Positions 1 through 54,830 of a stretch of 54,830 nt of DNA are shown here, in pieces. The translations under genes were made by a program, and so were the position numbers. The notes under the pieces were generated by a model, which saw nothing but the letters and a program-made list of their open reading frames with translations, was not told the DNA's origin and did not search any database. How positions within the stretch are numbered: the stretch's first letter is position 1; each line of letters opens with the position of its first letter. This stretch comes from a virus, in the IMG/VR virus record IMGVR_UViG_3300047175_000083, positions 1 through 54,830 of that record; one strand, written 5' to 3'.

Positions 1-126
1 TCATCCAGCCGGCGCCGAACCTGGGGAACGTGGACAGCTTGGTGTAATAGCGGATCTTGGCCGCGGCGAAGGCGGTCATGAATTTGGCCGTGAGCATGTG
101 CTGCAGGGCGGCGTGCGAGAGCGGTC
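1..126. repeat. Terminal direct repeat, left copy (contig closes on itself)
   Basis: These 126 bases are identical to 54703-54828 at the other end; the final two bases of the window (54829-54830) then diverge at one position. The repeat lies inside the endolysin gene, and joining the ends restores that frame without a break. I infer a circular assembly graph or a circularly permuted genome; the length is typical of a k-mer overlap rather than a biological terminal repeat. Confidence 0.95.
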
Positions 127-445
127 CGAAATTGCCATCGGGGGCCACGCCGATCACCGACTGACAGGTGCGGATCGCGCTCCCCAGGCCGGCATTGACC
201 GCGAAGTCGAGCAGCTGGTACGCCACGGCCGGGTCCTCGCCGTCGAGTTTCATCGGGTCCCAGAACCGCGCCTTGTACCGGGCCGCGGCCTGGTCGCGCG
301 TCATCGAGCGGATCTGGTCGGCGGTGAGGTCGGGGTTTTCATGGAGCGCCCAGCCCCAATTCGTGAGGCCTCCGGGATCGTCGGGATCGTCGACCAGCCC
401 GCCCTCGTTGGCGAGCACCCGGTTGATCGCGTCGTCGAAATTCAC
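1..445 (-). CDS. Endolysin, GH108-type N-acetylmuramidase (5' part; continues at 54702-54653)
   Basis: The frame starts with GTG at 445, overlapping the TGA of the giant virion gene, and runs off base 1. Joined through the terminal repeat to 54702-54653 it gives a 164-residue protein. The N terminus reads VNFDDAINRVLANEGG and then DPDDPGGLTNWGW, the signature of GH108 muramidases, in which the Glu of the EGG motif (residue 14 here) is catalytic. It would cleave the peptidoglycan glycan strand at lysis. I see no signal peptide or SAR segment, so release by a holin is expected, and a holin candidate is the next gene downstream. The length is normal for the family catalytic domain plus a short tail. 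Confidence 0.9.
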   Translation of the reverse strand, partial: MNFDDAINRVLANEGGLVDDPDDPGGLTNWGWALHENPDLTADQIRSMTRDQAAARYKARFWDPMKLDGEDPAVAYQLLDFAVNAGLGSAIRTCQSVIGVAPDGNFGPLSHAALQHMLTAKFMTAFAAAKIRYYTKLSTFPRFGAGWM

Positions 446-3400
446 TGGCCGGCCTGCAGGCGTTGGAAATTTGCTTGCTGCTCCGGTGTGGCCATTTTCT
501 CGAACGAGCGCACGGCGTTTTTGGAGGCGCCCTGTTGGTTCAGGCGGTAGAACCATTTGCGCTCGGCCGGCGTCATGCGGGCCTGGTCCATCAGCTTGTT
601 AGCCTCGACCGTATCGCCAGCTTTCAACGCGGCGCGCAGATCCGGGGCGATCTTGGTCAACTCGGCAGAGTGCTCTTTGCGGTCCTCCTGCATCTCGCCG
701 AAGGCCGGGCCGCCGGGGAATCCCTTGGAAAACTGCAGCCCGACCATGGGCCCAATCGCGTGCAGGGCGTCCATGTCCTGCCAGGAGAATTTCGACTTCC
801 CGGTCATCAGGTTCTTTGCCGCGGACAGCTGGTCGGTCGGCAACTGCTGCTGCAAATAATGCAGCGCGATTTGCCCGCCGATCTTGGCCACGCCCAACGG
901 CAGGCCGTTTTCGTCGACCGCCTTCTCGTCCCAAACGGGTCGCTGGGAGCCGTTGAATCCCTGGTTGTTGGTCGCCGCCTCGATGGTCGGGCGGATCAGG
1001 GTCGATTCCTTCTTGACCATCATGTCGTGCGCATGGGTCATCCAACCCTCGAAGTCCTCGCCGACCTTCCCGAACGAGAATCGGTAGTACCGGGCCGTGC
1101 CGTCATCGCCGTAGCCCACCAGGATCCGGTCCTTCTTGCCCGGCTCGTTGTCGGCCATGGGCGTGACGTTGCGGGCCACGGCGAACGGGTTGAGGATCCG
1201 CATGGGGTTGTCTTTGATTCGGGAATACTCGGCAGCTGCCCGGCGCTCGTAGCCCGCCATGGCCGCGTGGACCCGGTGCATGTCCCCGGTGGCAATACCC
1301 GCGATGGCGCCCGGGATCCCCTCCGGGGCGTTCGGGTTGAGCTTGTGCTTGAAGTAATCCTGCAGGGTCGAACCACCCAGATACATCAGTCCCACGTCCA
1401 TGGCAAAAACCGCGAGCGACTTGCGGCGCATCGCCGCGACCGCCTTGTCCCGGGCCTCGGGCCCCATGTCCCGGGCGATCTGCGACTGGACGTCTCGGGG
1501 TAGACCCGTGAGCACATCCTTGACCGCACCCAGATTGCCAGTGGTGAACGAGCGGGAAAATTCCTCGAGGTTAAGGAATTTGCGCGCCATCGACGACATC
1601 GACTCGTTCGGGATCGCGCCAGCGTAGCGATTGGCCAGATGCGCGGCCATGCGCACCGCGGTCTGCCGGTCGAACCCCTGCTTGATGAATTGGTCCCGGG
1701 AGTGCACGGCAAGCCCCGCCTGGATCTTGGCGACCTGATTCCACAGCAGCGTGTTGTGCCAGAAATCGGCCGCCTTGTAGAGGCCCTGGGCGGTCTTGAG
1801 GCTGGCCGATTCGGAAAACGGCCGAATCGCGCCGGCGACCGCCTTGGTGATCGGCGCCTGGCCCCACGTCTGCTGCCGCGGATCGTCGGGCACGTGCTGC
1901 ATGATTCCAGTGATGTCCTGCCGATCGCCGAACTTGCCGATCGGCACCATGCCGTTCTGCACAAATTCGCGCATTTCGGTGTTTCTGGGGTCGTTTACGA
2001 CCCGGCTCCCGTCCATGAAAATGCGCCCGGTGAGCATCCGGCCCGGCGCCGCGGGGAACGTGCGGCCGAGCACCACGGACAGGTGGATCGCCGGCGAATT
2101 CATGATCGACTCGACGGCGATGGTTTTGAGGGCCATGGCCGCCTCGTAGGCTTTGCCGTTGGGGCCATCGTTGAGCACGGCGCGCAGCGGGCCCTCGAAC
2201 TCCTTGGAGACGTACAACGGGACCTTCTGGGGGAATCGGTACGGGATTTCCTGGCTGCGCACGCCGAGCTCGACCCCGGGCTTCACCGCCCGCAGCGGTT
2301 CACCAATCTCCGGGTGCTTGTCCAGAAAGGCCTCGAATTTGGCCTTGGCCTTGGGCGCGATCCGGTCCATGAGCTCCGGCGCGTGGACGTAGGCATGGAC
2401 GAGGTTGGCCATCTTTTCGCTGCCCTCGCGCACGTACTTCTTGTAATGCTGCGGCACCTCGTCCGGATCCTTGGAGGCGTACCGGGCATCGGCCAGGGCG
2501 CGGAGCTCCTTGGCGACGCCGGGAGTGCCCTGCATTTCCTTGATGAGCCCGTACTTGTGGTCGATCTGGTGGCCGAGCTCGTGCGTGAGGACCGTCTCCG
2601 GGCCGGCGAACTTGGTCTGCACCCGGTTGCCGCCCTGGTACGACAGGCCCCAGGCACGGCCCTTGAGGTTTGCAAGCCGCTGGTGCGTGACCCCTAGGGC
2701 CTCGGCCACCTTGGACAGGCCGTCCCATAGCTGCTGGTCGTGGGCCTCTTTGACCGGCATGGAGTCCTTTTTCCACTTGTACGTCGTGAAAGCCGGGTGG
2801 TTAATCGTAAAGTGCGTCTCCGAATTGCCGTGGATGTCGACTAGGTTCTCCCCGGTCGTTTTGCCCATCTCCTGTATGCGGTTGATGAGCTCGCGGCCGG
2901 CGATCGCGCGTTCAAGGCGCCCCATGGCCAAGGGCATCGTCAGGATGTCGTGGACCATCTTGAAGTCCGGCCCGAACGCCTTTTTGCCCGCGGCCTCAGC
3001 TTCCTCAATCGTCTGGTGCTTGCGCTGCATCAGGCTTTCGGCGCTCGTGCGCAGGTTTGTGCCTTCGATCTTTCCGGCGTTGATCCCGTCGCCCTTGCCC
3101 GGGCCGCGGGGCACCTGCGCGACCTGGCCGTCCGCGCCAATCATCGCGGCCATGTGCGGCACCCAATACGGCACCCCGGCGTCCTCGTCGACCATGCCCG
3201 CGGCCTTGGCGCGCTGCAGCAGGTTTTCGCCGTAGTCGTGCAGCACCTTCATGGTGTCGCGTTCTTCCGGGGACAGCCGGCCGAGCCCGCGCTTCGGGTC
3301 CGTCTCCCCGTTGAGGCGCATCTGGTTTTCTTCTTCGCCGGCGTCGAACATGCGCTTGCGATCGGCCGCGTCGTAATTGGCCCGGATGATGTCGTGGAAC

Positions 3401-6400
3401 TTGCCCCACTGCTGGCGCGCGACCCGGTCTTGGTTGGCAAAGTCCTTGGCCGCGGCGCGGCCGCGCTCGCTTCCCAGAGCCATCGGCGCGACCCCGCGCT
3501 GGACCTCCTGGACGACCGATCCCAGGGTTTTGTTCGCTGCCTGCGTCATCGGCATGTCCCGAACCCGGGCGAGCAGCGGGCGCGCGGCGCCCTTGGCCTC
3601 GTCGGACAGACCCTTGGGCGGTTCCGGCGGGGGTTCGGATTCGCTGGGTCGGGACTCCGACAGATGCGCGAGGACTATGCCAGTGCCGCCGCTTCGGGAG
3701 GAAGATTGCGGAAGGCGTCCATCGGATCTTCGGGCGGCGAAGGAATCGGCGAGTCCAAAGACGTCTGTGGCGTGGGCGAGGGACGGGACAGACCCTTCGT
3801 CCGCGGCGTGGGCGAGGGCTTCATCAATGAACCGGGTGGCTTCTGGCGCTTCACGTTCAAATGCCTCCATCAAACCTACGCTGTGCCGTGCGGTGACGGC
3901 CTGGGCGAATAGCTCCGATTGAAACTTGGTCGGATCCGCGTGCAGTTTGGCGTACTTCGGATCCATCGGGTACTGCAGGAAATCCCGATTCTGCGGGTCG
4001 GCAGCTGCCAGCTTGTAGAGCTCTTTGGCCACCCGCCCAACTGGCTCGATCCGCCCGTCGGCGCCGATACGGACCGCCATGTCCGGATGGTCAGAATACA
4101 GCGTTCCCATCCAGTCGGCGATGTGCGCGTGCTCGTGCAGCATAAGCTGCGCGATGAAATTCGGGTGCGCCATCATGGCGTACGGGCTCATTTCGATCAG
4201 CGGCTTGCCGTCGTCGCCAAGACTGACCCGGGCGCCCAACTCCATCGACGGCTCAATGCGGTATCTGGTGGTGACGTGGGTGAACCCCAGATTCTTGCGG
4301 TTGAGCCAGTCCTTGATCGTCGACACGGATTTGTCGAGCTTGGCCTGCATGGCGGCGCGGCCTCGAGGGTCGGCGTAGGTCACTTGGGCGACCCGCTTCA
4401 TCTCGTCCTTGTCCTCGTCGGGCTCGGCCTTGCCCCAACCCTCGGGGGAGGATTCGCTCAACAGCGGCGGCTGGCCGGCGGCGGCGTCCTTTTTGACCTT
4501 CTCGCGCTCCTTGAGGGATTGCGGGGTCGGGTTTTCCAGACTGAACGGTTCCGATGCGGCTTTGCCGGCCTTGTGTTGCGCTTCGCGCACGCCATCCAAT
4601 ACGCGCGCGGTGTCGCGCATCGCCAGCCCCAGGCCGAAGTGCAACTGTGCGGGATTCGGTTTCAACGCCCCGCTTTCAATGCCCTCTTGCGCGAGCCGCA
4701 CCGCGTCGGCGAACGGTACGGTGTCGCCGTTAGAAAGCATGACGTCGCCCTTTTGCTCGGGCCGGGCCAGACCGCGCAATTCTTTTTCGGCGTCGTTGAC
4801 CGACAAACCATGAAGGTCAAACTTCGGGTGCGCTGGCTCTACAGGCTTTCCGGTCGCCGGTTCCTCTGGTGGCCGCCGCAAACCAGCCGAATCGAAGTAG
4901 CCGCCGCGGCCATCCGGGATCAGCTTTTCCTTGCGGCCGGCCTGGCTCTTTAATTTCGCCGGCCAAGCGTGCCGCTGCAGTTCGAGGTTGCCCTTTTGGG
5001 CTTCGTCCAGGACCATCTTGTCGAAGGCTTCCTTGCCCATGCCCGGGTACTGCTCGCGCAGTTTGTCGATGGCCACCGCCGCGCCCTGGTCGACGCGCGG
5101 CTCGACGGCGCGCATCGCATCGGCTACAGGCTTTCCGGCTTGTCCGGCTGCGGCCTCATTTGCGCGGTCGGGCCCGGCTGGTTGAACCTCGGATCCGGTT
5201 TGAGCACGCTCGCCGGATCCGCCGGCGCGAGCGCCCGGTTCATCCCGTACGGGGTTGAGCCGGTCCGAAACTGCGGCGCCTGTCTCAGTGTTGCCACGTA
5301 TTTCTGATTCTGCATCCGGGCGACCTGGTCCGGGCTCATCGCCTGGATTGCGTTCACCTGCTGCAATGGCGTCATGGGCATCATTGATCTCCTTGACCGC
5401 GCGCATAAACGCGCCGTGGTCGTTCTCGTGCTGGATCGCGGCGCGCTCGACCGCATCGGGGTCGCGCTCGTTCGCCTGGCGGATCGCTTCTGTGTGTTCG
5501 TGCATGAACTCGTCGGCCGATGCGCCACCGTGCTCGGCCGCGTGCGCGTGATCCTCCATCCTCCAGACGTCGTGCTGAATGTCCTCGTCGGTGCGGCCGC
5601 GGGTTTCGATCCCCAGGTTTTCGGCGTGCTCAAGCAGTTCGTTGCGCTGCTTCACCCGGGCTATGGAGTGCCAACGATCTTCCTGCTCGGGGATCGGATG
5701 CACGCTGTGCGGCTCGCGGATTTCCTGATTGATGAGCTCCCGGGCGAGCTCGTGCGAACCGCCGACGCCGGTGGCTTCGGCGTTTTCCACGTCTCGGTCG
5801 GACAGGTACTTCTCCTGCTGCATCCACCGAACCACGGAATCCATGTCGGCGCCGCCCTTGTGGAACAGCCGGCCGCGCCCCGGGCCGCCGATGAAAATGT
5901 GACCCTTGCCCGGCAGCGTCAAGGCAGTGTGCTTTTCCTCAAATCCCAGGTCCGACTTTTCGTCGGAGTGGATCCCGCCCAGGCCATCCATCAGCTTGCG
6001 GAAAAATGGGCTGTTGCTGACGGTTTTCTCGGGCTCGGCCTTGGGTTGCTTGTCCAGACCGTTTTTGGGCGCCTCGGCCTGGATGCGCGCGCGCTCTGAG
6101 CGGAATTGGTCGATGCGCCGTTGCTGTTCCTCGGGAGGCAGTTCGGCCCAGAATTTCCCGCGGTACGGGTCGCTGGCGTTGGCCGGGTCGTACGGGGAAA
6201 CGGCCATGCCTTCGGGCATTTTGTCTTTTGAGATGGTCGGTTCTTCGCCGGGCTGCAGCGGGTTGTCCCCGGTGTTGGGCCGGACTTTGGACCGACGCTC
6301 AAGCCCGCCCGCCGCACCTTGCATTTCGGTCGATTTGTCAACCGCCGGAGCCTGCATTTGCGCCGATTCGTCAACCACGGGCGACGGTGGGGTGGCGGGC

Positions 6401-7812
6401 GGCGGTGGTTCCTTCTCGACGGGGTGGAGCTTGTCGGCGCGCGCCAGAAGCGCCGCGGCTTCCTCGGGATCGGCGGTGTGCTGCGCCAGATCCCGTAGCT
6501 CGGTGGCCGCATTCTCCTGCTTGATGCGCTTTTCCTCGGCCGCCAAGCGTGTCTTGATGACCGCCTTGGCCTCGGGCGTCTGCGCCAGATCCAGCAGTTT
6601 TTCGAGTTCAACCTGCTTGTCGCTCTTGGGTGGGGGCGCCGGCTGCACTTCCTCTGGGGTTTCGGGCTCTATGCCTGGCGCCTCTGCCTTCGGGGCCGGC
6701 GCGGCCTTTACCTTTTCGGGCTCCACTTCCTGAACGTCAATGCCCCGTGCGGACGGCTTGGGCGGTTCCTCGAGCTCCGGATCGTGCTCGACAAAGTGCG
6801 GCGGCGGCGCGGCGTCGACGTGCTCCAGATCCGGAGCGCCGGCCTCGCCGACATCGATTCCAGTGGCCTGCGGTGGCGCTTGTGGCTCATCTGGTGAGCC
6901 CGGCCTTTGCCCCATGACCGCGCGCATCTGGTCGGCGGGGGTGCCGATCGTCTCGCGGGCCCGCTTGACGTCCTCCTTTTCGGCAATGCCCTGCGCGCGG
7001 CCCTGCTCCGCGAGGCGCGCGCCGGCCGCGCCGTGGTAGCCGAATCCCAAGCCGCTGCCAACCTCGACCATCAGCTGCGCCAGATCGGGCTTGACGTCCT
7101 GGTGATACTCGTCCGGGCTGGTGACGTTCTCCCCGGCGCGCCCGGCGGCGCTGGCCACGGGATTCAAGACCGCTCCGCTGGCCGCGCCGGCGACCTTCGA
7201 GGCGCCGGCACTCAGGCCCGCCCGGGTGGCCAGTTTCGCACCGATGGCGAACGGGGCCAGCTGCGCGGCGTTGTCGATGATGTAGTGCGGGATCCCGGCT
7301 TTGGCGATGTCCGTCAGGGAGTAGCCCTTCTGGATCATGTCGACGGCCATGTCGAGCGTAGGCGCCGCGCCCAGGCCGATCCCGACCTCCGGGACGACGG
7401 CGGTGGCCAGACCCGCGCCCAACCCGCCGATGACCTTGCCGGGGGTGTTTTCTTCCTCGTTGGCCTTGGTGGCGTAGTAGTCCCTGGACACCTTGATCTG
7501 CTCGTCCATCCCCCTGAAAATCGCGTCGCTTACGTCCTGGGGGTTGATCGGCTCGGAATTTTCCATTCCCTCGGCAGCCGCACCACTGAGCAGTGTGGAA
7601 CCCAGGAATTCGGCCACGCGCAGCGCCGCTGGCGCAATGGCCCCGCCGAACGTGCGTCCGGCCTGCTCGAGCATGGGAATGTCCCGGATCGGCGTGTCGT
7701 GCTTCAACGCCTCGGTGGGAATGTCGGTGCTGATGCCCGGCTGCGGCGGCGCGGCGCCCTGCTGCGCCAGCTGATCCTGTTTCAGGGACTCGACGGGAAT
7801 CGTCCAGCCCAT
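442..7812 (-). CDS. Giant late protein, 2456 aa, with two HExxH metallopeptidase motifs; putative internal or ejected virion protein
   Basis: The protein begins MGWTIPVESLK one base after the preceding stop. Residues 1-230 are Ala/Gly-rich and partly hydrophobic. Roughly 290-560 is Pro/Glu/Ala-rich and probably disordered, followed by long charged helical segments. HEHAH lies near residue 1224 and HELGH near residue 1744, each followed by a downstream acidic or hydrophobic segment as in zincin metallopeptidases. Near 2050-2100 is a hydrophobic stretch (SLAVFAMDVGLMYLGG). Very large multidomain proteins at the end of the structural operon, just before lysis genes, are typical of proteins packaged inside short-tailed phages and injected with DNA. 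That role is inference from size, position and motifs; I recognise no single full-length family. Confidence 0.75.
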   Translation of the reverse strand: MGWTIPVESLKQDQLAQQGAAPPQPGISTDIPTEALKHDTPIRDIPMLEQAGRTFGGAIAPAALRVAEFLGSTLLSGAAAEGMENSEPINPQDVSDAIFRGMDEQIKVSRDYYATKANEEENTPGKVIGGLGAGLATAVVPEVGIGLGAAPTLDMAVDMIQKGYSLTDIAKAGIPHYIIDNAAQLAPFAIGAKLATRAGLSAGASKVAGAASGAVLNPVASAAGRAGENVTSPDEYHQDVKPDLAQLMVEVGSGLGFGYHGAAGARLAEQGRAQGIAEKEDVKRARETIGTPADQMRAVMGQRPGSPDEPQAPPQATGIDVGEAGAPDLEHVDAAPPPHFVEHDPELEEPPKPSARGIDVQEVEPEKVKAAPAPKAEAPGIEPETPEEVQPAPPPKSDKQVELEKLLDLAQTPEAKAVIKTRLAAEEKRIKQENAATELRDLAQHTADPEEAAALLARADKLHPVEKEPPPPATPPSPVVDESAQMQAPAVDKSTEMQGAAGGLERRSKVRPNTGDNPLQPGEEPTISKDKMPEGMAVSPYDPANASDPYRGKFWAELPPEEQQRRIDQFRSERARIQAEAPKNGLDKQPKAEPEKTVSNSPFFRKLMDGLGGIHSDEKSDLGFEEKHTALTLPGKGHIFIGGPGRGRLFHKGGADMDSVVRWMQQEKYLSDRDVENAEATGVGGSHELARELINQEIREPHSVHPIPEQEDRWHSIARVKQRNELLEHAENLGIETRGRTDEDIQHDVWRMEDHAHAAEHGGASADEFMHEHTEAIRQANERDPDAVERAAIQHENDHGAFMRAVKEINDAHDAIAAGERNPGDEPGPGRPDAESEIRGNTETGAAVSDRLNPVRDEPGARAGGSGERAQTGSEVQPAGPDRANEAAAGQAGKPVADAMRAVEPRVDQGAAVAIDKLREQYPGMGKEAFDKMVLDEAQKGNLELQRHAWPAKLKSQAGRKEKLIPDGRGGYFDSAGLRRPPEEPATGKPVEPAHPKFDLHGLSVNDAEKELRGLARPEQKGDVMLSNGDTVPFADAVRLAQEGIESGALKPNPAQLHFGLGLAMRDTARVLDGVREAQHKAGKAASEPFSLENPTPQSLKEREKVKKDAAAGQPPLLSESSPEGWGKAEPDEDKDEMKRVAQVTYADPRGRAAMQAKLDKSVSTIKDWLNRKNLGFTHVTTRYRIEPSMELGARVSLGDDGKPLIEMSPYAMMAHPNFIAQLMLHEHAHIADWMGTLYSDHPDMAVRIGADGRIEPVGRVAKELYKLAAADPQNRDFLQYPMDPKYAKLHADPTKFQSELFAQAVTARHSVGLMEAFEREAPEATRFIDEALAHAADEGSVPSLAHATDVFGLADSFAARRSDGRLPQSSSRSGGTGIVLAHLSESRPSESEPPPEPPKGLSDEAKGAARPLLARVRDMPMTQAANKTLGSVVQEVQRGVAPMALGSERGRAAAKDFANQDRVARQQWGKFHDIIRANYDAADRKRMFDAGEEENQMRLNGETDPKRGLGRLSPEERDTMKVLHDYGENLLQRAKAAGMVDEDAGVPYWVPHMAAMIGADGQVAQVPRGPGKGDGINAGKIEGTNLRTSAESLMQRKHQTIEEAEAAGKKAFGPDFKMVHDILTMPLAMGRLERAIAGRELINRIQEMGKTTGENLVDIHGNSETHFTINHPAFTTYKWKKDSMPVKEAHDQQLWDGLSKVAEALGVTHQRLANLKGRAWGLSYQGGNRVQTKFAGPETVLTHELGHQIDHKYGLIKEMQGTPGVAKELRALADARYASKDPDEVPQHYKKYVREGSEKMANLVHAYVHAPELMDRIAPKAKAKFEAFLDKHPEIGEPLRAVKPGVELGVRSQEIPYRFPQKVPLYVSKEFEGPLRAVLNDGPNGKAYEAAMALKTIAVESIMNSPAIHLSVVLGRTFPAAPGRMLTGRIFMDGSRVVNDPRNTEMREFVQNGMVPIGKFGDRQDITGIMQHVPDDPRQQTWGQAPITKAVAGAIRPFSESASLKTAQGLYKAADFWHNTLLWNQVAKIQAGLAVHSRDQFIKQGFDRQTAVRMAAHLANRYAGAIPNESMSSMARKFLNLEEFSRSFTTGNLGAVKDVLTGLPRDVQSQIARDMGPEARDKAVAAMRRKSLAVFAMDVGLMYLGGSTLQDYFKHKLNPNAPEGIPGAIAGIATGDMHRVHAAMAGYERRAAAEYSRIKDNPMRILNPFAVARNVTPMADNEPGKKDRILVGYGDDGTARYYRFSFGKVGEDFEGWMTHAHDMMVKKESTLIRPTIEAATNNQGFNGSQRPVWDEKAVDENGLPLGVAKIGGQIALHYLQQQLPTDQLSAAKNLMTGKSKFSWQDMDALHAIGPMVGLQFSKGFPGGPAFGEMQEDRKEHSAELTKIAPDLRAALKAGDTVEANKLMDQARMTPAERKWFYRLNQQGASKNAVRSFEKMATPEQQANFQRLQAGQ

Positions 7813-7813
7813 T

Positions 7814-9673
7814 TCAGTCGTGTCCGATGTCGGCGGTTTCTGGCTCCTGGATGCCCTTGGCCTGCGGCTGACCCACGACCTGCGCCGGCGTCGGGCCCTT
7901 CACGGCGCCGGCCGCGACGGCCTTGCCTGCATTGGTCGACGTCGGCGGGGCCTCCACCGGCGTCCACCTGATGTCGGTGTAATTTTCGGTCTTGCGCGGG
8001 TCGCCACCCTTGTACCGACCTCGGAAAATGCTCGGCTTGCCGTCATCCGGGGCCGGCATCGGGAATTGGTGCATCGTCCCGGGCTCCCATGTCGGAACGT
8101 CGTGCGTTTCCATCTGCGCGCGCTGGATTGCCATGGCCCGGACCTGATCCATGTCGACGGGCTTCTTGTTGATCCGGGCATTGCGCAGCACGCTCTCGAC
8201 GTAGTTGGTCGCGGCCTGCTGTTGGGCCTGGAGGCGCCAGTCGGGAATGGCGCCGGTGCTGTCAGTCCAAACACCGCTCATCGGGTTTTTGACCATACCC
8301 AAAGCGGTCTGCACGCTGTCCTTGGTGTCGTTGATGTCCGCTTCGCTGATGTTCGATTTGGGCGTCGCGCTGGCGCCGAACACCGTCTGCCGGTCGACGT
8401 CGGCCTGGGTGTAAGGCTGGTTCGTTTCCGGATTGATCGTTCCCACGAGGCGCCGGGCAGCTAATTCCTTGCGGTCGGCCTCGGTGGGTTCGCGCGGCTT
8501 GGCGTTCGGCGGCTCGAGCACTTCAAATTTTCCCGTCGTCATGCCGTTCGAGTTGTACTCCCGGTTCACGAGGGAGCCATCTGGCGCGCGGTCGGACTTC
8601 CAGGTGGTAGGCGTCGAGCTCAGACCGCGGGCCGTTACCGATTGGGCCCAATCCAAAGCCTCCTGGGGTGGTTTGGCCGACTGGCGCCGGATCATGTCCT
8701 GGAGCGGCTTGGAAGCGGCCACGATCGAATTGAGTGTTCCCTGCATGCCCATGTGATCGTTCAAGGCCTGCGGGGTGATCGTCGAAATTGGATCGTCCGG
8801 GTGATTGCCGCCGTTGACGTGCGGGGCCATCGGATCAGTCGACACGGACCCGTCCGAGTGCTGCGCCTGGGTGACGGTGACGGGCATGGCCGCGGTGCCG
8901 TCCGGCGTCGGCACGGCGCCAATGTCCGGGTGGAGCGCGCGCTCGGTGATTACCCCGCCGGCGGGATTGAGTTGCCCCAGGTTCACGTTGACTTGGTTGC
9001 CCAGGACACCTTGCACGCCGGAAATGGCCAGCGGCTTGTCGCCGTTTTGCGTGCCGTCGTTGTAGTCCTCGATGTGCTGTCCGATCTTGGACGGCTCGCC
9101 GTTGGGCCCGGGCAGGTAATCGGCCGGGTGATTCACCCCCACGCCATTGAGGAAGCGGAAAAAATCGGCCTCGCCGCCGGGCTCGCTGGTCGGATCGAAA
9201 TTGCCGCTCTGCAGCTTTTTGAGGTAGCCCTTCTGCCAGTTGACCTCGTCCTGCTGGAACTGGCCGTAGATCGCGCCCTGCACGGACGACATGCGGGCCC
9301 GGTGGCTGTTGACCGCCGCGGTCATCACGTTTTGCTCGTCGGACGGCACCTTGTCATACGAGCCGTACTTCTGGATGGTGGCTTGCATCATCTTGTCAAG
9401 CTGGCCGCCCTCCTCCTTGAGCGAATTGAGCGCGTCGATCTGGTGCTGGCGCTCCGTCTCGTCCTGGATGTGGCGCTGCGCAAAGTCGATCTGCGCCTGA
9501 TGCATCTGGTCGAGCCGGTCCTCGCGGTCGCGCTCGTACTGCATCTGCTCCCTGCGGTCGGCGGCGTCCTGCGCGCGCAGCATGAACGACTGGCCGGCCT
9601 CGATCCCGCCGACGATGGCCGAGCCCGGCGACTGGTAGGGCATGCCTCCAAAAGAGCCGTTGAGTCCGTACAT
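7814..9673 (-). CDS. Putative internal virion protein with N-terminal coiled coil (619 aa)
   Basis: The ATG at 9673 overlaps the stop of the gene before it by one base, and its own stop is one base from the giant gene, so the three are translationally linked. Residues 1-30 are glycine-rich; residues 30-100 are strongly charged heptad-like helix rich in Arg, Asp and Gln. The remainder is hydrophilic with no membrane segment. I cannot assign a catalytic domain. Its place between a glycine-zipper protein and the giant late protein suggests a core or ejection protein of the particle. Confidence 0.7.
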   Translation of the reverse strand: MYGLNGSFGGMPYQSPGSAIVGGIEAGQSFMLRAQDAADRREQMQYERDREDRLDQMHQAQIDFAQRHIQDETERQHQIDALNSLKEEGGQLDKMMQATIQKYGSYDKVPSDEQNVMTAAVNSHRARMSSVQGAIYGQFQQDEVNWQKGYLKKLQSGNFDPTSEPGGEADFFRFLNGVGVNHPADYLPGPNGEPSKIGQHIEDYNDGTQNGDKPLAISGVQGVLGNQVNVNLGQLNPAGGVITERALHPDIGAVPTPDGTAAMPVTVTQAQHSDGSVSTDPMAPHVNGGNHPDDPISTITPQALNDHMGMQGTLNSIVAASKPLQDMIRRQSAKPPQEALDWAQSVTARGLSSTPTTWKSDRAPDGSLVNREYNSNGMTTGKFEVLEPPNAKPREPTEADRKELAARRLVGTINPETNQPYTQADVDRQTVFGASATPKSNISEADINDTKDSVQTALGMVKNPMSGVWTDSTGAIPDWRLQAQQQAATNYVESVLRNARINKKPVDMDQVRAMAIQRAQMETHDVPTWEPGTMHQFPMPAPDDGKPSIFRGRYKGGDPRKTENYTDIRWTPVEAPPTSTNAGKAVAAGAVKGPTPAQVVGQPQAKGIQEPETADIGHD

Positions 9674-9951
9674 CAGAAGGCTCCCCCGATCAGGCCGCCT
9701 ACCGAGCCGCCAATCGCCGACCCCAGCGGTCCGAAGTACGAGCCGGCGATGGAGCCCACCATGCCGCCGATCTTGGCGTTGCCTTCCTTGTTGCCGCCGA
9801 TGACGCGCGAGTTGTACTGGTTGCGCTCGGATTCGGACTCGGCCGCGACCTCGGCCGCGGAATCGGCGCGCTTGGCCGAATCCAGTCCCATCTCCTCAAG
9901 GCCGCCCCCGCGCGAAAGGGTCGGATCCGACATCATCAGACCTTGTCCCAT
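9673..9951 (-). CDS. Small virion-associated protein with C-terminal glycine zipper (92 aa)
   Basis: The start at 9951 overlaps the preceding stop (TGATG), which fixes it against a longer reading that would run through the upstream gene in another frame. The N-terminal 60 residues are polar and acidic. The last 30 residues are a glycine-zipper segment (GGMVGSIAG, GGSVGGLIGG) that could insert into or associate with a membrane. It is co-translated with its neighbours. No family is recognised; a role in the ejection channel or head core is a guess from context. Confidence 0.7.
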   Translation of the reverse strand: MGQGLMMSDPTLSRGGGLEEMGLDSAKRADSAAEVAAESESERNQYNSRVIGGNKEGNAKIGGMVGSIAGSYFGPLGSAIGGSVGGLIGGAF

Positions 9952-10331
9952 CACAGAGCTCCCGTAATGCCGGTGGTCGGCGCGCCCATCACCGCCATCT
10001 GGTCGGCAACCGTGACGTCCTTGGCCTGGTTGGCGGCCTGCACGTTGGCCAGCGCGTTGTTGATGCCGGTGGATTTGGCCGCGGCACCCGCCTCGTCGGG
10101 GTTGAGCGTGGTGTCGAACTGCGCCAGTTGCCGCTCCTGGATGCCGCCGGCCTGGGCGTTGGCGCCCTGCTGCAGGCCCAGAGCGGTTTGCATGTTCTGG
10201 CCGGGCAAAGCGGTGTTCTGCGCGTACTGAATCAGCTGATTTTCGTACGGCTGAAAGTGCTGCATGTAGTCGGACCACTGGTCTTGCGAAATGGCGCCCA
10301 GGGCACTTGAGGCGGCTGTGGAGATTCCCAT
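9951..10331 (-). CDS. Small structural-operon protein, unknown function (126 aa)
   Basis: Alanine- and glutamine-rich helical protein starting MGISTAASSALGAI. A GAGG sequence lies upstream of the ATG in a 12-base gap after the previous gene. There are no membrane segments or cysteine motifs. The composition and position match the small helical virion proteins often found upstream of internal core proteins in short-tailed phages, but I cannot name a family. Confidence 0.65.
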   Translation of the reverse strand: MGISTAASSALGAISQDQWSDYMQHFQPYENQLIQYAQNTALPGQNMQTALGLQQGANAQAGGIQERQLAQFDTTLNPDEAGAAAKSTGINNALANVQAANQAKDVTVADQMAVMGAPTTGITGAL

Positions 10332-10343
10332 TGCGGCGTTACC

Positions 10344-11066
10344 TCAAAAAGTTGGAATCTGCTTCGCGAACGACGTGTCGATCCCGTTACTGATGTTCGA
10401 TTGCAGCCCGGACTGAATTTCAGAATTCATCTGGGCCTGCCCTTCCGCTGCGCCGGCGTCGATCCCAGCCACCTGATCGGAAAAACTGCTGGTGCCCCCG
10501 AAACCGCCGGACATTCCGTACTGCGCAAGCGCGCCTATGCCAAAGCCGATTGCGCCGAATTTGCTGGCGCTTTGCTCGTTGGCCACCTGCGCGTTGGAAA
10601 TGGCTTCTCGGCTTCCGACCTCGGCGCTGACGCCGGCGCTTTGCGTCGCTGCATTCGCAAGGCCCTGGCCGGCCTGGGCAATGCTGGACAGGTTTGAAAT
10701 GTACGATTTGTCGATGGCCTCGTTGCCCTCGGCAATTCCGGCGCCCTTGGCCTCGGCCTCGGCGCTGGCCATCCCGGAGACGCCGAGCTTGAATTTGCTC
10801 GAGCCGACATTGATTCCGTGGGCGAGTTGGGAACTCGTCATGGCCTTGGACTGGCTGGCAAACTCCATGGCCGCGTCCGTGTTGCCCTTGCCCTCGGCCT
10901 CCTGCCGCTGCCAGCTGTTTGACGCACCCATGGCCTCGACGGTGTCGGCATAGTGATCCTGCAGCGGCAACCACTTGGACTGATAGTCCTCGAAGGATTG
11001 CTGCGCGATCGAGGAAAGGGCCTGTTCCTGCGGCGTAGGCCCAACGGTCCCGGAATTCGGATTCAC
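10344..11066 (-). CDS. Alanine/serine-rich structural-operon protein (240 aa)
   Basis: I chose the GTG at 11066, which overlaps the preceding TGA by four bases (GTGA); the longer frame to 11111 would begin inside the upstream gene without support. The protein is rich in Ala, Ser, Gly and Gln with long helical segments and a hydrophobic glycine-rich stretch around residues 165-190 (FGAIGFGIGALAQYG). The composition resembles its two downstream neighbours, suggesting that the cluster builds one internal assembly. The function is unknown. Confidence 0.65.
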   Translation of the reverse strand: MNPNSGTVGPTPQEQALSSIAQQSFEDYQSKWLPLQDHYADTVEAMGASNSWQRQEAEGKGNTDAAMEFASQSKAMTSSQLAHGINVGSSKFKLGVSGMASAEAEAKGAGIAEGNEAIDKSYISNLSSIAQAGQGLANAATQSAGVSAEVGSREAISNAQVANEQSASKFGAIGFGIGALAQYGMSGGFGGTSSFSDQVAGIDAGAAEGQAQMNSEIQSGLQSNISNGIDTSFAKQIPTF

Positions 11067-11464
11067 GATGCTCTCACGTCGGTTGCGTATTCCACATGCG
11101 CCACGCGCCAACGCGGGCTCAGGGCGCGCCGCCAGCCTTCGCGCAGCGTGCGAAACCGGATCCGTGCGGCCCCCAGATCCGCCGCAATACGGTCCAGATC
11201 CGGGAGCACCCGATCAACCGCATCCGTGGTCGGCTCGAACGAAACCATGGTCCGGACGAACAGGTCGAGTTGCCCGTCCGGGGTCGGAGCCAAGGATAGT
11301 ACAAGTACCGCCTGCGCGCTACGCCAGCAAAAGGCCCGTTTCTCTCGGCATTCTCTGAGCAGTGCGGCCTCGCCGCCGTCCACACCTTCAAGCCAAGGCA
11401 GGGCGCGCGCGCGTACCTGGGGCCAGACCTCGTCTATGTCGCAAGGCGTCAGTGTGGATAGCAT
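11063..11464 (-). CDS. Small late protein, acyltransferase-like in outline (133 aa)
   Basis: Starts MLSTLTPCDIDEVWPQV at an ATG 16 bases inside the end of the preceding gene and ends in a GTGA overlap with the next. The N terminus (helix, then ALPWLEGVDGGEAALLREC) and a central beta strand (AVLVLSLAPTPDGQLDLFV) give a mixed alpha/beta fold. The shape recalls the GNAT-like small proteins that sit between tail-appendage and core genes in some phages, but I see no convincing acetyl-CoA loop. Treat the fold as a guess. Confidence 0.6.
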   Translation of the reverse strand: MLSTLTPCDIDEVWPQVRARALPWLEGVDGGEAALLRECREKRAFCWRSAQAVLVLSLAPTPDGQLDLFVRTMVSFEPTTDAVDRVLPDLDRIAADLGAARIRFRTLREGWRRALSPRWRVAHVEYATDVRAS

Positions 11465-12204
11465 CCGTTGCCTCCGCTGGACCCTTGGCTGATGACGATG
11501 ACCACCCGGTTGTTCGTCGGGTCGTCGACCGCGGTAAGAATGATGCCGGTGCCCTGAACAAAATCGACCTGCCGCCGCCAACCGACACTGACGCCATTGA
11601 CCTCGTACGTGGTCAACTGCTGGTCGGGCTGAACGAAAAGCGTGCTGCTGGAAATGGCGATGCCCACTTGCAAGGCCACGGAGCCGGCCACCGGGGTCTG
11701 GGTGAGCAGGCCGTTGGCGCCGCAAAAAACCGGATAGCCGGGGCTCAAGGTAATGCCGGGGGTCTGCGCGATCGATCCGGCGGTTGCGACCTTGATCGAC
11801 GAACCCGATCCGCCGCTGCTCTGCGCAACGCCAAGCACCGAATACGATTTGGCGAGCACGGTGGAATCGGCTACCGCAATTTCGCCGCTGCTCGTCTCGT
11901 ACACCGCCTGGGGCGCAGCCACCGCGCCAATGCAGGTGTAGTTGGTGGTTTGGCTGGTGGACGATGCCGAAGCGGAAAGGGCCGCGACCGTTGCGGTGAG
12001 CGTCGTCAGTTTGCTTTGCAGTGCAACGATAGCCGCCTGCAGGGTCGCGCTGGTTGGCGTCACAGTAATGCCGGTGGCCTGGGTGGGTGTGGCCGTGACC
12101 GCCTCCAGGGCCTCGATGCGCGCGCGGATGTTTTGCACTGCCAGCAGGACGTCCTTGGCGGTACCGCGCGGGTCGGTGATGGCCGGAAAATTGCTCTTGG
12201 CCAT
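11449..12204 (-). CDS. Tail appendage-type protein with coiled coil and C-terminal beta domain (251 aa)
   Basis: The start MAKSNFPAI at 12204 overlaps the TGA of the 1062-residue protein (ATGA). Residues 1-95 contain a Thr/Ala-rich heptad region (ATLQAAIVALQSKLTTLTATV), probably a trimeric coiled coil. Residues 120-225 form a beta-rich unit with the signature ITLSPGYPVFCGANGLLTQT followed by QVGIAISSSTLFV, a module seen in phage fibre or appendage proteins. The C terminus is GNGCYPH. It is probably an adhesin accessory or part of the tail tip. Confidence 0.65.
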   Translation of the reverse strand: MAKSNFPAITDPRGTAKDVLLAVQNIRARIEALEAVTATPTQATGITVTPTSATLQAAIVALQSKLTTLTATVAALSASASSTSQTTNYTCIGAVAAPQAVYETSSGEIAVADSTVLAKSYSVLGVAQSSGGSGSSIKVATAGSIAQTPGITLSPGYPVFCGANGLLTQTPVAGSVALQVGIAISSSTLFVQPDQQLTTYEVNGVSVGWRRQVDFVQGTGIILTAVDDPTNNRVVIVISQGSSGGNGCYPH

Positions 12205-15200
12205 CAGGTGAATTCGTCCGCATCTTCGACAAACTGTGCGCGCGTGATGGTGTCGGTGCCCACGAGCTCGAACTCGAAGTATTTGAGGCACTGCTGCAAC
12301 GGGATCGTGAATTCCTCTTGCGAGGCGATCGGAATGCTGGCGTACTGCACGCCGTCGGCAAAGAGGTTCAGGGTCGTGTTCTCATAGCTGTCTGCGGTGA
12401 TGCGCGCCATCTGAAACGTGGTCGGATAAGGCACGTAGAACTGCTTGGAGTGCCACAGGTAGGGCAGCGGATTCGTGGGTTCGGTGTCGAACGACACTAT
12501 GGTCTGATCGGTGATACCGAGCGGCGTCGGCTGCGCGTCGATGACCAGGTACAGGATGTCCGAGAGCGGATCGTTGTACCGGCACGTGGCGTGGAAGTCC
12601 AGAGAGATTTTGCCGGACACGACACTCGGAATGCCGGGGTACGGGGACTGTGGATGCAGGTCGAGGTAAAAGCCGCCCTTGACGCCTCCGATGCTGGTGG
12701 CGTCGTAGAAACAAAAATACCGATCATCGTTTACCGTCGCGATCATGGAGGCAGGATTGAGCGCGAGCCATTCTTTTTTGGAAAACAGGTCGCGGGTGAG
12801 AAGAAGCTCCGACCCCGGCCCGCTGATCGCGATTAGCCCCTCGAATGTCGCAAAGACAACGCCGACGTTCTCAAGGAACTGAATCGACCGCTTTGAAGCG
12901 CAGGCGTAGGGATAGCTGGCCTCGGTCTGCGAGTACGCATCGGGCGTGTTGCCGGAGCAAAGCCAGGGAAACTTTTTCGTGCAGGCAATAACGGTGTTGT
13001 CGATGTTGCCGATGCCGACGATGTCGTAGTCGAACGTCAAGCGATAGACGATGGGCCACGCATGCGGAATGCCCTGCTCCGACAGGCACAGCTGGTTCTT
13101 GGTGAAACCGGCGTAGATTTCATTGGGCAATGCCAGGATGCCGAGCATGTCGGTAGGTGGCGGATACCAGTTGGTGCTCTCAAGGACCTCGGACAGAGAC
13201 GAATCAGGGATCGAATCGGTGTACGTGGTCGCGCTCCCGCCAGAAAAAGCCAGATTGGCCACTACCAGCAGGAACGCCGAGCCCGTCGAACCCGTGACGG
13301 CGCGGTACAGGTTCATTGACGGCGACGGAATGCCGGTGTTGGGCGCGATCTGCGTCGTTGGAATATAGGAGGTACCGCCCTCAAAATAGGTGATGTCGAC
13401 GCCGGTTGCGGCCAACGTGCCGGGTAGCGAAACGGTGACACCTTGCCCGGCTGGCCGCGTGATCGTTCCAGTACCGTCGGCCGTCACCATTGCGGGACAC
13501 GGGCCGGATTCTTCGCCCAGGTCATTGACCAACGTGTAGAGGTAGGTCGTGGCCTCGTCTGACGCGGTGGACGAAACCGGGCCGGTTCCGCTGATGACGA
13601 CGTTGTCGAAATTGACCTCGGACCAATACGGCTGAGAGAAGCCTCCGGGAACCGTGGTGCCAAAGCCGAAGCCCGGCCCGGAATTGGGAACATTCGTGCC
13701 TGACGTGATCGACAAGACGGTCGTGGTGCCGTGCGAAATCACTAGGTTGATCTGGCACGTGCCCGCGGTTTGCGGCGTGATGGTCAACTTCGCCGTGTAG
13801 AAAACATTGGGAAGGAACGGCCCGGTGAACGCGGCGTCGGCATTGACCTGCCACGTTGGTATCGATCCGGACGCTATGGTTCCCGAGGAGAGCACAGATC
13901 CATACGCGCCGTTGTTGATCGCCTGAAAATTCCAGGCGACGCCAGACGGGGTGATCTGCACATTGACCAGGGAACCCGAAACGGTGGTATCAAGGTTGCA
14001 CAGGAAAACCAAAGTGCAATCTTGTTCCGCGTCGTAGGCGTTGCTTTGGAAAGCGAAATTGGCCGTGACGGTCGTGTCCTGCGTGTTGTCGATGGCAAAT
14101 GTTTTCCAGCCGTAGGGCAGATTGCCGCTGATGGCTCGAGTGTTCAGCGATGCGCCGGGGTCGCCTCCAGTGCCAATGATTTGCGCAAGGCCCACGCCAG
14201 GCGTGCTGACGAGGTTCCAGTCGACCGCGCCGTCGAACGTCTCGGTGATCGTTACCAAGTTGGCGCCCGGAGCGGCCGGCACCAGGGTCGGTTCGCTAAT
14301 CGCTACGGTCGGGTTGGGAACGCCTAGCTTGCGCGAGTAGATGGGGAACGGGCCCCCGTCGGGCAACGCACCCGACGCGATGGTCGACGACCCGGTGACG
14401 GGATTGCCCGAGCCATCCACGAGGCCGCTGGCCAATCCCAGATCGGTAAACCGGGGCGCGTCCAGGCCGCAGAAGTACGTGCGCACGCTGTCGTCGCCAG
14501 CGATGGAAGCCTTCGCAACGTCAATTTCCACCACACTCGAGCTTGAGCCCGGTACGTCGGTGAACGCGGACGTGGCTGGCGTGTAACCCGTGACCGGGTA
14601 CTGAGCGATGTCCGAGACGCGAAGCTCATCGGCATAGAAGGTGCCGAATGTCGGATATTCGACCGACAAAATATCGGGCAAGTGGGTAGGCGTGTAGTCG
14701 TTGGTGTCGGCGAACGAACCGATGACCACGCCATCGACGAACACGTACGACGTGCCGCTCTTGCGCATGAAACAGAAGGCGTGCCACACGTTGAAATTGT
14801 CGGTGGTGTACGCGACGGTTTGCGCGCCCTCGACGAAACTAAATCCCACGCCGGACTGGAAATCGAAGGAGAATGACGGATTGGGGTAGCAGCTGAAACT
14901 GAAAATGTCGACGTGAATATCGTTGGTCCACTGCAAGCTGCATTCGACCGTGAAGTCGCCGGTGCCAAAATTGAAATCGGTTCCCGGGTCCGTTATCTCG
15001 AGATTTAGGTTGAAGTTGGCGCCTTGAAGCGAGCCCGCGCCATAGAGGACGGTGGTGTTCTCCTGTTGGAAGCCACTGCCGCAACTGGACTGGTCGATAA
15101 CGGTGTGCCCGAAAACGTCGATGAAATCGGTGCTCCCGACGTTGTCGAAGTGCATGAGCAGTTTGACCGCGCTGGCACCGCCCCAGGTGAGCCACAGCTG

Positions 15201-15392
15201 GTCATCCTGGTAGTAGATCGTGATGGGGTCGACGGCGATCTGCTGTGTCGTGGCCTCGTCAAAGCCTTTCCAGCTTTCCAGATTCCCGGAGAGCAGGCGC
15301 GGGTTGTTGGCCAGTTCGGCCATTTCATTGCCGAGCAGGCGCCTCGCGATACGGGGAACCTCGCCCTTGAAAATTTCTACATTGACGGCCAT
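12204..15392 (-). CDS. Large virion protein with LamG/concanavalin-like domain (1062 aa)
   Basis: The ATG at 15392 (MAVNVEIFKGEVPRIARRLL) overlaps the TAA of the glycosyltransferase gene; the longer open frame upstream is out-of-frame noise from that gene. The N terminus resembles a conserved short-tailed-phage protein type that starts with a GEIPRxxPRLL-like motif and an LxSGxLxxWKG segment. Residues about 76-270 form a laminin-G/concanavalin-like jelly roll (VKLLMHFDN, TGDFTVECSLQW, WHAFCFMRKSG, YADELRVSDIAQY). The rest is beta-rich with FN3-like and propeller-like stretches. It probably forms part of the tail tube end or a carbohydrate-binding surface. The LamG call is from motif pattern only. 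Confidence 0.7.
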   Translation of the reverse strand: MAVNVEIFKGEVPRIARRLLGNEMAELANNPRLLSGNLESWKGFDEATTQQIAVDPITIYYQDDQLWLTWGGASAVKLLMHFDNVGSTDFIDVFGHTVIDQSSCGSGFQQENTTVLYGAGSLQGANFNLNLEITDPGTDFNFGTGDFTVECSLQWTNDIHVDIFSFSCYPNPSFSFDFQSGVGFSFVEGAQTVAYTTDNFNVWHAFCFMRKSGTSYVFVDGVVIGSFADTNDYTPTHLPDILSVEYPTFGTFYADELRVSDIAQYPVTGYTPATSAFTDVPGSSSSVVEIDVAKASIAGDDSVRTYFCGLDAPRFTDLGLASGLVDGSGNPVTGSSTIASGALPDGGPFPIYSRKLGVPNPTVAISEPTLVPAAPGANLVTITETFDGAVDWNLVSTPGVGLAQIIGTGGDPGASLNTRAISGNLPYGWKTFAIDNTQDTTVTANFAFQSNAYDAEQDCTLVFLCNLDTTVSGSLVNVQITPSGVAWNFQAINNGAYGSVLSSGTIASGSIPTWQVNADAAFTGPFLPNVFYTAKLTITPQTAGTCQINLVISHGTTTVLSITSGTNVPNSGPGFGFGTTVPGGFSQPYWSEVNFDNVVISGTGPVSSTASDEATTYLYTLVNDLGEESGPCPAMVTADGTGTITRPAGQGVTVSLPGTLAATGVDITYFEGGTSYIPTTQIAPNTGIPSPSMNLYRAVTGSTGSAFLLVVANLAFSGGSATTYTDSIPDSSLSEVLESTNWYPPPTDMLGILALPNEIYAGFTKNQLCLSEQGIPHAWPIVYRLTFDYDIVGIGNIDNTVIACTKKFPWLCSGNTPDAYSQTEASYPYACASKRSIQFLENVGVVFATFEGLIAISGPGSELLLTRDLFSKKEWLALNPASMIATVNDDRYFCFYDATSIGGVKGGFYLDLHPQSPYPGIPSVVSGKISLDFHATCRYNDPLSDILYLVIDAQPTPLGITDQTIVSFDTEPTNPLPYLWHSKQFYVPYPTTFQMARITADSYENTTLNLFADGVQYASIPIASQEEFTIPLQQCLKYFEFELVGTDTITRAQFVEDADEFT

Positions 15393-16051
15393 TACGGATT
15401 CCAGACCTCTGCGCGCGCGTTGGCCTTGCCTGCCATCCACTTCAACGCTATCTTGCCGCCGGCCAAATACGCCTGGGCAGGCGTGCGCTTGCGCTCCCCT
15501 TGCGGGTAGCGGATCCAGTTGTACCCAACGATAGGCACATGCACGGCGCGGCCCTTGGAGGCGACCGCGGCACGCATGAGCCAATCGATAGGGGCGCCGG
15601 TCGCTTTGTGAGCGTCCATGACTTCCTGGCCGACGAGCGCCGTGCGAAAAAACGCCAGGTGATGCGTGGCCATGCTCTGCTCGGCGATGTTCGCGTAGGT
15701 CGGCGTCGTGTGCGGCATCCGGTCGACGAGGTTGTGTTTTCTGCCGTAGACCGTGGTGATGCGCTCGCAGGTGAACGCCAGATCCGCGCCGGTTTCGTTT
15801 ACGCAACGCTGCAGCACGGCGATCGAATCGTTTTCGACCAAATCATCGTCATCGACAAATGCGACGAAGTCGGCCAGCAGGCGTGCCTCCCAGATTCGCT
15901 CGTTCCATCCGGTCAGGTTGTCGTTGCTGGTCGCGTCCACGATCACGTGGAAATCCACGCCGGCGGGCAGCTGCGAGCGCACCGAGGCCTCGGCCGCGGC
16001 CTGGGTGTCGCGGGTGCCCTGCGTGACCATCACGACCGCAAACTTGGGCAT
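15392..16051 (-). CDS. GT-A fold glycosyltransferase, family 2-like (219 aa)
   Basis: Starts MPKFAVVMVTQGTRDTQ at 16051, three bases after the preceding stop. A Rossmann-like N terminus leads to FVAFVDDDDLVEND (residues 62-75), where the DDDD run matches the nucleotide-sugar/metal-binding DxD region of GT-A enzymes. Downstream are HHLAFFRTALV and a GAPIDWLMRAAV acceptor-side segment, as in GT2 proteins. It would transfer a sugar from a nucleotide donor, in the cytoplasm. Its place inside the structural operon is unusual. Candidate substrates are a virion protein, host lipopolysaccharide or phage DNA; nothing here decides between them. Confidence 0.7.
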   Translation of the reverse strand: MPKFAVVMVTQGTRDTQAAAEASVRSQLPAGVDFHVIVDATSNDNLTGWNERIWEARLLADFVAFVDDDDLVENDSIAVLQRCVNETGADLAFTCERITTVYGRKHNLVDRMPHTTPTYANIAEQSMATHHLAFFRTALVGQEVMDAHKATGAPIDWLMRAAVASKGRAVHVPIVGYNWIRYPQGERKRTPAQAYLAGGKIALKWMAGKANARAEVWNP

Positions 16052-16053
16052 GG

Positions 16054-16791
16054 CTACCTCGAAATGAACGGCCGCGGGGTCGCCCGCACGCTGGCCTGCT
16101 GAAAGCCCTTGTCCTTCCACGTGCGGGCAAGACCGATGCCTTCCCAGAATTTGCCGCGCCACTCCATCGATTTTTGGCCGTTGCCCCACGATTCGTTTTC
16201 CATCGAATACAGGAACTCAAGCGCGCCGGCCTCGATGTACGTGTTGAACTTGTTGAGCAGATCGTTCGGGATGACCTGGCTCGCAAGGGACGGCTGGCAG
16301 ATGAGGCTGACCTTGGCCCCATAGGCGTAATTTGGGGTTGGGTAAAAGACGATCATCCCTTCTGGCAAATAGCTGTACCAGTTTGGAATGTCCGTTTTCA
16401 TGTTCGGATCGTAGTAGGCCTGATCGGTCGGCCGCAGGTTGACCCACGTGGTGTTCTGCTGCTGAATTTCCGCTGCGGCCACGCCGATGACCTCAAGGTT
16501 CGTGTCGCTGCCGAAGTTGTACTCCGGCTGGTTCACCGTGAGGGTCGCCTGGGCGATCTGCCGGCGCAGGTACATCGAGCGCGCGCAGAATTCCCGGGCC
16601 GCGCGCATGTATGCCTGCTGCACGATGGGCACCGGCGCTTCCTTGATAAGCGCCGCGACGTCCAGGCACACAAGGCCCACCGCGGTCGAGGCAGGCGTGA
16701 TCGGACCGCCCGTGATGACGCCGGCGAAGCTCTGCGCGTCGATGCTGGTCGACGGCGGCCCGGGGTTGAGGGAAAAAGTCCCGCTAGACAT
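16054..16791 (-). CDS. Putative tail adaptor/tube-like structural protein (245 aa)
   Basis: Starts MSSGTFSLNPGPPSTSIDAQ, overlapping the previous gene by eight bases. The central part has the helix-rich region ICAALIKEAP-type segment (VCLDVAALIKEAPVPIVQQA), then AYMRAAREFCARS and a beta section ending in IEAGALEFLYSMENESW. The layout of N-terminal membership helices plus a beta barrel resembles the adaptor or tail-tube-A proteins that follow the capsid gene in short-tailed phages. This assignment rests on position and outline, with no diagnostic motif. Confidence 0.6.
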   Translation of the reverse strand: MSSGTFSLNPGPPSTSIDAQSFAGVITGGPITPASTAVGLVCLDVAALIKEAPVPIVQQAYMRAAREFCARSMYLRRQIAQATLTVNQPEYNFGSDTNLEVIGVAAAEIQQQNTTWVNLRPTDQAYYDPNMKTDIPNWYSYLPEGMIVFYPTPNYAYGAKVSLICQPSLASQVIPNDLLNKFNTYIEAGALEFLYSMENESWGNGQKSMEWRGKFWEGIGLARTWKDKGFQQASVRATPRPFISR

Positions 16792-17452
16792 CGCGCTTCT
16801 CCCGGTCGGTGAGCTCTGGCGCCGTATCCATCTGCGCCGCCTTGGCGCCCGTGATGCCGGCCTGGAAACGCTGCCAGTAGAAATTGGCCTTGGTGATGTC
16901 CTGGCGCCGCGTGTTGGCGCCCATGGCCTTGCTGCAGACCCCGTCGACGAGCGCCTGCCGGTAGTTGTCAGGCAGGGGCACCACCGAGGACGACAGCGGC
17001 AAACAGCCGATCCCCGACAAAACGGGGATACAACCGCACAGGGCCATGATTTCTCCGGTCCCGTTGTTGGGCGGGTACACCTGGAAATGCACCGGGTCGC
17101 GCTCGTCCGTGGTCACGTCGGAAACGTCGACCGTTTCCGTGTTGGCGCGCCACGTCGGGAACCTGCGGGAGATGAGGGTCAGTCCGCCCTTGGTCACGGC
17201 GTTGCCGCTGGCGACGTTGTAGTACGGCTCGAGCAGCTGCAGCACGTTCGCGGGCACCGTCTGTACCGAGCCGGCCACGAGCGGTATGGGGACGATCTGC
17301 GGGTAAATGTCGCGCTTGAGGCTGGCCGCAGCCGCCATGACATCGTCCAGCCAGCGCAGCAGGGTGGCGTCGGACCACGTGTAATACGCGGTGCCGTTGT
17401 CAAGGAGCTCGTCCCGGACGGATCCCACCAGGTCCGTTACGAGCACGGTCAT
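16784..17452 (-). CDS. Putative head-tail adaptor protein (222 aa)
   Basis: The start MTVLVTDLVGSVRDELLDNG at 17452 fits the pattern of phage adaptors, which open with a short helix followed by a W(S/T)DxxLLRWLDD motif (here TWSDATLLRWLDDVMAAAASL). The middle is beta-rich (VHFQVYPPNNGTGEIMALCG) and the C terminus is helical (QALVDGVCSKAMGANT). It sits after the capsid region and overlaps the next structural gene. I consider a connector or adaptor role likely but not proven. Confidence 0.65.
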   Translation of the reverse strand: MTVLVTDLVGSVRDELLDNGTAYYTWSDATLLRWLDDVMAAAASLKRDIYPQIVPIPLVAGSVQTVPANVLQLLEPYYNVASGNAVTKGGLTLISRRFPTWRANTETVDVSDVTTDERDPVHFQVYPPNNGTGEIMALCGCIPVLSGIGCLPLSSSVVPLPDNYRQALVDGVCSKAMGANTRRQDITKANFYWQRFQAGITGAKAAQMDTAPELTDREKRDV

Positions 17453-17453
17453 T

Positions 17454-17861
17454 TCAGTGTGTGGCGCTGATGCCGGCCGCCGGGGGGGCTGCGTTTTTCT
17501 CGCGGAGCTTGAGCACGGCCTCGTACACCTCGCGGCGGGTCTTGATGCCACCCAGATCCGCGCCGAATTCGTCCGAAGCGTATTCGATCAGGTCGCCACG
17601 CGACGCGCTGTCGATGTCGAATTTGCCGGCCTCGATCGCTTCCTTGACCGTGCCGCCTGTCTCCGGGTTGTAGCCCCGCAGGTACAGGAGGCGCTGCTCA
17701 TGCGTGGCGTTGAGCGGCCCGTGGTAGGGGCGCAGCACACCCATGGAGTGCTGCTGCGCCATGGAATTTGCCATGACGAGCATGCCGTCGGTGGAGCGAA
17801 TGCACACGACGGGTTTCTCGGGCTGGTAGTGCTCGGCCGATTTTGCGGGGGGCAGACTCAT
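17454..17861 (-). CDS. Small capsid-region protein, unknown (135 aa)
   Basis: The ATG at 17861 is preceded by a strong GGAGG ribosome-binding site at 17865-17871; a TTG twelve bases upstream is in frame but would hide that site, so I reject it. The C-terminal half contains GTVKEAIEAGKFDIDSASRGDLIEYASDEF, reading like a small SAP/LEM-type or HeH-like helix-extended-helix fold that often occurs in phage head-completion or decoration proteins. The fold suggestion is weak. The gene lies between the capsid cluster and the adaptors. Confidence 0.65.
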   Translation of the reverse strand: MSLPPAKSAEHYQPEKPVVCIRSTDGMLVMANSMAQQHSMGVLRPYHGPLNATHEQRLLYLRGYNPETGGTVKEAIEAGKFDIDSASRGDLIEYASDEFGADLGGIKTRREVYEAVLKLREKNAAPPAAGISATH

Positions 17862-17883
17862 GGGAACCTCCAAGCGAACGGGG

Positions 17884-17907
17884 CCCCGCCGGCAACCGCC
17901 GGCGGGG
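17884..17907 (-). other. Perfect 10-bp GC hairpin between capsid-region genes
   Basis: CCCCGCCGGC and GCCGGCGGGG form a perfect 10-bp stem with a 4-base loop in the 62-base gap between two minus-strand genes. There is no U tract on the minus strand, so full termination is unlikely. It may attenuate readthrough or protect mRNA 3' ends in the highly expressed capsid cluster. Confidence 0.7.
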
Positions 17908-17923
17908 GCTTTCTACTGCGCGA

Positions 17924-18262
17924 TCAGACGCCGGTGATGGTGTGACCCGGCGCTCCGGACGTCGAGCGGTGGCCCATCTTTCCGCCGGTCTTGCCCTCGG
18001 TCTTTTTGCGGCCGGAGCCGCTGTCGCTGTTGAGCATGCCGGCGCCGCCCTTGTCCTCGACCCCTTCGATGTTGGCGTTTTCGCCATTCTCGTAGTCCTG
18101 CTCGGGGCCCAGGGGGGCGTGCTTGAAGTTCATTTTGGCCTTGCCGCTGGCCATGTCGACCTGACTGCTGATGGTGTCGGGCGGCATGCGAACCTTCATC
18201 GCATCCAGGCGAAGCTCGCCCGGAACCGTGCCGCCGCCGCCTCCTACTTTGACATTGGACAT
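17924..18262 (-). CDS. Small glycine-rich protein next to the capsid gene (112 aa)
   Basis: Starts MSNVKVGGGGGTVPGELRLD. It is hydrophilic, rich in Gly, Lys and Ser, and ends GHRSTSGAPGHTITGV, with no predicted membrane segment. It is isolated from both neighbours by GC hairpins, so it may be expressed as its own unit at a level different from the capsid protein. A decoration or cement role is possible from position; there is no recognisable family. Confidence 0.6.
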   Translation of the reverse strand: MSNVKVGGGGGTVPGELRLDAMKVRMPPDTISSQVDMASGKAKMNFKHAPLGPEQDYENGENANIEGVEDKGGAGMLNSDSGSGRKKTEGKTGGKMGHRSTSGAPGHTITGV

Positions 18263-18288
18263 TTCTCGCTCCTAAAGTTGTCCAGTAG

Positions 18289-18310
18289 CCAAGGCCCCGA
18301 AGGGCCCTGG
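18289..18310 (-). other. Hairpin with UUCG loop just after the major capsid gene
   Basis: Read on the minus strand, CCAGGGCCC-TTCG-GGGCCTTGG forms a 9-position stem (one mismatch) closed by a C(UUCG)G tetraloop, a very stable RNA fold. It starts two bases after the capsid stop codon. No U tract follows, so it is more likely an mRNA-stabilising or attenuating hairpin than a complete terminator. Confidence 0.7.
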
Positions 18311-18311
18311 G

Positions 18312-19271
18312 TTACGGGTGGGCGTACGACGTGCCGATGTACGTTGCGCCGATGACCTGGAACCCGAACACCATCAGGCCACGGATGAGGTAGCCGAAAT
18401 CGGAAGGGTTGTCGATCATCTGCGCTTCGACGATCTGCGCGGCGAAAGCTAGGCCGGCCGAGTGTCCGAACATGATCGACCAGGAGGTCGCAATGCCGGA
18501 ACCCGGGGTGTTTTTCGCGATGTTCCGCGACTGGTAGATCGAGAAGCGATCCACCACACCGACCTTGCCGTTGCGCAGGATCGAAACACCGTCGCCCGCG
18601 AGGGAGGCGATGCGCAGATCGGAACGCTTGACCAGGTTGATGTACCAGGGAGGCGCGACGAGCCAGCGGCCCTCGTCCGAGACGTTGTTCTCGTCGAGGC
18701 ACTGGCCCATCCACGTGATGTGATCGATCACGTTTTCCTGCGGGGACACCGCGCCAGTGGGAACCAGCTGGATCGGGGACGTCAGGGAACCGAGGTTGAT
18801 GTTCGCCGAATCCGCGCCGGCCGTGGTCCCCGTGTTGGTCGAATCGACCTGCGTGGGGATCGTGGTCAGCATGTCCGCATCGGCCGCGATTTTCAGCTGG
18901 ATCGAGCCGTCGTTCGCGAAGATGTCGCTCAGGTCGACGTCCGACTGGCGGATGTCGACGATGTTCAGCCCGACGTTGAAGCTGTACGCCTGGTTGATGT
19001 TGAGCGTGACCGAATTGCGGGAGGGATACTGCGGCGAAAGACCGGCACCGATGACGTACGTGGACACGGTGATGTCCGGCACGGTACGGATGACGACCTG
19101 GGCACCGTAGCCGGAGATGTCGCCCTCGTAATCCGTGGTGGCGATTTCACCGAAAACGGTGGTCTTGTAGAACTTCTCGACCAACTTGCCCGAATACACG
19201 ACCGGGTTGAAGTTGACGGTGCCGGTGGGATCGTACTGCGGATACCCACCAGTGCGCGCTGGACCGCCCAT
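18312..19271 (-). CDS. Major capsid protein (319 aa)
   Basis: Starts MGGPARTGGYPQYDPTGTVN after AAAGGAGC. The sequence SGKLVEKFYKTTVFGEIATTDYEG is typical of the N-terminal arm of HK97-fold coat proteins in short-tailed phages. Near the end is the segment LRNGKVGVVDRFSIYQSRN (residues 232-250), the usual A-domain strand pattern, followed by HSAGLAFAAQIVEAQ. The length fits a coat protein without a fused scaffold, and a coiled-coil scaffold candidate lies directly upstream. It forms the head shell. Confidence 0.85.
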   Translation of the reverse strand: MGGPARTGGYPQYDPTGTVNFNPVVYSGKLVEKFYKTTVFGEIATTDYEGDISGYGAQVVIRTVPDITVSTYVIGAGLSPQYPSRNSVTLNINQAYSFNVGLNIVDIRQSDVDLSDIFANDGSIQLKIAADADMLTTIPTQVDSTNTGTTAGADSANINLGSLTSPIQLVPTGAVSPQENVIDHITWMGQCLDENNVSDEGRWLVAPPWYINLVKRSDLRIASLAGDGVSILRNGKVGVVDRFSIYQSRNIAKNTPGSGIATSWSIMFGHSAGLAFAAQIVEAQMIDNPSDFGYLIRGLMVFGFQVIGATYIGTSYAHP

Positions 19272-19315
19272 CTGAATGCTCCTTTGGGTTGTTCAGGGCG
19301 ACGCTGGCATGTGGG

Positions 19316-20320
19316 CTACGTCGAGCCCCGTCGAGCCATCGTCGCTTGAACCCGCGCGTCGAACACCGCTGCCTCCTGGGCCGTCATCTTCCCCAGCTTC
19401 TTTGCTTTGAACCCCGCCCGCATTTCGGGCTCGCTCATTGGCACGCTGGACATATCGCCGACCGCGCCTGGGGGCGCGCGCGGGGATTCCTGGGCCGTGC
19501 CCGGCGCCGCCGAAGCGGTGACAGGTGGCTCGGCAGGAACCCGAACGGGTTGCAGGCTTTGCATGAACGTGCGCAGCATGGTGAGGACACCCTCTGCGTC
19601 GCCCGCGGCCTGGAACTGGTCGAGGATTTTCTGGCGTGACAATCCGGACGTCGAATCACGACCGTCCAGATACACCCGCCAACGTGCGTCCTGGTTCACC
19701 GCCCGCCATTCCGGCATGCCCTCGTCGAGCACTTGGAAAAAAGCGCGCTGTCGCTCGGCCTTGGTCGAGGCTTTTTGCTTTTCCTCACGCTCAAGGATTG
19801 GCTTGACCTCGGCCGCGATGCGAGCGGCGACGGTTTCGTCGGCAATACGTTGGGCAGAGCGAACGATCGTCAAAGCGTTGTCCTCGCCGATGCGTTCCAA
19901 TTCCTCGGCAGAGAAGTGCTTTGTCAGATCGATCGCGGGCTGCGCGGCGGGGTGGCTGCGCACGAGCTCGGCGTTCTTTGCCTGCAGCTGCTCAATTTCC
20001 AGTTGAAGCGCGGCGATCTGCGAGTCCTTGGTACGGAGGTGGTCGCGACGATGTCCTTCGACAATGTTGCACCGGGCCTTCCAGTATTTCGGATCGTTGT
20101 CGCGCGCCTCGTCTGGCGCTTTGAGCAGCATTTCGGGCGTGAATTCCGAGGCTGCGAGCGGGGCTGAAACAACCGGGGAAGCCGTTGCCGGCGGGTCCGC
20201 GGGGGGAGTTTCGGTGGGTGGTGCGTTTTGGGCTTCCAGAAGCTCCAGCGCGCGCGCGTGCTGCGCGACAATCTGCCGGGGGATCTTGGGGCCTCGATCG
20301 ACGACTTGGGTTTCGTTCAC
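19316..20320 (-). CDS. Putative scaffolding protein (334 aa)
   Basis: The GTG at 20320 has AAGGA six bases upstream (20326-20330); another GTG at 20344 lacks a site. Residues 20-60 are Pro/Ala-rich and 80-125 are coiled coil (RTKDSQIAALQLEIEQLQAK). A long charged helical region (ILEREEKQKASTKAERQRAF) follows, and the C terminus has a basic helix. Position immediately upstream of the coat gene, acidic/helical character and length all match phage scaffolds, which fill the procapsid and then leave. Assigned from these features, not from a family motif. Confidence 0.7.
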   Translation of the reverse strand: MNETQVVDRGPKIPRQIVAQHARALELLEAQNAPPTETPPADPPATASPVVSAPLAASEFTPEMLLKAPDEARDNDPKYWKARCNIVEGHRRDHLRTKDSQIAALQLEIEQLQAKNAELVRSHPAAQPAIDLTKHFSAEELERIGEDNALTIVRSAQRIADETVAARIAAEVKPILEREEKQKASTKAERQRAFFQVLDEGMPEWRAVNQDARWRVYLDGRDSTSGLSRQKILDQFQAAGDAEGVLTMLRTFMQSLQPVRVPAEPPVTASAAPGTAQESPRAPPGAVGDMSSVPMSEPEMRAGFKAKKLGKMTAQEAAVFDARVQATMARRGST

Positions 20321-20378
20321 GGGGTTCCTTGAAAGCCGATCCACTGGTCAATGAATGCTGGCTGGGTCCAGGACTCGG

Positions 20379-20660
20379 TCATTTGTTCGGCTGACCGTTT
20401 ACCGCGCGCAAAGGCTGATGAGAGCGGGTTTGCGCCGTGCGTTCCAGTTCCTCGTCCGCGCCCCGGATCTTTTCGGCTAGGCTGACCAGCCAAGCCGAAA
20501 CCCCTTGAGCGCGGTAGAGCGCCGGACCGTCTGCTTTCCGGCACTGTTCATCGTGAGACGAGAGCTCCTTGCTCAAAATCGTCTGTAGGAGGGCGTAATC
20601 CGGGCTCCGGCCGAGGCGGGAGAGGAATTGCAACTCCGGGACAGTCAATTTTGCAAGCAC
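20379..20660 (-). CDS. Small helical protein, unknown (93 aa)
   Basis: Starts MLAKLTVPELQFLSRLGRSP and is predominantly helical, with a middle segment SAWLVSLAEKIRGADEELER. No cysteine or membrane motifs are seen. The opening resembles the small helical phage proteins that measure out a head or chaperone scaffold, but I have no firm match. A different same-strand frame at 20317-20544 is a shadow. Confidence 0.55.
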   Translation of the reverse strand: MLAKLTVPELQFLSRLGRSPDYALLQTILSKELSSHDEQCRKADGPALYRAQGVSAWLVSLAEKIRGADEELERTAQTRSHQPLRAVNGQPNK

Positions 20661-20725
20661 GTGGGGCTCCAGACTGGCCGAATCGTACCCGCCGGCAAAC
20701 CCTATAGCAAGCGGTCACTTACCTG

Positions 20726-21523
20726 CTAATCGCCGGAAAAGAGCAATTCGGAGGCCGCTTGGACCGCAATGAGGTTGTTTTGGACCCGCTTCAATTCGTC
20801 TCGAGCGTGGGCCGCTTCGGCGCGCAGTTGGGCCAATTCGTTCCGGGAAACGGCCAATTCGTTTCGGATTTGCTCGATCTGGAGCGCGAGCATGGCGCGC
20901 GCGGCCTCCATGTGGTGACTGACCTCGCCAAGCTGCTTGTCCAGGCGCGCGGCCGATTGCTGCGGGTCAAACTGCAGCTTGCCCACGAGCTCAAGCCGGA
21001 TGCGCTCGCGCTCGGCCGCTTCGGCCGCCAGTCGGGCGCGCTCGGCCTCGGCGGCGGCGCGCGCGGCGGCAGCGATTTCCCGGGCCCGCTGTTCCTCGTC
21101 CTCGATGAGCTTGAGCCGGGCGGCGCGGCGGGCCGCGGCCTCCTGGTGCTCGCGCAGCCGGCGCGCCTGCCGGGCGGCGCGGATCGCCTCGTCGCGGGTC
21201 TGGATCGCCTCGGCCGATTCACGAATGACGTCCGCGGCGATGTCCGGCGCTTCGATCCGGATGGGCTCAACTTCGGGCGTCTCGGCCAGCCGGTCAAAAT
21301 TGCCGATTCCCGGCGAAACGCCGACCTTCGGGACAACGGCCTGGGGCTGGGGGTCGACCGCAGGCGCAGGCTCGGGGTCGTTGCCCCATTTGATGCGCAC
21401 ATTGTGGTGCCAGCGCGCGGTGTACCGCGGGTCGTTCGCCAGCGATACCGTTGACGTGGCCGCGGTCGCCGCCAGCAGGCCGCCGATGGGAGTCTGGCCT
21501 ATTGCGTCGGCGCCCAGAAGCAT
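20726..21523 (-). CDS. Alanine/arginine-rich coiled-coil protein (265 aa)
   Basis: The first 25 residues (MLLGADAIGQTPIGGLLAAT) are mildly hydrophobic. Residues 100-260 form one long helix with almost continuous Ala/Arg/Glu heptads (AAAARAAAEAERARLAAEAA and later LALQIEQIRNELAVSRNELA). No enzyme motif is present. It sits one base from the serine-protease-like gene and may be a fibre-associated shaft, chaperone or scaffold. The extreme Ala/Arg composition makes homology hard to judge by eye. Confidence 0.65.
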   Translation of the reverse strand: MLLGADAIGQTPIGGLLAATAATSTVSLANDPRYTARWHHNVRIKWGNDPEPAPAVDPQPQAVVPKVGVSPGIGNFDRLAETPEVEPIRIEAPDIAADVIRESAEAIQTRDEAIRAARQARRLREHQEAAARRAARLKLIEDEEQRAREIAAAARAAAEAERARLAAEAAERERIRLELVGKLQFDPQQSAARLDKQLGEVSHHMEAARAMLALQIEQIRNELAVSRNELAQLRAEAAHARDELKRVQNNLIAVQAASELLFSGD

Positions 21524-21524
21524 G

Positions 21525-22769
21525 TCAGTAGGTCGTGAAACTCGAAAGCGAGAGTTGGGTCAGAGAATACCCGCCGCCAAGCGAGGCCATCACCGCATTG
21601 ACCGCGGCGACGTTGTTGGCGACGTTCGGAAGCCCCGCCGTGGTGTGGCAGGTACCGATGAGCACCGGCGTCGTCCCGGTCGGCGGGATTGTAAACACCG
21701 GCGAACCGCTGTCGCCCGAATACACGCCGACGACGCCGCTCTTGGGCGATTTGCTCCAGGCCTGGCGATTTGACTCGACGCAGGCGATGTACGTCGCATC
21801 GTTGGACGAATTACCCCAGGTCGGCAAATCCAGCAGCAGCACCTCCTGGTTCTGGTTGAAGTGCAGCAGCGGGACGTACGTGAAATTCTGGTAGATCTGG
21901 TCCACCCCGGCCGCGGGCAGGTAGCATGCCCCGCTGGGACTAAAGGTGGCTGCCGGAAACACCTGCATCGGCGTGCAGTTGGCCAGCGCCGACGAGAGCA
22001 GAGCCACGCACAGATCGGTGCTGCCTACCTCCTGACGGCTGCTGACGGTGGCGCTGTGGATCGCCGAGTCCGTCCCCAGGAAGTACAGCGTGTCGCCCGC
22101 GGTCAGCGCGACGTGGTTGGCGCACAGCACGTGGCGCGGTGAAATGAGCACGCCGTTGAACTGTGCGGTGTACGAACCCCCGGAGAGTCGGCCGATGGGA
22201 ATGCCGCTCAGGTCCACCAGCGACTTGCACCAGAGCGAGGAGTTGCGAACCGCGGCACTGTGAAGGTTGTTGCTGGAAAAGGCGTCCACCGTGCCGGCGT
22301 TGCACGACAGTCCGACGAGCGCGGCGTCGACCGGATTGGTCACGGCGTACGCGAGCGACGCGCTGATGAAACTCTGAAAAACGGTCGACGTGCCGCTGGT
22401 GTTTCGCCCCACCGGATACTTGAGCAGGCTCGTGCCATACAAAGGGTCCGTGGCTTGCAGCACTGCGTCTCCGTCGGCCACCCAGACGGCCGGACCATCG
22501 TTGACGGCCACATTGCAGACGTGCGAATAGCCCGCGTGGGTTCCATCGGTGAGATTCACAAACGAGGGCGAGACGCCGCTCAGCGCCACCGTGAAAACGC
22601 TGTCGACCACCTGACCGATGGCGGTAAGCACATTCATGTCGCGCAACGTCGTCGCGGTGCCTCCACTGCCCGTCGTCGTGGTCGAGGGCAGCAGCGAGAA
22701 GGCATACTGCTCCTGCGCGTTGTACCCTCGGCACAGCGGGCCGCTCGCCGAGAACTTGATGTTTGTCAT
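21525..22769 (-). CDS. Virion-cassette protein with trypsin-like serine protease domain (414 aa)
   Basis: Starts MTNIKFSASGPLCRGYN, three bases after the tail fibre stop. The N-terminal half (1-190) is beta-rich. The C-terminal half carries an apparently intact chymotrypsin-fold triad: His219 in GVLISPRHVLCANHV, Asp252 in GSTDLCVALL and Ser354 in YSGDSGSPVF. The order and rough spacing match PA-clan peptidases. It could mature a fibre protein, act on host surface protein, or be a non-enzymatic chaperone-like relic. Trypsin-like domains are rare in phage particles. The residues are seen directly; the role is inferred from its place between the tail fibre and structural genes. Confidence 0.75.
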   Translation of the reverse strand: MTNIKFSASGPLCRGYNAQEQYAFSLLPSTTTTGSGGTATTLRDMNVLTAIGQVVDSVFTVALSGVSPSFVNLTDGTHAGYSHVCNVAVNDGPAVWVADGDAVLQATDPLYGTSLLKYPVGRNTSGTSTVFQSFISASLAYAVTNPVDAALVGLSCNAGTVDAFSSNNLHSAAVRNSSLWCKSLVDLSGIPIGRLSGGSYTAQFNGVLISPRHVLCANHVALTAGDTLYFLGTDSAIHSATVSSRQEVGSTDLCVALLSSALANCTPMQVFPAATFSPSGACYLPAAGVDQIYQNFTYVPLLHFNQNQEVLLLDLPTWGNSSNDATYIACVESNRQAWSKSPKSGVVGVYSGDSGSPVFTIPPTGTTPVLIGTCHTTAGLPNVANNVAAVNAVMASLGGGYSLTQLSLSSFTTY

Positions 22770-22772
22770 GGG

Positions 22773-24803
22773 TCAGCTTGACGTCGTCGTGGCGTCGAGC
22801 AAGAAGGTGGCGACCCAGTTGATCGTCGTCGACGAAAGACCAGTCACCTCGACGTCCAGCGATTGCTGCGCGCTATTCCCCGCTATCGTGATCGGAGGCG
22901 TGGCCACCCACGTCGTCGACCACTGCGTTGAACCGTTGCCCAGCGCTTTGTTCAGCGAGGACGAAACCGAGATGGCGCCTCCGTTGTTGACCGCCAGGAC
23001 GTCGTAGGTCCATTTGCCGCAGTTGGCCGAGCCGTTTTGCTTCGCCACGACGGTCAGCGTGCCCCCTATCGCCTGGCCCGGCCGCAGGACCAGGCGGTTG
23101 GAGTTCCCGAAGGCCTTGCTCGAATTGACCGCGGTTCCGGTGGTCGTGAGCACCACGTTGGCCGTGTTGCTGGTCGTCTGGATGCCGAGCGTCACGGATT
23201 GGAACTGCGTGTCTCCGACCGAAGCGATCTGGGCTTCGGAGATGGCCACCTCGCCCAGATTGAGCGGTGCGGCCGTGCCGCCGATCCCCACCCCGAGCTG
23301 GCCGCTCGAGTTTTCGTAGAGCGTCGAGTTCGGGCTGATGGCGGTAGCTGGGTTACTCGTGTTCTGGCTATTGGTAAAGGCCACCGTGACGGTGGTGCCC
23401 GATATGTTGGTGATCGTCCCGGGCAGGTAGCAGTTATTGTTGGCTATCGCCGAGACCTGCACGCCTGTTTCGAGCACAAAGGGCGCAGTCCCAATCGACG
23501 ACATGGCCAGCGTGACCGCGCCGGGGAACGTACCACCAACCGTGGTGAACGAAAATCCCTGAGACTGGTTGCCGGTGCCGGCGCCGTTGATCGAAGTCGA
23601 TGCCGAGCCGTACAGGAAATTGAAGAAGTTGCCGTTGCCAGCGCCGAGGCAAACCCCATAGGGTCCGTACACGCCCATATTGCCTTGCGTGTTAAGCGCC
23701 ATCGCCACGGCCGCGCTGACGGTGGTGCCCGCCCCGACAGCCAAAGACTGGTCGCCAGCGGCGATACCTTGGTTAAACGAGAGCGACCCGAACCCGTACG
23801 ATTTTGCGCTCAATCCACCGGCGTACGACTGATCCCCCGCCGCGTTCGCTCGCACGCCGACCGCGGTTGCGCTGACGCCCGTTGCGGTGAGACCGATGCC
23901 CAGCCCCACCGCTTGCGAGCCAGTGACGGCGTTCGAGAATCCCTGGTTCACGCTCTCGGGCGCGTCGGACGTCGCGCGCAGCGTTGTGAGTTCGAGAAGC
24001 ACCCAACTCGTGCTCGAAGCCTGCCACTGGAATCGCGCGCTAAGGATCGGGGCGGTCGGTATGTTGTTCGAGAACGGGTAGGTCGACCCGCTGTTCGTCG
24101 CTAGGACCGAGCCGTTGACAGTGATCGACGTCAGTACGGACGGGGTGGAAATGAACTGGACCGTCAGCGGTTGACCGTCCACGTAGCCGTTTTGCAACGT
24201 GCCCGTGAACGAAGTGACGCCCGCGCCGATGGTGGCGCGAACAATGCTCGACGTGCAGGGGATGGTGCCGGCCACAGCCCCGCTGCCCGCGAACGAGGCG
24301 GATTGAGACGAGGTCCACGGAAAAAAAACGACAGCCCCGCCAGCGGTGCCGGTGAACTGGACGATGGCCGGCGTGTCGATGGCGCTGGCGAGCTCGCCCA
24401 GGGTCGCGGCCAGTGCCTCAAGCGAGGCGAGGTTTCCAGTGCGCGGGATCCAGTCGCCGACGATGTTGCCGCTAGCGTCCTTGAGCACTGCGCGCTCGGC
24501 CGGGATCGAAACGAAAACGTCCTTGGTTCCCGTGGCGAAGTTCACCAAACTGCCGCCATTGGAGCTCGCCAGAACCGTGTCGCGCGTGAGGCCCGTCGAG
24601 CCGTTGAACGTCCCAGAGCCGAATTCCCAATTCGGGCCCGCGTTTTGGTCCGCGATGACGTACATCACGTCGGACACGGGCGCCGAAGGAAAACCCGAAG
24701 CGAACGACTGATAGCCCCCTGGCGGGGAATTGGCCAGCACGATCGCGCCGGTCCCCGTCGAGGTCGTGGTATCGCGGACGCGATCGGCTATGGCCGCGGT
24801 CAC
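22773..24803 (-). CDS. Tail fibre with YadA-like head repeats (676 aa)
   Basis: GTG start at 24803 overlaps the portal TGA (GTGA). The N terminus (IADRVRDTTTSTGTGAIVLA, then SFASGFPSAP) is the standard virion-anchor module of short-tailed phage fibres. Residues 290-390 contain repeated AxGxxA/SxAxG units (GSQAVGLGIGLTATGVSATA, GDQSYAGGLS, GDQSLAVGAG), as in the left-handed beta roll of YadA-type trimeric adhesins. The C-terminal 170 residues are Thr/Ser-rich beta structure. It should be a trimeric receptor-binding fibre, and probably sets host range with the neighbouring protease-like gene. Confidence 0.8.
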   Translation of the reverse strand: MTAAIADRVRDTTTSTGTGAIVLANSPPGGYQSFASGFPSAPVSDVMYVIADQNAGPNWEFGSGTFNGSTGLTRDTVLASSNGGSLVNFATGTKDVFVSIPAERAVLKDASGNIVGDWIPRTGNLASLEALAATLGELASAIDTPAIVQFTGTAGGAVVFFPWTSSQSASFAGSGAVAGTIPCTSSIVRATIGAGVTSFTGTLQNGYVDGQPLTVQFISTPSVLTSITVNGSVLATNSGSTYPFSNNIPTAPILSARFQWQASSTSWVLLELTTLRATSDAPESVNQGFSNAVTGSQAVGLGIGLTATGVSATAVGVRANAAGDQSYAGGLSAKSYGFGSLSFNQGIAAGDQSLAVGAGTTVSAAVAMALNTQGNMGVYGPYGVCLGAGNGNFFNFLYGSASTSINGAGTGNQSQGFSFTTVGGTFPGAVTLAMSSIGTAPFVLETGVQVSAIANNNCYLPGTITNISGTTVTVAFTNSQNTSNPATAISPNSTLYENSSGQLGVGIGGTAAPLNLGEVAISEAQIASVGDTQFQSVTLGIQTTSNTANVVLTTTGTAVNSSKAFGNSNRLVLRPGQAIGGTLTVVAKQNGSANCGKWTYDVLAVNNGGAISVSSSLNKALGNGSTQWSTTWVATPPITIAGNSAQQSLDVEVTGLSSTTINWVATFLLDATTTSS

Positions 24804-27115
24804 GCCGGCGCCTTCGCGGGCTGGGCGGGTTGCGGGTTCGCCCCTTCACCCTCGGCGTGCTCGGCGGCGATGATGTTGCCCTTGGCGTCGTACTTGAAAG
24901 CGACGCGCTTGGGTTTTGATGCAACCTGCTCGGCCATTTTCGCCCCCAGCGTGGCGCCGTGGATGGACTCGCGGCTCCTTGCGGTGATGTTGGCCACATC
25001 GATCTTGTTCTGGCGGTCGCGGTCGTTCTGGTCGCCGATGAATTGCTGCTGTGCCGCGGCCTGGGCCTGCTGCTGGCGCAGTGCCTCGGCCTGTTGCGCG
25101 CTTTGCTGATCCTGCATTTTCTGAACGTCTTTTTCCGGCGGCACGACATCGTCGTCGGCGCCATCCATCGAGCGCAACGCTTCCTTGAGCAGCTTGGAGT
25201 ACCCGACCAGCCCGGTGATCTGCATGGCCATCGGGTTCGAGCCCACGATCTGCAGGGCTTGCATGCGGCCTTGCCGTTGCGCTTCCTTGACCAGGATGGC
25301 AGCTGCCCCGCGCGCCACGATCTGCGCGTCGCCCTTGACCGTGTCGTCCTTGCCCCAGATCATTTCGTACTCGTAGGTCATCTGCAGGCACGGTTCGATC
25401 GCATACAGATCGACGTTGGAGACGGCGCGGCGCAAGCCCTTGGCGGCGTTGTTCATCAGCATGGACAGGCCCGCGTACGTGTCCGCGGCCCCGCCGATCT
25501 GCTGGTCGTTGCCGTACGTGTACCGTGGAATGCCGGTATCGTCGTCGCAACGAAGGTCGTACTTTTCGATGATCGTTTGAAGCTCGGCCGCGTTCGACTC
25601 GGCCTGGAAAAATCCCACGCCGGGGTTCACGCCCTGGGTGGGGTCGGATTTGAGTTGCCACACGCGCCACGGGAAAATGTCGACGGAGGACTCGCCGTCG
25701 GCAAGCCGGTCGGTGTGGACCCAGACCATCGGGCCTGCGGCCATGCCCATGTTGTCGGCCAGGGCCGAGGCCGCAGCGTTGCACATTTTCTGGCTCGTTT
25801 CGGCGAGCTCGCACACCGAGGTTCCCCAGAAGGAGCCCGGCCGAGCGGAGTAGCACGCCTTCCAAAATGGCCGGCGCTTCATCGGGTCCGGGTTCACGCG
25901 GCACATGATGACGTAGGGCCCGATGATCTGGGCCTCGACCTCGTAGTCCTGCACCGGGTCCAGTTCCTCGAGTCCGTCAATGCCCCAGGACATGAGCTTC
26001 CACCCAGGCACCGAGCCCCAAAACCACAGGCAATCGATGATGCCCCAGGGGGACAGGAAGGTATACATCGTTTCGTTCTGGAGGCGCTGGCGTTCGGCCT
26101 CGGTCCAGAGCCACGCCTCAAGGTGGCCATTGGCGTAGACACGCAGGCACTCGCGGATCTGGTCCTCGCGAAAGCCCGGGAGCCCGATGCAATCGAATAG
26201 CTGCTCGCGCCAGTAACGGATGCGAACGACCAAATCGCCCTTCTGGCAATCGGTGGCATAGGGTGCAGGGAACACGTCGAACGGGTCGATGCGCTTGTAG
26301 ACCATCTGCGATTCGTTCTTGACCCCGACCTTCCAGCCCGGGAGCCATTCGAGCGTGTGCCGGCGCTCGTAGATCGGACCACAGAGGATCGCGGCCTTGT
26401 AGACCGAAAAATCCTCGATGAACTCGTCCATCGCCTTGTAGTACCCGCCGGCCTCGAGAATTTCCTCGATGCGGTCGCTCATGCGGTCGGCGCAGGACTG
26501 AGCGAGTTTGGATGCGCGCTTCAATACGTCGTCGTGCATCTGGTTGTGGATTTCCCACGCCATCTCGCGAAATTCCTCGTGGCTCATCAGCAGCTTGGTC
26601 TGCTGCTGCATCTCCTGCATCGCCTGGGTCGCTTTCTCCGTGGCCTTGTCGAGCAGGGCCTTGGTGAATTCGATCGGCATTTTTGGCAAGGGGGACGGTT
26701 CGAGCGACCAGGCCCGATCGCCCACGGGCAGCAGAATCTCGCGCATCCACGCCGAGCACGCGCGCGTTTTCGTCTCGGTGAGCGGGATCCACACGAAATT
26801 GGAGCCGCCAAGGCTTTGCATCTGCGCGAGCTCGGCCTGGGAATACTGGTTGCACTTGGCCCGAAGGCACTGGAGCAATTCAAGCTGGATCTTTTCCTTG
26901 AAGATCTTGTTTCGCTGCCAGCACTGGCGGATATGCCCGGCCAGCACGCTCTCGGTCTGCAGGCTCGAAAAGACGTTCTGCGACCCGTTGTTGTTGATGT
27001 CGGGATCGTTGGATTTGTTGGGGACCTTGCTCTTGTCCTTGGAGAACACGACCAGCGGCGCGACCTGCAGCCCCGTGCTCTGTCCCCCGTCCCCGGTGTA
27101 GCCGGCGCCGCTCAT
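24800..27115 (-). CDS. Portal protein (771 aa)
   Basis: Directly follows the large terminase gene (overlapping it at 27115) and precedes the fibre. Long helices at 55-130 and 170-230, the aromatic-rich clip/stem region (GSVPGWKLMSWGIDGLEELD, WKACYSARPGSFWGTSVCE) and the C-terminal Gln/Ala-rich barrel (SAQQAEALRQQQAQAAAQQQ) match the large portals of short-tailed phages. It would form the dodecameric ring at one vertex through which DNA is packaged and ejected. Length is at the upper end for the group. No nuclease or capsid domain is fused. Confidence 0.85.
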   Translation of the reverse strand: MSGAGYTGDGGQSTGLQVAPLVVFSKDKSKVPNKSNDPDINNNGSQNVFSSLQTESVLAGHIRQCWQRNKIFKEKIQLELLQCLRAKCNQYSQAELAQMQSLGGSNFVWIPLTETKTRACSAWMREILLPVGDRAWSLEPSPLPKMPIEFTKALLDKATEKATQAMQEMQQQTKLLMSHEEFREMAWEIHNQMHDDVLKRASKLAQSCADRMSDRIEEILEAGGYYKAMDEFIEDFSVYKAAILCGPIYERRHTLEWLPGWKVGVKNESQMVYKRIDPFDVFPAPYATDCQKGDLVVRIRYWREQLFDCIGLPGFREDQIRECLRVYANGHLEAWLWTEAERQRLQNETMYTFLSPWGIIDCLWFWGSVPGWKLMSWGIDGLEELDPVQDYEVEAQIIGPYVIMCRVNPDPMKRRPFWKACYSARPGSFWGTSVCELAETSQKMCNAAASALADNMGMAAGPMVWVHTDRLADGESSVDIFPWRVWQLKSDPTQGVNPGVGFFQAESNAAELQTIIEKYDLRCDDDTGIPRYTYGNDQQIGGAADTYAGLSMLMNNAAKGLRRAVSNVDLYAIEPCLQMTYEYEMIWGKDDTVKGDAQIVARGAAAILVKEAQRQGRMQALQIVGSNPMAMQITGLVGYSKLLKEALRSMDGADDDVVPPEKDVQKMQDQQSAQQAEALRQQQAQAAAQQQFIGDQNDRDRQNKIDVANITARSRESIHGATLGAKMAEQVASKPKRVAFKYDAKGNIIAAEHAEGEGANPQPAQPAKAPA

Positions 27116-28653
27116 CAGTTTCTCCTACCCCAGACGTTGACTTGGCGCGTGCGCGTGGGTAGCGCGATGGCCCGCCGGCCCTTGGATATTTGCCGCACGA
27201 TGTCCTCGTAGAACGTCAGGGCCAACGAGTCGGCCTTGTCCGGGGACGGATAGCCACGGTTTTTCAGATCGCGCTTGGCTTCAAGCTGGATCCGGCTCTT
27301 GCCATCGAATCCGTACTGCAGCGAACACAACTGATCTTCGAGCTCCTGGTCGTCGGGAATCTCGGCGGTTTCGAGCCAGCGGCGCATGCGGCCCCAGAGT
27401 TCGGCGCGCATGTTGTTGTAGGTGGCGTCGTCGCCGGCGGGCTGGGCGACGTTCACCTCGATGAGCGGAAAGCCGTCCACCCGCCTGAGCGCGTCGCAGC
27501 ACGAGGATCCGATGCCGATGGCGTCGACCGCGCACCCCGTGATGTCGCGGTGCTCGTGCCAGACCTCGGTGGTGGCCCGGCTGGCCAGGTCCGGGCCGTC
27601 CAGGCCCGAGTAGCAATACTGCCGCAGCACTTTCTGGCCTTGTCGGACGGTGATGACGCTCGAATCGTCGCCGAAGCGCGCCGGGTCGATGGACATGCGC
27701 TTGGGCAGCGAAATCCACAGGTTACGGTTGAGCTCGCGGCGTCGCGCCTCGCGCACGGTGTCGATCGGGATGAAGTTGGAGACGCCGGACCTGGGTGGCA
27801 GGCCGCGGACGCGGACGCGGAAGAAGTCCGAATCGACGCCGTACTCGGCTTCCCATTGGGCGATCAGCGCCTTGTTGGAGAAGCGGGACGTGCGGGAGTC
27901 GATGGTCTTGGACGACCATTCTTTGCTCTGGAAGCAATCGAAGAATTCGCCCGACGTCTGGGTCGGGTTGCCCATCGCGATCCAGATGATCTGCGTGTCG
28001 ACGTCGGTGAGGGCGCCGCGGCTCACGCGCCAGATCTCATTGTGGATTTCGGAGGCCTCGTCGTAGATCAGCAGGATGCGCCGACCGAGGTTGTGCAGGC
28101 CGGCGAAGCTCGAGGGCGCGTGAACCGACCACGGGATCGCGTCCACCCGCCAGACGCGGCCGAGCTCCTGCCCGGATTTGTCGACGCCCTTGGCGATGAT
28201 CGAACGGCCCTGGACCTCGAACAGGTGTTGGGCTAGGGACATCGAGTGCCACTTGGCCATCTCCGACCAGGTTTTCGTGCGCAGCTGGGGTTCGGTCATC
28301 GCGGTGACGACGCCGCGCGTTCTGGCCATGGTGGACAGGGCCCAATCGACCATCATGCCCACGAAGGCCGATTTTCCGATCCCGTGGCCCGAGCGGCGGG
28401 CCATCTGGATCAGGCATCCCTTGTCGCCGCCGGCGCGCAGCCTCTCTCCGATTTCGCGGAAGGCGTCGAGTTGCCATTCGTCGGGGCCGTCGAACTTCTC
28501 AAGCGGGGTTCCGGCTTCGCCCCAGGGGTAGGCCCACAGCGCAAAACCTTCGGGGTCGTTCTCGAACTCGGCCAGGCGCTCGAGGATTTCGTCGACCGCG
28601 GTATACGCCGGCGAAGCGTTGCGCGGCGCGCGGGATTCGGCTACCGCGGCCAC
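27115..28653 (-). CDS. terL: Terminase large subunit (512 aa)
   Basis: DNA-packaging motor. The ATPase has a Walker A segment ARRSGHGIGKS (G89-S95) and Walker B ILLIYDEAS (residues 193-201, D198/E199). The nuclease half has SIDPARFGDDSS (Asp323), CAVDAIGIGSS (Asp377) and DKADSLAL near the C terminus, giving the expected RNase-H-like acidic cluster. The start is GTG at 28653, four bases after the preceding gene ends. The small subunit is not adjacent; it lies about 16 kb away at 44625-45251. Confidence 0.93.
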   Translation of the reverse strand: MAAVAESRAPRNASPAYTAVDEILERLAEFENDPEGFALWAYPWGEAGTPLEKFDGPDEWQLDAFREIGERLRAGGDKGCLIQMARRSGHGIGKSAFVGMMVDWALSTMARTRGVVTAMTEPQLRTKTWSEMAKWHSMSLAQHLFEVQGRSIIAKGVDKSGQELGRVWRVDAIPWSVHAPSSFAGLHNLGRRILLIYDEASEIHNEIWRVSRGALTDVDTQIIWIAMGNPTQTSGEFFDCFQSKEWSSKTIDSRTSRFSNKALIAQWEAEYGVDSDFFRVRVRGLPPRSGVSNFIPIDTVREARRRELNRNLWISLPKRMSIDPARFGDDSSVITVRQGQKVLRQYCYSGLDGPDLASRATTEVWHEHRDITGCAVDAIGIGSSCCDALRRVDGFPLIEVNVAQPAGDDATYNNMRAELWGRMRRWLETAEIPDDQELEDQLCSLQYGFDGKSRIQLEAKRDLKNRGYPSPDKADSLALTFYEDIVRQISKGRRAIALPTRTRQVNVWGRRN

Positions 28654-28655
28654 GT

Positions 28656-29093
28656 TCAGGTGCCGGCGCGGCGCAGGCCTGTCTGGAAGATGGCGCCGGC
28701 CATGCGCTTGCGTCCCGTCGTGGGTACGCGAGTCTGTTCGCCCTGGTTGTCGGATTGGTTGTCTGCCGGGGCCGTCATGCCGTTGGCCTGGGCGTGGGAT
28801 TTGGACCCCGAAAGCAGGGGCCAGCCTTTGGGTGGGGAGCCCGGGCCTTCGGGTATGGGGTCCATGTTCGCGGCCTTGTACTCCTCGGCCATGGCGTCGC
28901 GGTGCTTGACGTGCGGATGGAGCCCGCGGTCTGACACCAGCTGCCCGGGTTTGATCCCGTCGATGACCCGCTCGGCGCGTTGCGACCCGGTTTCCCGGTT
29001 GGAGGCCACCGTCTGCCCCATGCCGGTTGCCAGGGTGCGCGCCTTCATCTGATCCAGAATGCGCGTGCCGCCGTCTTTCTTGGAGTAGTCCAT
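28656..29093 (-). CDS. Hydrophilic protein upstream of terminase (145 aa)
   Basis: I chose the ATG at 29093 (MDYSKKDGGTRILDQ), which is preceded by GGGGAA; a GTG at 29108 is in frame but lacks a site. The protein is rich in Lys, Gly, Arg and Gln, has no cysteine motif, and ends GRKRMAGAIFQTGLRRAGT. It stands where many phages carry the small terminase, but it lacks the HTH pattern found in the protein at 44625-45251, so I leave it unassigned. Confidence 0.55.
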   Translation of the reverse strand: MDYSKKDGGTRILDQMKARTLATGMGQTVASNRETGSQRAERVIDGIKPGQLVSDRGLHPHVKHRDAMAEEYKAANMDPIPEGPGSPPKGWPLLSGSKSHAQANGMTAPADNQSDNQGEQTRVPTTGRKRMAGAIFQTGLRRAGT

Positions 29094-29173
29094 GGGGTTC
29101 CCCGACACGACAAGGGAGCCCGGCGCCCGGCAGGCGCCGCGGGCGGGCCCGCGCTGGCGCGGAGTGTAGCCGC

Positions 29174-29365
29174 TTACTTATCGACTGGAAAGGGCGCGGG
29201 TCGGATCCCGTCGCGGGCTTCCGGGGCCCTTTTCTGCGGATTGTCCAGGGCCGGGTTGCGCGGCCAGCCCAGGGACCGGGCGTCGACCCCGACCGCGGCC
29301 CATCGGTCGATGTGCTGCCGGATCAGGGGCGAGTTGGGCAGCGGGTCGCCGCGTGGGTGGGCCAT
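29174..29365 (-). CDS. Short conserved-looking protein (63 aa)
   Basis: The ATG at 29365 overlaps the preceding TGA (TGATG), the strongest evidence that this short frame is translated. The sequence begins MAHPRGDPLPNSPLIRQHID and is basic and proline-rich. It resembles the tiny basic proteins seen before terminase genes, without a nameable family. An 80-base gap with GC hairpins separates it from the next gene. Confidence 0.5.
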   Translation of the reverse strand: MAHPRGDPLPNSPLIRQHIDRWAAVGVDARSLGWPRNPALDNPQKRAPEARDGIRPAPFPVDK

Positions 29366-29784
29366 CACGCTTTGCGCAGGAGCTCGACAAACGACGGGCT
29401 CACGATCATCTTTTCGGGCCGGCGGATACGGACGCGCGCGGTGGCGGGCCGCGGCGGCTCGAAGTAGGGCTTGACGCGGGCGGCCCAACGCAGTTCCTCG
29501 CTGGTCACGATCTTCCTGTCCAGAAACGCGCGGGGGTACTCGGCCCGGCTCGTATACATGGTGAATCGGTCGAGCGTGCCGATCTGGCCGTTGCGCACGA
29601 TCCCCTCGGCCATGGCGTCGGCCAGCGAATCGTCCGCGATCAACAGGCCGGCGCAGGTAAACACGCCATTTTGGTCTGGCACCCACAGACCGTCGGGACG
29701 CACGCGCATGATCGAGCTCGCCTTGACCAACGCCGGCGCTGCGCAGGCCGCAAGGATCGCACCCATGAATCCGCGGCGGTTCAT
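29365..29784 (-). CDS. Twin-arginine-signal protein with capsid-like segment (139 aa)
   Basis: The ATG at 29784 overlaps the previous TGA (ATGA). The first 24 residues, MNRRGFMGAILAACAAPALV, are a Tat-type signal: RR followed by xFM, an alanine-rich hydrophobic core and an AxA-like end near residue 22. Residues 64-80 read RNGQIGTLDRFTMYTSR, closely paralleling RNGKVGVVDRFSIYQSR in this phage's coat protein (233-249). It could be an exported or membrane-anchored phage protein, or a virion protein with an unusual N terminus. Both possibilities are open; the signal and the shared segment are directly visible. Confidence 0.7.
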   Translation of the reverse strand: MNRRGFMGAILAACAAPALVKASSIMRVRPDGLWVPDQNGVFTCAGLLIADDSLADAMAEGIVRNGQIGTLDRFTMYTSRAEYPRAFLDRKIVTSEELRWAARVKPYFEPPRPATARVRIRRPEKMIVSPSFVELLRKA

Positions 29785-30062
29785 TCTCTGCGCTCCGGTT
29801 CCTGGAATGCCCATCCGAATTTCAAAGACCCGGGTTTCATGGTCATGATCTGCAGGACCGTCAAAGTGAACGCCTCGGTCTGACCGTGGCAAGTCAACAC
29901 GTAGTGCTGGTCGTTGCGGACGTCCGGGATCATCGACATGCGCTCAACCGGCTGGCGGCACTTGGCGCACCACGGGTACATGCCGAATTCGCAGCCGGGC
30001 GCAACGTCGTGGAGCCAGAGCGCCTTGGCCAGCGACCTGCAGATGCGGTCAATCGTCATCAT
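29781..30062 (-). CDS. Small protein with CxxC motif (93 aa)
   Basis: Starts MMTIDRICRSLAKALWLHD at the overlap with the Tat-signal gene before it, and ends in an ATGA overlap with the one after. It contains WCAKCRQPVERM and, 25 residues on, YVLTCHG, a plausible zinc-binding set. It lies between two proteins with Tat-like signals, so the three are probably co-translated. It has no signal of its own. Confidence 0.6.
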   Translation of the reverse strand: MMTIDRICRSLAKALWLHDVAPGCEFGMYPWCAKCRQPVERMSMIPDVRNDQHYVLTCHGQTEAFTLTVLQIMTMKPGSLKFGWAFQEPERRE

Positions 30063-30496
30063 GCGAACGTACCCAGGACAAAGTTGAACCGCGATTGCGC
30101 CTCGACCTGGCGCGGCGTGCGGCGCTTCGGGGGCGGATAGCGGTAGTCCAGGATCTTGAAGTCGTCGGCGACCCGGGAAAGCGGCTGCGGACCGTTCTGG
30201 CTCCACATGATCGCCTGGTCGTCCGCCATCACGAGGATCCCATCCGGGCGCTTGCACAGGACTTTCCTGTGCACACCCTCCCAAGTTGCGTCGAAGTCCG
30301 GTTGCAAATCCGCACCGGGCCAGAGCTTGCGGGCCTCGGCCTGGGTCGGCATGGCCGTCGCGATGACGATGTCCTGCGCTGCGGGCAGGATGATCGGCCG
30401 AGGTGCCTGCGCAAAGCCCATGAGGGATGTCGCGCGCACGATCGCCGGAGCCGCGCCCAGGGCCAGGATTCCCGCGAGAAAGGATCGACGTTCCAT
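30059..30496 (-). CDS. Twin-arginine-signal protein (145 aa)
   Basis: ATG at 30496 follows a GGAGGGG site. The N terminus MERRSFLAGILALGAAPAIV carries a textbook RRxFL twin-arginine motif, a hydrophobic core and an alanine-proline c-region. The mature part has no transmembrane segment and includes LCKRPDGILVMADDQAIMW. Its signal resembles that of the other Tat-like protein 300 bases downstream (both have APA(I/L)V(R/K)A). Known biology: Tat exports folded proteins across the inner membrane. Export of this protein is inferred; a virion role cannot be excluded. Confidence 0.7.
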   Translation of the reverse strand: MERRSFLAGILALGAAPAIVRATSLMGFAQAPRPIILPAAQDIVIATAMPTQAEARKLWPGADLQPDFDATWEGVHRKVLCKRPDGILVMADDQAIMWSQNGPQPLSRVADDFKILDYRYPPPKRRTPRQVEAQSRFNFVLGTFA

Positions 30497-30538
30497 GGCC
30501 CCTCCGGTCCAGTTACCAGGACCAAAGCCTAGCAGGGT

Positions 30539-30733
30539 TCAGGACTCAAACCAAGCCTTCACCTTGTCCACCACCGACGACATGGTCAGGTGGTGAAACT
30601 CCTCCGGAATCGCCGCGATCTTGGCCTCCACCGCCGCCAGATCCGTCTGCATCGAAACAATCCTCGCCTTTAGCTCGGCCTTCTTCGCCTGCAGGATTTC
30701 GATCAACGTCGGCGGCGCCTGTTCTTCGGTCAC
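30539..30733 (-). CDS. Small coiled-coil protein (64 aa)
   Basis: GTG start at 30733 with AGGAG at 30741-30745 gives MTEEQAPPTLIEILQAKKAE, followed by a coiled coil (KKAELKARIVSMQTDLAAVE) and a C-terminal helix ending KVKAWFES. A longer frame to 30808 exists but has no ribosome-binding site. Small coiled-coil proteins of this type are common in late operons; the function is unknown. Confidence 0.55.
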   Translation of the reverse strand: MTEEQAPPTLIEILQAKKAELKARIVSMQTDLAAVEAKIAAIPEEFHHLTMSSVVDKVKAWFES

Positions 30734-30858
30734 GGCGAAACTCCTGGATCTGGCGCCATTCCTCGTCCGTATACCCGCCCGGCCAGTCATCAGGCGCCAA
30801 CGGCGCAATCCACTCCTCGAACCGCGCCCACCATCTTGCCAGCAAACCCACGAAAAAA

Positions 30859-31281
30859 CTACAACGGGTAAACGACCTGGGACTCCGAACTCACCGGACC
30901 CGTCCCCACCGAATTGGTCGCCGATACCGAAAACCGATGCGCCTTCCCCTTCGTCAAACCCGTCACCGTGATCGGCGAACTCGTCCCCGTCGCCAACTTG
31001 CCCTGCTCATCATCCCGGACAGTGTAAGTGGTCACGCTCACCCCAGCCGGCGCATAAAAAGCCACCGTAGCCGACCCCGATCCCGCCTTCACCCCGGCCA
31101 CCGTCGGCCGGCCAGGAACCGTCACCGCACCCGGTGGCACCGGCGCCGCACCCGGAGGAACCGGAGGTATCGGCCCACCATACACCGTCACCGCATCCAC
31201 CCCGTTCGGATTCAACCCCGAAAACTGACCCGCATCCATCTGGTTCGGCGCGTTCCGACCCGCATCATTGAGCAAAGCCAT
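30859..31281 (-). CDS. Fibronectin type III domain protein, first gene of the late operon (140 aa)
   Basis: Residues 1-45 are a flexible N terminus; 45-56 are Pro-rich. Residues 57-138 form one FN3 domain: PGRPTVAGVKAGSGSATVAF, then SVTTYTVRDDEQG, ITVTGLTKGKAHRFSVSATN and SVGTGPVSSESQVVYP. FN3 modules in phages usually decorate capsids or tails and give weak carbohydrate contacts. It has a good AAGGGGG site and lies about 24 bases from the inferred transcription start, so it should be well expressed late in infection. Confidence 0.8.
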   Translation of the reverse strand: MALLNDAGRNAPNQMDAGQFSGLNPNGVDAVTVYGGPIPPVPPGAAPVPPGAVTVPGRPTVAGVKAGSGSATVAFYAPAGVSVTTYTVRDDEQGKLATGTSSPITVTGLTKGKAHRFSVSATNSVGTGPVSSESQVVYPL

Positions 31282-31311
31282 GACACCCCCTTCGGTGAAA
31301 ATTCCGGCCCA

Positions 31312-31339
31312 ATCCTAACCCCACAAACCCCACTGTCAA
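31312..31339 (-). promoter_or_regulatory. Strong sigma70-type promoter for the late operon
   Basis: On the minus strand TTGACA (31339-31334) and TAGGAT (31317-31312) are separated by 16 bases, upstream of the FN3 gene. The late region runs without an obvious terminator from here through the structural, lysis and junction-spanning genes. The -35 is a perfect match; the -10 matches four of six positions. Confidence 0.7.
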
Positions 31340-31355
31340 TGCGCAGAAATGACCC

Positions 31356-31373
31356 ACGTTCCACATGGAACGT
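31356..31373. promoter_or_regulatory. Palindromic operator-like site upstream of the late promoter
   Basis: ACGTTCCA-CA-TGGAACGT is an inverted repeat with perfect 8-bp arms; outside it, TGACC and GGTCA extend the symmetry imperfectly. It is centred about 25 bases upstream of the -35 box, a position suited to an activator or repressor dimer. Confidence 0.6.
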
Positions 31374-31382
31374 GAGCGGTCA

Positions 31383-31622
31383 CTATCCGCCAGAAAGAGT
31401 CTCCACCAACGCCTCGGGCCGCAATTGCGTCACCCAAAACCCCGCTGCGTTGCGCGCCATCCCGCGCCCCAGCATCTCGGACTCGGTAGCGCACCGCCGT
31501 TCCGGCGTCGCCACACGCCCCACCCAATGCCGCTCAAAAGCCCGCGCCGAATTGAAAAGCCCACCACACCCCGGACATTCGTTCCGGTCGCCACGGAGCG
31601 CGATTTCAGGGTTCGCCCTCAT
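31383..31622 (-). CDS. Small zinc-finger protein, phage FxxH type (79 aa)
   Basis: Contains ECPGCGGLFNSARAFERHW, a C2H2-like finger (CxxC, then FxxxxxFxxH), followed by RRCATESEMLGRGMARNAAG and FWVTQLRPEALVE. This arrangement (finger, RRC, EMxxxG, GxWV) is the hallmark of a family of small phage and prophage zinc-finger proteins. The exact role is unknown, but DNA-binding regulation or nuclease partnership is likely. The gene ends just upstream of the late promoter and palindrome. Confidence 0.75.
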   Translation of the reverse strand: MRANPEIALRGDRNECPGCGGLFNSARAFERHWVGRVATPERRCATESEMLGRGMARNAAGFWVTQLRPEALVETLSGG

Positions 31623-32073
31623 CTTCCTACATCCCCACCAAAAAAAACGATCCTACGATTTCTCCGGATGCTGCGCAAGGCATTCCCAAATGGGGAGAAC
31701 ACCCCGGTTTGCAAAACCACCACAATTTTCGTGTAGGGGCAGATGAACGGGGTAGAGGACCTTTTGGGCCAGGGTTTCGCCTTCGGCCAGGCTCGGGGTT
31801 TCGCTCTTGCGGGCTAAGGGCGTCCGTGCGGGAGGGTCGCGATACTTCTGGAAACGGTCATTTCCAGAACAGCGGATTGCCTTGCATATCAACGGCTTGC
31901 GGCCAGGTTGAAGGCATCAAGGCGGGTCCATGCGCATGCCGGCCGGCATCCCGGGGCAAGCTGGCGTACCTGGGACGGCATCCGGCTGCGCCTCGCACGC
32001 ATGCGCGCCACGCGAGCGGGGCCAGGCCGAGCGGTTGATGGATCGACAGCCCCCCGCGGCCTTTTCCCCATGC

Positions 32074-32124
32074 CGGTGCATCCTCGCGCCCGGCGTCGCG
32101 GTGCATCCTCGGGCTCCGGCGTCG
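32074..32124. repeat. Tandem direct repeat, two units of 25-26 bp
   Basis: CGGTGCATCCTCG followed by a CCGGCGTCG end occurs at 32074-32098 and again at 32099-32124 with a few differences in the middle. It lies in the noncoding stretch next to the replication initiator. Confidence 0.7.
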
Positions 32125-32185
32125 GCCGGGGCACTCGATGCCGTGCGAGCTGCCGCGCCCGGACTCGCTGTGTCTGGGATCTTGC

Positions 32186-32216
32186 CGGGTTTGCCTTTGG
32201 GTTGCGGGTTTGCCTT
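32186..32216. repeat. Two 12-bp direct repeats (CGGGTTTGCCTT)
   Basis: CGGGTTTGCCTT occurs at 32186-32197 and 32205-32216, 19 bases start to start, with a related GGGTTG between them. The periodicity of about two helical turns suits protein binding on one face of DNA. It may be an iteron pair near the replication initiator. Confidence 0.6.
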
Positions 32217-32281
32217 GCCGCTGTCGGCTTTTCGTGCGGTCGAAGTGGTGGCATGTCCCACCCTTGCACGTCCTGGCTGGG

Positions 32282-33127
32282 CTAGATGCCGCCTTGGAAG
32301 GGATTGACGGCGCCGTTGCCTGCATGGGCCGATGCTGGCACCTTGGGCAGGTACAGATCCCGGACGGCATTGCGCCATGTGGCTGCCCAGTCGAGCTTGA
32401 TTCCCTTGGTACCTGGGACGCTGTGCCAGTAGTCGCGGAATTGGAGTGCCCATTCGCTGACCGTGGATGGTTGCACTGGCCTACCTTTGGCTTTGGCTTC
32501 GGCTATCGCCCATGCTTCCCAATCGTCCGGTAGAGCCCATCCCTGGGGCAACCTAGTACCCCTGGGCGGTGCCGTCTTTGCTTTTTCTTTATCCCCTAAC
32601 CCCTTACCCCTTACCCCTTCGGGAACTAGGGTGCCGCTAGTGATAGCGCTAGTGGTACCGCTAGTGGTACCGCTGGTTATCCCCGGGTTATCCTCTGGGG
32701 CTCCGCTGTCATCAGGGGTCGAAAGGTCGAGGTGCTCAAGCAGCTTGGATGCGGCAATTCGCGTCGCCTTGTCCTTGAATCCGAAAGGTTTGATGCAATG
32801 CGACAATGCCCATGATGGGATAGGGCAGCGGGGTTTTAGGCTGTTGATCTTGGCCTGAAACTTGGCCAGTGCGCCATAGGTGACGCCGTTGACTTGGTAC
32901 GGAAGGACGAGCCCTGCATCGGTCAATTCCCCGAGCATCTTGGCTACGGTTTCCTTGTCCCAGGTTTGCAACGGTGCGCATTCCCGGATCGCCCCATACC
33001 CCAATTCGACAAGCCCGTAATCGTCCGCCGCCAGGAGCAGGTGGGTCCACAATCGGTAGGTCTTATCGTGCAAACTGTTGACCGCCTCGCTTGACCGGAT
33101 CCCGGCCCGCAGTACCCGGCTACTCAT
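32282..33127 (-). CDS. Phage replication initiator, lambda-O-like (281 aa)
   Basis: The ATG at 33127 (MSSRVLRAGIRSSEAVNSLH) overlaps the previous gene's stop; a TTG 12 bases upstream is less likely. Residues 10-95 form a winged-helix region typical of phage initiator proteins (YRLWTHLLLAADDYGLVELG, LLGELTDAGLVLPY). A Ser/Thr/Gly-rich linker (TSGTTSGTTSAITSGT) is encoded by tandem DNA repeats. The C terminus FRDYWHSVPGTKGIKLDWAA followed by TWRNAVRDLY is the characteristic domain of phage DNA replication proteins. It would bind the origin and load the helicase encoded at 38312-39277. Confidence 0.8.
   Translation of the reverse strand: MSSRVLRAGIRSSEAVNSLHDKTYRLWTHLLLAADDYGLVELGYGAIRECAPLQTWDKETVAKMLGELTDAGLVLPYQVNGVTYGALAKFQAKINSLKPRCPIPSWALSHCIKPFGFKDKATRIAASKLLEHLDLSTPDDSGAPEDNPGITSGTTSGTTSAITSGTLVPEGVRGKGLGDKEKAKTAPPRGTRLPQGWALPDDWEAWAIAEAKAKGRPVQPSTVSEWALQFRDYWHSVPGTKGIKLDWAATWRNAVRDLYLPKVPASAHAGNGAVNPFQGGI
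32593..32617 (-). other. G-quadruplex motif inside the replication initiator gene
   Basis: The minus strand carries four GGGG runs separated by 3-base loops (TAA, TAA, TTA), with the complementary CCCC runs at 32593-32596, 32600-32603, 32607-32610 and 32614-32617. This is an ideal intramolecular G4 sequence. It lies 16 bases from the 12-bp tandem repeats in the same gene. Confidence 0.8.
32633..32680. repeat. Four 12-bp tandem repeats, candidate origin iterons
   Basis: Units of the form (A/G)(C/G)CGCTAGTGGT at 32633-32644, 32645-32656, 32657-32668 and a more diverged 32669-32680 lie in the linker-encoding part of the initiator gene. Lambda carries its origin as tandem iterons inside gene O, next to an AT-rich tract; here an A/T-richer stretch and a G4 motif lie alongside. 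I infer a replication origin. Confidence 0.65.
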
Positions 33128-33356
33128 TGCGCGCCCCAATGGGCAGAGCTTCTACCTGATCCCGGAACAGTTGGTACAGGGACACGAACCGCGTGCCGTC
33201 CTGTTCAATGACTTCAAGCCGGGTTTCCCGGCACTCTGGCAACGCTTGCAATGCACGCCCCCCTATGGACTGAAACGTGGGTGCGGGTATCGGTGATAGG
33301 GCACCGAAGCGTGCAGCTGGCCGGCCGTTCGTTTTCCCCGCGCAGACGGGGAGCAT
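33120..33356 (-). CDS. Small protein upstream of the replication initiator (78 aa)
   Basis: I favour the ATG at 33356 (MLPVCAGKTNGRPAARFG), which has GAAGG upstream; longer readings up to 33539 would run into the divergent promoter. The C-terminal half, ECRETRLEVIEQDGTRFVSL then YQLFRDQVEALPIG, looks like a genuine beta-hairpin and helix. It overlaps the initiator start and may be a small regulator. No HTH is evident. Confidence 0.5.
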   Translation of the reverse strand: MLPVCAGKTNGRPAARFGALSPIPAPTFQSIGGRALQALPECRETRLEVIEQDGTRFVSLYQLFRDQVEALPIGARNE

Positions 33357-33482
33357 ACCGGCGCCTTCGCGCGCGCGCCACGGTACGCGCCTGGTCGCCA
33401 TCGTTCCGTTCGGTAGCGCACCCTCCGGACCGCCGGCCGGCGAGCCTGCGCGCGCCCTATTTTTCAAAGGGTTACATGGCGC

Positions 33483-33512
33483 TTGACTCCCGCACGGTTG
33501 TATGCACATAAT
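33483..33512 (+). promoter_or_regulatory. Early rightward promoter
   Basis: TTGACT (33483-33488) and CATAAT (33507-33512) with an 18-base spacer precede the plus-strand early operon. Inverted ACGGTT (33494-33499) and AACCGT (33517-33522) flank the -10 element and may form an operator. The AACCGTA motif recurs in the leaders described next. Confidence 0.7.
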
Positions 33513-33526
33513 AGCGAACCGTATGC

Positions 33527-33555
33527 CTATGGTGGGCATGCGCTAACCGTAGGAG
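33527..33555 (+). promoter_or_regulatory. Early leader element, degenerate copy
   Basis: Contains ATGGTGG, then CTAACCGTAGGAG, ending in the Shine-Dalgarno of the RadC-like gene. It shares its core with two longer identical copies at 34885-34921 and 35218-35254. Confidence 0.6.
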
Positions 33556-33564
33556 TTACCCCTG

Positions 33565-34128
33565 ATGTCCGACCTTTTGAAGGGCGAGTTACCCGCGCCC
33601 GACCTTTCCCGCCCGACCCCGGCGCAACGCAAGAGCCGCGCCCGCAAAGCCCGCCCCGTTCCGCCCGCAGTGGTGTATGCCGATGACGCGCAAGAGGATG
33701 CGACCATTGCCGCTGCGCTCGACATTCTCGCCCGCAGGATGGGCTCGCGCGGGTCCGTCATGGACTCGCCCTCTGCAGTGCGCACGTATTGCCAACTGTC
33801 CATTGCGGACAAGGATCACGAAGTATTCGGTGTCCTGTTCCTCGACGCCCAGAACCGCCTGATCGCCTCGGAGTGCATGTTCCGCGGCACGCTCACGCAA
33901 ACGTCGGTGTACCCGCGCGAAGTGATAAAGGCTGCACTCGGCCACAACGCCGCCGCCCTCATCCTGTACCACAACCATCCGAGCGGGCTTTGCGAGCCCT
34001 CCCGGGCTGACGAGGTGCTGACTCGCACGCTTGCCACCGCGTGCGCCCTTGTCGATGTCCGCGTCCTGGATCACATGGTGGTAACTCCGACCGCCTGCGC
34101 CTCGTTCGCGGAAAGGGGCATGCTATGA
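33565..34128 (+). CDS. RadC-family JAMM-domain protein (187 aa)
   Basis: First gene of the early operon, with a GTAGGAG site. Residues 1-40 are a basic tail. The C-terminal 120 residues form a RadC/JAB-like domain with Glu103 (ASECMFRG), YHNHPSG (His136 and His138) and SRAD (Ser146, Asp149), the full JAMM metal-binding set. RadC-like proteins in phages and islands are linked to DNA repair and anti-restriction but the reaction is not settled. The conserved metal site suggests that it is active. Confidence 0.85.
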   Translation: MSDLLKGELPAPDLSRPTPAQRKSRARKARPVPPAVVYADDAQEDATIAAALDILARRMGSRGSVMDSPSAVRTYCQLSIADKDHEVFGVLFLDAQNRLIASECMFRGTLTQTSVYPREVIKAALGHNAAALILYHNHPSGLCEPSRADEVLTRTLATACALVDVRVLDHMVVTPTACASFAERGML

Positions 34129-34409
34129 GAACGAAAATCACCGCCCAGTTCAACGACGTCACCGTCGAGCGTACCGATCTAATCACCGGCGAGCGCACGC
34201 GCACTACCTATTTCGTCCCCCATGTGTCCGATGGCCGCGCAGGATACGTTCGCATCCGCGATACGGCTGGCCGTTACCCGCAGGTATGCGAGCGCCTGTA
34301 CGGCACCGGCAACACGCTGATGGCGACCGAAGCGACCCTGGGCGCCGTGATCCGCCGCGAACTGCGCCGTCGGGTTGCAGCCGAGCGCCGCGAAAGGACA
34401 ACCCAATGA
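34125..34409 (+). CDS. Early protein, unknown (94 aa)
   Basis: ATG at 34125 overlaps the RadC-like stop (ATGA). The sequence begins MRTKITAQFNDVTVERTDLI and ends with a very basic helix (RRELRRRVAAERRERTTQ), which suggests nucleic acid contact. No family is recognised. Confidence 0.65.
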   Translation: MRTKITAQFNDVTVERTDLITGERTRTTYFVPHVSDGRAGYVRIRDTAGRYPQVCERLYGTGNTLMATEATLGAVIRRELRRRVAAERRERTTQ

Positions 34410-34597
34410 CCATGACGCACTCGCATTGGAAGCGCGAAGTGTTGCGCCGCTTCCCCAATGCCGAATTTATCGAAGAATCAGACGGCGTGACCGCACGCGC
34501 CAATGATGCCGACTGTGGCTGGTGGATCGCCTCCGCGACCGCCGAAGATGACGACCACTGGATTTCCGGGGATACCTGGGAAAGGACCACCCCATGA
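34406..34597 (+). CDS. Early small protein, unknown (63 aa)
   Basis: ATG at 34406 in an ATGA overlap, with GAAAGGA upstream. The sequence MTMTHSHWKREVLRRFPNA then DADCGWWIASATAEDDDHWI is acidic and Trp-rich at the C terminus. No family is recognised; small acidic early proteins are often inhibitors of host functions. Confidence 0.6.
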   Translation: MTMTHSHWKREVLRRFPNAEFIEESDGVTARANDADCGWWIASATAEDDDHWISGDTWERTTP

Positions 34598-34851
34598 ACC
34601 TAGTACGCAATTCGCCCGCCTACGCCTGCGGGGACAACGCCTATATGGAGCAGCTTTACCAAGCTCTTGAGGCACTCGGCTGCACCCGTTCGGATGCGCA
34701 AGGCATCGCAGATGCCGCCGAGGAAAAAATCGCCTTGGCTTACGCCATGGGCACCACGCCAGACTTCCTAGCCGTGTCCCTGTTCGATCCGTTGGGAGTG
34801 CCCATGGCAGCGCCGCCAGTCGATCCCGTTCCCACCCTCCCGTCCGATTGA
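34594..34851 (+). CDS. Early small helical protein, unknown (85 aa)
   Basis: ATG at 34594 overlaps the previous stop (ATGA). Contains ALGCTRSDAQGIADAAEEKI, a helical region, and a proline-rich end. The function is unknown. A 78-base gap with a GC hairpin and the first full leader copy follows. Confidence 0.6.
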   Translation: MNLVRNSPAYACGDNAYMEQLYQALEALGCTRSDAQGIADAAEEKIALAYAMGTTPDFLAVSLFDPLGVPMAAPPVDPVPTLPSD

Positions 34852-34884
34852 CGCCAGCTGCGCGCCCTGCCCACGCGGGGCGCG

Positions 34885-34921
34885 CTGCGGGCGCCATGGT
34901 GGCACCCGATAACCGTAGGAG
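34885..34921 (+). promoter_or_regulatory. Early leader element, full copy 1
   Basis: A 37-base sequence containing GGGCGCCATGGTGGCACCC, an imperfect palindrome, then GATAACCGTAGGAG with the ribosome-binding site. It is identical to 35218-35254. A GC-rich hairpin (GCGCGCCC...GGGGCGCGC) lies directly upstream at about 34859-34885. Confidence 0.75.
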
Positions 34922-34929
34922 ACTTTGCA

Positions 34930-35181
34930 ATGACAAATCCAGACCCATCCGACGCGCTTGCGTCGCTGGTACAGGACCGCGACCGGCTGCGCTCGGCCTT
35001 GCAAGGCATCGTCAGCGCCGCTGACGCCACTGTGGGGCAGCTACCCATCAGCACCGCTATCGAAGTCGGCCGCCGCACCTTGAGCGAAAGTTACATCGAG
35101 CGCGACCGCCTGGGCACCGAAGCGCACGCGGCGGAGCTTTCCTACCGTCTGCAACGCGCACGCAAAGCCGGAGCAATCTGA
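34930..35181 (+). CDS. Early coiled-coil protein, unknown (83 aa)
   Basis: Starts MTNPDPSDALASLVQDRDRL with heptad character in the first 35 residues. It is preceded by the repeated leader with GTAGGAG eight bases upstream. No family is recognised. Confidence 0.65.
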   Translation: MTNPDPSDALASLVQDRDRLRSALQGIVSAADATVGQLPISTAIEVGRRTLSESYIERDRLGTEAHAAELSYRLQRARKAGAI

Positions 35182-35217
35182 CGCCAGCGCGCGCGCCTGG
35201 TTTGCACCCGGGCGCGC

Positions 35218-35254
35218 CTGCGGGCGCCATGGTGGCACCCGATAACCGTAGGAG
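35218..35254 (+). promoter_or_regulatory. Early leader element, full copy 2
   Basis: Exact repeat of 34885-34921, again preceded by a GC hairpin and followed by a start codon (35263). The gene before each copy also ends with the similar CTGACGCCAGC or TTGACGCCAGC, so the repeated unit extends upstream with lower identity. Confidence 0.75.
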
Positions 35255-35262
35255 GTTTCCCA

Positions 35263-35766
35263 ATGAGTGCATGGATTTGTATGCCGGAGCACTTCGGCCT
35301 GCTGGCCGCGTTCGCCGTTCGTCGGCACTGCGCGACCATCTTCACCCCCGATTCACGGGGCGTGTCAGCGCGGTTCATCGCCCAGGAATTGGCCCGGGAG
35401 TGCATCCGGTCCGTGGCAGCGCGCTACCCGAACGACGTGGACGGAGGGCGCCCGGGCGTGCAAATGCTCGACGCCGACATCATCAAGGAGGCTGGCGCGT
35501 TCGCGGAGTATTACCGCGACCACTGGCCCGAAGGGCAGACCGATTCGCACATCAACTGTCACGCGCGCTGCTGCCGGTACCAGTCAGACGTTTGCAGCGA
35601 CTTTGCAACCACCGCCGTATCAAGCCAGCTTGAGGCGATACTGTCCGAGACGCGCGACGCGCCGCCCCTTCCCGCCGTTCCGTTCGTCTGGGGATTCGAG
35701 GACGATACGACGCGCGACATCCTCGACAACGCAACCCGCATCATTTTGACCAAGGCCAGCGCATGA
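35263..35766 (+). CDS. Early protein, unknown (167 aa)
   Basis: Starts MSAWICMPEHFGLLAAFAVR after a GGAGG site. It has a HINCHARCCRYQSDVCSDFA segment with several Cys/His residues that might bind metal. It overlaps the next gene by ATGA. Related proteins with an MSAWIVSxxHID-like opening are common in plasmids and phages, and this start fits that pattern loosely; their function is unknown. Confidence 0.65.
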   Translation: MSAWICMPEHFGLLAAFAVRRHCATIFTPDSRGVSARFIAQELARECIRSVAARYPNDVDGGRPGVQMLDADIIKEAGAFAEYYRDHWPEGQTDSHINCHARCCRYQSDVCSDFATTAVSSQLEAILSETRDAPPLPAVPFVWGFEDDTTRDILDNATRIILTKASA

Positions 35767-36323
35767 AAACCTTTACCATCGACAAGGCTTACAACTGCCT
35801 GTATTGGCAGACCGCCGTGGTGCGCGCGGAGAACATCGAGCAGGCAATCGACCTCGCAATCGGGGCCGAAAGCCTGCGCACGATTGACAATGCCAGCGTC
35901 GCGCTCGACAGCGCCGAGGCGGGCATCGTCGCGCTCGACGAATGGACGTGCGACGGAGGCTGGGGCGAATGCGGCCCCACGTTCATCACGGACGTCGCCC
36001 TGGGAGCGGAGCGCGCCGCCGACTTGCCTGGGCGCGCGTTCAACGTGGACGACGGCAACGCCGTCATGCCAGTGCCCAAGCAGTACGGCCAATTCGCAAC
36101 CGAATGGCCCCAGGAGGCTGCGGAACTGGAACGGCTGCGCGAGCAAAACCTGCGCTTGCGCGGGCTGGCGCAACTCACGCTCGACGACATCGAGGCATTC
36201 GACGCGCAATGCTACGCCGAGGACTACACCGACACCGAAGAAGCCTGGATCATCATGGGCAAGCTGGCCGCGCTGGCGCGCAAGCTGCTGGCCGATCCGC
36301 AACCCGCCAAGGTGCCAGCATGA
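35763..36323 (+). CDS. Early protein, unknown (186 aa)
   Basis: Begins MKTFTIDKAYNCLYWQTAVV, with an ENIEQAIDLAI helix (a pattern of small DpnD/PcfM-like domains), an acidic middle and a coiled-coil segment (EAAELERLREQNLRLRGLAQ). It ends KVPA with an ATGA overlap to the next gene. The first 60 residues read like the small alpha/beta domain found next to plasmid and phage early genes; the function is unknown. Confidence 0.65.
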   Translation: MKTFTIDKAYNCLYWQTAVVRAENIEQAIDLAIGAESLRTIDNASVALDSAEAGIVALDEWTCDGGWGECGPTFITDVALGAERAADLPGRAFNVDDGNAVMPVPKQYGQFATEWPQEAAELERLREQNLRLRGLAQLTLDDIEAFDAQCYAEDYTDTEEAWIIMGKLAALARKLLADPQPAKVPA

Positions 36324-36523
36324 CGCCCGCCGCCTGGTACGGCTTTGCCGCCGCCCTTTTCGGGCTGGCGGTTTTCCTTTTCAAGTACCGCCAGCACCGG
36401 CGCCGCATGCGCCGGTTCGCGCCGCCGCTGGAATGGCCGCGGCCCTTTGAATACTGCACACTCGAACCGCCCAGGAGAATCAAGCCGGCTCCCAGGTACG
36501 TCTGGACAAGGGGACAGAAATGA
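36320..36523 (+). CDS. Small early membrane protein (67 aa)
   Basis: ATG at 36320 in an ATGA overlap. One transmembrane helix (AWYGFAAALFGLAVFLFKY, residues 5-23) is followed by a basic cytoplasmic tail (RQHRRRMRRF). By the positive-inside rule the N terminus would be outside. A host-membrane takeover or exclusion role is possible; no family is recognised. Confidence 0.65.
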   Translation: MTPAAWYGFAAALFGLAVFLFKYRQHRRRMRRFAPPLEWPRPFEYCTLEPPRRIKPAPRYVWTRGQK

Positions 36524-36855
36524 GAAAATCCGCGCGCGGGTACATTTTCCGGCAATTCATCATCCCCGAGCACATGGGGGAAGCTCTCGACGAGTACGTC
36601 GACCGCGGGCGGCCGGTCGGGGATTTTCTCTACGCGGTCCTGACCAATGACCTATTCGAGGCTTGCGGGCGCGCGGACATGCACAACGCCCCGAACCTGA
36701 CAGCGTACTGCGCTTGGCTCTACAACGAAGCGCCGAGTCAGTGCTACGGCTCGCGGGAGAAGGTCGTTGCCTGGTTGAAGCGCCATCAGGAAGAACGCGA
36801 CCGCCGCATGGCCGCCACGGGTCAAGTACAGGACGGGTCAGCCGATGAAAATTGA
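36520..36855 (+). CDS. Early protein, unknown (111 aa)
   Basis: Starts MRKSARGYIFRQFIIPEHMG (ATGA overlap) and contains a segment VGDFLYAVLTNDLFEACGRA resembling the short helical domain of many phage and plasmid proteins with an LxxYIxxGxxxGdFLxAvL pattern. The later part NLTAYCAWLYNEAPSQCYGS also matches that group. The function is unknown but the family is widespread in mobile elements. Confidence 0.7.
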   Translation: MRKSARGYIFRQFIIPEHMGEALDEYVDRGRPVGDFLYAVLTNDLFEACGRADMHNAPNLTAYCAWLYNEAPSQCYGSREKVVAWLKRHQEERDRRMAATGQVQDGSADEN

Positions 36856-37147
36856 ACGCCTAGCCGTCAGCATCGCGCGCCGGCGACTTCGGGAGAAGTT
36901 CGGGAGCGACGGTTACAGGATTTCCGACGCCGGCGTCATCAGCGTCCGGGACAGCGCCGGCACCTGGGACGAAATTGGGCTCATCGAGGGCGGCTTTGCT
37001 TTCCTGCCCAGCTGGCGTATCGCCTTGACCGACGGCCGGCCTGTGAATGTCTACCTCGACCGCACCACCCGGGAGAAGGCGCTGCGCATCGGCAAGGGTA
37101 GTCTCTCCGCTGGGCTCCGCATCGCCGTCCAGAACGCGCGCGAGTGA
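36845..37147 (+). CDS. Last gene of the early operon, unknown (100 aa)
   Basis: Starts MKIERLAVSIARRRLREKFG, overlapping the preceding gene by 11 bases. Mixed alpha/beta composition, no cysteines, no membrane segment. It ends 14 bases before a strong terminator. Confidence 0.65.
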   Translation: MKIERLAVSIARRRLREKFGSDGYRISDAGVISVRDSAGTWDEIGLIEGGFAFLPSWRIALTDGRPVNVYLDRTTREKALRIGKGSLSAGLRIAVQNARE

Positions 37148-37294
37148 GTCCAGATCGACCCCGGCCACCGGCCCCGCGCCTGGTGGCCGGTTTTTTTTCG
37201 GAACCCCATACCACGCATAGCACTCGTCGCACAGGCCGCCGTTGAGCAAGTTGTGGTCCAGCTGGCGCCGACACATGAAACAGGGTTCGTTCAA
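36860..37294 (-). CDS. Possible zinc-ribbon protein reading through the terminator (144 aa)
   Basis: A TTG at 37294 overlaps the preceding TGA. The first 35 residues contain PCFMCRRQLDHNLLNGGLCD then ECYAWYGVPKK, a CxxC...CxxC zinc ribbon that looks real. The rest runs antisense through the early terminator and the last early gene, and may be only a GC-rich open frame. An A8 run at the terminator falls in this frame (PKKN) and could cause slippage. Only the N-terminal part is convincing. Confidence 0.35.
   Translation of the reverse strand: MNEPCFMCRRQLDHNLLNGGLCDECYAWYGVPKKNRPPGAGPVAGVDLDSLARVLDGDAEPSGETTLADAQRLLPGGAVEVDIHRPAVGQGDTPAGQESKAALDEPNFVPGAGAVPDADDAGVGNPVTVAPELLPKSPARDADG
37161..37198 (+). 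terminator. Rho-independent terminator of the early operon
   Basis: CCGGCCACC (37161-37169) and GGTGGCCGG (37182-37190) form a 9-bp stem followed directly by eight T residues (37191-37198). It is a strong intrinsic terminator for the plus-strand early transcript. Confidence 0.92.
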
Positions 37295-37785
37295 ATCGCC
37301 ATCCCTTGCTGCGCGGTGCGCCGCTCCTGGAGCGCAGCATATTCGGGATTTATCTCGCAACCAAGCCAGCGCCGGCCAAGCGCCTGCGCGACCTGGCCCA
37401 CGGTCCCGGACCCGAAGAACGGATCCAGCACCACATCGCCAAGCTCGCTCCCGGCCAGGATGCACGGCTCGACCAGCGCAGCCGGGAACACCGCGAAATG
37501 CGCGCCGGCATAGCCCTGCGTGGGCACCGTCCACACGGATCGGCGCCGGCGCGTTTCGGGCACCGGGCGGTTCCAGTTGGCAAGGCCGATGCGCGTGCGC
37601 CGATCGTTGACCCCGGACACATCCTGGCGATCCTTGGCGCCCGTTCCGTATCCGTGGACGACCTTGCCTGCTTTGGTGGCCGGCTCCGCAATAGCGCCGC
37701 CGTCGAAGAAATACCGCTCCGACTTCGAGAGCAGGAAAACGTACTCGTGCGCCTTTGTGCAGCGGTCCTCCACCGATTCGGGCAT
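37291..37785 (-). CDS. Beta-class DNA methyltransferase, C-terminal half (SAM-binding) (164 aa)
   Basis: Starts MPESVEDRCTKAHEYVFLLS at an ATG 15 bases after the stop of the N-terminal half and in the same frame. It contains the SAM-binding motif VVLDPFFGSGTVGQVA (Asp121) and a target-side PTQGYAGAHFAVFP segment. Only the in-frame TAA separates it from the catalytic half; the intact relatives would read ...DIIWHKPxPMPES.... It may be expressed as a second subunit, by reinitiation, or be part of a disabled gene. Confidence 0.8.
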   Translation of the reverse strand: MPESVEDRCTKAHEYVFLLSKSERYFFDGGAIAEPATKAGKVVHGYGTGAKDRQDVSGVNDRRTRIGLANWNRPVPETRRRRSVWTVPTQGYAGAHFAVFPAALVEPCILAGSELGDVVLDPFFGSGTVGQVAQALGRRWLGCEINPEYAALQERRTAQQGMAI

Positions 37786-37800
37786 CGGGCTGGGCTTGTG

Positions 37801-38226
37801 TTAAATGATGTCCTGCCGCAGGTACCAGCCCGCCTCCTGGAGCGCGAAGGCCACGCGCCAGGGCATCCCCATCAGATCCTTGGATTTGAACCCGGGCCAG
37901 CGCCGGTCGGACCTGGGGATCGGTTCATCGTCGCGCCGGCGACTGGCCACCATGTCAGCGCCGGGTCCGCGCGTGCCGGCGTAGCAATCCCCCAGATTGA
38001 GCCAGAGCGTCCCATCGTCGCGCAGCAGCGCGCGCACCGCCTCGAACACATCGACCAGCGCCGCGACGTATGCCTGCGGTGAGTCCTCAAGGCCCAGCTG
38101 CCCGGGGTGGCCGTAGTCCCGCAGGCCGAAATAGGGCGGGCTGGTCACACACGCCCGCACGCGAACCCCGGCCGCCGCCCAGGAGCGCATAATCACGCGG
38201 CAATCACCGACCTCGCAGCGGTTCAT
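37801..38226 (-). CDS. Beta-class DNA methyltransferase, N-terminal half (catalytic) (141 aa)
   Basis: Contains motif IV TSPPYFGLRDYG (residues 28-39), the catalytic site of N6-adenine/N4-cytosine methyltransferases, and ends GWYLRQDII followed by TAA exactly where relatives have Trp in DIIWHKP. TGG to TAA needs two base changes. Together with 37291-37785 it would form a complete permuted (motif IV before motif I) enzyme of about 311 residues. It would protect phage DNA from restriction or mark it. Activity in two pieces is uncertain. Confidence 0.8.
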   Translation of the reverse strand: MNRCEVGDCRVIMRSWAAAGVRVRACVTSPPYFGLRDYGHPGQLGLEDSPQAYVAALVDVFEAVRALLRDDGTLWLNLGDCYAGTRGPGADMVASRRRDDEPIPRSDRRWPGFKSKDLMGMPWRVAFALQEAGWYLRQDII

Positions 38227-38315
38227 AGCTGCAGCCGCGCCTGCGTCGAGCGGTATCGCAGGCCATCGTCCAACGGGTGTCGAGCGCAGAGTTTGCCGCG
38301 ATAGGTCCGGGTCAT
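38223..38315 (-). CDS. 30-residue ORF chained between helicase and methyltransferase
   Basis: ATG overlaps the helicase TGA and its own TGA overlaps the methyltransferase ATG (ATGA at both ends). The product is MTRTYRGKLCARHPLDDGLR then YRSTQARLQL. The beginning resembles the short phage proteins with a YRGKxCxxHP...GLRYxS pattern, but the expected second cysteine pair is missing. It may be a truncated relic or a coupling peptide. Confidence 0.4.
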   Translation of the reverse strand: MTRTYRGKLCARHPLDDGLRYRSTQARLQL

Positions 38316-39277
38316 ATCATCGGGTCCGCGTCCATCATGCCGCCCGGGTTGAACCGCAGGGACCGCCGGTCGATCCAGTAATTGAACCGCCCGCGAAAAT
38401 CCCAGTGCTTTTGCTTGTCCACCTTGACGATCAAGTCCGGTTCCCGCCTTACGTCATCGTCGGCCTTGTCGGCGTCGATTTTGTCCTCTTTGGCCTTGTT
38501 CCGGAACACGCAGATGAGGTTTTCCGCAAGGTCGGGCACCGAGCCAATGCCCCGAATGTTGTACCCGGTCGGCATCTTCGTTTCGTCGCCCTTGTCGGGC
38601 TTCGCAGTGTGCGCAACGCAATGCACGTGCATGCCGGTCACGCGGCTGATGGTCTGGCACCCGGAGAAAAAATCCTTGTGCAGGTCGGAATGGTCATTGC
38701 CCACCGGGAGCAGCGTGGTCAGATTGTCGATCACGAAATGCCGACAACCGAGCTCGACCGCACAGTACCGGATCACCGCGAGCAGGTGCGCCGGCTTTAC
38801 CTTGCCCATCACATCGTAGATGGTCAGCGCCTCGGACAGGTGCTCGAGGGCGAAGTCAATGCGATCGACGTCGGGCTTGGCCAGCGCGAGCGCTTGGCGC
38901 ACGGACAGCGCGATTAGCTTGGTCGCCGGCATTTCAAAGGAGGCCACCGCGCAGCGGATCCCGCGGCACGCCCAATGCGTGATTAGCTCGTTCAGGTAGA
39001 TTGACTTGTAACTCTCGTGGTACCCGAACCAGACGGAGCACTCGTGCTCGCGGAACTGCAGCCGGTCGTGGGTTTTCGCGGCCGGCATGGTGTCGCCCTT
39101 GCAGGTGTCATCGGAGAACAGCGCGACAACGTCATCGCGAAACGCCGCCGGCGCGCGCAGCAGGTGCGCATCGTCGGGAATCGCCCACCGCTTGACATCG
39201 ACCTCGCCCGGATCCCGGATGATCTTGCGCGCCTTGACGATCTGATCCGCGACCTCGCGCCGGCGCTGGTCGTCCAT
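38312..39277 (-). CDS. DnaB-like replicative helicase, RecA fold (321 aa)
   Basis: The ATG at 39277 overlaps the cytosine methyltransferase stop (TGATG). After an N-terminal 60-residue part, KTHDRLQFREHECSVWFGYH begins the ATPase core. The Walker A position reads GYHESYKS (85-92), whose second glycine is replaced by tyrosine; relatives have a GxNGxGKS form. Walker B is FVIDNLTTL (181-189), and VASFEMPATK and VHCVAHTAKPDKG follow as in phage T7/DnaB-type helicases. It probably unwinds phage DNA with the O-like initiator. The altered P-loop is notable. Confidence 0.8.
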   Translation of the reverse strand: MDDQRRREVADQIVKARKIIRDPGEVDVKRWAIPDDAHLLRAPAAFRDDVVALFSDDTCKGDTMPAAKTHDRLQFREHECSVWFGYHESYKSIYLNELITHWACRGIRCAVASFEMPATKLIALSVRQALALAKPDVDRIDFALEHLSEALTIYDVMGKVKPAHLLAVIRYCAVELGCRHFVIDNLTTLLPVGNDHSDLHKDFFSGCQTISRVTGMHVHCVAHTAKPDKGDETKMPTGYNIRGIGSVPDLAENLICVFRNKAKEDKIDADKADDDVRREPDLIVKVDKQKHWDFRGRFNYWIDRRSLRFNPGGMMDADPMI

Positions 39278-40494
39278 CACGGCCGGCAATCCATCACGGC
39301 TCGTATAAATTCGGCGGCAACTTGCGGGACGATGGCATTGCCCGCGGCGCGCAGCTGCCCCACTCGGCCGGGAACCCTTGCAGCCAAAGGGAAAATGCCG
39401 GGTTTAACTGGCCGGTTTTTTCCATCCCGGCAGGGTATCCAAACGGCGTCTGACCAGAACCCACGAAACGCACCGCGTGCTCGAGCGTGGTCGAGTGCTT
39501 CCTGCCGTCCAGCGTCACCCCCGTCGCACTGAGCCGGTCCGTCGAGCTCACCCGGCCGCCGTTGGGGACCACCGGGGTCGGCCACATCGCCACCGCCGCC
39601 GCCTGATTGGAGAGCGAATCCCCCTTCGGATCCCCGGTCCTTTCCAGATACGTGCGGGAGGATCCCACCTTGAAGTCCCGGGCGTTGGGCGTCGCCCAGG
39701 CCGCGGCATCGTTCAAGGTCGTGCCCGTGTTCGCCCCCCTGGCCATCCTGGCATCGTCCGTCTCCACCCCGCGCCGGCTGTCGATGCTCAAGGGGGTCGG
39801 CCACGGTGCAAGATGCACTGTGTCGTTCAAATTCGACATACCGTGCCCCTTTGCTTTCTTCGCCGCTATGTATTCCGGGTTGTGCGCCGGGAAATAGTCC
39901 CGCGCCGCTGGCGTCGGCCAGTGGATCAGCCGCACCCGGGCCGGCAGCTCGCTCTTTTGGGTTCCCGCGCCCGCGCTCCCCCGCCCATCGGGCTGCATTG
40001 GCGTCGGCCACGAACCAGAGTCGTTGACGGATATGGGGCGCGCCTGCGCCCGCAGCGCACAGATCGGCCGCCGCGACGGCGTAACCCGCAGCTTCCAAGT
40101 CAGCTGCCACATGGTCAAACCAGGATAGGGCAAGCGCGCTTGCAACCTGCTCACCAAAGACGATTGAAGGGCGGCACTGGCTGATGAGCCGGAACCATGC
40201 CGGCCATAGGTGCCTTTCATCGTCGAACTCAGCTCCCTCGCCGGCCGTGCTGAACGGCTGGCAGGGGCAAGAGCCTGTCCAAACAGGTCCGTCCCACCCG
40301 GCAAGCTCGAGAGCCCGGGCCCATCCTCCGATGCCGGCAAAGAAATGGCACTGGTTGAACCCGGCAAGGTCGCCGGCAGTGACATGGACAATGGATCGGT
40401 CATCGACGATTCCCTCGGGGATCAGGTTGGCTTGGATCAAATTGCGCAACCACTGCGCCGCGAACCGTTCGTTTTCGTTGTAGTAGGCCGTCAT
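39277..40494 (-). CDS. C5-cytosine DNA methyltransferase (405 aa)
   Basis: ATG at 40494 (MTAYYNENERFAAQWLRN). Motif I is FFAGIGG (51-57), motif IV GSCPCQPFS with catalytic Cys78, motif VIII GAPHIRQRLWFVAD, motif X RAAGNAIVPQVAAEF. Between VIII and X is a long variable region with repeated VADA/VADP/LGDA units, probably target recognition. This converts cytosine to 5-methylcytosine and likely protects phage DNA. A second open frame (39294-40403) covers most of the gene on the same strand. Confidence 0.9.
   Translation of the reverse strand: MTAYYNENERFAAQWLRNLIQANLIPEGIVDDRSIVHVTAGDLAGFNQCHFFAGIGGWARALELAGWDGPVWTGSCPCQPFSTAGEGAEFDDERHLWPAWFRLISQCRPSIVFGEQVASALALSWFDHVAADLEAAGYAVAAADLCAAGAGAPHIRQRLWFVADANAARWAGERGRGNPKERAAGPGAADPLADASGAGLFPGAQPGIHSGEESKGARYVEFERHSASCTVADPLEHRQPARGGDGRCQDGQGGEHGHDLERCRGLGDAQRPGLQGGILPHVSGKDRGSEGGFALQSGGGGGDVADPGGPQRRPGELDGPAQCDGGDAGRQEALDHARARGAFRGFWSDAVWIPCRDGKNRPVKPGIFPLAARVPGRVGQLRAAGNAIVPQVAAEFIRAVMDCRP
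39294..40403 (-). CDS. Overlapping ORF inside the cytosine methyltransferase gene, repeated WPTP motif (369 aa)
   Basis: This same-strand frame begins MTDPLSMSLPATLPGSTSAI and stays open for 369 codons. It repeats WPTP or WATP (five copies) where the methyltransferase frame reads VADx, and ends LNPAFSLWLQGFPAEWGSCA followed by a basic tail, a pattern I have seen in phage proteins annotated near methyltransferases. It could be genuinely dual-coding or a frame held open by repeat and codon constraints. No start signal stands out. Confidence 0.4.
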   Translation of the reverse strand: MTDPLSMSLPATLPGSTSAISLPASEDGPGLSSLPGGTDLFGQALAPASRSARPARELSSTMKGTYGRHGSGSSASAALQSSLVSRLQARLPYPGLTMWQLTWKLRVTPSRRPICALRAQARPISVNDSGSWPTPMQPDGRGSAGAGTQKSELPARVRLIHWPTPAARDYFPAHNPEYIAAKKAKGHGMSNLNDTVHLAPWPTPLSIDSRRGVETDDARMARGANTGTTLNDAAAWATPNARDFKVGSSRTYLERTGDPKGDSLSNQAAAVAMWPTPVVPNGGRVSSTDRLSATGVTLDGRKHSTTLEHAVRFVGSGQTPFGYPAGMEKTGQLNPAFSLWLQGFPAEWGSCAPRAMPSSRKLPPNLYEP

Positions 40495-40754
40495 TGGACA
40501 ATGACGCTGGCGGCCTCCGAAGCCTCTGACGGTGTGCCCATGCTGGCCATGTACGCCTTGAGCTCGCGCGACAGGTCGCGCATGGCGACCAGGCCCGCGG
40601 CCTCGCCCTTGTCGCCAGCGTGGCCCACGAGCGCAAACATCGCCGCGGCGCCGGCCCAGAACGATTCCCGCATCACCCTTCGCTGGATCGGGTCGCAATC
40701 GGCGGGAACGACCAGCTTTTCATAGCTTTGCCAAATTTCATCGATGGTGCTCAC
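40491..40754 (-). CDS. Small helical protein, unknown (87 aa)
   Basis: GTG at 40754 overlaps the previous TGA (GTGA), with AGGAGG nine bases upstream. It begins MSTIDEIWQSYEKLVVPADC and has a central FWAGAAAMFALVGHAGDKGE helix, a pattern found in many small phage early proteins. It overlaps the methyltransferase start by four bases. Confidence 0.65.
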   Translation of the reverse strand: MSTIDEIWQSYEKLVVPADCDPIQRRVMRESFWAGAAAMFALVGHAGDKGEAAGLVAMRDLSRELKAYMASMGTPSEASEAASVIVQ

Positions 40755-41188
40755 GGCTTGGATACCTCCTGAAAAAGCGCCGCGCAGGACACGGAAAGCG
40801 CAGCGCACCGCTCCCGGTCCTTGCGGCTTATCTGCTTACCGCCGCCGATCGCGGCAAGCAGGAAGAATACCTCCGCGAGCTCCACGGACAGCACATCGCA
40901 GGCCTCCCGCGCGGTCCAGGGCTTGCGCACCGGCGCCGGCCGGTTGCGATCGTCGAAATCCTTGGGCTTGTCCGGAAACAGGTCGGCCGTGTCCATGCCC
41001 ACCGCCCCCAGGATCGCCTCGATGCCGCAGCCGGCAAAGCAGTACACGAGTACCCGGCCGTCGTCGCCCTCGTTGACCTTGAGGCTCCGCGTGCGGTGCT
41101 TGGACTCGTGCGCCGGGCAGATCGCGCGCCACACCGGGCCGCGGCCTTGGACTCCGTCGAGCTTGCCCAGGAGGGCGTCAGCTTTCAA
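40751..41188 (-). CDS. CHC2-like zinc-binding primase-type protein (145 aa)
   Basis: I favour a TTG at 41188 that overlaps the previous TGA, giving MKADALLGKLDGVQGRGPVW; the longer frame to 41323 lies within the upstream gene. It contains ICPAHESKHRTRSL, VNEGDDGRVLVYCFAGCGIE and AILGAVGMDTADLFPD, the DnaG CHC2 zinc-ribbon layout (C-H-C-C) that recognises priming sites. No Toprim catalytic core follows in this protein or its neighbours. It may be a stand-alone template-recognition module working with the helicase. Confidence 0.75.
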   Translation of the reverse strand: MKADALLGKLDGVQGRGPVWRAICPAHESKHRTRSLKVNEGDDGRVLVYCFAGCGIEAILGAVGMDTADLFPDKPKDFDDRNRPAPVRKPWTAREACDVLSVELAEVFFLLAAIGGGKQISRKDRERCAALSVSCAALFQEVSKP

Positions 41189-41445
41189 TGCGAGCCAGCC
41201 TTCAATTCCCGGCGGTGCTCGTCCACGGCTTCGGTCACGGCCAGCAGCAGAACCAGAAAAGCGTCGTGCCCCAGGTCCGCGGGCGCCATGCCGGCGATGC
41301 ACCCCATAAACGCGCTCCACCAAGCGAATTTCTGGGTAGGGTTCAGGTCGCTTGTGCAGGCATGGATGATTGGCAACATGGCGCGCCCCAACTCGTCGCC
41401 GTCATTGCCGTCGATCATTGCTCGGTGGACAAAAACCTTTTGCAT
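41185..41445 (-). CDS. Small protein, unknown (86 aa)
   Basis: ATG at 41445 has a GGAGG site four to five bases upstream; an alternative ATG at 41418 overlaps the previous stop as ATGA. The protein has FAWWSAFMGCIAGMAPADLG then HDAFLVLLLAVTEAV, a moderately hydrophobic helix pair. It is a conserved-looking early protein of unknown function. Confidence 0.6.
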   Translation of the reverse strand: MQKVFVHRAMIDGNDGDELGRAMLPIIHACTSDLNPTQKFAWWSAFMGCIAGMAPADLGHDAFLVLLLAVTEAVDEHRRELKAGSH

Positions 41446-41708
41446 GGGACCTCCATTGAACGGGGATCATCGACACGGCCGGCGACGGTGATGGCCACCT
41501 TGACGCCGCACAGCTGGCATTCGATCAGATAGGCGCCCACCCGGGGCGCGGGGTATTGCAGATCAACCTTGCACACCGGCGCGTCCGCGGGCACCCCCGG
41601 CGGCCGGGGAACGTCGATCCCGTTGGGGAATCGCGGGTTGGGCGCGCACTGCGCCGACCGGCCGGCGTCGAGAAATTCGATCAAAAATTGGGGGGTTTCA
41701 GTGCGCAT
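41415..41708 (-). CDS. Small protein with CxxC motif (97 aa)
   Basis: Starts MRTETPQFLIEFLDAGRSAQ and contains AYLIECQLCGVKVAITVAGR then VDDPRSMEVPCK, a zinc-ribbon-like beta unit seen in phage early regions. It diverges from the plus-strand gene at 41752 across a 43-base gap. The function is unknown. Confidence 0.65.
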   Translation of the reverse strand: MRTETPQFLIEFLDAGRSAQCAPNPRFPNGIDVPRPPGVPADAPVCKVDLQYPAPRVGAYLIECQLCGVKVAITVAGRVDDPRSMEVPCKRFLSTEQ

Positions 41709-41751
41709 GTTCGTCCCTTACCGCACAGTCCGGGAACAGTAACCTTTTCGG

Positions 41752-42189
41752 ATGGGCGCTGCAGACACCACCGACGATCCCCTTGGCGAATTCATGCCGA
41801 GTCGCGATGGCCTGGAAGTCCATACCGTACCGCTGCCCGACCCACCGGACCCACCGGACCCGCGCGACCCTCGAGCACTCCTGGCCGCGCTGGTCGAGCG
41901 CATGCACGGCATCACCTACGAGCAGAGCAAAACCGCCTCCACGCTCGAAACGATCCGCGCCACGGTCGGGCGCCTGGCCAACGCCGGCAACATGCTCTCC
42001 GGCAACGATTCCACGCTGGCCAACGAAATCGTCAGCCTCAAGCGCGAAATCAAGGAACTGCGCGAGCACGTGCAGGCCCTCGAGAAGTGGCAGGCCGAGC
42101 TCACGGGCAAGGCCACGGTCTACGCATCCCTGGGGGGCGCCCTCATGCTGGTGCTGACATGGGCAATGGAACACCTGCGGTTGACGTAG
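41752..42189 (+). CDS. Coiled-coil protein with C-terminal transmembrane segment (145 aa)
   Basis: Acidic, proline-rich N terminus, then a long coiled coil (residues 60-115, SLKREIKELREHVQALEKWQ) and one transmembrane helix near the C terminus (VYASLGGALMLVLTWAMEHL). This layout resembles small phage membrane proteins of the holin/antiholin or exclusion type. It overlaps the next plus-strand gene by 31 bases. The role is not decided by sequence. Confidence 0.65.
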   Translation: MGAADTTDDPLGEFMPSRDGLEVHTVPLPDPPDPPDPRDPRALLAALVERMHGITYEQSKTASTLETIRATVGRLANAGNMLSGNDSTLANEIVSLKREIKELREHVQALEKWQAELTGKATVYASLGGALMLVLTWAMEHLRLT

Positions 42190-42368
42190 GCCCGTGGCAC
42201 CCGCGCGAGGAAGCGCCGCCGTACCCCGCCATCTACACCGTCCTGGTCGATGGCGAACAGCGGTACGCGCGGTGGACAGGCGCGTACTGGTGCAACTGGT
42301 CGCCATACCGGGACCGCGCGGCCATGTGTCACTGGCGCGGCCCGGCGGCCGGGTTTGAGTGGCGATAG
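42159..42368 (+). CDS. Small Trp-rich protein (69 aa)
   Basis: ATG at 42159, inside the end of the previous gene in another frame. The product (MGNGTPAVDVGPWHPREEAP then YTVLVDGEQRYARWTGAYWC) reads like the small WxxGxWxxW-type phage proteins. It abuts a convergent gene. Confidence 0.6.
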   Translation: MGNGTPAVDVGPWHPREEAPPYPAIYTVLVDGEQRYARWTGAYWCNWSPYRDRAAMCHWRGPAAGFEWR

Positions 42369-42587
42369 TCACGGCTTTTTTTCCTGCGTCTGTCGCAACT
42401 CTTTTTGCAGCCTCTCGTTCTCCGCTTTCAGCGTGGCGATGCACTCGGCGGCTTGTAGGTGCAATGGATCGTATCGCTTGCTTGCTGGCCTGGAATGAGT
42501 AGGGTCTGTGCTTTCACAGCCATCAGCATAGAATCCGACATGCTCACGAAGTTTGGCGAGCAGTTCTTCCTGCGTGGTGTCGTTCAT
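42369..42587 (-). CDS. Small coiled-coil protein (72 aa)
   Basis: Starts MNDTTQEELLAKLREHVGFY and ends with a coiled coil (CIATLKAENERLQKELRQTQ). Proteins with an ECIxxLxAENxRLxxEL end are very common in phages; their function is unknown. Overlaps the next upstream gene by ATGA-type spacing at 42584-42587. Confidence 0.7.
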   Translation of the reverse strand: MNDTTQEELLAKLREHVGFYADGCESTDPTHSRPASKRYDPLHLQAAECIATLKAENERLQKELRQTQEKKP

Positions 42588-42808
42588 TTGGAATCGTTGT
42601 CGTTACGAACAATCCATACCGCCATACCTCCGGTGCGTTCTACTTCGTCGTGTTTCAGCCTGATATATTGCTGACCATTGACTCCGGCGCTTTGAACGTA
42701 GCCTTGTAGACCCCATGTTTTTGTCTCTGAAACAACGACCATGCACGCCCCGAACATTTCCTTTTCAGGACGTACTTGCACTATTTCCCCAATCTTGTAT
42801 TCGATCAT
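42584..42808 (-). CDS. Small beta-barrel-like protein (74 aa)
   Basis: ATG at 42808 after a purine-rich GGAGGGGGAGAA; begins MIEYKIGEIVQVRPEKEMFG then ACMVVVSETKTWGLQGYVQS. It resembles small SH3/KOW-like phage proteins (IGDxVxVxPxxxxFxGCxxVVxExK), a recognisable type in phage genomes with no assigned role. Confidence 0.65.
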   Translation of the reverse strand: MIEYKIGEIVQVRPEKEMFGACMVVVSETKTWGLQGYVQSAGVNGQQYIRLKHDEVERTGGMAVWIVRNDNDSK

Positions 42809-42899
42809 TTCTCCCCCTCCCGCTGTATAGCGGCGATAGCGGCGTGGGCTGCGGTAATCAGCTGCCCGGGCAGCGACCCGGGCAGTCTCCCTCACGACC

Positions 42900-43073
42900 C
42901 TACTTCCAGCCCGTGACGGATTTGGGCAGTGCGTGCCAGACTGCGGCCCAAAACAAGCCCATGAAAACCGCCACCAAAAACGTCGCGCCGGACCCGTGCC
43001 AGGTCCAGACCACGTACAGCGGAAAGGCAATGCAAGCCTGAGCCCAGGCGAGCGTGTTGAGAAGTTGCCGCAT
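42900..43073 (-). CDS. Two-transmembrane small protein, holin candidate (57 aa)
   Basis: ATG at 43073, TAG at 42900-42902. The product MRQLLNTLAWAQACIAFPLY then VVWTWHGSGATFLVAVFMGL FWAAVWHALPKSVTGWK in outline contains two hydrophobic helices with a short polar loop (HGSGA) and a basic tail. The size and topology suit a small holin or antiholin, but it is not beside the endolysin. It is four bases downstream of the bacteriocin-like gene, so it might instead be a dedicated immunity or export partner. Confidence 0.55.
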   Translation of the reverse strand: MRQLLNTLAWAQACIAFPLYVVWTWHGSGATFLVAVFMGLFWAAVWHALPKSVTGWK

Positions 43074-43076
43074 GTG

Positions 43077-43742
43077 CTATCCCTCCCGAATGTGCGCCGC
43101 GCAGTTGATGCCGAACCCGAGCGCGCCCAAAGCCGCGCCCGTGCCGGCGCCCACCGCTGCGCCAACAGCCCCGCCTCTGGCCCCGGCGATGGCGCCCCCG
43201 ACGGCGCCGGTTATCGTAGAGCCCTCCAAATCGCCCTTGGAGCATGCGTCGGGAACGGGGCTAGGCCCCGGAAAGTCCGCGATCGGGCTGGTCGGGTTGT
43301 CCCACGAATCGACAGCCGGCGTGGTCGGGCTCGAATCGTAGCCGTATGTCCCGCCGCCGCCGCCTCCCCCGGTGCCAAACAATGCATTAATGTCGTCGAT
43401 GTGATCCATCATGTGCATCGCGTGAGAATCCGCGGTGACGTAGGATGGGAAAGACTCCATGCCTGGGATGTGTGTCATCTGACCCAGATCGTGACCGATC
43501 GCCCCCGAGTCACCACCGCCCAAACTGTGAAACGACATGCCGATCGACGTCGAGCTTGGCGCGCTCGTCGGCATGATCGACGTCGTGTCGTGATGCGCGG
43601 GCGCCACCTGCGCCTGAGTGGAATCCACGGCGTGCGCGACCATGCCGCCGGCGACGCGCCCCATCTGCGTGTCTGTCAGTGGCACTATCCGAACCGGACT
43701 CCTGCGCCGTCCTGGCTTGCTGCTTCGGGTAAAGAACCGCAT
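43077..43742 (-). CDS. Bacteriocin-like protein: double-glycine leader motif and glycine-zipper C terminus (221 aa)
   Basis: ATG at 43742 has AAGGAG at 43749-43754. Residues 19-33 (IVPLTDTQMGRVAGG) match the double-glycine leader type LTDxEMxxVxGG. The middle is His/Met/Gly-rich, including a poly-Gly run. The last 45 residues (TGAVGGAIAGARGGAVGAAV then GAGTGAALGALGFG) are a glycine-zipper membrane segment like class II bacteriocins and microcin V. It may be a membrane-active toxin, or a particle protein. No ABC peptidase transporter is nearby. Confidence 0.6.
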   Translation of the reverse strand: MRFFTRSSKPGRRRSPVRIVPLTDTQMGRVAGGMVAHAVDSTQAQVAPAHHDTTSIMPTSAPSSTSIGMSFHSLGGGDSGAIGHDLGQMTHIPGMESFPSYVTADSHAMHMMDHIDDINALFGTGGGGGGGTYGYDSSPTTPAVDSWDNPTSPIADFPGPSPVPDACSKGDLEGSTITGAVGGAIAGARGGAVGAAVGAGTGAALGALGFGINCAAHIREG

Positions 43743-43806
43743 TTGCACTCTCCTTGAGTTACGGCGCTGTTAACACCGGAGCGCCCCGCCGGATGGAACT
43801 ATGGGT

Positions 43807-44454
43807 TCATGCCGACACCGGCACGTGCTGCAGGGCCGCCTCCAACTGCTTTTGCAGCTGCGCCACCGCGCGCGAGCCTTCCGCGGCCGCCATTTCCGCC
43901 AGGATCGGCAGGCCGCTATTGATCGATTCCATGACCTCGTCGCGCGTCGCCGGCCGTCCGCGCGCGTACCAATGCACCTGCGTTGGCGGTCCAATCTCAA
44001 ACAGGATCCCATTGCCATGCTGGAAGATTTTGTAGCTCGACGTCGTCCAGAGCAGTACGACCCCTGGGTTGCGCTTGAGCATGATTCCCGCGGGAGCGAT
44101 GCCGTCCTTGGGCAGGTTCGCCTCGCGCCGCTCTGCCTTGGGCAGGGTCAGGAAGGGGTACACCATCGCCGCGAACGTCGCGCAATCGGAATGGCACGGG
44201 GGCTCTGCGCTCGTGCGGTTGACCGCGCACATGGGCCCGATGCAGAAGGTTGAGAACTTGCCCAACGGCTCGCCGCAGAGCCAGCACAGTTTCATTCGGA
44301 CGGCCCTGCGCAGATAGTCCGCGTCCATGACGCGAAAATCGGGCTTGCCGTCGATCCACTCGACGAACCTGGGAACGGGATAGCCGCGCGCGTCGATGGC
44401 CAGATGGCGCATCCGAAGGGGAACGGACGGCAGGCCTGGGCGAATTTCGTTCAA
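43807..44454 (-). CDS. Conserved phage zinc-binding protein, LCWLCG type (215 aa)
   Basis: A TTG at 44454 with GGAGG upstream includes the NEIRPGLPSVPLRMRHLAID leader seen in relatives; an ATG at 44412 is the alternative. Hallmarks are ARGYPVPRFVEWIDGKPDFR, KLCWLCGEPLGKFSTFCIGP, MCAVNRTSAEPPCHSDC and GRPATRDEVMESINSGLPIL. This is a well-conserved protein in many phages and prophages with several cysteines for metal binding. Its biochemical role is unknown to me. Confidence 0.75.
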   Translation of the reverse strand: MNEIRPGLPSVPLRMRHLAIDARGYPVPRFVEWIDGKPDFRVMDADYLRRAVRMKLCWLCGEPLGKFSTFCIGPMCAVNRTSAEPPCHSDCATFAAMVYPFLTLPKAERREANLPKDGIAPAGIMLKRNPGVVLLWTTSSYKIFQHGNGILFEIGPPTQVHWYARGRPATRDEVMESINSGLPILAEMAAAEGSRAVAQLQKQLEAALQHVPVSA

Positions 44455-44624
44455 TCGATCCTCCAATGCAAAACGCCGGACCCTTTGGTCGTGGCGGCTG
44501 CTGGTTAGGCAACAGCGGGAGGGTTGGACCGTAGACCGCGCCCCTCGCCTTTCACCACGCCGAAAGATCCGGCGCCTTTGCACTCTACGGTTTCGTGCGG
44601 AACCACCGCACCATCAGGATTGTA

Positions 44625-45251
44625 TCACTGCTCGGACACCACCTTGTTTTCGATGACCTTGGCGTCGTCGCCGTTGCGATTCTGAAGCCGCGCTCGCGCC
44701 TTGTCCATGCGGGCGTCCAGATCCATGAACACGTTGATCTGGGTCTGGTCGGGCGCGAGCAACTGGCTGATCTGCGCCAGGGTGCGCAGCGCCGGCAGCG
44801 GGTCGGCCAGCTTGACGGTCTTGACCTCCTTGAACTTGGATTCCTCGCCGCTACCGAATTCCTCGGTCGCATGCTGAAAACCGCGCAGCGCGTAGGCCTG
44901 CGCCTCGGTGAGCTCGGACGGGTTTTTCACCGTGCCGTCCGCATTGAAGAACGTTCGCGGGTCGATGCGCGCGATGCGCGCCAGGCGCGCCAGGATTTCC
45001 TTGACCTCCATGCGCTCCTGGTCCCAGGCCGCTTCGAGCAGCTGCCGCATGAACGCCTTGACCTCGGGCTTGTTGATGATCTGGTAGCACTTCGACTTGG
45101 CGGTCGAAGGCGCGTACCCGGCGGCCAGCGCCGCGGCCTCGGTCTTGCCGCCGTTTTTGATGTACTCGATGGCAAATTCGCGCTCTTTGTGCGAGAGCCC
45201 GAACAGCTTGCTCGCTTCCTCGTGCTCTTTGTCACCGCCCTGCAGTTTCAT
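44625..45251 (-). CDS. terS: Terminase small subunit (208 aa)
   Basis: An N-terminal helix-turn-helix region (LSHKEREFAIEYIKNGGKTE then AAALAAGYAPSTAKSKCYQI) and a downstream coiled-coil multimerisation part (ILARLARIARIDPRTFF) match the Terminase_2 family. It recognises packaging DNA and feeds the large subunit. It is isolated from terL by about 16 kb, and lies in the DNA-metabolism region. The 170 bases between it and the gene at 43807-44454 hold no recognisable gene. Confidence 0.8.
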   Translation of the reverse strand: MKLQGGDKEHEEASKLFGLSHKEREFAIEYIKNGGKTEAAALAAGYAPSTAKSKCYQIINKPEVKAFMRQLLEAAWDQERMEVKEILARLARIARIDPRTFFNADGTVKNPSELTEAQAYALRGFQHATEEFGSGEESKFKEVKTVKLADPLPALRTLAQISQLLAPDQTQINVFMDLDARMDKARARLQNRNGDDAKVIENKVVSEQ

Positions 45252-45280
45252 GTGCGCGCTCCGCGTTCACCACCAGCAGA

Positions 45281-45664
45281 TCATTGGATCACGGTCGGCG
45301 CCGCCAGCGCCTCGGCCCATTTCTTACGCTTGCGCGCCCACGTCACCATGTGTGCTTGCAGGGCGCCAAGCGCGCTCGTTGAGTGCCGATCAAATTCCCG
45401 GAACGCCTGCTTGTTGCGTCTGATCCTGGGCTCCGACCGCCCCTCGCGCAGGTCGGCCACGATCGCCTCGACCATCTTGGTGATGGCGTGGCGGATCCAT
45501 TCATCGTCGATCGGCGTGTCCGGCGCGCGCACCGTCCAAACCTGGTTCAACCCGCAGGGAAAACGAAACAGGCAACCGAACAGGTGAGGGTCGGCGGGAT
45601 CCTCCATCAGGACCAGCTGCACCGCCATTGGCCGCTGGTTCAGTTCCTCTTGCGTAATCGGCAT
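45281..45664 (-). CDS. Protein upstream of terS, unknown (127 aa)
   Basis: Starts MPITQEELNQRPMAVQLVLM. The middle is a small alpha/beta domain with HLFGCLFRFPCGLNQVW and the C terminus is helical and basic (AHMVTWARKRKKWAEALAAP). No family is recognised. One base separates it from the next upstream gene. Confidence 0.6.
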   Translation of the reverse strand: MPITQEELNQRPMAVQLVLMEDPADPHLFGCLFRFPCGLNQVWTVRAPDTPIDDEWIRHAITKMVEAIVADLREGRSEPRIRRNKQAFREFDRHSTSALGALQAHMVTWARKRKKWAEALAAPTVIQ

Positions 45665-45665
45665 G

Positions 45666-45893
45666 TCAGAAAAAGTCCGGTTTGGTTACGGCGCGCACCG
45701 CGGCCATCAGGCCCTCTTGAAAGTGCGTGCGCGCGATGGCGAGCCACCGCTGGTCGACGTCGGCCTGGCCTACGACATCTAGCAAGCGCCTTGATGCGTC
45801 CCCGAGCAGGCGGATCCCTCCGACCAGATCCTTCTGCTCATCGGTCAGAACCTTGTGCCCCGGCGTCTCGCTTGGCGTGCCCTCTGCGCTCAT
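45666..45893 (-). CDS. Small helical protein (75 aa)
   Basis: ATG at 45893 overlaps the regulator gene's TGA (ATGA). The product begins MSAEGTPSETPGHKVLTDEQ and has a helical end (HFQEGLMAAVRAVTKPDFF). Proteins ending FxxGxxAxxRAVxxP.xF are common in phages near the Cro-like gene; the role is unknown. Confidence 0.65.
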   Translation of the reverse strand: MSAEGTPSETPGHKVLTDEQKDLVGGIRLLGDASRRLLDVVGQADVDQRWLAIARTHFQEGLMAAVRAVTKPDFF

Positions 45894-46219
45894 ATTTTGG
45901 TGTCCGGATCGCCATTCACGCCGGGCCTGAACGGGGGTTTGGGCGTGAGCTTGCTCGGCTTGCCCTTGGGCGGCTTTTTCAAGGCCTGGAGATTCGCCGG
46001 CGGCTGGCGCGGCTTCGGGTTCGTTTTGACCATCGGGCGCTCCTGGAACCAATCGGGGCGGATTTCCCGCAGCTGGAATACCCGCACGGTCGGCATTTTC
46101 CCCTGCTTGAGCCACAGGCTGACCGATTGCTTTGAGACAGGAAAGCCGCCGGCGCGAAACAGTGCCACGAGGGCCTTTTGCTCGCCACCGGCCAACTCAA
46201 TAGCTCGAGCAGGTTTCAT
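45890..46219 (-). CDS. YdaS/Cro-like transcription regulator (109 aa)
   Basis: ATG at 46219. Residues 1-55, MKPARAIELAGGEQKALVAL followed by FPVSKQSVSLWLKQGKMPTV, form a Cro/YdaS-type helix-turn-helix (QSVSLWL is the recognition helix). The C-terminal 50 residues are Lys/Pro-rich and probably disordered. The -10 box of its promoter is so close that the transcript would begin at the ATG. It probably represses or switches the divergent region. Confidence 0.75.
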   Translation of the reverse strand: MKPARAIELAGGEQKALVALFRAGGFPVSKQSVSLWLKQGKMPTVRVFQLREIRPDWFQERPMVKTNPKPRQPPANLQALKKPPKGKPSKLTPKPPFRPGVNGDPDTKI

Positions 46220-46225
46220 GAGCGC

Positions 46226-46254
46226 AGGATACAGACGGCACGGGTGCGACGCAA
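46226..46254 (-). promoter_or_regulatory. Promoter of the Cro-like regulator, predicted leaderless
   Basis: TTGCGT (46254-46249) and TATCCT (46231-46226) are 17 bases apart on the minus strand. Transcription starting about seven bases downstream would begin at or next to the ATG (46219), like cI from lambda PRM. Confidence 0.6.
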
Positions 46255-46345
46255 TCGGGGGTCCAGTTTTCTTGACCAATGCGGTTTGAGTCCAGGCGGG
46301 TCGTTAAACTGAGGCAGATCGTTCAATTCCTCCTGCGCGAAAACC

Positions 46346-46753
46346 ATGCCCTCCGAAACCAGCAACCAGCAAAAACCCCTCATCGAGGCGTTCATCCCGG
46401 GCAAACTCGAGTCCAAGCTCAACGACCGCGGGCACTGGTCAAAGCGCCACCGCACCGCCAAGCGCCAACGCGAAAATGCGCATTGGGCGCTGATCCAGAA
46501 GCGCAAGGGGGTCATCGAATCCGACCTCGACGACATTCCCCTGACCGTTACGATCACCCGCCTTTCCCCGCACCACGATTCCCCCCAAAAGCGCCTCGAC
46601 CAGGACAACCTGCAGGGCGCGTGCAAGGCGATTCGGGACGGCGTGGCTGACTGGCTCCGGGTGAACGATCGTGACGAGCGCATTACCTGGGTCTACCAGC
46701 AAGGTTTCCACGAGGAATACGCCTGCACCGTAAGTATCGCGCGCACGCTTTGA
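46346..46753 (+). CDS. RusA-like Holliday junction resolvase (135 aa)
   Basis: Contains SKLNDRGHWSKRHRTAKRQR at the N terminus and LDQDNLQGACKAIRDGVADW then LRVNDRDERITW, the RusA pattern with several conserved aspartates (D85, D87, D98, D108) that bind metal at the active site. It would resolve or trim branched DNA after recombination by the Bet/exonuclease pair. It diverges from the Cro-like regulator. Confidence 0.8.
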   Translation: MPSETSNQQKPLIEAFIPGKLESKLNDRGHWSKRHRTAKRQRENAHWALIQKRKGVIESDLDDIPLTVTITRLSPHHDSPQKRLDQDNLQGACKAIRDGVADWLRVNDRDERITWVYQQGFHEEYACTVSIARTL

Positions 46754-46771
46754 TCGGTAGACTTCCGGCGC

Positions 46772-47755
46772 ATGACCAGCCGGGATGTGATTTGCGAAGA
46801 TGACCTGCCGGGGGCGCCCTTCCTGGAAAGATGGATCCACCCGACCCGGCCCAGCTGGGGCGTCACCGAGGCAGAAATGTCCATCGTCGTCCAAAACATG
46901 ATCGGAATGGGAGACAACATTTACTCGCGTCCCATCATTCGCGCCATGGTGCGCCTCTACGGCGACGTCGAAATGATTACGACCTACCCCCAATTCTTCA
47001 CGGATCTGGGGATCAAAATGTACCCGTTTCGCACGGGAATCCGCAGCGCCCAGAAGAACGTCGATGCCAGCATGCACCTGTTCCACTCGCACCAGGTGCC
47101 CGTGCCGCTCATCGGCGTGCGCTACGACCCGCCCGACCTCCACCATGCGGTCACCGTGTTCGAGTCCATGGAGCGCCTGACCGGCGTGCGCCTCAAATCG
47201 ATCTGCCTGGACCTCCCCGACTTTGGCGAGTCACCCGTCAATGGCGATTACATCGTCGCCCGGGTGGCCACCGTGCGCACCGACTGGATCAGCTACTCGA
47301 GAAACCCCAAGCCTGAATACATCGCGCAAGCGGTGGACATGGCGCGCGCGGACGGCTTCAAGATCGTCCTGGTCGGAGACGTTGTCCCCGGCTACGAGGA
47401 TGTCCTTGAGCCCATCCCCCAGGCCGACATCACCTATCTCAAAGGCGAGCTCAATACCGACCAGCTGATGGCGCTTGTCGCCGGCGCGCGCGGCATCATT
47501 GCGCCGATCGGTTGGGTTGTTCCTGCAGCCCTTGCATTCGACGTTCCACTGCTGGCCATCGTCGGCGGCCAGCTTGCAAATAACCACCCGGACGTTCTGA
47601 CCGACAAACGCCTCATGCGCAACCCTATCGTTTGGGCCATGCCAGACAACCCGTGTCCCTGTGGAAATGTGACCCATGATTGCAACCGTGAAATCTCAGA
47701 CCTTGCCGGCTACTACCGACGATTTTCCCGCGCTGTTCAGGGCGTTGTCGCATGA
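46772..47755 (+). CDS. GT9-like (heptosyltransferase-fold) glycosyltransferase (327 aa)
   Basis: The core pattern GMGDNIYSRPIIRAMVRLYG and EMITTYPQFFTDL (about residues 45-80) with ALVAGARGIIAPIGWVVPAA and DVPLLAIVGGQLANNHPD later matches the GT-B/GT9 group. The first 35 residues are extra and might not be translated; an ATG at 46877 (MSIVVQNMIGMGDN) is an alternative. CPCGNVTHDCNREI near the end could bind metal. Its acceptor is unknown. The methyltransferase gene overlaps its end. Confidence 0.7.
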   Translation: MTSRDVICEDDLPGAPFLERWIHPTRPSWGVTEAEMSIVVQNMIGMGDNIYSRPIIRAMVRLYGDVEMITTYPQFFTDLGIKMYPFRTGIRSAQKNVDASMHLFHSHQVPVPLIGVRYDPPDLHHAVTVFESMERLTGVRLKSICLDLPDFGESPVNGDYIVARVATVRTDWISYSRNPKPEYIAQAVDMARADGFKIVLVGDVVPGYEDVLEPIPQADITYLKGELNTDQLMALVAGARGIIAPIGWVVPAALAFDVPLLAIVGGQLANNHPDVLTDKRLMRNPIVWAMPDNPCPCGNVTHDCNREISDLAGYYRRFSRAVQGVVA

Positions 47756-48368
47756 CGGCCTGATCTGGCTCGCGAACCACGGCACCGGCTATTGCCGCGG
47801 AGGCGCGCGCGACCTGTACGATAAATCGTATTTCGAGAACTATCTCAAGCGCGACGCCAGCCAAATCGGGGGCGAACTGACGCGGGCCAGGCAGCATTTT
47901 GTTGGCTCGTACACCACCTGGGTCAAAGATGCCATGGTCGATGTTGGCATCGGTGGCGGTCGTTTCTGCCGCGAGGCCGATTGCCTGGGAATCGACATCA
48001 ACCCCGACGCGATCGACTGGCTCAAATTAGAAGATCGGTATTTTGACCTCGAGCGCGGGCCCATCGCGATTGCGACGTTCTGGGATTCGCTTGAGCACAT
48101 CGTCGACGCGCGGCGCATGCTGTTCAACGTGACCGACTTCGTTTTCCTGTCCACGCCGATCTACAGGGACATGAACCACGTGCTCAGGTCCAAGCACTAC
48201 AAGCCGGGCGAACACGTCTGGTATTGGACGCGCACCGGCATCGACACCTACATGCGCTGGCACGGCTTTGAGCAGATCGGCCGCTCGGAGTTTGAAAAGT
48301 GCTGCGGGCGCGAGGACATCGAGTCTTTTGCCTTCCGCCGCGTGAAGGTCGCGCAGATCATTTCCTAG
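47676..48368 (+). CDS. Class I SAM-dependent methyltransferase (230 aa)
   Basis: Overlaps the glycosyltransferase by 80 bases. MVDVGIGGGRFCREADCLGI then DINPDAIDWL is the SAM-binding loop and acidic ribose contact; IATFWDSLEHIVDARRML supplies the post-motif acidic-His element. The N terminus (GLIWLANHGTGYCRGGARDL) and the YDKSYFENY pattern resemble methyltransferases found with glycan genes. A sugar- or lipid-modifying role is inferred from the neighbouring GT9-like gene. Its stop shares a CTAG with the convergent gene's stop. Confidence 0.7.
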   Translation: MIATVKSQTLPATTDDFPALFRALSHDGLIWLANHGTGYCRGGARDLYDKSYFENYLKRDASQIGGELTRARQHFVGSYTTWVKDAMVDVGIGGGRFCREADCLGIDINPDAIDWLKLEDRYFDLERGPIAIATFWDSLEHIVDARRMLFNVTDFVFLSTPIYRDMNHVLRSKHYKPGEHVWYWTRTGIDTYMRWHGFEQIGRSEFEKCCGREDIESFAFRRVKVAQIIS

Positions 48369-48631
48369 CGCGCGCGCCTCTGCCACTTGCCATCGGGTAG
48401 CTGCACGTACGTTCGGCGCAGCGACCGCAGCGTCTTGCACGACGTCGTCGCTATCGTGCGGTGCTCGGTGAAGCAGCTGGCGCAGTGAAACGTCCGTCCG
48501 CACCGATCGCATTCGTTGGGATCCGGTACGGCTAGGCTCGTTGCGCTCTGATCTGCTTTAGCATCTTTGTGTCGACCTTGAGGAGCCCTGATTCGATAAG
48601 GGCGATGTACGTTTTGGCTATGAACTCCCAT
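48365..48631 (-). CDS. Zinc-finger protein, phage CxxC-H type (88 aa; start uncertain)
   Basis: Contains DPNECDRCGRTFHCASCFTE then HRTIATTSCKTLRSLR, a small finger (CxxC, F, C, H) with a basic C terminus, of the same general type as the gene at 31383-31622. The nearest ATG (48631) lies inside the upstream HNH-like gene, overlapping it by about 100 bases; no good start lies closer to the finger. The last 45 residues are the convincing part. Confidence 0.5.
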   Translation of the reverse strand: MGVHSQNVHRPYRIRAPQGRHKDAKADQSATSLAVPDPNECDRCGRTFHCASCFTEHRTIATTSCKTLRSLRRTYVQLPDGKWQRRAR

Positions 48632-48891
48632 GCGCGGCTCCCATCGATTTTGTGCTGATCGAAACGCTCGTGGCACCCGTCGACCAAGTGATGTCCGACC
48701 CGGTGTACCGTACACAGCCCGGCAACGTGCGAGTCGGCAACCTTGAGTGCCCCGCCTTTTCCCTCGGCCAGCCCGCCAATGTGCGCGGCCTGGGTCTTGT
48801 GCCAGACGAAACACGACACGCAGGGAATGGTTGAAACGGCTTCGAGCAGGTCCGGATTGCGGTAATTGGTCTGCTTGGGGTGGGGCGGCAT
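48532..48891 (-). CDS. HNH/YbcO-like nuclease (119 aa)
   Basis: I chose ATG 48891 (MPPHPKQTNYRNPDLLEAVS). The residues CVSCFVWHKTQAAHIGGLAE, GKGGALKVADSHVAGLCTVH and RVGHHLVDGC follow the YbcO/DUF1364 pattern (CxxC, AHI, KxxD, LCxxCH-like) of phage nucleases that act on replication or recombination intermediates. The third cysteine of the usual set is replaced (CTVH). It diverges from Bet. Confidence 0.65.
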   Translation of the reverse strand: MPPHPKQTNYRNPDLLEAVSTIPCVSCFVWHKTQAAHIGGLAEGKGGALKVADSHVAGLCTVHRVGHHLVDGCHERFDQHKIDGSRAWEFIAKTYIALIESGLLKVDTKMLKQIRAQRA

Positions 48892-48906
48892 GACGGTCCA
48901 GTAAAC

Positions 48907-48935
48907 TTGACTGGCAACGATTCTCGCATCAAACT
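48907..48935 (+). promoter_or_regulatory. Promoter of the recombination operon
   Basis: TTGACT (48907-48912) and CAAACT (48930-48935) with a 17-base spacer precede the Bet gene, which has AGGGG just before the ATG. The -35 box is good and the -10 box weak. Confidence 0.5.
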
Positions 48936-48959
48936 GCATGCACCACAACAGGGGAAAAA

Positions 48960-49850
48960 ATGAACGACATCGCTACCACGCGCAGCGCGCTCGCGCTCAC
49001 CACCGATGAAACGATCGCGGTCCTTGAATCCTCGCTCTACCCTGGAGCCAAGCGCGAGTCGATCATGCTGGTCATCGACTACTGCCGGGCCTCTGGATTG
49101 GACCCGCTGCAGAAGCCGGTGCATATCGTTCCCATGAGCGTGAAGATCGCCGGGGAAAAGGACAAATACGAGTGGCGCGACGTCATTATGCCCGGGATCA
49201 ACCTGTACCGCGTGCAGGCTGCGGAAACGGGGCAATTCGTCGGCATGACCGAGCCGCAGTTCGGGCCGCTGCTCAACCTGCGCGTGGGCGCCGACCAGAT
49301 TTTCAAACCCAACGGCGTCGCGTTCGAGTATCCCGAATGGTGCAAGGTCACGGTGTACCGGCAGATCGGCGGCCAGGTCGCGGCGTTCACCGCGGTCGAA
49401 TTCTGGGATGAGAACTACGCCACGCAATCGAAGGATTCGGTGCTGCCGAACAAAATGTGGCAGAAGCGGCCGCGCGGTCAGCTGGCCAAGTGCGCCGAGG
49501 CGCAGGCCTTGCGCAAGGCGTTCCCCGAGCGCACCGGCGCGCCTACTGCCGACGAGCTCGAGGGCAAGGTGCTCAACGCCGACGCGGCCGATCCCAACAC
49601 CATCGAGGGCTCGGTCGTCGACAAGACGCCACAGTCCAAGAGCGCCAAAGCCGTGAAGGGCGACCCGGAGAAAAAGAAGGAGCCGGACGCTGGCGACCTC
49701 CTGGGCGAGCGCAAGTGGGTCGAAAACAAGATCAAAGAGAAAGGCCTCGACCAGGCCGAAGTGCTCAAGGTCGTGGGGCTGGAACACATGGCGGATCTGA
49801 CCGTTGAGAAATTCCAGGAGCTCAAGACGTACTTGACGAAAGCCGAGTGA
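48960..49850 (+). CDS. bet: Bet/RecT-family single-strand annealing protein (296 aa)
   Basis: Residues 1-200 match the phage Bet family: LALTTDETIAVLESSLYPGA, IDYCRASGLDPLQKPVHIVP, MPGINLYRVQAAETGQFVGM, FEYPEWCKVTVYR and RPRGQLAKCAEAQALRKAFP. It anneals complementary single strands in homologous recombination. The C-terminal third is charged and helical (KTPQSKSAKAVKGDPEKKKE) with a small helical end domain. The exonuclease follows in a TGATG overlap. Confidence 0.92.
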   Translation: MNDIATTRSALALTTDETIAVLESSLYPGAKRESIMLVIDYCRASGLDPLQKPVHIVPMSVKIAGEKDKYEWRDVIMPGINLYRVQAAETGQFVGMTEPQFGPLLNLRVGADQIFKPNGVAFEYPEWCKVTVYRQIGGQVAAFTAVEFWDENYATQSKDSVLPNKMWQKRPRGQLAKCAEAQALRKAFPERTGAPTADELEGKVLNADAADPNTIEGSVVDKTPQSKSAKAVKGDPEKKKEPDAGDLLGERKWVENKIKEKGLDQAEVLKVVGLEHMADLTVEKFQELKTYLTKAE

Positions 49851-50458
49851 TGCGCGAAGTCGAATTCGATCCCGAAACGCACACGTACCGCGTCGGCGGT
49901 GCCATCGTGCCGGGCGTGACCGGGATCCTCAAGGATCTGTCCATCATGTCGCGCCTGGACCCTGGCCTGCTGCGCGAGGCCTCGGAGCGCGGCAAGTTCG
50001 TTCACGAAGCGGTCCGTCTCTACAACCTGGGCGATTTGGACGAGGAATCGCTGCACCCGAGCCTAGAGCCCTACGTGCGGGCCTGGAAGCGGTTTTGCGC
50101 CGACCACCATTACCAGCCGCTCCACAGTGAGACGATCATCCACTCGGAACGCTGGAATTACTGCGGGCAGCTCGACACGTACGGCACGTGGAAACAGGTG
50201 CGCCGGCGCCCGCCCGTGATGATCGACGTCAAGAGCGGTGTGGCCGACCGGGTCCACGGGCCCCAGACCGCGGCCTACCTCGAGCCGCTGCGGGACATGG
50301 GGATCACGGGACCCAAGGAAGTGCCCAACCGCGCGATCGTGCGCCTGCAGCCGACCGGGTTCTATGCGGTCGACCACTACAACGACCCGGGCGACTGGTC
50401 GATCTTCCTGGCCGCGCTCACGTGCTATCGGTTCAAGCAGGCGGCGGGGTTACTGTGA
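49850..50458 (+). CDS. PD-(D/E)XK exonuclease, Bet partner (202 aa)
   Basis: Start ATG at 49850 overlaps the Bet stop. GKFVHEAVRLYNLGDLDEES (His52, Glu53), GQLDTYGTW (Asp109) and MIDVKSG (Asp126, Lys128), then PQTAAYLE (Gln139, Tyr143), form the Cas4/RecB-like nuclease core. With Bet it would make the phage's Red-like recombination system by resecting ends to single strands. It lacks the Fe-S cysteines of Cas4. Confidence 0.85.
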   Translation: MREVEFDPETHTYRVGGAIVPGVTGILKDLSIMSRLDPGLLREASERGKFVHEAVRLYNLGDLDEESLHPSLEPYVRAWKRFCADHHYQPLHSETIIHSERWNYCGQLDTYGTWKQVRRRPPVMIDVKSGVADRVHGPQTAAYLEPLRDMGITGPKEVPNRAIVRLQPTGFYAVDHYNDPGDWSIFLAALTCYRFKQAAGLL

Positions 50459-50769
50459 AAACAATCGTCAAGGCAAACCCGGGCATCAAGGTCATTTACC
50501 AGGACATCGACAGCGGAGTGCTGTACGCCGACAAGGAAGTTATCGCTTGGCTCATCATCGTGGACAACGACAGTTTCGATCCTGACGTATCGGCCATCAC
50601 GGCTGCGGGTTTTCTCACCAAGGACAAAGAATTTTGGGGATTTCTTTTTCCTGACGGTCATGTTGAGAAGCCAGCCGAAGCGTGGTATCCGTCCCTGCAG
50701 GAAGCCAACGATGTAGAGCGAAAATACTTTGATGAGAAAAAGGAGTTTCGCGATGCCGCTGCCGTATGA
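50455..50769 (+). CDS. Accessory protein in the recombination operon (104 aa)
   Basis: GTG at 50455 overlaps the exonuclease TGA (GTGA). Begins MKTIVKANPGIKVIYQDIDS; mixed alpha/beta, ends with a helical EKKEFRDAAAV. It overlaps the next gene by 17 bases. No family is recognised. Confidence 0.6.
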   Translation: MKTIVKANPGIKVIYQDIDSGVLYADKEVIAWLIIVDNDSFDPDVSAITAAGFLTKDKEFWGFLFPDGHVEKPAEAWYPSLQEANDVERKYFDEKKEFRDAAAV

Positions 50770-51217
50770 AAACGCCACGGCCGGCACGCGGGCCTTGGAC
50801 GACATTCGCAAGATCCTGACCAACTTCGGCGCGGCGCGCTTTGGCACGATGACCGACAACGAGGCGCAGGAAATCCTCGTCCAATTCACGTACCAGGGTC
50901 GCAACATATCGGTGAAGGCCTCCATGCGGGGGTATGCGGCGGCGTGGTTGAAGGAGCACCCCTACAACCCAAGCCGGCACCGCAAGGCCCGGGTCGAGTA
51001 CGAGCGCGCGGCGCTGGACCAGGCGGCGGTGTCGGTGTGCTCCATCCTGCGGGATTGGATCAAAGGGCAGATCACGGCGTGCGAGGTCGGCCTGCTCACC
51101 TTCGAGGGCGCATTCCTTGGGCAGATTCTCCTGCCCAATGGCAAGACCGTGCTGCAGACGGTGGAAGCGAACAAGCTGCTCCCGCCGGCCGAGGACGGCA
51201 TCAAAAAACTCAAGTAG
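50753..51217 (+). CDS. Conserved-looking recombination-operon protein (154 aa)
   Basis: ATG at 50753 with AAGGAG at 50740-50745. Begins MPLPYENATAGTRALDDIRK, then ILTNFGAARFGTMTDNEAQE, FTYQGRNISVKASMRGYAAA and LLTFEGAFLGQILLPNGKTV. This reads like the phage protein type that couples to RecT/Bet operons, with repeated LPNGxT-like beta units. The function is unknown. Confidence 0.65.
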   Translation: MPLPYENATAGTRALDDIRKILTNFGAARFGTMTDNEAQEILVQFTYQGRNISVKASMRGYAAAWLKEHPYNPSRHRKARVEYERAALDQAAVSVCSILRDWIKGQITACEVGLLTFEGAFLGQILLPNGKTVLQTVEANKLLPPAEDGIKKLK

Positions 51218-51226
51218 GAGCCCACC

Positions 51227-51415
51227 ATGGGATCGATGTCGATTGCACACTGGCTGATTGTCCTGGCCGTCGTGATACTGGTATTTGGATCGGGGAAGAT
51301 CAAATCCCTTGGGAAGGATCTGGGCGGCGCGTTCTCCGGGTTCAAGGAAGCCGTGCGCGAGGCCAAGGGTGCAGAGGAAGAAGTCCGCAAGGTTCAACAG
51401 GAGATAAAGCGATGA
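51227..51415 (+). CDS. tatA: TatA/E-like twin-arginine translocase subunit (62 aa)
   Basis: ATG at 51227 with AGGAG upstream. [20 protein letters not shown] is the TatA transmembrane helix (about residues 5-20), followed by the signature [20 protein letters not shown], i.e. the FG hinge and start of the amphipathic helix, then [20 protein letters not shown]. All TatA landmarks, including the short periplasmic N terminus and FG motif, are present. The length is slightly short of cellular TatA. Known biology: TatA oligomerises with TatBC to pass folded proteins. TatB and TatC are not visible here, so it must work with host TatC. Confidence 0.88.
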
Positions 51416-52179
51416 CCGAGGAAGCACCACCCGCGAACGAGCACCCACTTGCGGTCGTCGAGCGCGAAATCACCGCGCTGGCGATCGTGCCGGACTACAG
51501 GATTGCCAGCCTGGACGAGGCCACGGGCGCGAACGAGGCCCTGGGCAAGATCAAAACGCTCTCCAAAATCATCGCCGCGCGCAAGGATGACGAGCGCCGG
51601 CCGCTGAACGAACGGCTCAAGGCCATCAGCGCGCAGTACCAGCCGGCCGAGCTTCTGCTCGAACAGGCCGAAAATATCCTCAAGGTTTCCCTGCTGGCTT
51701 TCCAGAAGGCCGAGCAAAAACGGCTGGAAGAACAGCGGCGGATCGAAGCCGAGGCGGCGCAGCGCGAGCGGGCCCGGCTCGAGGAAGAAGCGCGCAAGGA
51801 GCGGGAGAAGGCCGAGGCGGCGGCCGAGAAACTGCGGGTAGCCGGCAAGGTCGAGCAGGCCGATGCACGGCTCGCTGTGGCCGAATCCCAGGCACGCGCA
51901 AAGGAGACGGTGGCCAGCCTGGTCGCGGCGCCGACCAAGCCGGTCGAGGCGCCCAAATTCGCGGGCCTATCCACGCGCAAAAAGTGGGTCGCAAAGGTCG
52001 TCGATGTCCCGCTGTTTCTCAAGTCGCTGCCCGACACCCCGTATCCGCCGGCGGAATTCGTGACGGTGAACCAGACGGCCTTGAACCGGCTGGCGGCCAG
52101 CTTGCAGGGCAACATGGATCGCGTCATGCCGGGCACGATTGCGTGGACCGAGGACATTGTCAGCGCGCGTTCCACGTAG
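51412..52179 (+). CDS. Coiled-coil protein of the recombination operon (255 aa)
   Basis: ATG at 51412 overlaps the TatA stop (ATGA). N terminus [20 protein letters not shown]; residues 40-190 are helical, with a strongly charged stretch ([20 protein letters not shown]). The C-terminal domain ([20 protein letters not shown] then [14 protein letters not shown]) is a small beta/alpha unit typical of phage proteins in recombination operons that open with a DUF/siphovirus-Gp157-like helical part. A nuclease-associated or inhibitor role is possible. Confidence 0.65.
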
Positions 52180-52211
52180 TAGGCTGCGCGCACAGACCCC
52201 CGGAGGAAGCC

Positions 52212-52412
52212 ATGGGAGTACCGTTGTCCTACGCAAAGCAGCAGATTGCCGCTGATAACCCTCCCATGGCCAAGCCGGCATTCAAGGAGCCGGCAAAGGT
52301 CGAGCACCATGCGATGAAGCGCACCATCGCGGCCAAGGCCAAGTCCACCGGCATCAAAGTGTCCAAGCCGAAGAACTACCGGCCTGGACCTATTCACAAG
52401 GCGAAACGCTAA
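52212..52412 (+). CDS. Small basic protein (66 aa)
   Basis: ATG at 52212 with GGAGG upstream. Begins MGVPLSYAKQQIAADNPPMA and is Lys-rich at the C terminus (KVSKPKNYRPGPIHKAKR). It overlaps the next gene as TAATG. Unknown, possibly DNA-binding. Confidence 0.6.
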   Translation: MGVPLSYAKQQIAADNPPMAKPAFKEPAKVEHHAMKRTIAAKAKSTGIKVSKPKNYRPGPIHKAKR

Positions 52413-52564
52413 TGCCAAAAGGAAGCGCGGTCGAGAAAGTCGAGAAGAAGCTCAAAAAAGAATACCCCGGCAATCCCGGAGCCGTCTACGGCACCCTGAA
52501 CAAGGTGGGCCTGATGCACGGCAACAAGCCTACCGCCAAGGGCAAAAAGCCGGCGAAAAAGTAG
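52412..52564 (+). CDS. Small Lys-rich protein, GLMxGNK type (50 aa)
   Basis: ATG at 52412 shares a TAATG with the preceding stop; TAG at 52562-52564. It contains KVEKKLKKEYPGNPGAVYGT then LNKVGLMHGNKPTAKG, a pattern (YGxLNKxGLMxGNK) repeated in many phage genomes. No function is known. It abuts a convergent gene. Confidence 0.65.
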   Translation: MPKGSAVEKVEKKLKKEYPGNPGAVYGTLNKVGLMHGNKPTAKGKKPAKK

Positions 52565-52568
52565 CGCC

Positions 52569-52784
52569 CTACTCCCGGCCCCAATTCACCAGCGGGTGCC
52601 CGGCGATCGTCAATAGTACGTTGATGCACACGAGCACTGCGGCGCATGCCAGGAGAACTCGCGCGATCTTGTTGAACGGATCGGGCAGGCCGACGTACGA
52701 AATCAACCACCAGAGCAGGTAAAAGATGAGGCCCGTTACAACGAGCCACACGAGCACGGAGATAAGGCCGGTTCCGGAAATCAT
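52569..52784 (-). CDS. Small membrane protein with two hydrophobic helices (71 aa)
   Basis: ATG at 52784 with GGAGGA upstream (52792-52797); a longer reading to 52829 is less likely. MISGTGLISVLVWLVVTGLI then FYLLWWLISYVGLP and a second helix ARVLLACAAVLVCINVLL. The sequence matches a widespread small phage membrane family (LxxYxxxPxPFNKxxRVxL) usually found near lysis genes. It is a holin or accessory candidate. Confidence 0.7.
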   Translation of the reverse strand: MISGTGLISVLVWLVVTGLIFYLLWWLISYVGLPDPFNKIARVLLACAAVLVCINVLLTIAGHPLVNWGRE

Positions 52785-52852
52785 GGGGGAATCCTCCAAG
52801 GTTGGCAGCAGTTGAAACTTCGGCGGCATGCGCGTCTGTGCGCATGCCGTAC

Positions 52853-53668
52853 CTACATCGTAGCGATAATCGCTCCGAGCTCGCTGTACTGCCCGAAGGT
52901 CATGGCGCGAAACGCGGTGGATTTGGGCTTTTTCCAGGTGTGCATCATCGGTTTAAGCCGGTCGAAGTAGACCATCAGCTGCGGCACGTCGTAATTCTCG
53001 GCCAGGACGTTCAGGCCCGACTGATACCCCAGAAACGCTTTGCCCGTGCGAATGATGTAGGTCGACTCGGCTAGGTTGAGGTGGCCGCATAGGTTGTGGC
53101 ACCGCAGGCCATCGCGCTCCAGGAACCCGATGACGGCCTGGGCGTCCTCCCCGTCCCATGCCGCACCGACGAAATCGAACTGCGAGGCCTCGAACTTGCG
53201 CATCATTTGCTTGGCGACCTCGGCCCACTGGTGCGCCGACCACAGGCCCGGCTCCTGGTTGCCTTTCATGCCGGCGACGAACACGACAATGGTGCTCATG
53301 CGGAACTCCGTGTCTCGCACCCCGCGCAACTGGACGAACTCGAGAACCGGCTGGTCGTCAATCTCGTACAGCGAAGTGCCGCCCTCGAGCCAGTTGTTGA
53401 CGGCGTACTCGAACCAGGGGCCTGCAATGGGCAAGCGCGGGCGCAGGGTGGCGATGCGGTGGTAGTCGTCGCGCGAAACCTGGGTGAACCAGTGCGCGCC
53501 GTACTTGGGCAGCAGGGTCAGGAATTCCTTGGCGCGCGTCTGCACCGGGCAAGCGTTGTCGATCGTCAGTACGTTGAAATGAATCCAGTCGTAGAGAGGA
53601 GCGAGTTTCTGGTAGCACCAGAACAGATCGCCGATGCCCTGGACCGTCGTGATCGTTACCTCGCTCAA
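52853..53668 (-). CDS. GT9-like glycosyltransferase (271 aa)
   Basis: TTG start at 53668 overlaps the KTSC gene's TGA (TTGA). TVQGIGDLFWCYQKLAPLYD is the N-terminal nucleotide-fold start; AGMKGNQEPGLWSAHQWAEV then QFDFVGAAWDGEDAQAVI, LCGHLNLAESTYIIRTGKAF and LGYQSGLNVLAENYDVPQLM match the GT9/heptosyltransferase-type GT-B core. It lies in the late transcript after the lysis genes. With 46772-47755 it makes two GT-B enzymes. The acceptor is unknown. Confidence 0.7.
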   Translation of the reverse strand: MSEVTITTVQGIGDLFWCYQKLAPLYDWIHFNVLTIDNACPVQTRAKEFLTLLPKYGAHWFTQVSRDDYHRIATLRPRLPIAGPWFEYAVNNWLEGGTSLYEIDDQPVLEFVQLRGVRDTEFRMSTIVVFVAGMKGNQEPGLWSAHQWAEVAKQMMRKFEASQFDFVGAAWDGEDAQAVIGFLERDGLRCHNLCGHLNLAESTYIIRTGKAFLGYQSGLNVLAENYDVPQLMVYFDRLKPMMHTWKKPKSTAFRAMTFGQYSELGAIIATM

Positions 53669-53877
53669 CTTATCTTCTCGTGGCGGTGGCGCGAGCGAAT
53701 GTGCTTGTGAAAATACGTGCCGATCGACTCGGCGTGCATGAGGGCGTGGTGCTGGTGCGATTCGACGCCGTGGTACGTGTATCTGGCACCGTTGGCGAAT
53801 TCAATTTCCATTGTGCTGGTGTTCTGGTCGTAGCCGATCGCTTTGATCTGGCTACTCTTGACCGGGTGCATTTGCAT
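53665..53877 (-). CDS. KTSC-domain protein (70 aa)
   Basis: HPVKSSQIKAIGYDQNTSTM then EIEFANGARYTYHGVESHQH and LMHAESIGTYFHKHIR follow the KTSC domain (VxSSxIxxIGYDxxxxxLxVxFxxGxxYxYxxV...A.S.G.FF...I), named after the lysyl-tRNA synthetase C terminus. In phages it is a stand-alone protein of unknown function. It overlaps the Rz stop by 26 bases. Confidence 0.85.
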   Translation of the reverse strand: MQMHPVKSSQIKAIGYDQNTSTMEIEFANGARYTYHGVESHQHHALMHAESIGTYFHKHIRSRHRHEKIS

Positions 53878-54397
53878 GTGGTGGACCTCCGTTTATCAGT
53901 TTTCGGGCCGCGTCGTAGGCGGCGATGCAGGACTTGAGCCTGTCGACGTTGCGCTCGAAGGCGCCTTTGTTGAGCTCGCAGGCGGTGATGATGGCACCAG
54001 CGTCCACGGTTCGGGCCTCCTGACTTCCGGGTCCAGATCCGGCAGGGTTGGCCACGCCTTGACGACCTGGATCGTTGGGGACGATGAGCATGCTGACATC
54101 GCCAGCGACGACAGGGCAATCGCGAACGCGAACCGGCGGGATACGGGCATAGTCGCTCCGGGATTTGTCGATTTGGGATTGTAGGGCGGTGGCCCGGGCA
54201 TTGGCCTGGTCCTGCAGGTTTTGGCTCTGGATCTGCGCCGCTTCCATGGAGGCCTGCACCATCCGTGCGGCGTCAAGCGCGTCTTTGGTTTCCTGCGCTT
54301 CCACCGCTCCGGCGTCTTGGTGCGCGCGATAGGCGTACGCGCCGCCGATCGATGCCATCCACAGCAGGGCGATGCCACCCGCCACGTATGCGTTCAT
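53852..54397 (-). CDS. Rz-like i-spanin (181 aa)
   Basis: N-terminal transmembrane segment (VAGGIALLWMASIGGAYAY, residues 5-23), then a helical periplasmic coiled coil (residues 30-85) and a C-terminal CPVVAGDVSMLIVPNDPG, then ACELNKGAFERNVDRLKSCI, as in Rz proteins of short-tailed phages. It disrupts the outer membrane with a lipoprotein partner; that partner is nested at 53896-54150. Start ATG overlaps the holin candidate's stop. Confidence 0.8.
   Translation of the reverse strand: MNAYVAGGIALLWMASIGGAYAYRAHQDAGAVEAQETKDALDAARMVQASMEAAQIQSQNLQDQANARATALQSQIDKSRSDYARIPPVRVRDCPVVAGDVSMLIVPNDPGRQGVANPAGSGPGSQEARTVDAGAIITACELNKGAFERNVDRLKSCIAAYDAARKLINGGPPHANAPGQE
53896..54150 (-). CDS. Rz1-like o-spanin lipoprotein nested in Rz (84 aa)
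   Basis: In a different frame wholly inside the Rz gene. ATG at 54150 gives MPVSRRFAFAIALSSLAMSA followed by Cys21, a clear lipoprotein signal, and then a short proline-rich tail (AWPTLPDLDPEVRRPEPW). The small size, proline content and nesting in rz are the classic Rz1 arrangement. It forms an outer-membrane-anchored complex with Rz. Confidence 0.85.
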   Translation of the reverse strand: MPVSRRFAFAIALSSLAMSACSSSPTIQVVKAWPTLPDLDPEVRRPEPWTLVPSSPPASSTKAPSSATSTGSSPASPPTTRPEN

Positions 54398-54678
54398 TGC
54401 GTTTTCCCGTCCCGGATGCGCTGGGTGCAGCCGATGGCCGCGACACCCGTGGCCAGCCCGCCCATGTAGACGGCGAAGTTAAAGCTCCCTTCGCTCCCTG
54501 TCCACCACTGCAGAGCAAAATCGACAATTTCGAGAATCACGCCGACGATGAACCCAAAGCCACCGATAAGCTCGACGAGCTCGTAGCTAACATCGTCGGG
54601 TCCAGTCAAAGACGAGCGCAAGACCCGAGACAACAGCATCCCGTGCGGCCGGTCAGCTTCCGGTATCGGATCCGGCAT
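54394..54678 (-). CDS. Holin candidate (94 aa, or 81 aa from the second start)
   Basis: ATG at 54678 overlaps the endolysin end; a second ATG at 54639 gives MLLSRVLRSSLTGPDDVSYE. Two hydrophobic segments, ELIGGFGFIVGVILEIVDFA and FNFAVYMGGLATGVAAIGCT, with a short loop, are consistent with a small holin. Its place between endolysin and Rz supports this. The two starts recall dual-start holin/antiholin genes. Confidence 0.7.
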   Translation of the reverse strand: MPDPIPEADRPHGMLLSRVLRSSLTGPDDVSYELVELIGGFGFIVGVILEIVDFALQWWTGSEGSFNFAVYMGGLATGVAAIGCTQRIRDGKTQ

Positions 54679-54830
54679 AGTCGAGGTCAGTGGCCACGCG
54701 GTTCATCCAGCCGGCGCCGAACCTGGGGAACGTGGACAGCTTGGTGTAATAGCGGATCTTGGCCGCGGCGAAGGCGGTCATGAATTTGGCCGTGAGCATG
54801 TGCTGCAGGGCGGCGTGCGAGAGCGGTCAG
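54653..54830 (-). CDS. Endolysin, 3' part (continues from base 1)
   Basis: This is the C-terminal end of the GH108-type endolysin described at 1-445: after the repeat the frame continues ...RFGAGWMNRVATDLDYAGSD to TGA at 54653-54655. The 54703-54830 part duplicates the left end. Read alone it has no start. Confidence 0.9.
54703..54828. repeat. Terminal direct repeat, right copy
   Basis: Identical to 1-126. The next base (54829) is A where the left copy has C at 127, so the last two bases may be sequencing or assembly error. Confidence 0.95.

Follow-up and report, generated by a model that had tools for sequence, protein, structure and literature searches.

The protease gene and its cassette

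The window, as the whole stretch of DNA analysed is called here, comprises the 54,830 nucleotides of the IMG/VR virus record IMGVR_UViG_3300047175_000083 (54.8 kb); PHROG models recognise its terminase, portal and capsid proteins. An earlier note, made from the sequence alone, had placed an intact trypsin-like serine protease domain in a tail-fibre cassette. An open reading frame for 414 residues does lie at the positions it gave, with the correction that the gene is on the minus strand (Table 1). The protein has two parts, a separate beta-rich domain formed by the first ∼135 residues and then a catalytic domain spanning residues ∼146 to 414. His219 lies in ISPRHVLCANH, Asp252 in STDLCVALL and Ser354 in SGDSGSP, and the H-D-S order claimed for these residues, in motifs of the chymotrypsin type, is borne out by the sequence and by the family alignment described below.

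Table 1. Coordinates of the protease gene, its parts and the surrounding cassette in the window.
Feature	Position	Strand	Basis
Portal, one border of the variable cassette	24800..27115	-	phrog_332, 4.7e-52
Tail-fibre-like protein, 676 aa	22773..24803	-	N-terminal ∼120 aa match annotated phage tail-fibre N-termini
Protease gene	21525..22769	-	414 aa; family HMM match, 152 bits
N-terminal beta-rich domain	22368..22706	-	Residues 22-134; no confident fold match of its own
Predicted chymotrypsin-fold domain	21579..22334	-	Residues 146-397; AlphaFold2 model, Foldseek, VIA-align Z 17.0
Codon of His219, putative general base (GVLISPRHVLCANH)	22113..22115	-	Invariant in 58/58, but within the retrieval pattern
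Codon of Asp252 (STDLCVALL)	22014..22016	-	Invariant in 58/58; outside the retrieval pattern
Codon of Ser354, putative nucleophile (GDSGSP)	21708..21710	-	Invariant in 58/58; outside the retrieval pattern
Coiled-coil protein closing the cassette	20726..21523	-	C-terminal 26 aa conserved in L147
Scaffold-like protein and major capsid protein, other cassette border	18312..20344	-	phrog_267, 1.8e-37; MCP 87-88% identical in L146/L147

Between the portal gene and the genes for scaffold and major capsid protein (MCP) the cassette contains a fibre, the protease, the coiled-coil protein and a small ORF. The fibre gene is downstream of the portal gene and directly upstream of the protease gene, and its resemblance to annotated tail fibres confirms the association of protease and fibre that had been described. 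The window portal is related to that of Rhizobium phage RHph_TM3_14A (31%) and also to those of Roseobacter, Pelagibacter and HMO-2011-type podoviruses. Two relatives, L146 and L147, have an MCP 87–88%, a portal 76% and a scaffold protein 41% identical to those of the window, and between portal and MCP they carry different fibre-like genes and no protease; the N-terminal attachment domain of the window fibre is kept in L147 (45%). About 0.7 kb separates the portal gene from the scaffold gene, or the gene in the scaffold position, in L152 and in RHph_TM3_14A, and the cassette is absent in this Rhizobium phage.

Other features of the window were also recorded. The last ∼26 residues of the coiled-coil protein recur at the C-terminus of an 816-residue protein of L147 that differs elsewhere, and by eye a similar ending is seen in L146; this tail may serve attachment or assembly in the variable cassette. 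Near the terminase gene, an ORF at 29365-29892 (-) has a Tat/lipoprotein-like export signal (MNRRGFMGAILAACAAPALVKA). The ORF of 2456 residues at 442-7812 (-), possibly a large internal virion protein, matches nothing in PHROG or NCBIfam at E<=0.001. A DNA methyltransferase (phrog_1008) is located at 39294-40403 (-) and a RecE-like exonuclease (phrog_10477) at 50944-52179 (+).

A sequence family of its own

No Pfam, PHROG or NCBIfam model matches the 414-residue protein. The Pfam Trypsin profile PF00089 found neither this protein nor anything else in the virus record, and gave only weak matches (E up to 1, best 7.3e-5) to 5 of 58 family sequences; the Pfam Peptidase S74 profile is likewise unmatched in the window protein. 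An HMM of the other family members nevertheless recognises the window protein with 152 bits (E 3.8e-46), to be compared with 10.5 bits for the best of 1,000 shuffled controls, and matched no other ORF of the window.

A degenerate DNA pattern written by hand to cover G..(VIL)(S/T)PRH(VIL)(VIL)xAxH was used to retrieve relatives from IMG/VR. At least 119 stretches matched and, among the matches listed, about 105 carry this motif within an open reading frame, and in most of these an obvious GDSG follows 108–154 residues downstream. This one scan gives at least about 88 distinct family members in uncultured viruses. Among 50,697 GenBank phage records there is a single relative, in MW202510.1 from an uncultured podovirus, and further family members used as queries returned the same record or nothing. 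A pattern search for relatives with the window protein, P0002 or their two-row alignment, whose patterns require closer relatives, gave none, and plasmid searches gave no members. Literature searches found no description of the family, most subscription papers lying outside their reach. The statement that such proteases are uncommon in phage particles is thus correct for sequenced phage records and fails for uncultured viruses.

Conservation was examined in 58 sequences at <80% identity, the window protein included, drawn from the matches listed. The catalytic His, Asp and Ser are invariant in this set (58/58); since the His is within the retrieval pattern its invariance is partly by construction, while the Asp and Ser lie outside the pattern. 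R175, W180, F230, G352, D353, G355 and P357 are among the further positions that hardly vary. Around the catalytic Ser, Gly is found at -2 in 54/58 and Asp at -1 in 56/58, and conservation of the protease domain extends to the C-terminus, LGGGYSLTQLSLSSFTTY. Two relatives (L045 and L049) keep the Ser and have the GDSG loop changed to GSSA or GNSA, and a further one (L022, 3-1241) has two family protease domains in tandem in a single open frame. Neither a conserved substrate nor a conserved cleavage motif emerged.

Counting back from the Ser, the position at the base of the S1 pocket (S-6) is Gly348 in the window protein; in the family it is most commonly Ser, Asn, Thr or Gly, and Asp in only 4/58. 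With Gly in the window protein and Asp rare among its relatives, the Arg/Lys specificity of trypsin is not expected from the sequence. The protease domain does appear intact, as had been claimed, and the description of it as trypsin-like is better replaced by chymotrypsin-fold, given that the S1 base lacks the trypsin-defining Asp.

Predicted structure

Structure prediction, proposed in the earlier note, returned a double beta-barrel of the chymotrypsin type. The AlphaFold2 model made with the 58-row alignment has a mean pLDDT of 80.8, with most ten-residue blocks in 131-414 above 90 and exceptions in loops around 271-340. Foldseek against the PDB gave 137 matches at E<=0.001, which were to chymotrypsin-fold proteases and among which was the HGF beta chain. 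The best match was bovine alpha-chymotrypsin (4q2k_B; VIA-align Z 17.0 over 186 residues at 3.2 A, model residues 146-397). In the model, His219 comes after strand 213-217, and Asp252 and Ser354 lie ahead of strands 253-258 and 357-360, respectively; chymotrypsin shows the same placement of triad residues relative to strands. From the chymotrypsin match and the order of motifs and strands, the three residues would be close together in a catalytic geometry. A chymotrypsin fold is strongly supported by the model, and with the sequence motifs added the predicted catalytic competence of the window protease is well supported.

A search of viral structures gave one strong match, an uncharacterised Caudovirales protein. 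The window protein used as a phmmer query against PDB sequences found nothing relevant; a profile search matched Ig-like adhesins via the N-terminal part and, weakly and around the His motif, chymotrypsinogen C and plasminogen. On its own the N-terminal domain folded poorly, with a pLDDT of 66, and no PDB entry matched it at E<=0.001. Big_2 Ig-like domains were matched in the scanned stretch of 9/58 relatives, and in several relatives they occupy the place of this N-terminal beta domain.

Fusions and neighbours in other viruses

In other viruses the protease domain is found fused to structural proteins: to a T4-gp15-like tail-sheath stabiliser in L113 (Pfam 1.1e-64), to a baseplate wedge protein in L034, to a tail protein in L015 and to adhesin-like proteins with FN3/DUF285 or G8/Big_2 domains in L007, L053 and L048. 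The 120 same-strand neighbours of family genes include matches to tail fibre, minor tail and tail spike families, to head decoration, portal, head-tail adaptor and neck families and, in 7/120, to the Major tropism determinant N-terminal domain (Mtd_N); this tally is descriptive and not an enrichment test, being made without a matched random-gene control. In L078 and its near-copies L088, L089 and L103 the gene adjoining the protease resembles residues 507-665 of the window fibre, and in MW202510.1 the family gene adjoins a short beta-helix protein. Glycosyltransferase Pfam families were also seen among the neighbours in other viruses, and the window itself has a GT-A glycosyltransferase-like ORF with an FVDDDD region among its virion genes (15392-16189, -).

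Together the fusions and neighbours moderately support a virion location for the family protease. A fusion to the sheath stabiliser would put the domain at the neck and not at the receptor-binding tip, and general surface display fits this better than receptor unmasking does.

Cellular homologues

A similar pattern found 24 stretches in 84,980 bacterial and archaeal genomes, most of them from Verrucomicrobiota, Planctomycetota, Kiritimatiellae or Patescibacteria. Profile searches were positive for 7/145 genomes of Verrucomicrobiota, 2/149 of Planctomycetota, 1/145 of Patescibacteria and 1/150 of Campylobacterota, one positive in each sample being the genome picked as its centre. By a home-made heuristic rule, signal-like N-termini were called for 12 of 19 cellular proteins and for 2 of 47 viral ones (Fisher p 7e-7), a contrast that fits extracellular action with the virion substituting for a secretion signal. 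A quickly built tree intermixes viral and cellular members, well-supported branches forcing at least 4 changes; the window protein forms a long branch whose placement is unsure. Some cellular rows may be prophages or binning errors. A copy almost identical to that of viral L017 occurs in L139, a Verrucomicrobiales MAG contig, which is probably a prophage or a viral contig in the bin.

Comparison with known systems

With chymotrypsin and PF00089 Trypsin (MEROPS S1, clan PA) the family shares the predicted fold, the H-D-S order and motifs, the oxyanion Gly and the GDSG(N/S)P loop. Unlike PF00089 it has its own SPRH motif, a conserved R/N/W block before the barrel, a conserved LGGGYxLTxxDLSxF tail and, in most members, no Asp at the S1 base. 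A single profile-profile comparison gave a remote alignment (E 7e-5, probability 62) to secreted HtrA/DegP-type proteases from bacterial genomes, pairing the catalytic His and Ser blocks and offsetting the Asp motif by about two residues; unlike these proteases, the window protein has no visible C-terminal PDZ region and ends with the family tail. The GenBank relative, hypothetical protein UOF78081.1 of an uncultured Manatee Spring podovirus (MW202510.1), is 25.5% identical over 53% with the triad conserved. Its gene ends an internal-virion and structural gene module beside a beta-helix fibre-like gene, a virion-gene neighbourhood like that in the window, although UOF78081.1 is unannotated and its fibre neighbour is unrelated.

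Phage Ig-like decoration domains (Big_2, FN3) are known to be grafted onto unrelated virion proteins. The protease domain resembles them in this, and Big_2 often precedes it, but the family would be an enzyme and not a binding module. Like tailspike depolymerases and other virion-associated enzymes (PMC5380687), the window protein would be an enzyme within a host-range module; those enzymes are mostly carbohydrate-active, unlike the chymotrypsin-fold protease here. A peptidase of Bacillus phage PhiNIT1 digests the poly-gamma-glutamate capsule (PMC5380687). Rhizobiaceae phages P10VF and phiM9 have an annotated trypsin-like serine protease (PMC10783043), which was not retrieved by tblastn with four family members against the phage collection.

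Interpretation

The best explanation, with a probability of about 0.55, is that the gene product is an active serine protease of chymotrypsin fold, displayed by the phage particle as one component of the tail-fibre cassette, an exchangeable module for host interaction, and that it cleaves a host-exposed protein. It is preferred because of the fold, the triad conserved in 58/58, the fusions to virion proteins, the structural-gene neighbours, the export-signal contrast and the variability of the cassette; from these we infer that the protein is built into the particle of this phage, that it is active and what kind of protein it cuts. The protease would be anchored or held at a distance by its N-terminal beta domain, and the C-terminal domain would cut a protein exposed on the host or in its surroundings. 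Surface-layer, fimbrial, matrix and receptor-masking proteins are candidates, and their cleavage would give the neighbouring fibre access to its receptor. Such an enzyme would be a protein-cutting counterpart of the tailspike polysaccharide depolymerases. The simplest account would be a protease that acts outside cells, exported by bacteria and displayed on the particle by phages.

The earlier note had listed several roles. Cleavage of host surface protein is the one favoured, while processing of the fibre or of the protease itself during assembly, by cuts in its own chain, the adjacent fibre or the coiled-coil protein, is possible and forms the main rival, although we think it rather unlikely. 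The S74 endosialidase-type chaperone is an analogue in purpose. The gene adjoins a fibre here, a gene sharing the C-terminal region of that fibre in L078 and the beta-helix protein in MW202510, and the fusions to structural proteins would also suit such a role. However, the partners (sheath stabiliser, baseplate wedge, adhesins and Mtd-type fibres) are mutually unrelated and the putatively secreted bacterial homologues have no fibre at all, and a common dedicated virion substrate is therefore hard to see. Somewhat less probable again is a non-virion protease that works inside the infected cell or is released at lysis, for defence or receptor removal or for nutrient release. Such a protease would agree with the stand-alone gene of the window, which is not a fusion, but this gene lies within a structural gene run, and elsewhere the family is found again and again joined to virion proteins or next to them.

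Inactive chymotrypsin-fold chains do exist, the HGF beta chain among the fold matches being an example, and the domain could in principle be a non-catalytic module for binding or decoration. With the triad and the flanking Gly and Asp so highly conserved, this role, also on the note's list, is very improbable. Capsid maturation was considered for the gene position between portal and scaffold/MCP, which is all that speaks for a prohead protease. It was rejected on the protease-free cassettes of L146 and L147 with their near-identical MCP: the protease varies with the fibre cassette and not with the capsid. A prohead protease is strongly disfavoured also by the fusion of other members to tail proteins or their predicted secretion by bacteria, by the predicted chymotrypsin fold and by the lack of any match of the window protein to Pfam, PHROG or NCBIfam models of prohead protease families (S78, S14, S49, S21-like).

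For the family as a whole, the preferred reading of a displayed protease becomes that of a large unnamed family which uncultured phages attach to varied tail and surface proteins, probably in order to cut proteins of the host exterior. In its broadest form, to which we give even odds, these would be widespread virion-displayed chymotrypsin-fold proteases, a promiscuous decoration enzyme grafted by uncultured phages onto tail-sheath, baseplate, fibre and head proteins against host protein barriers, repeatedly exchanged with secreted PVC and CPR enzymes and nearly absent from cultivated phages. Most of the enzymes with which virions are known to breach the host surface cut sugars or peptidoglycan. 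If a common family of displayed proteases exists, protein barriers would join the targets of virion enzymes and one entry route would be explained for phages of poorly cultivated bacteria, while a large set of unannotated phage proteins would gain a name.
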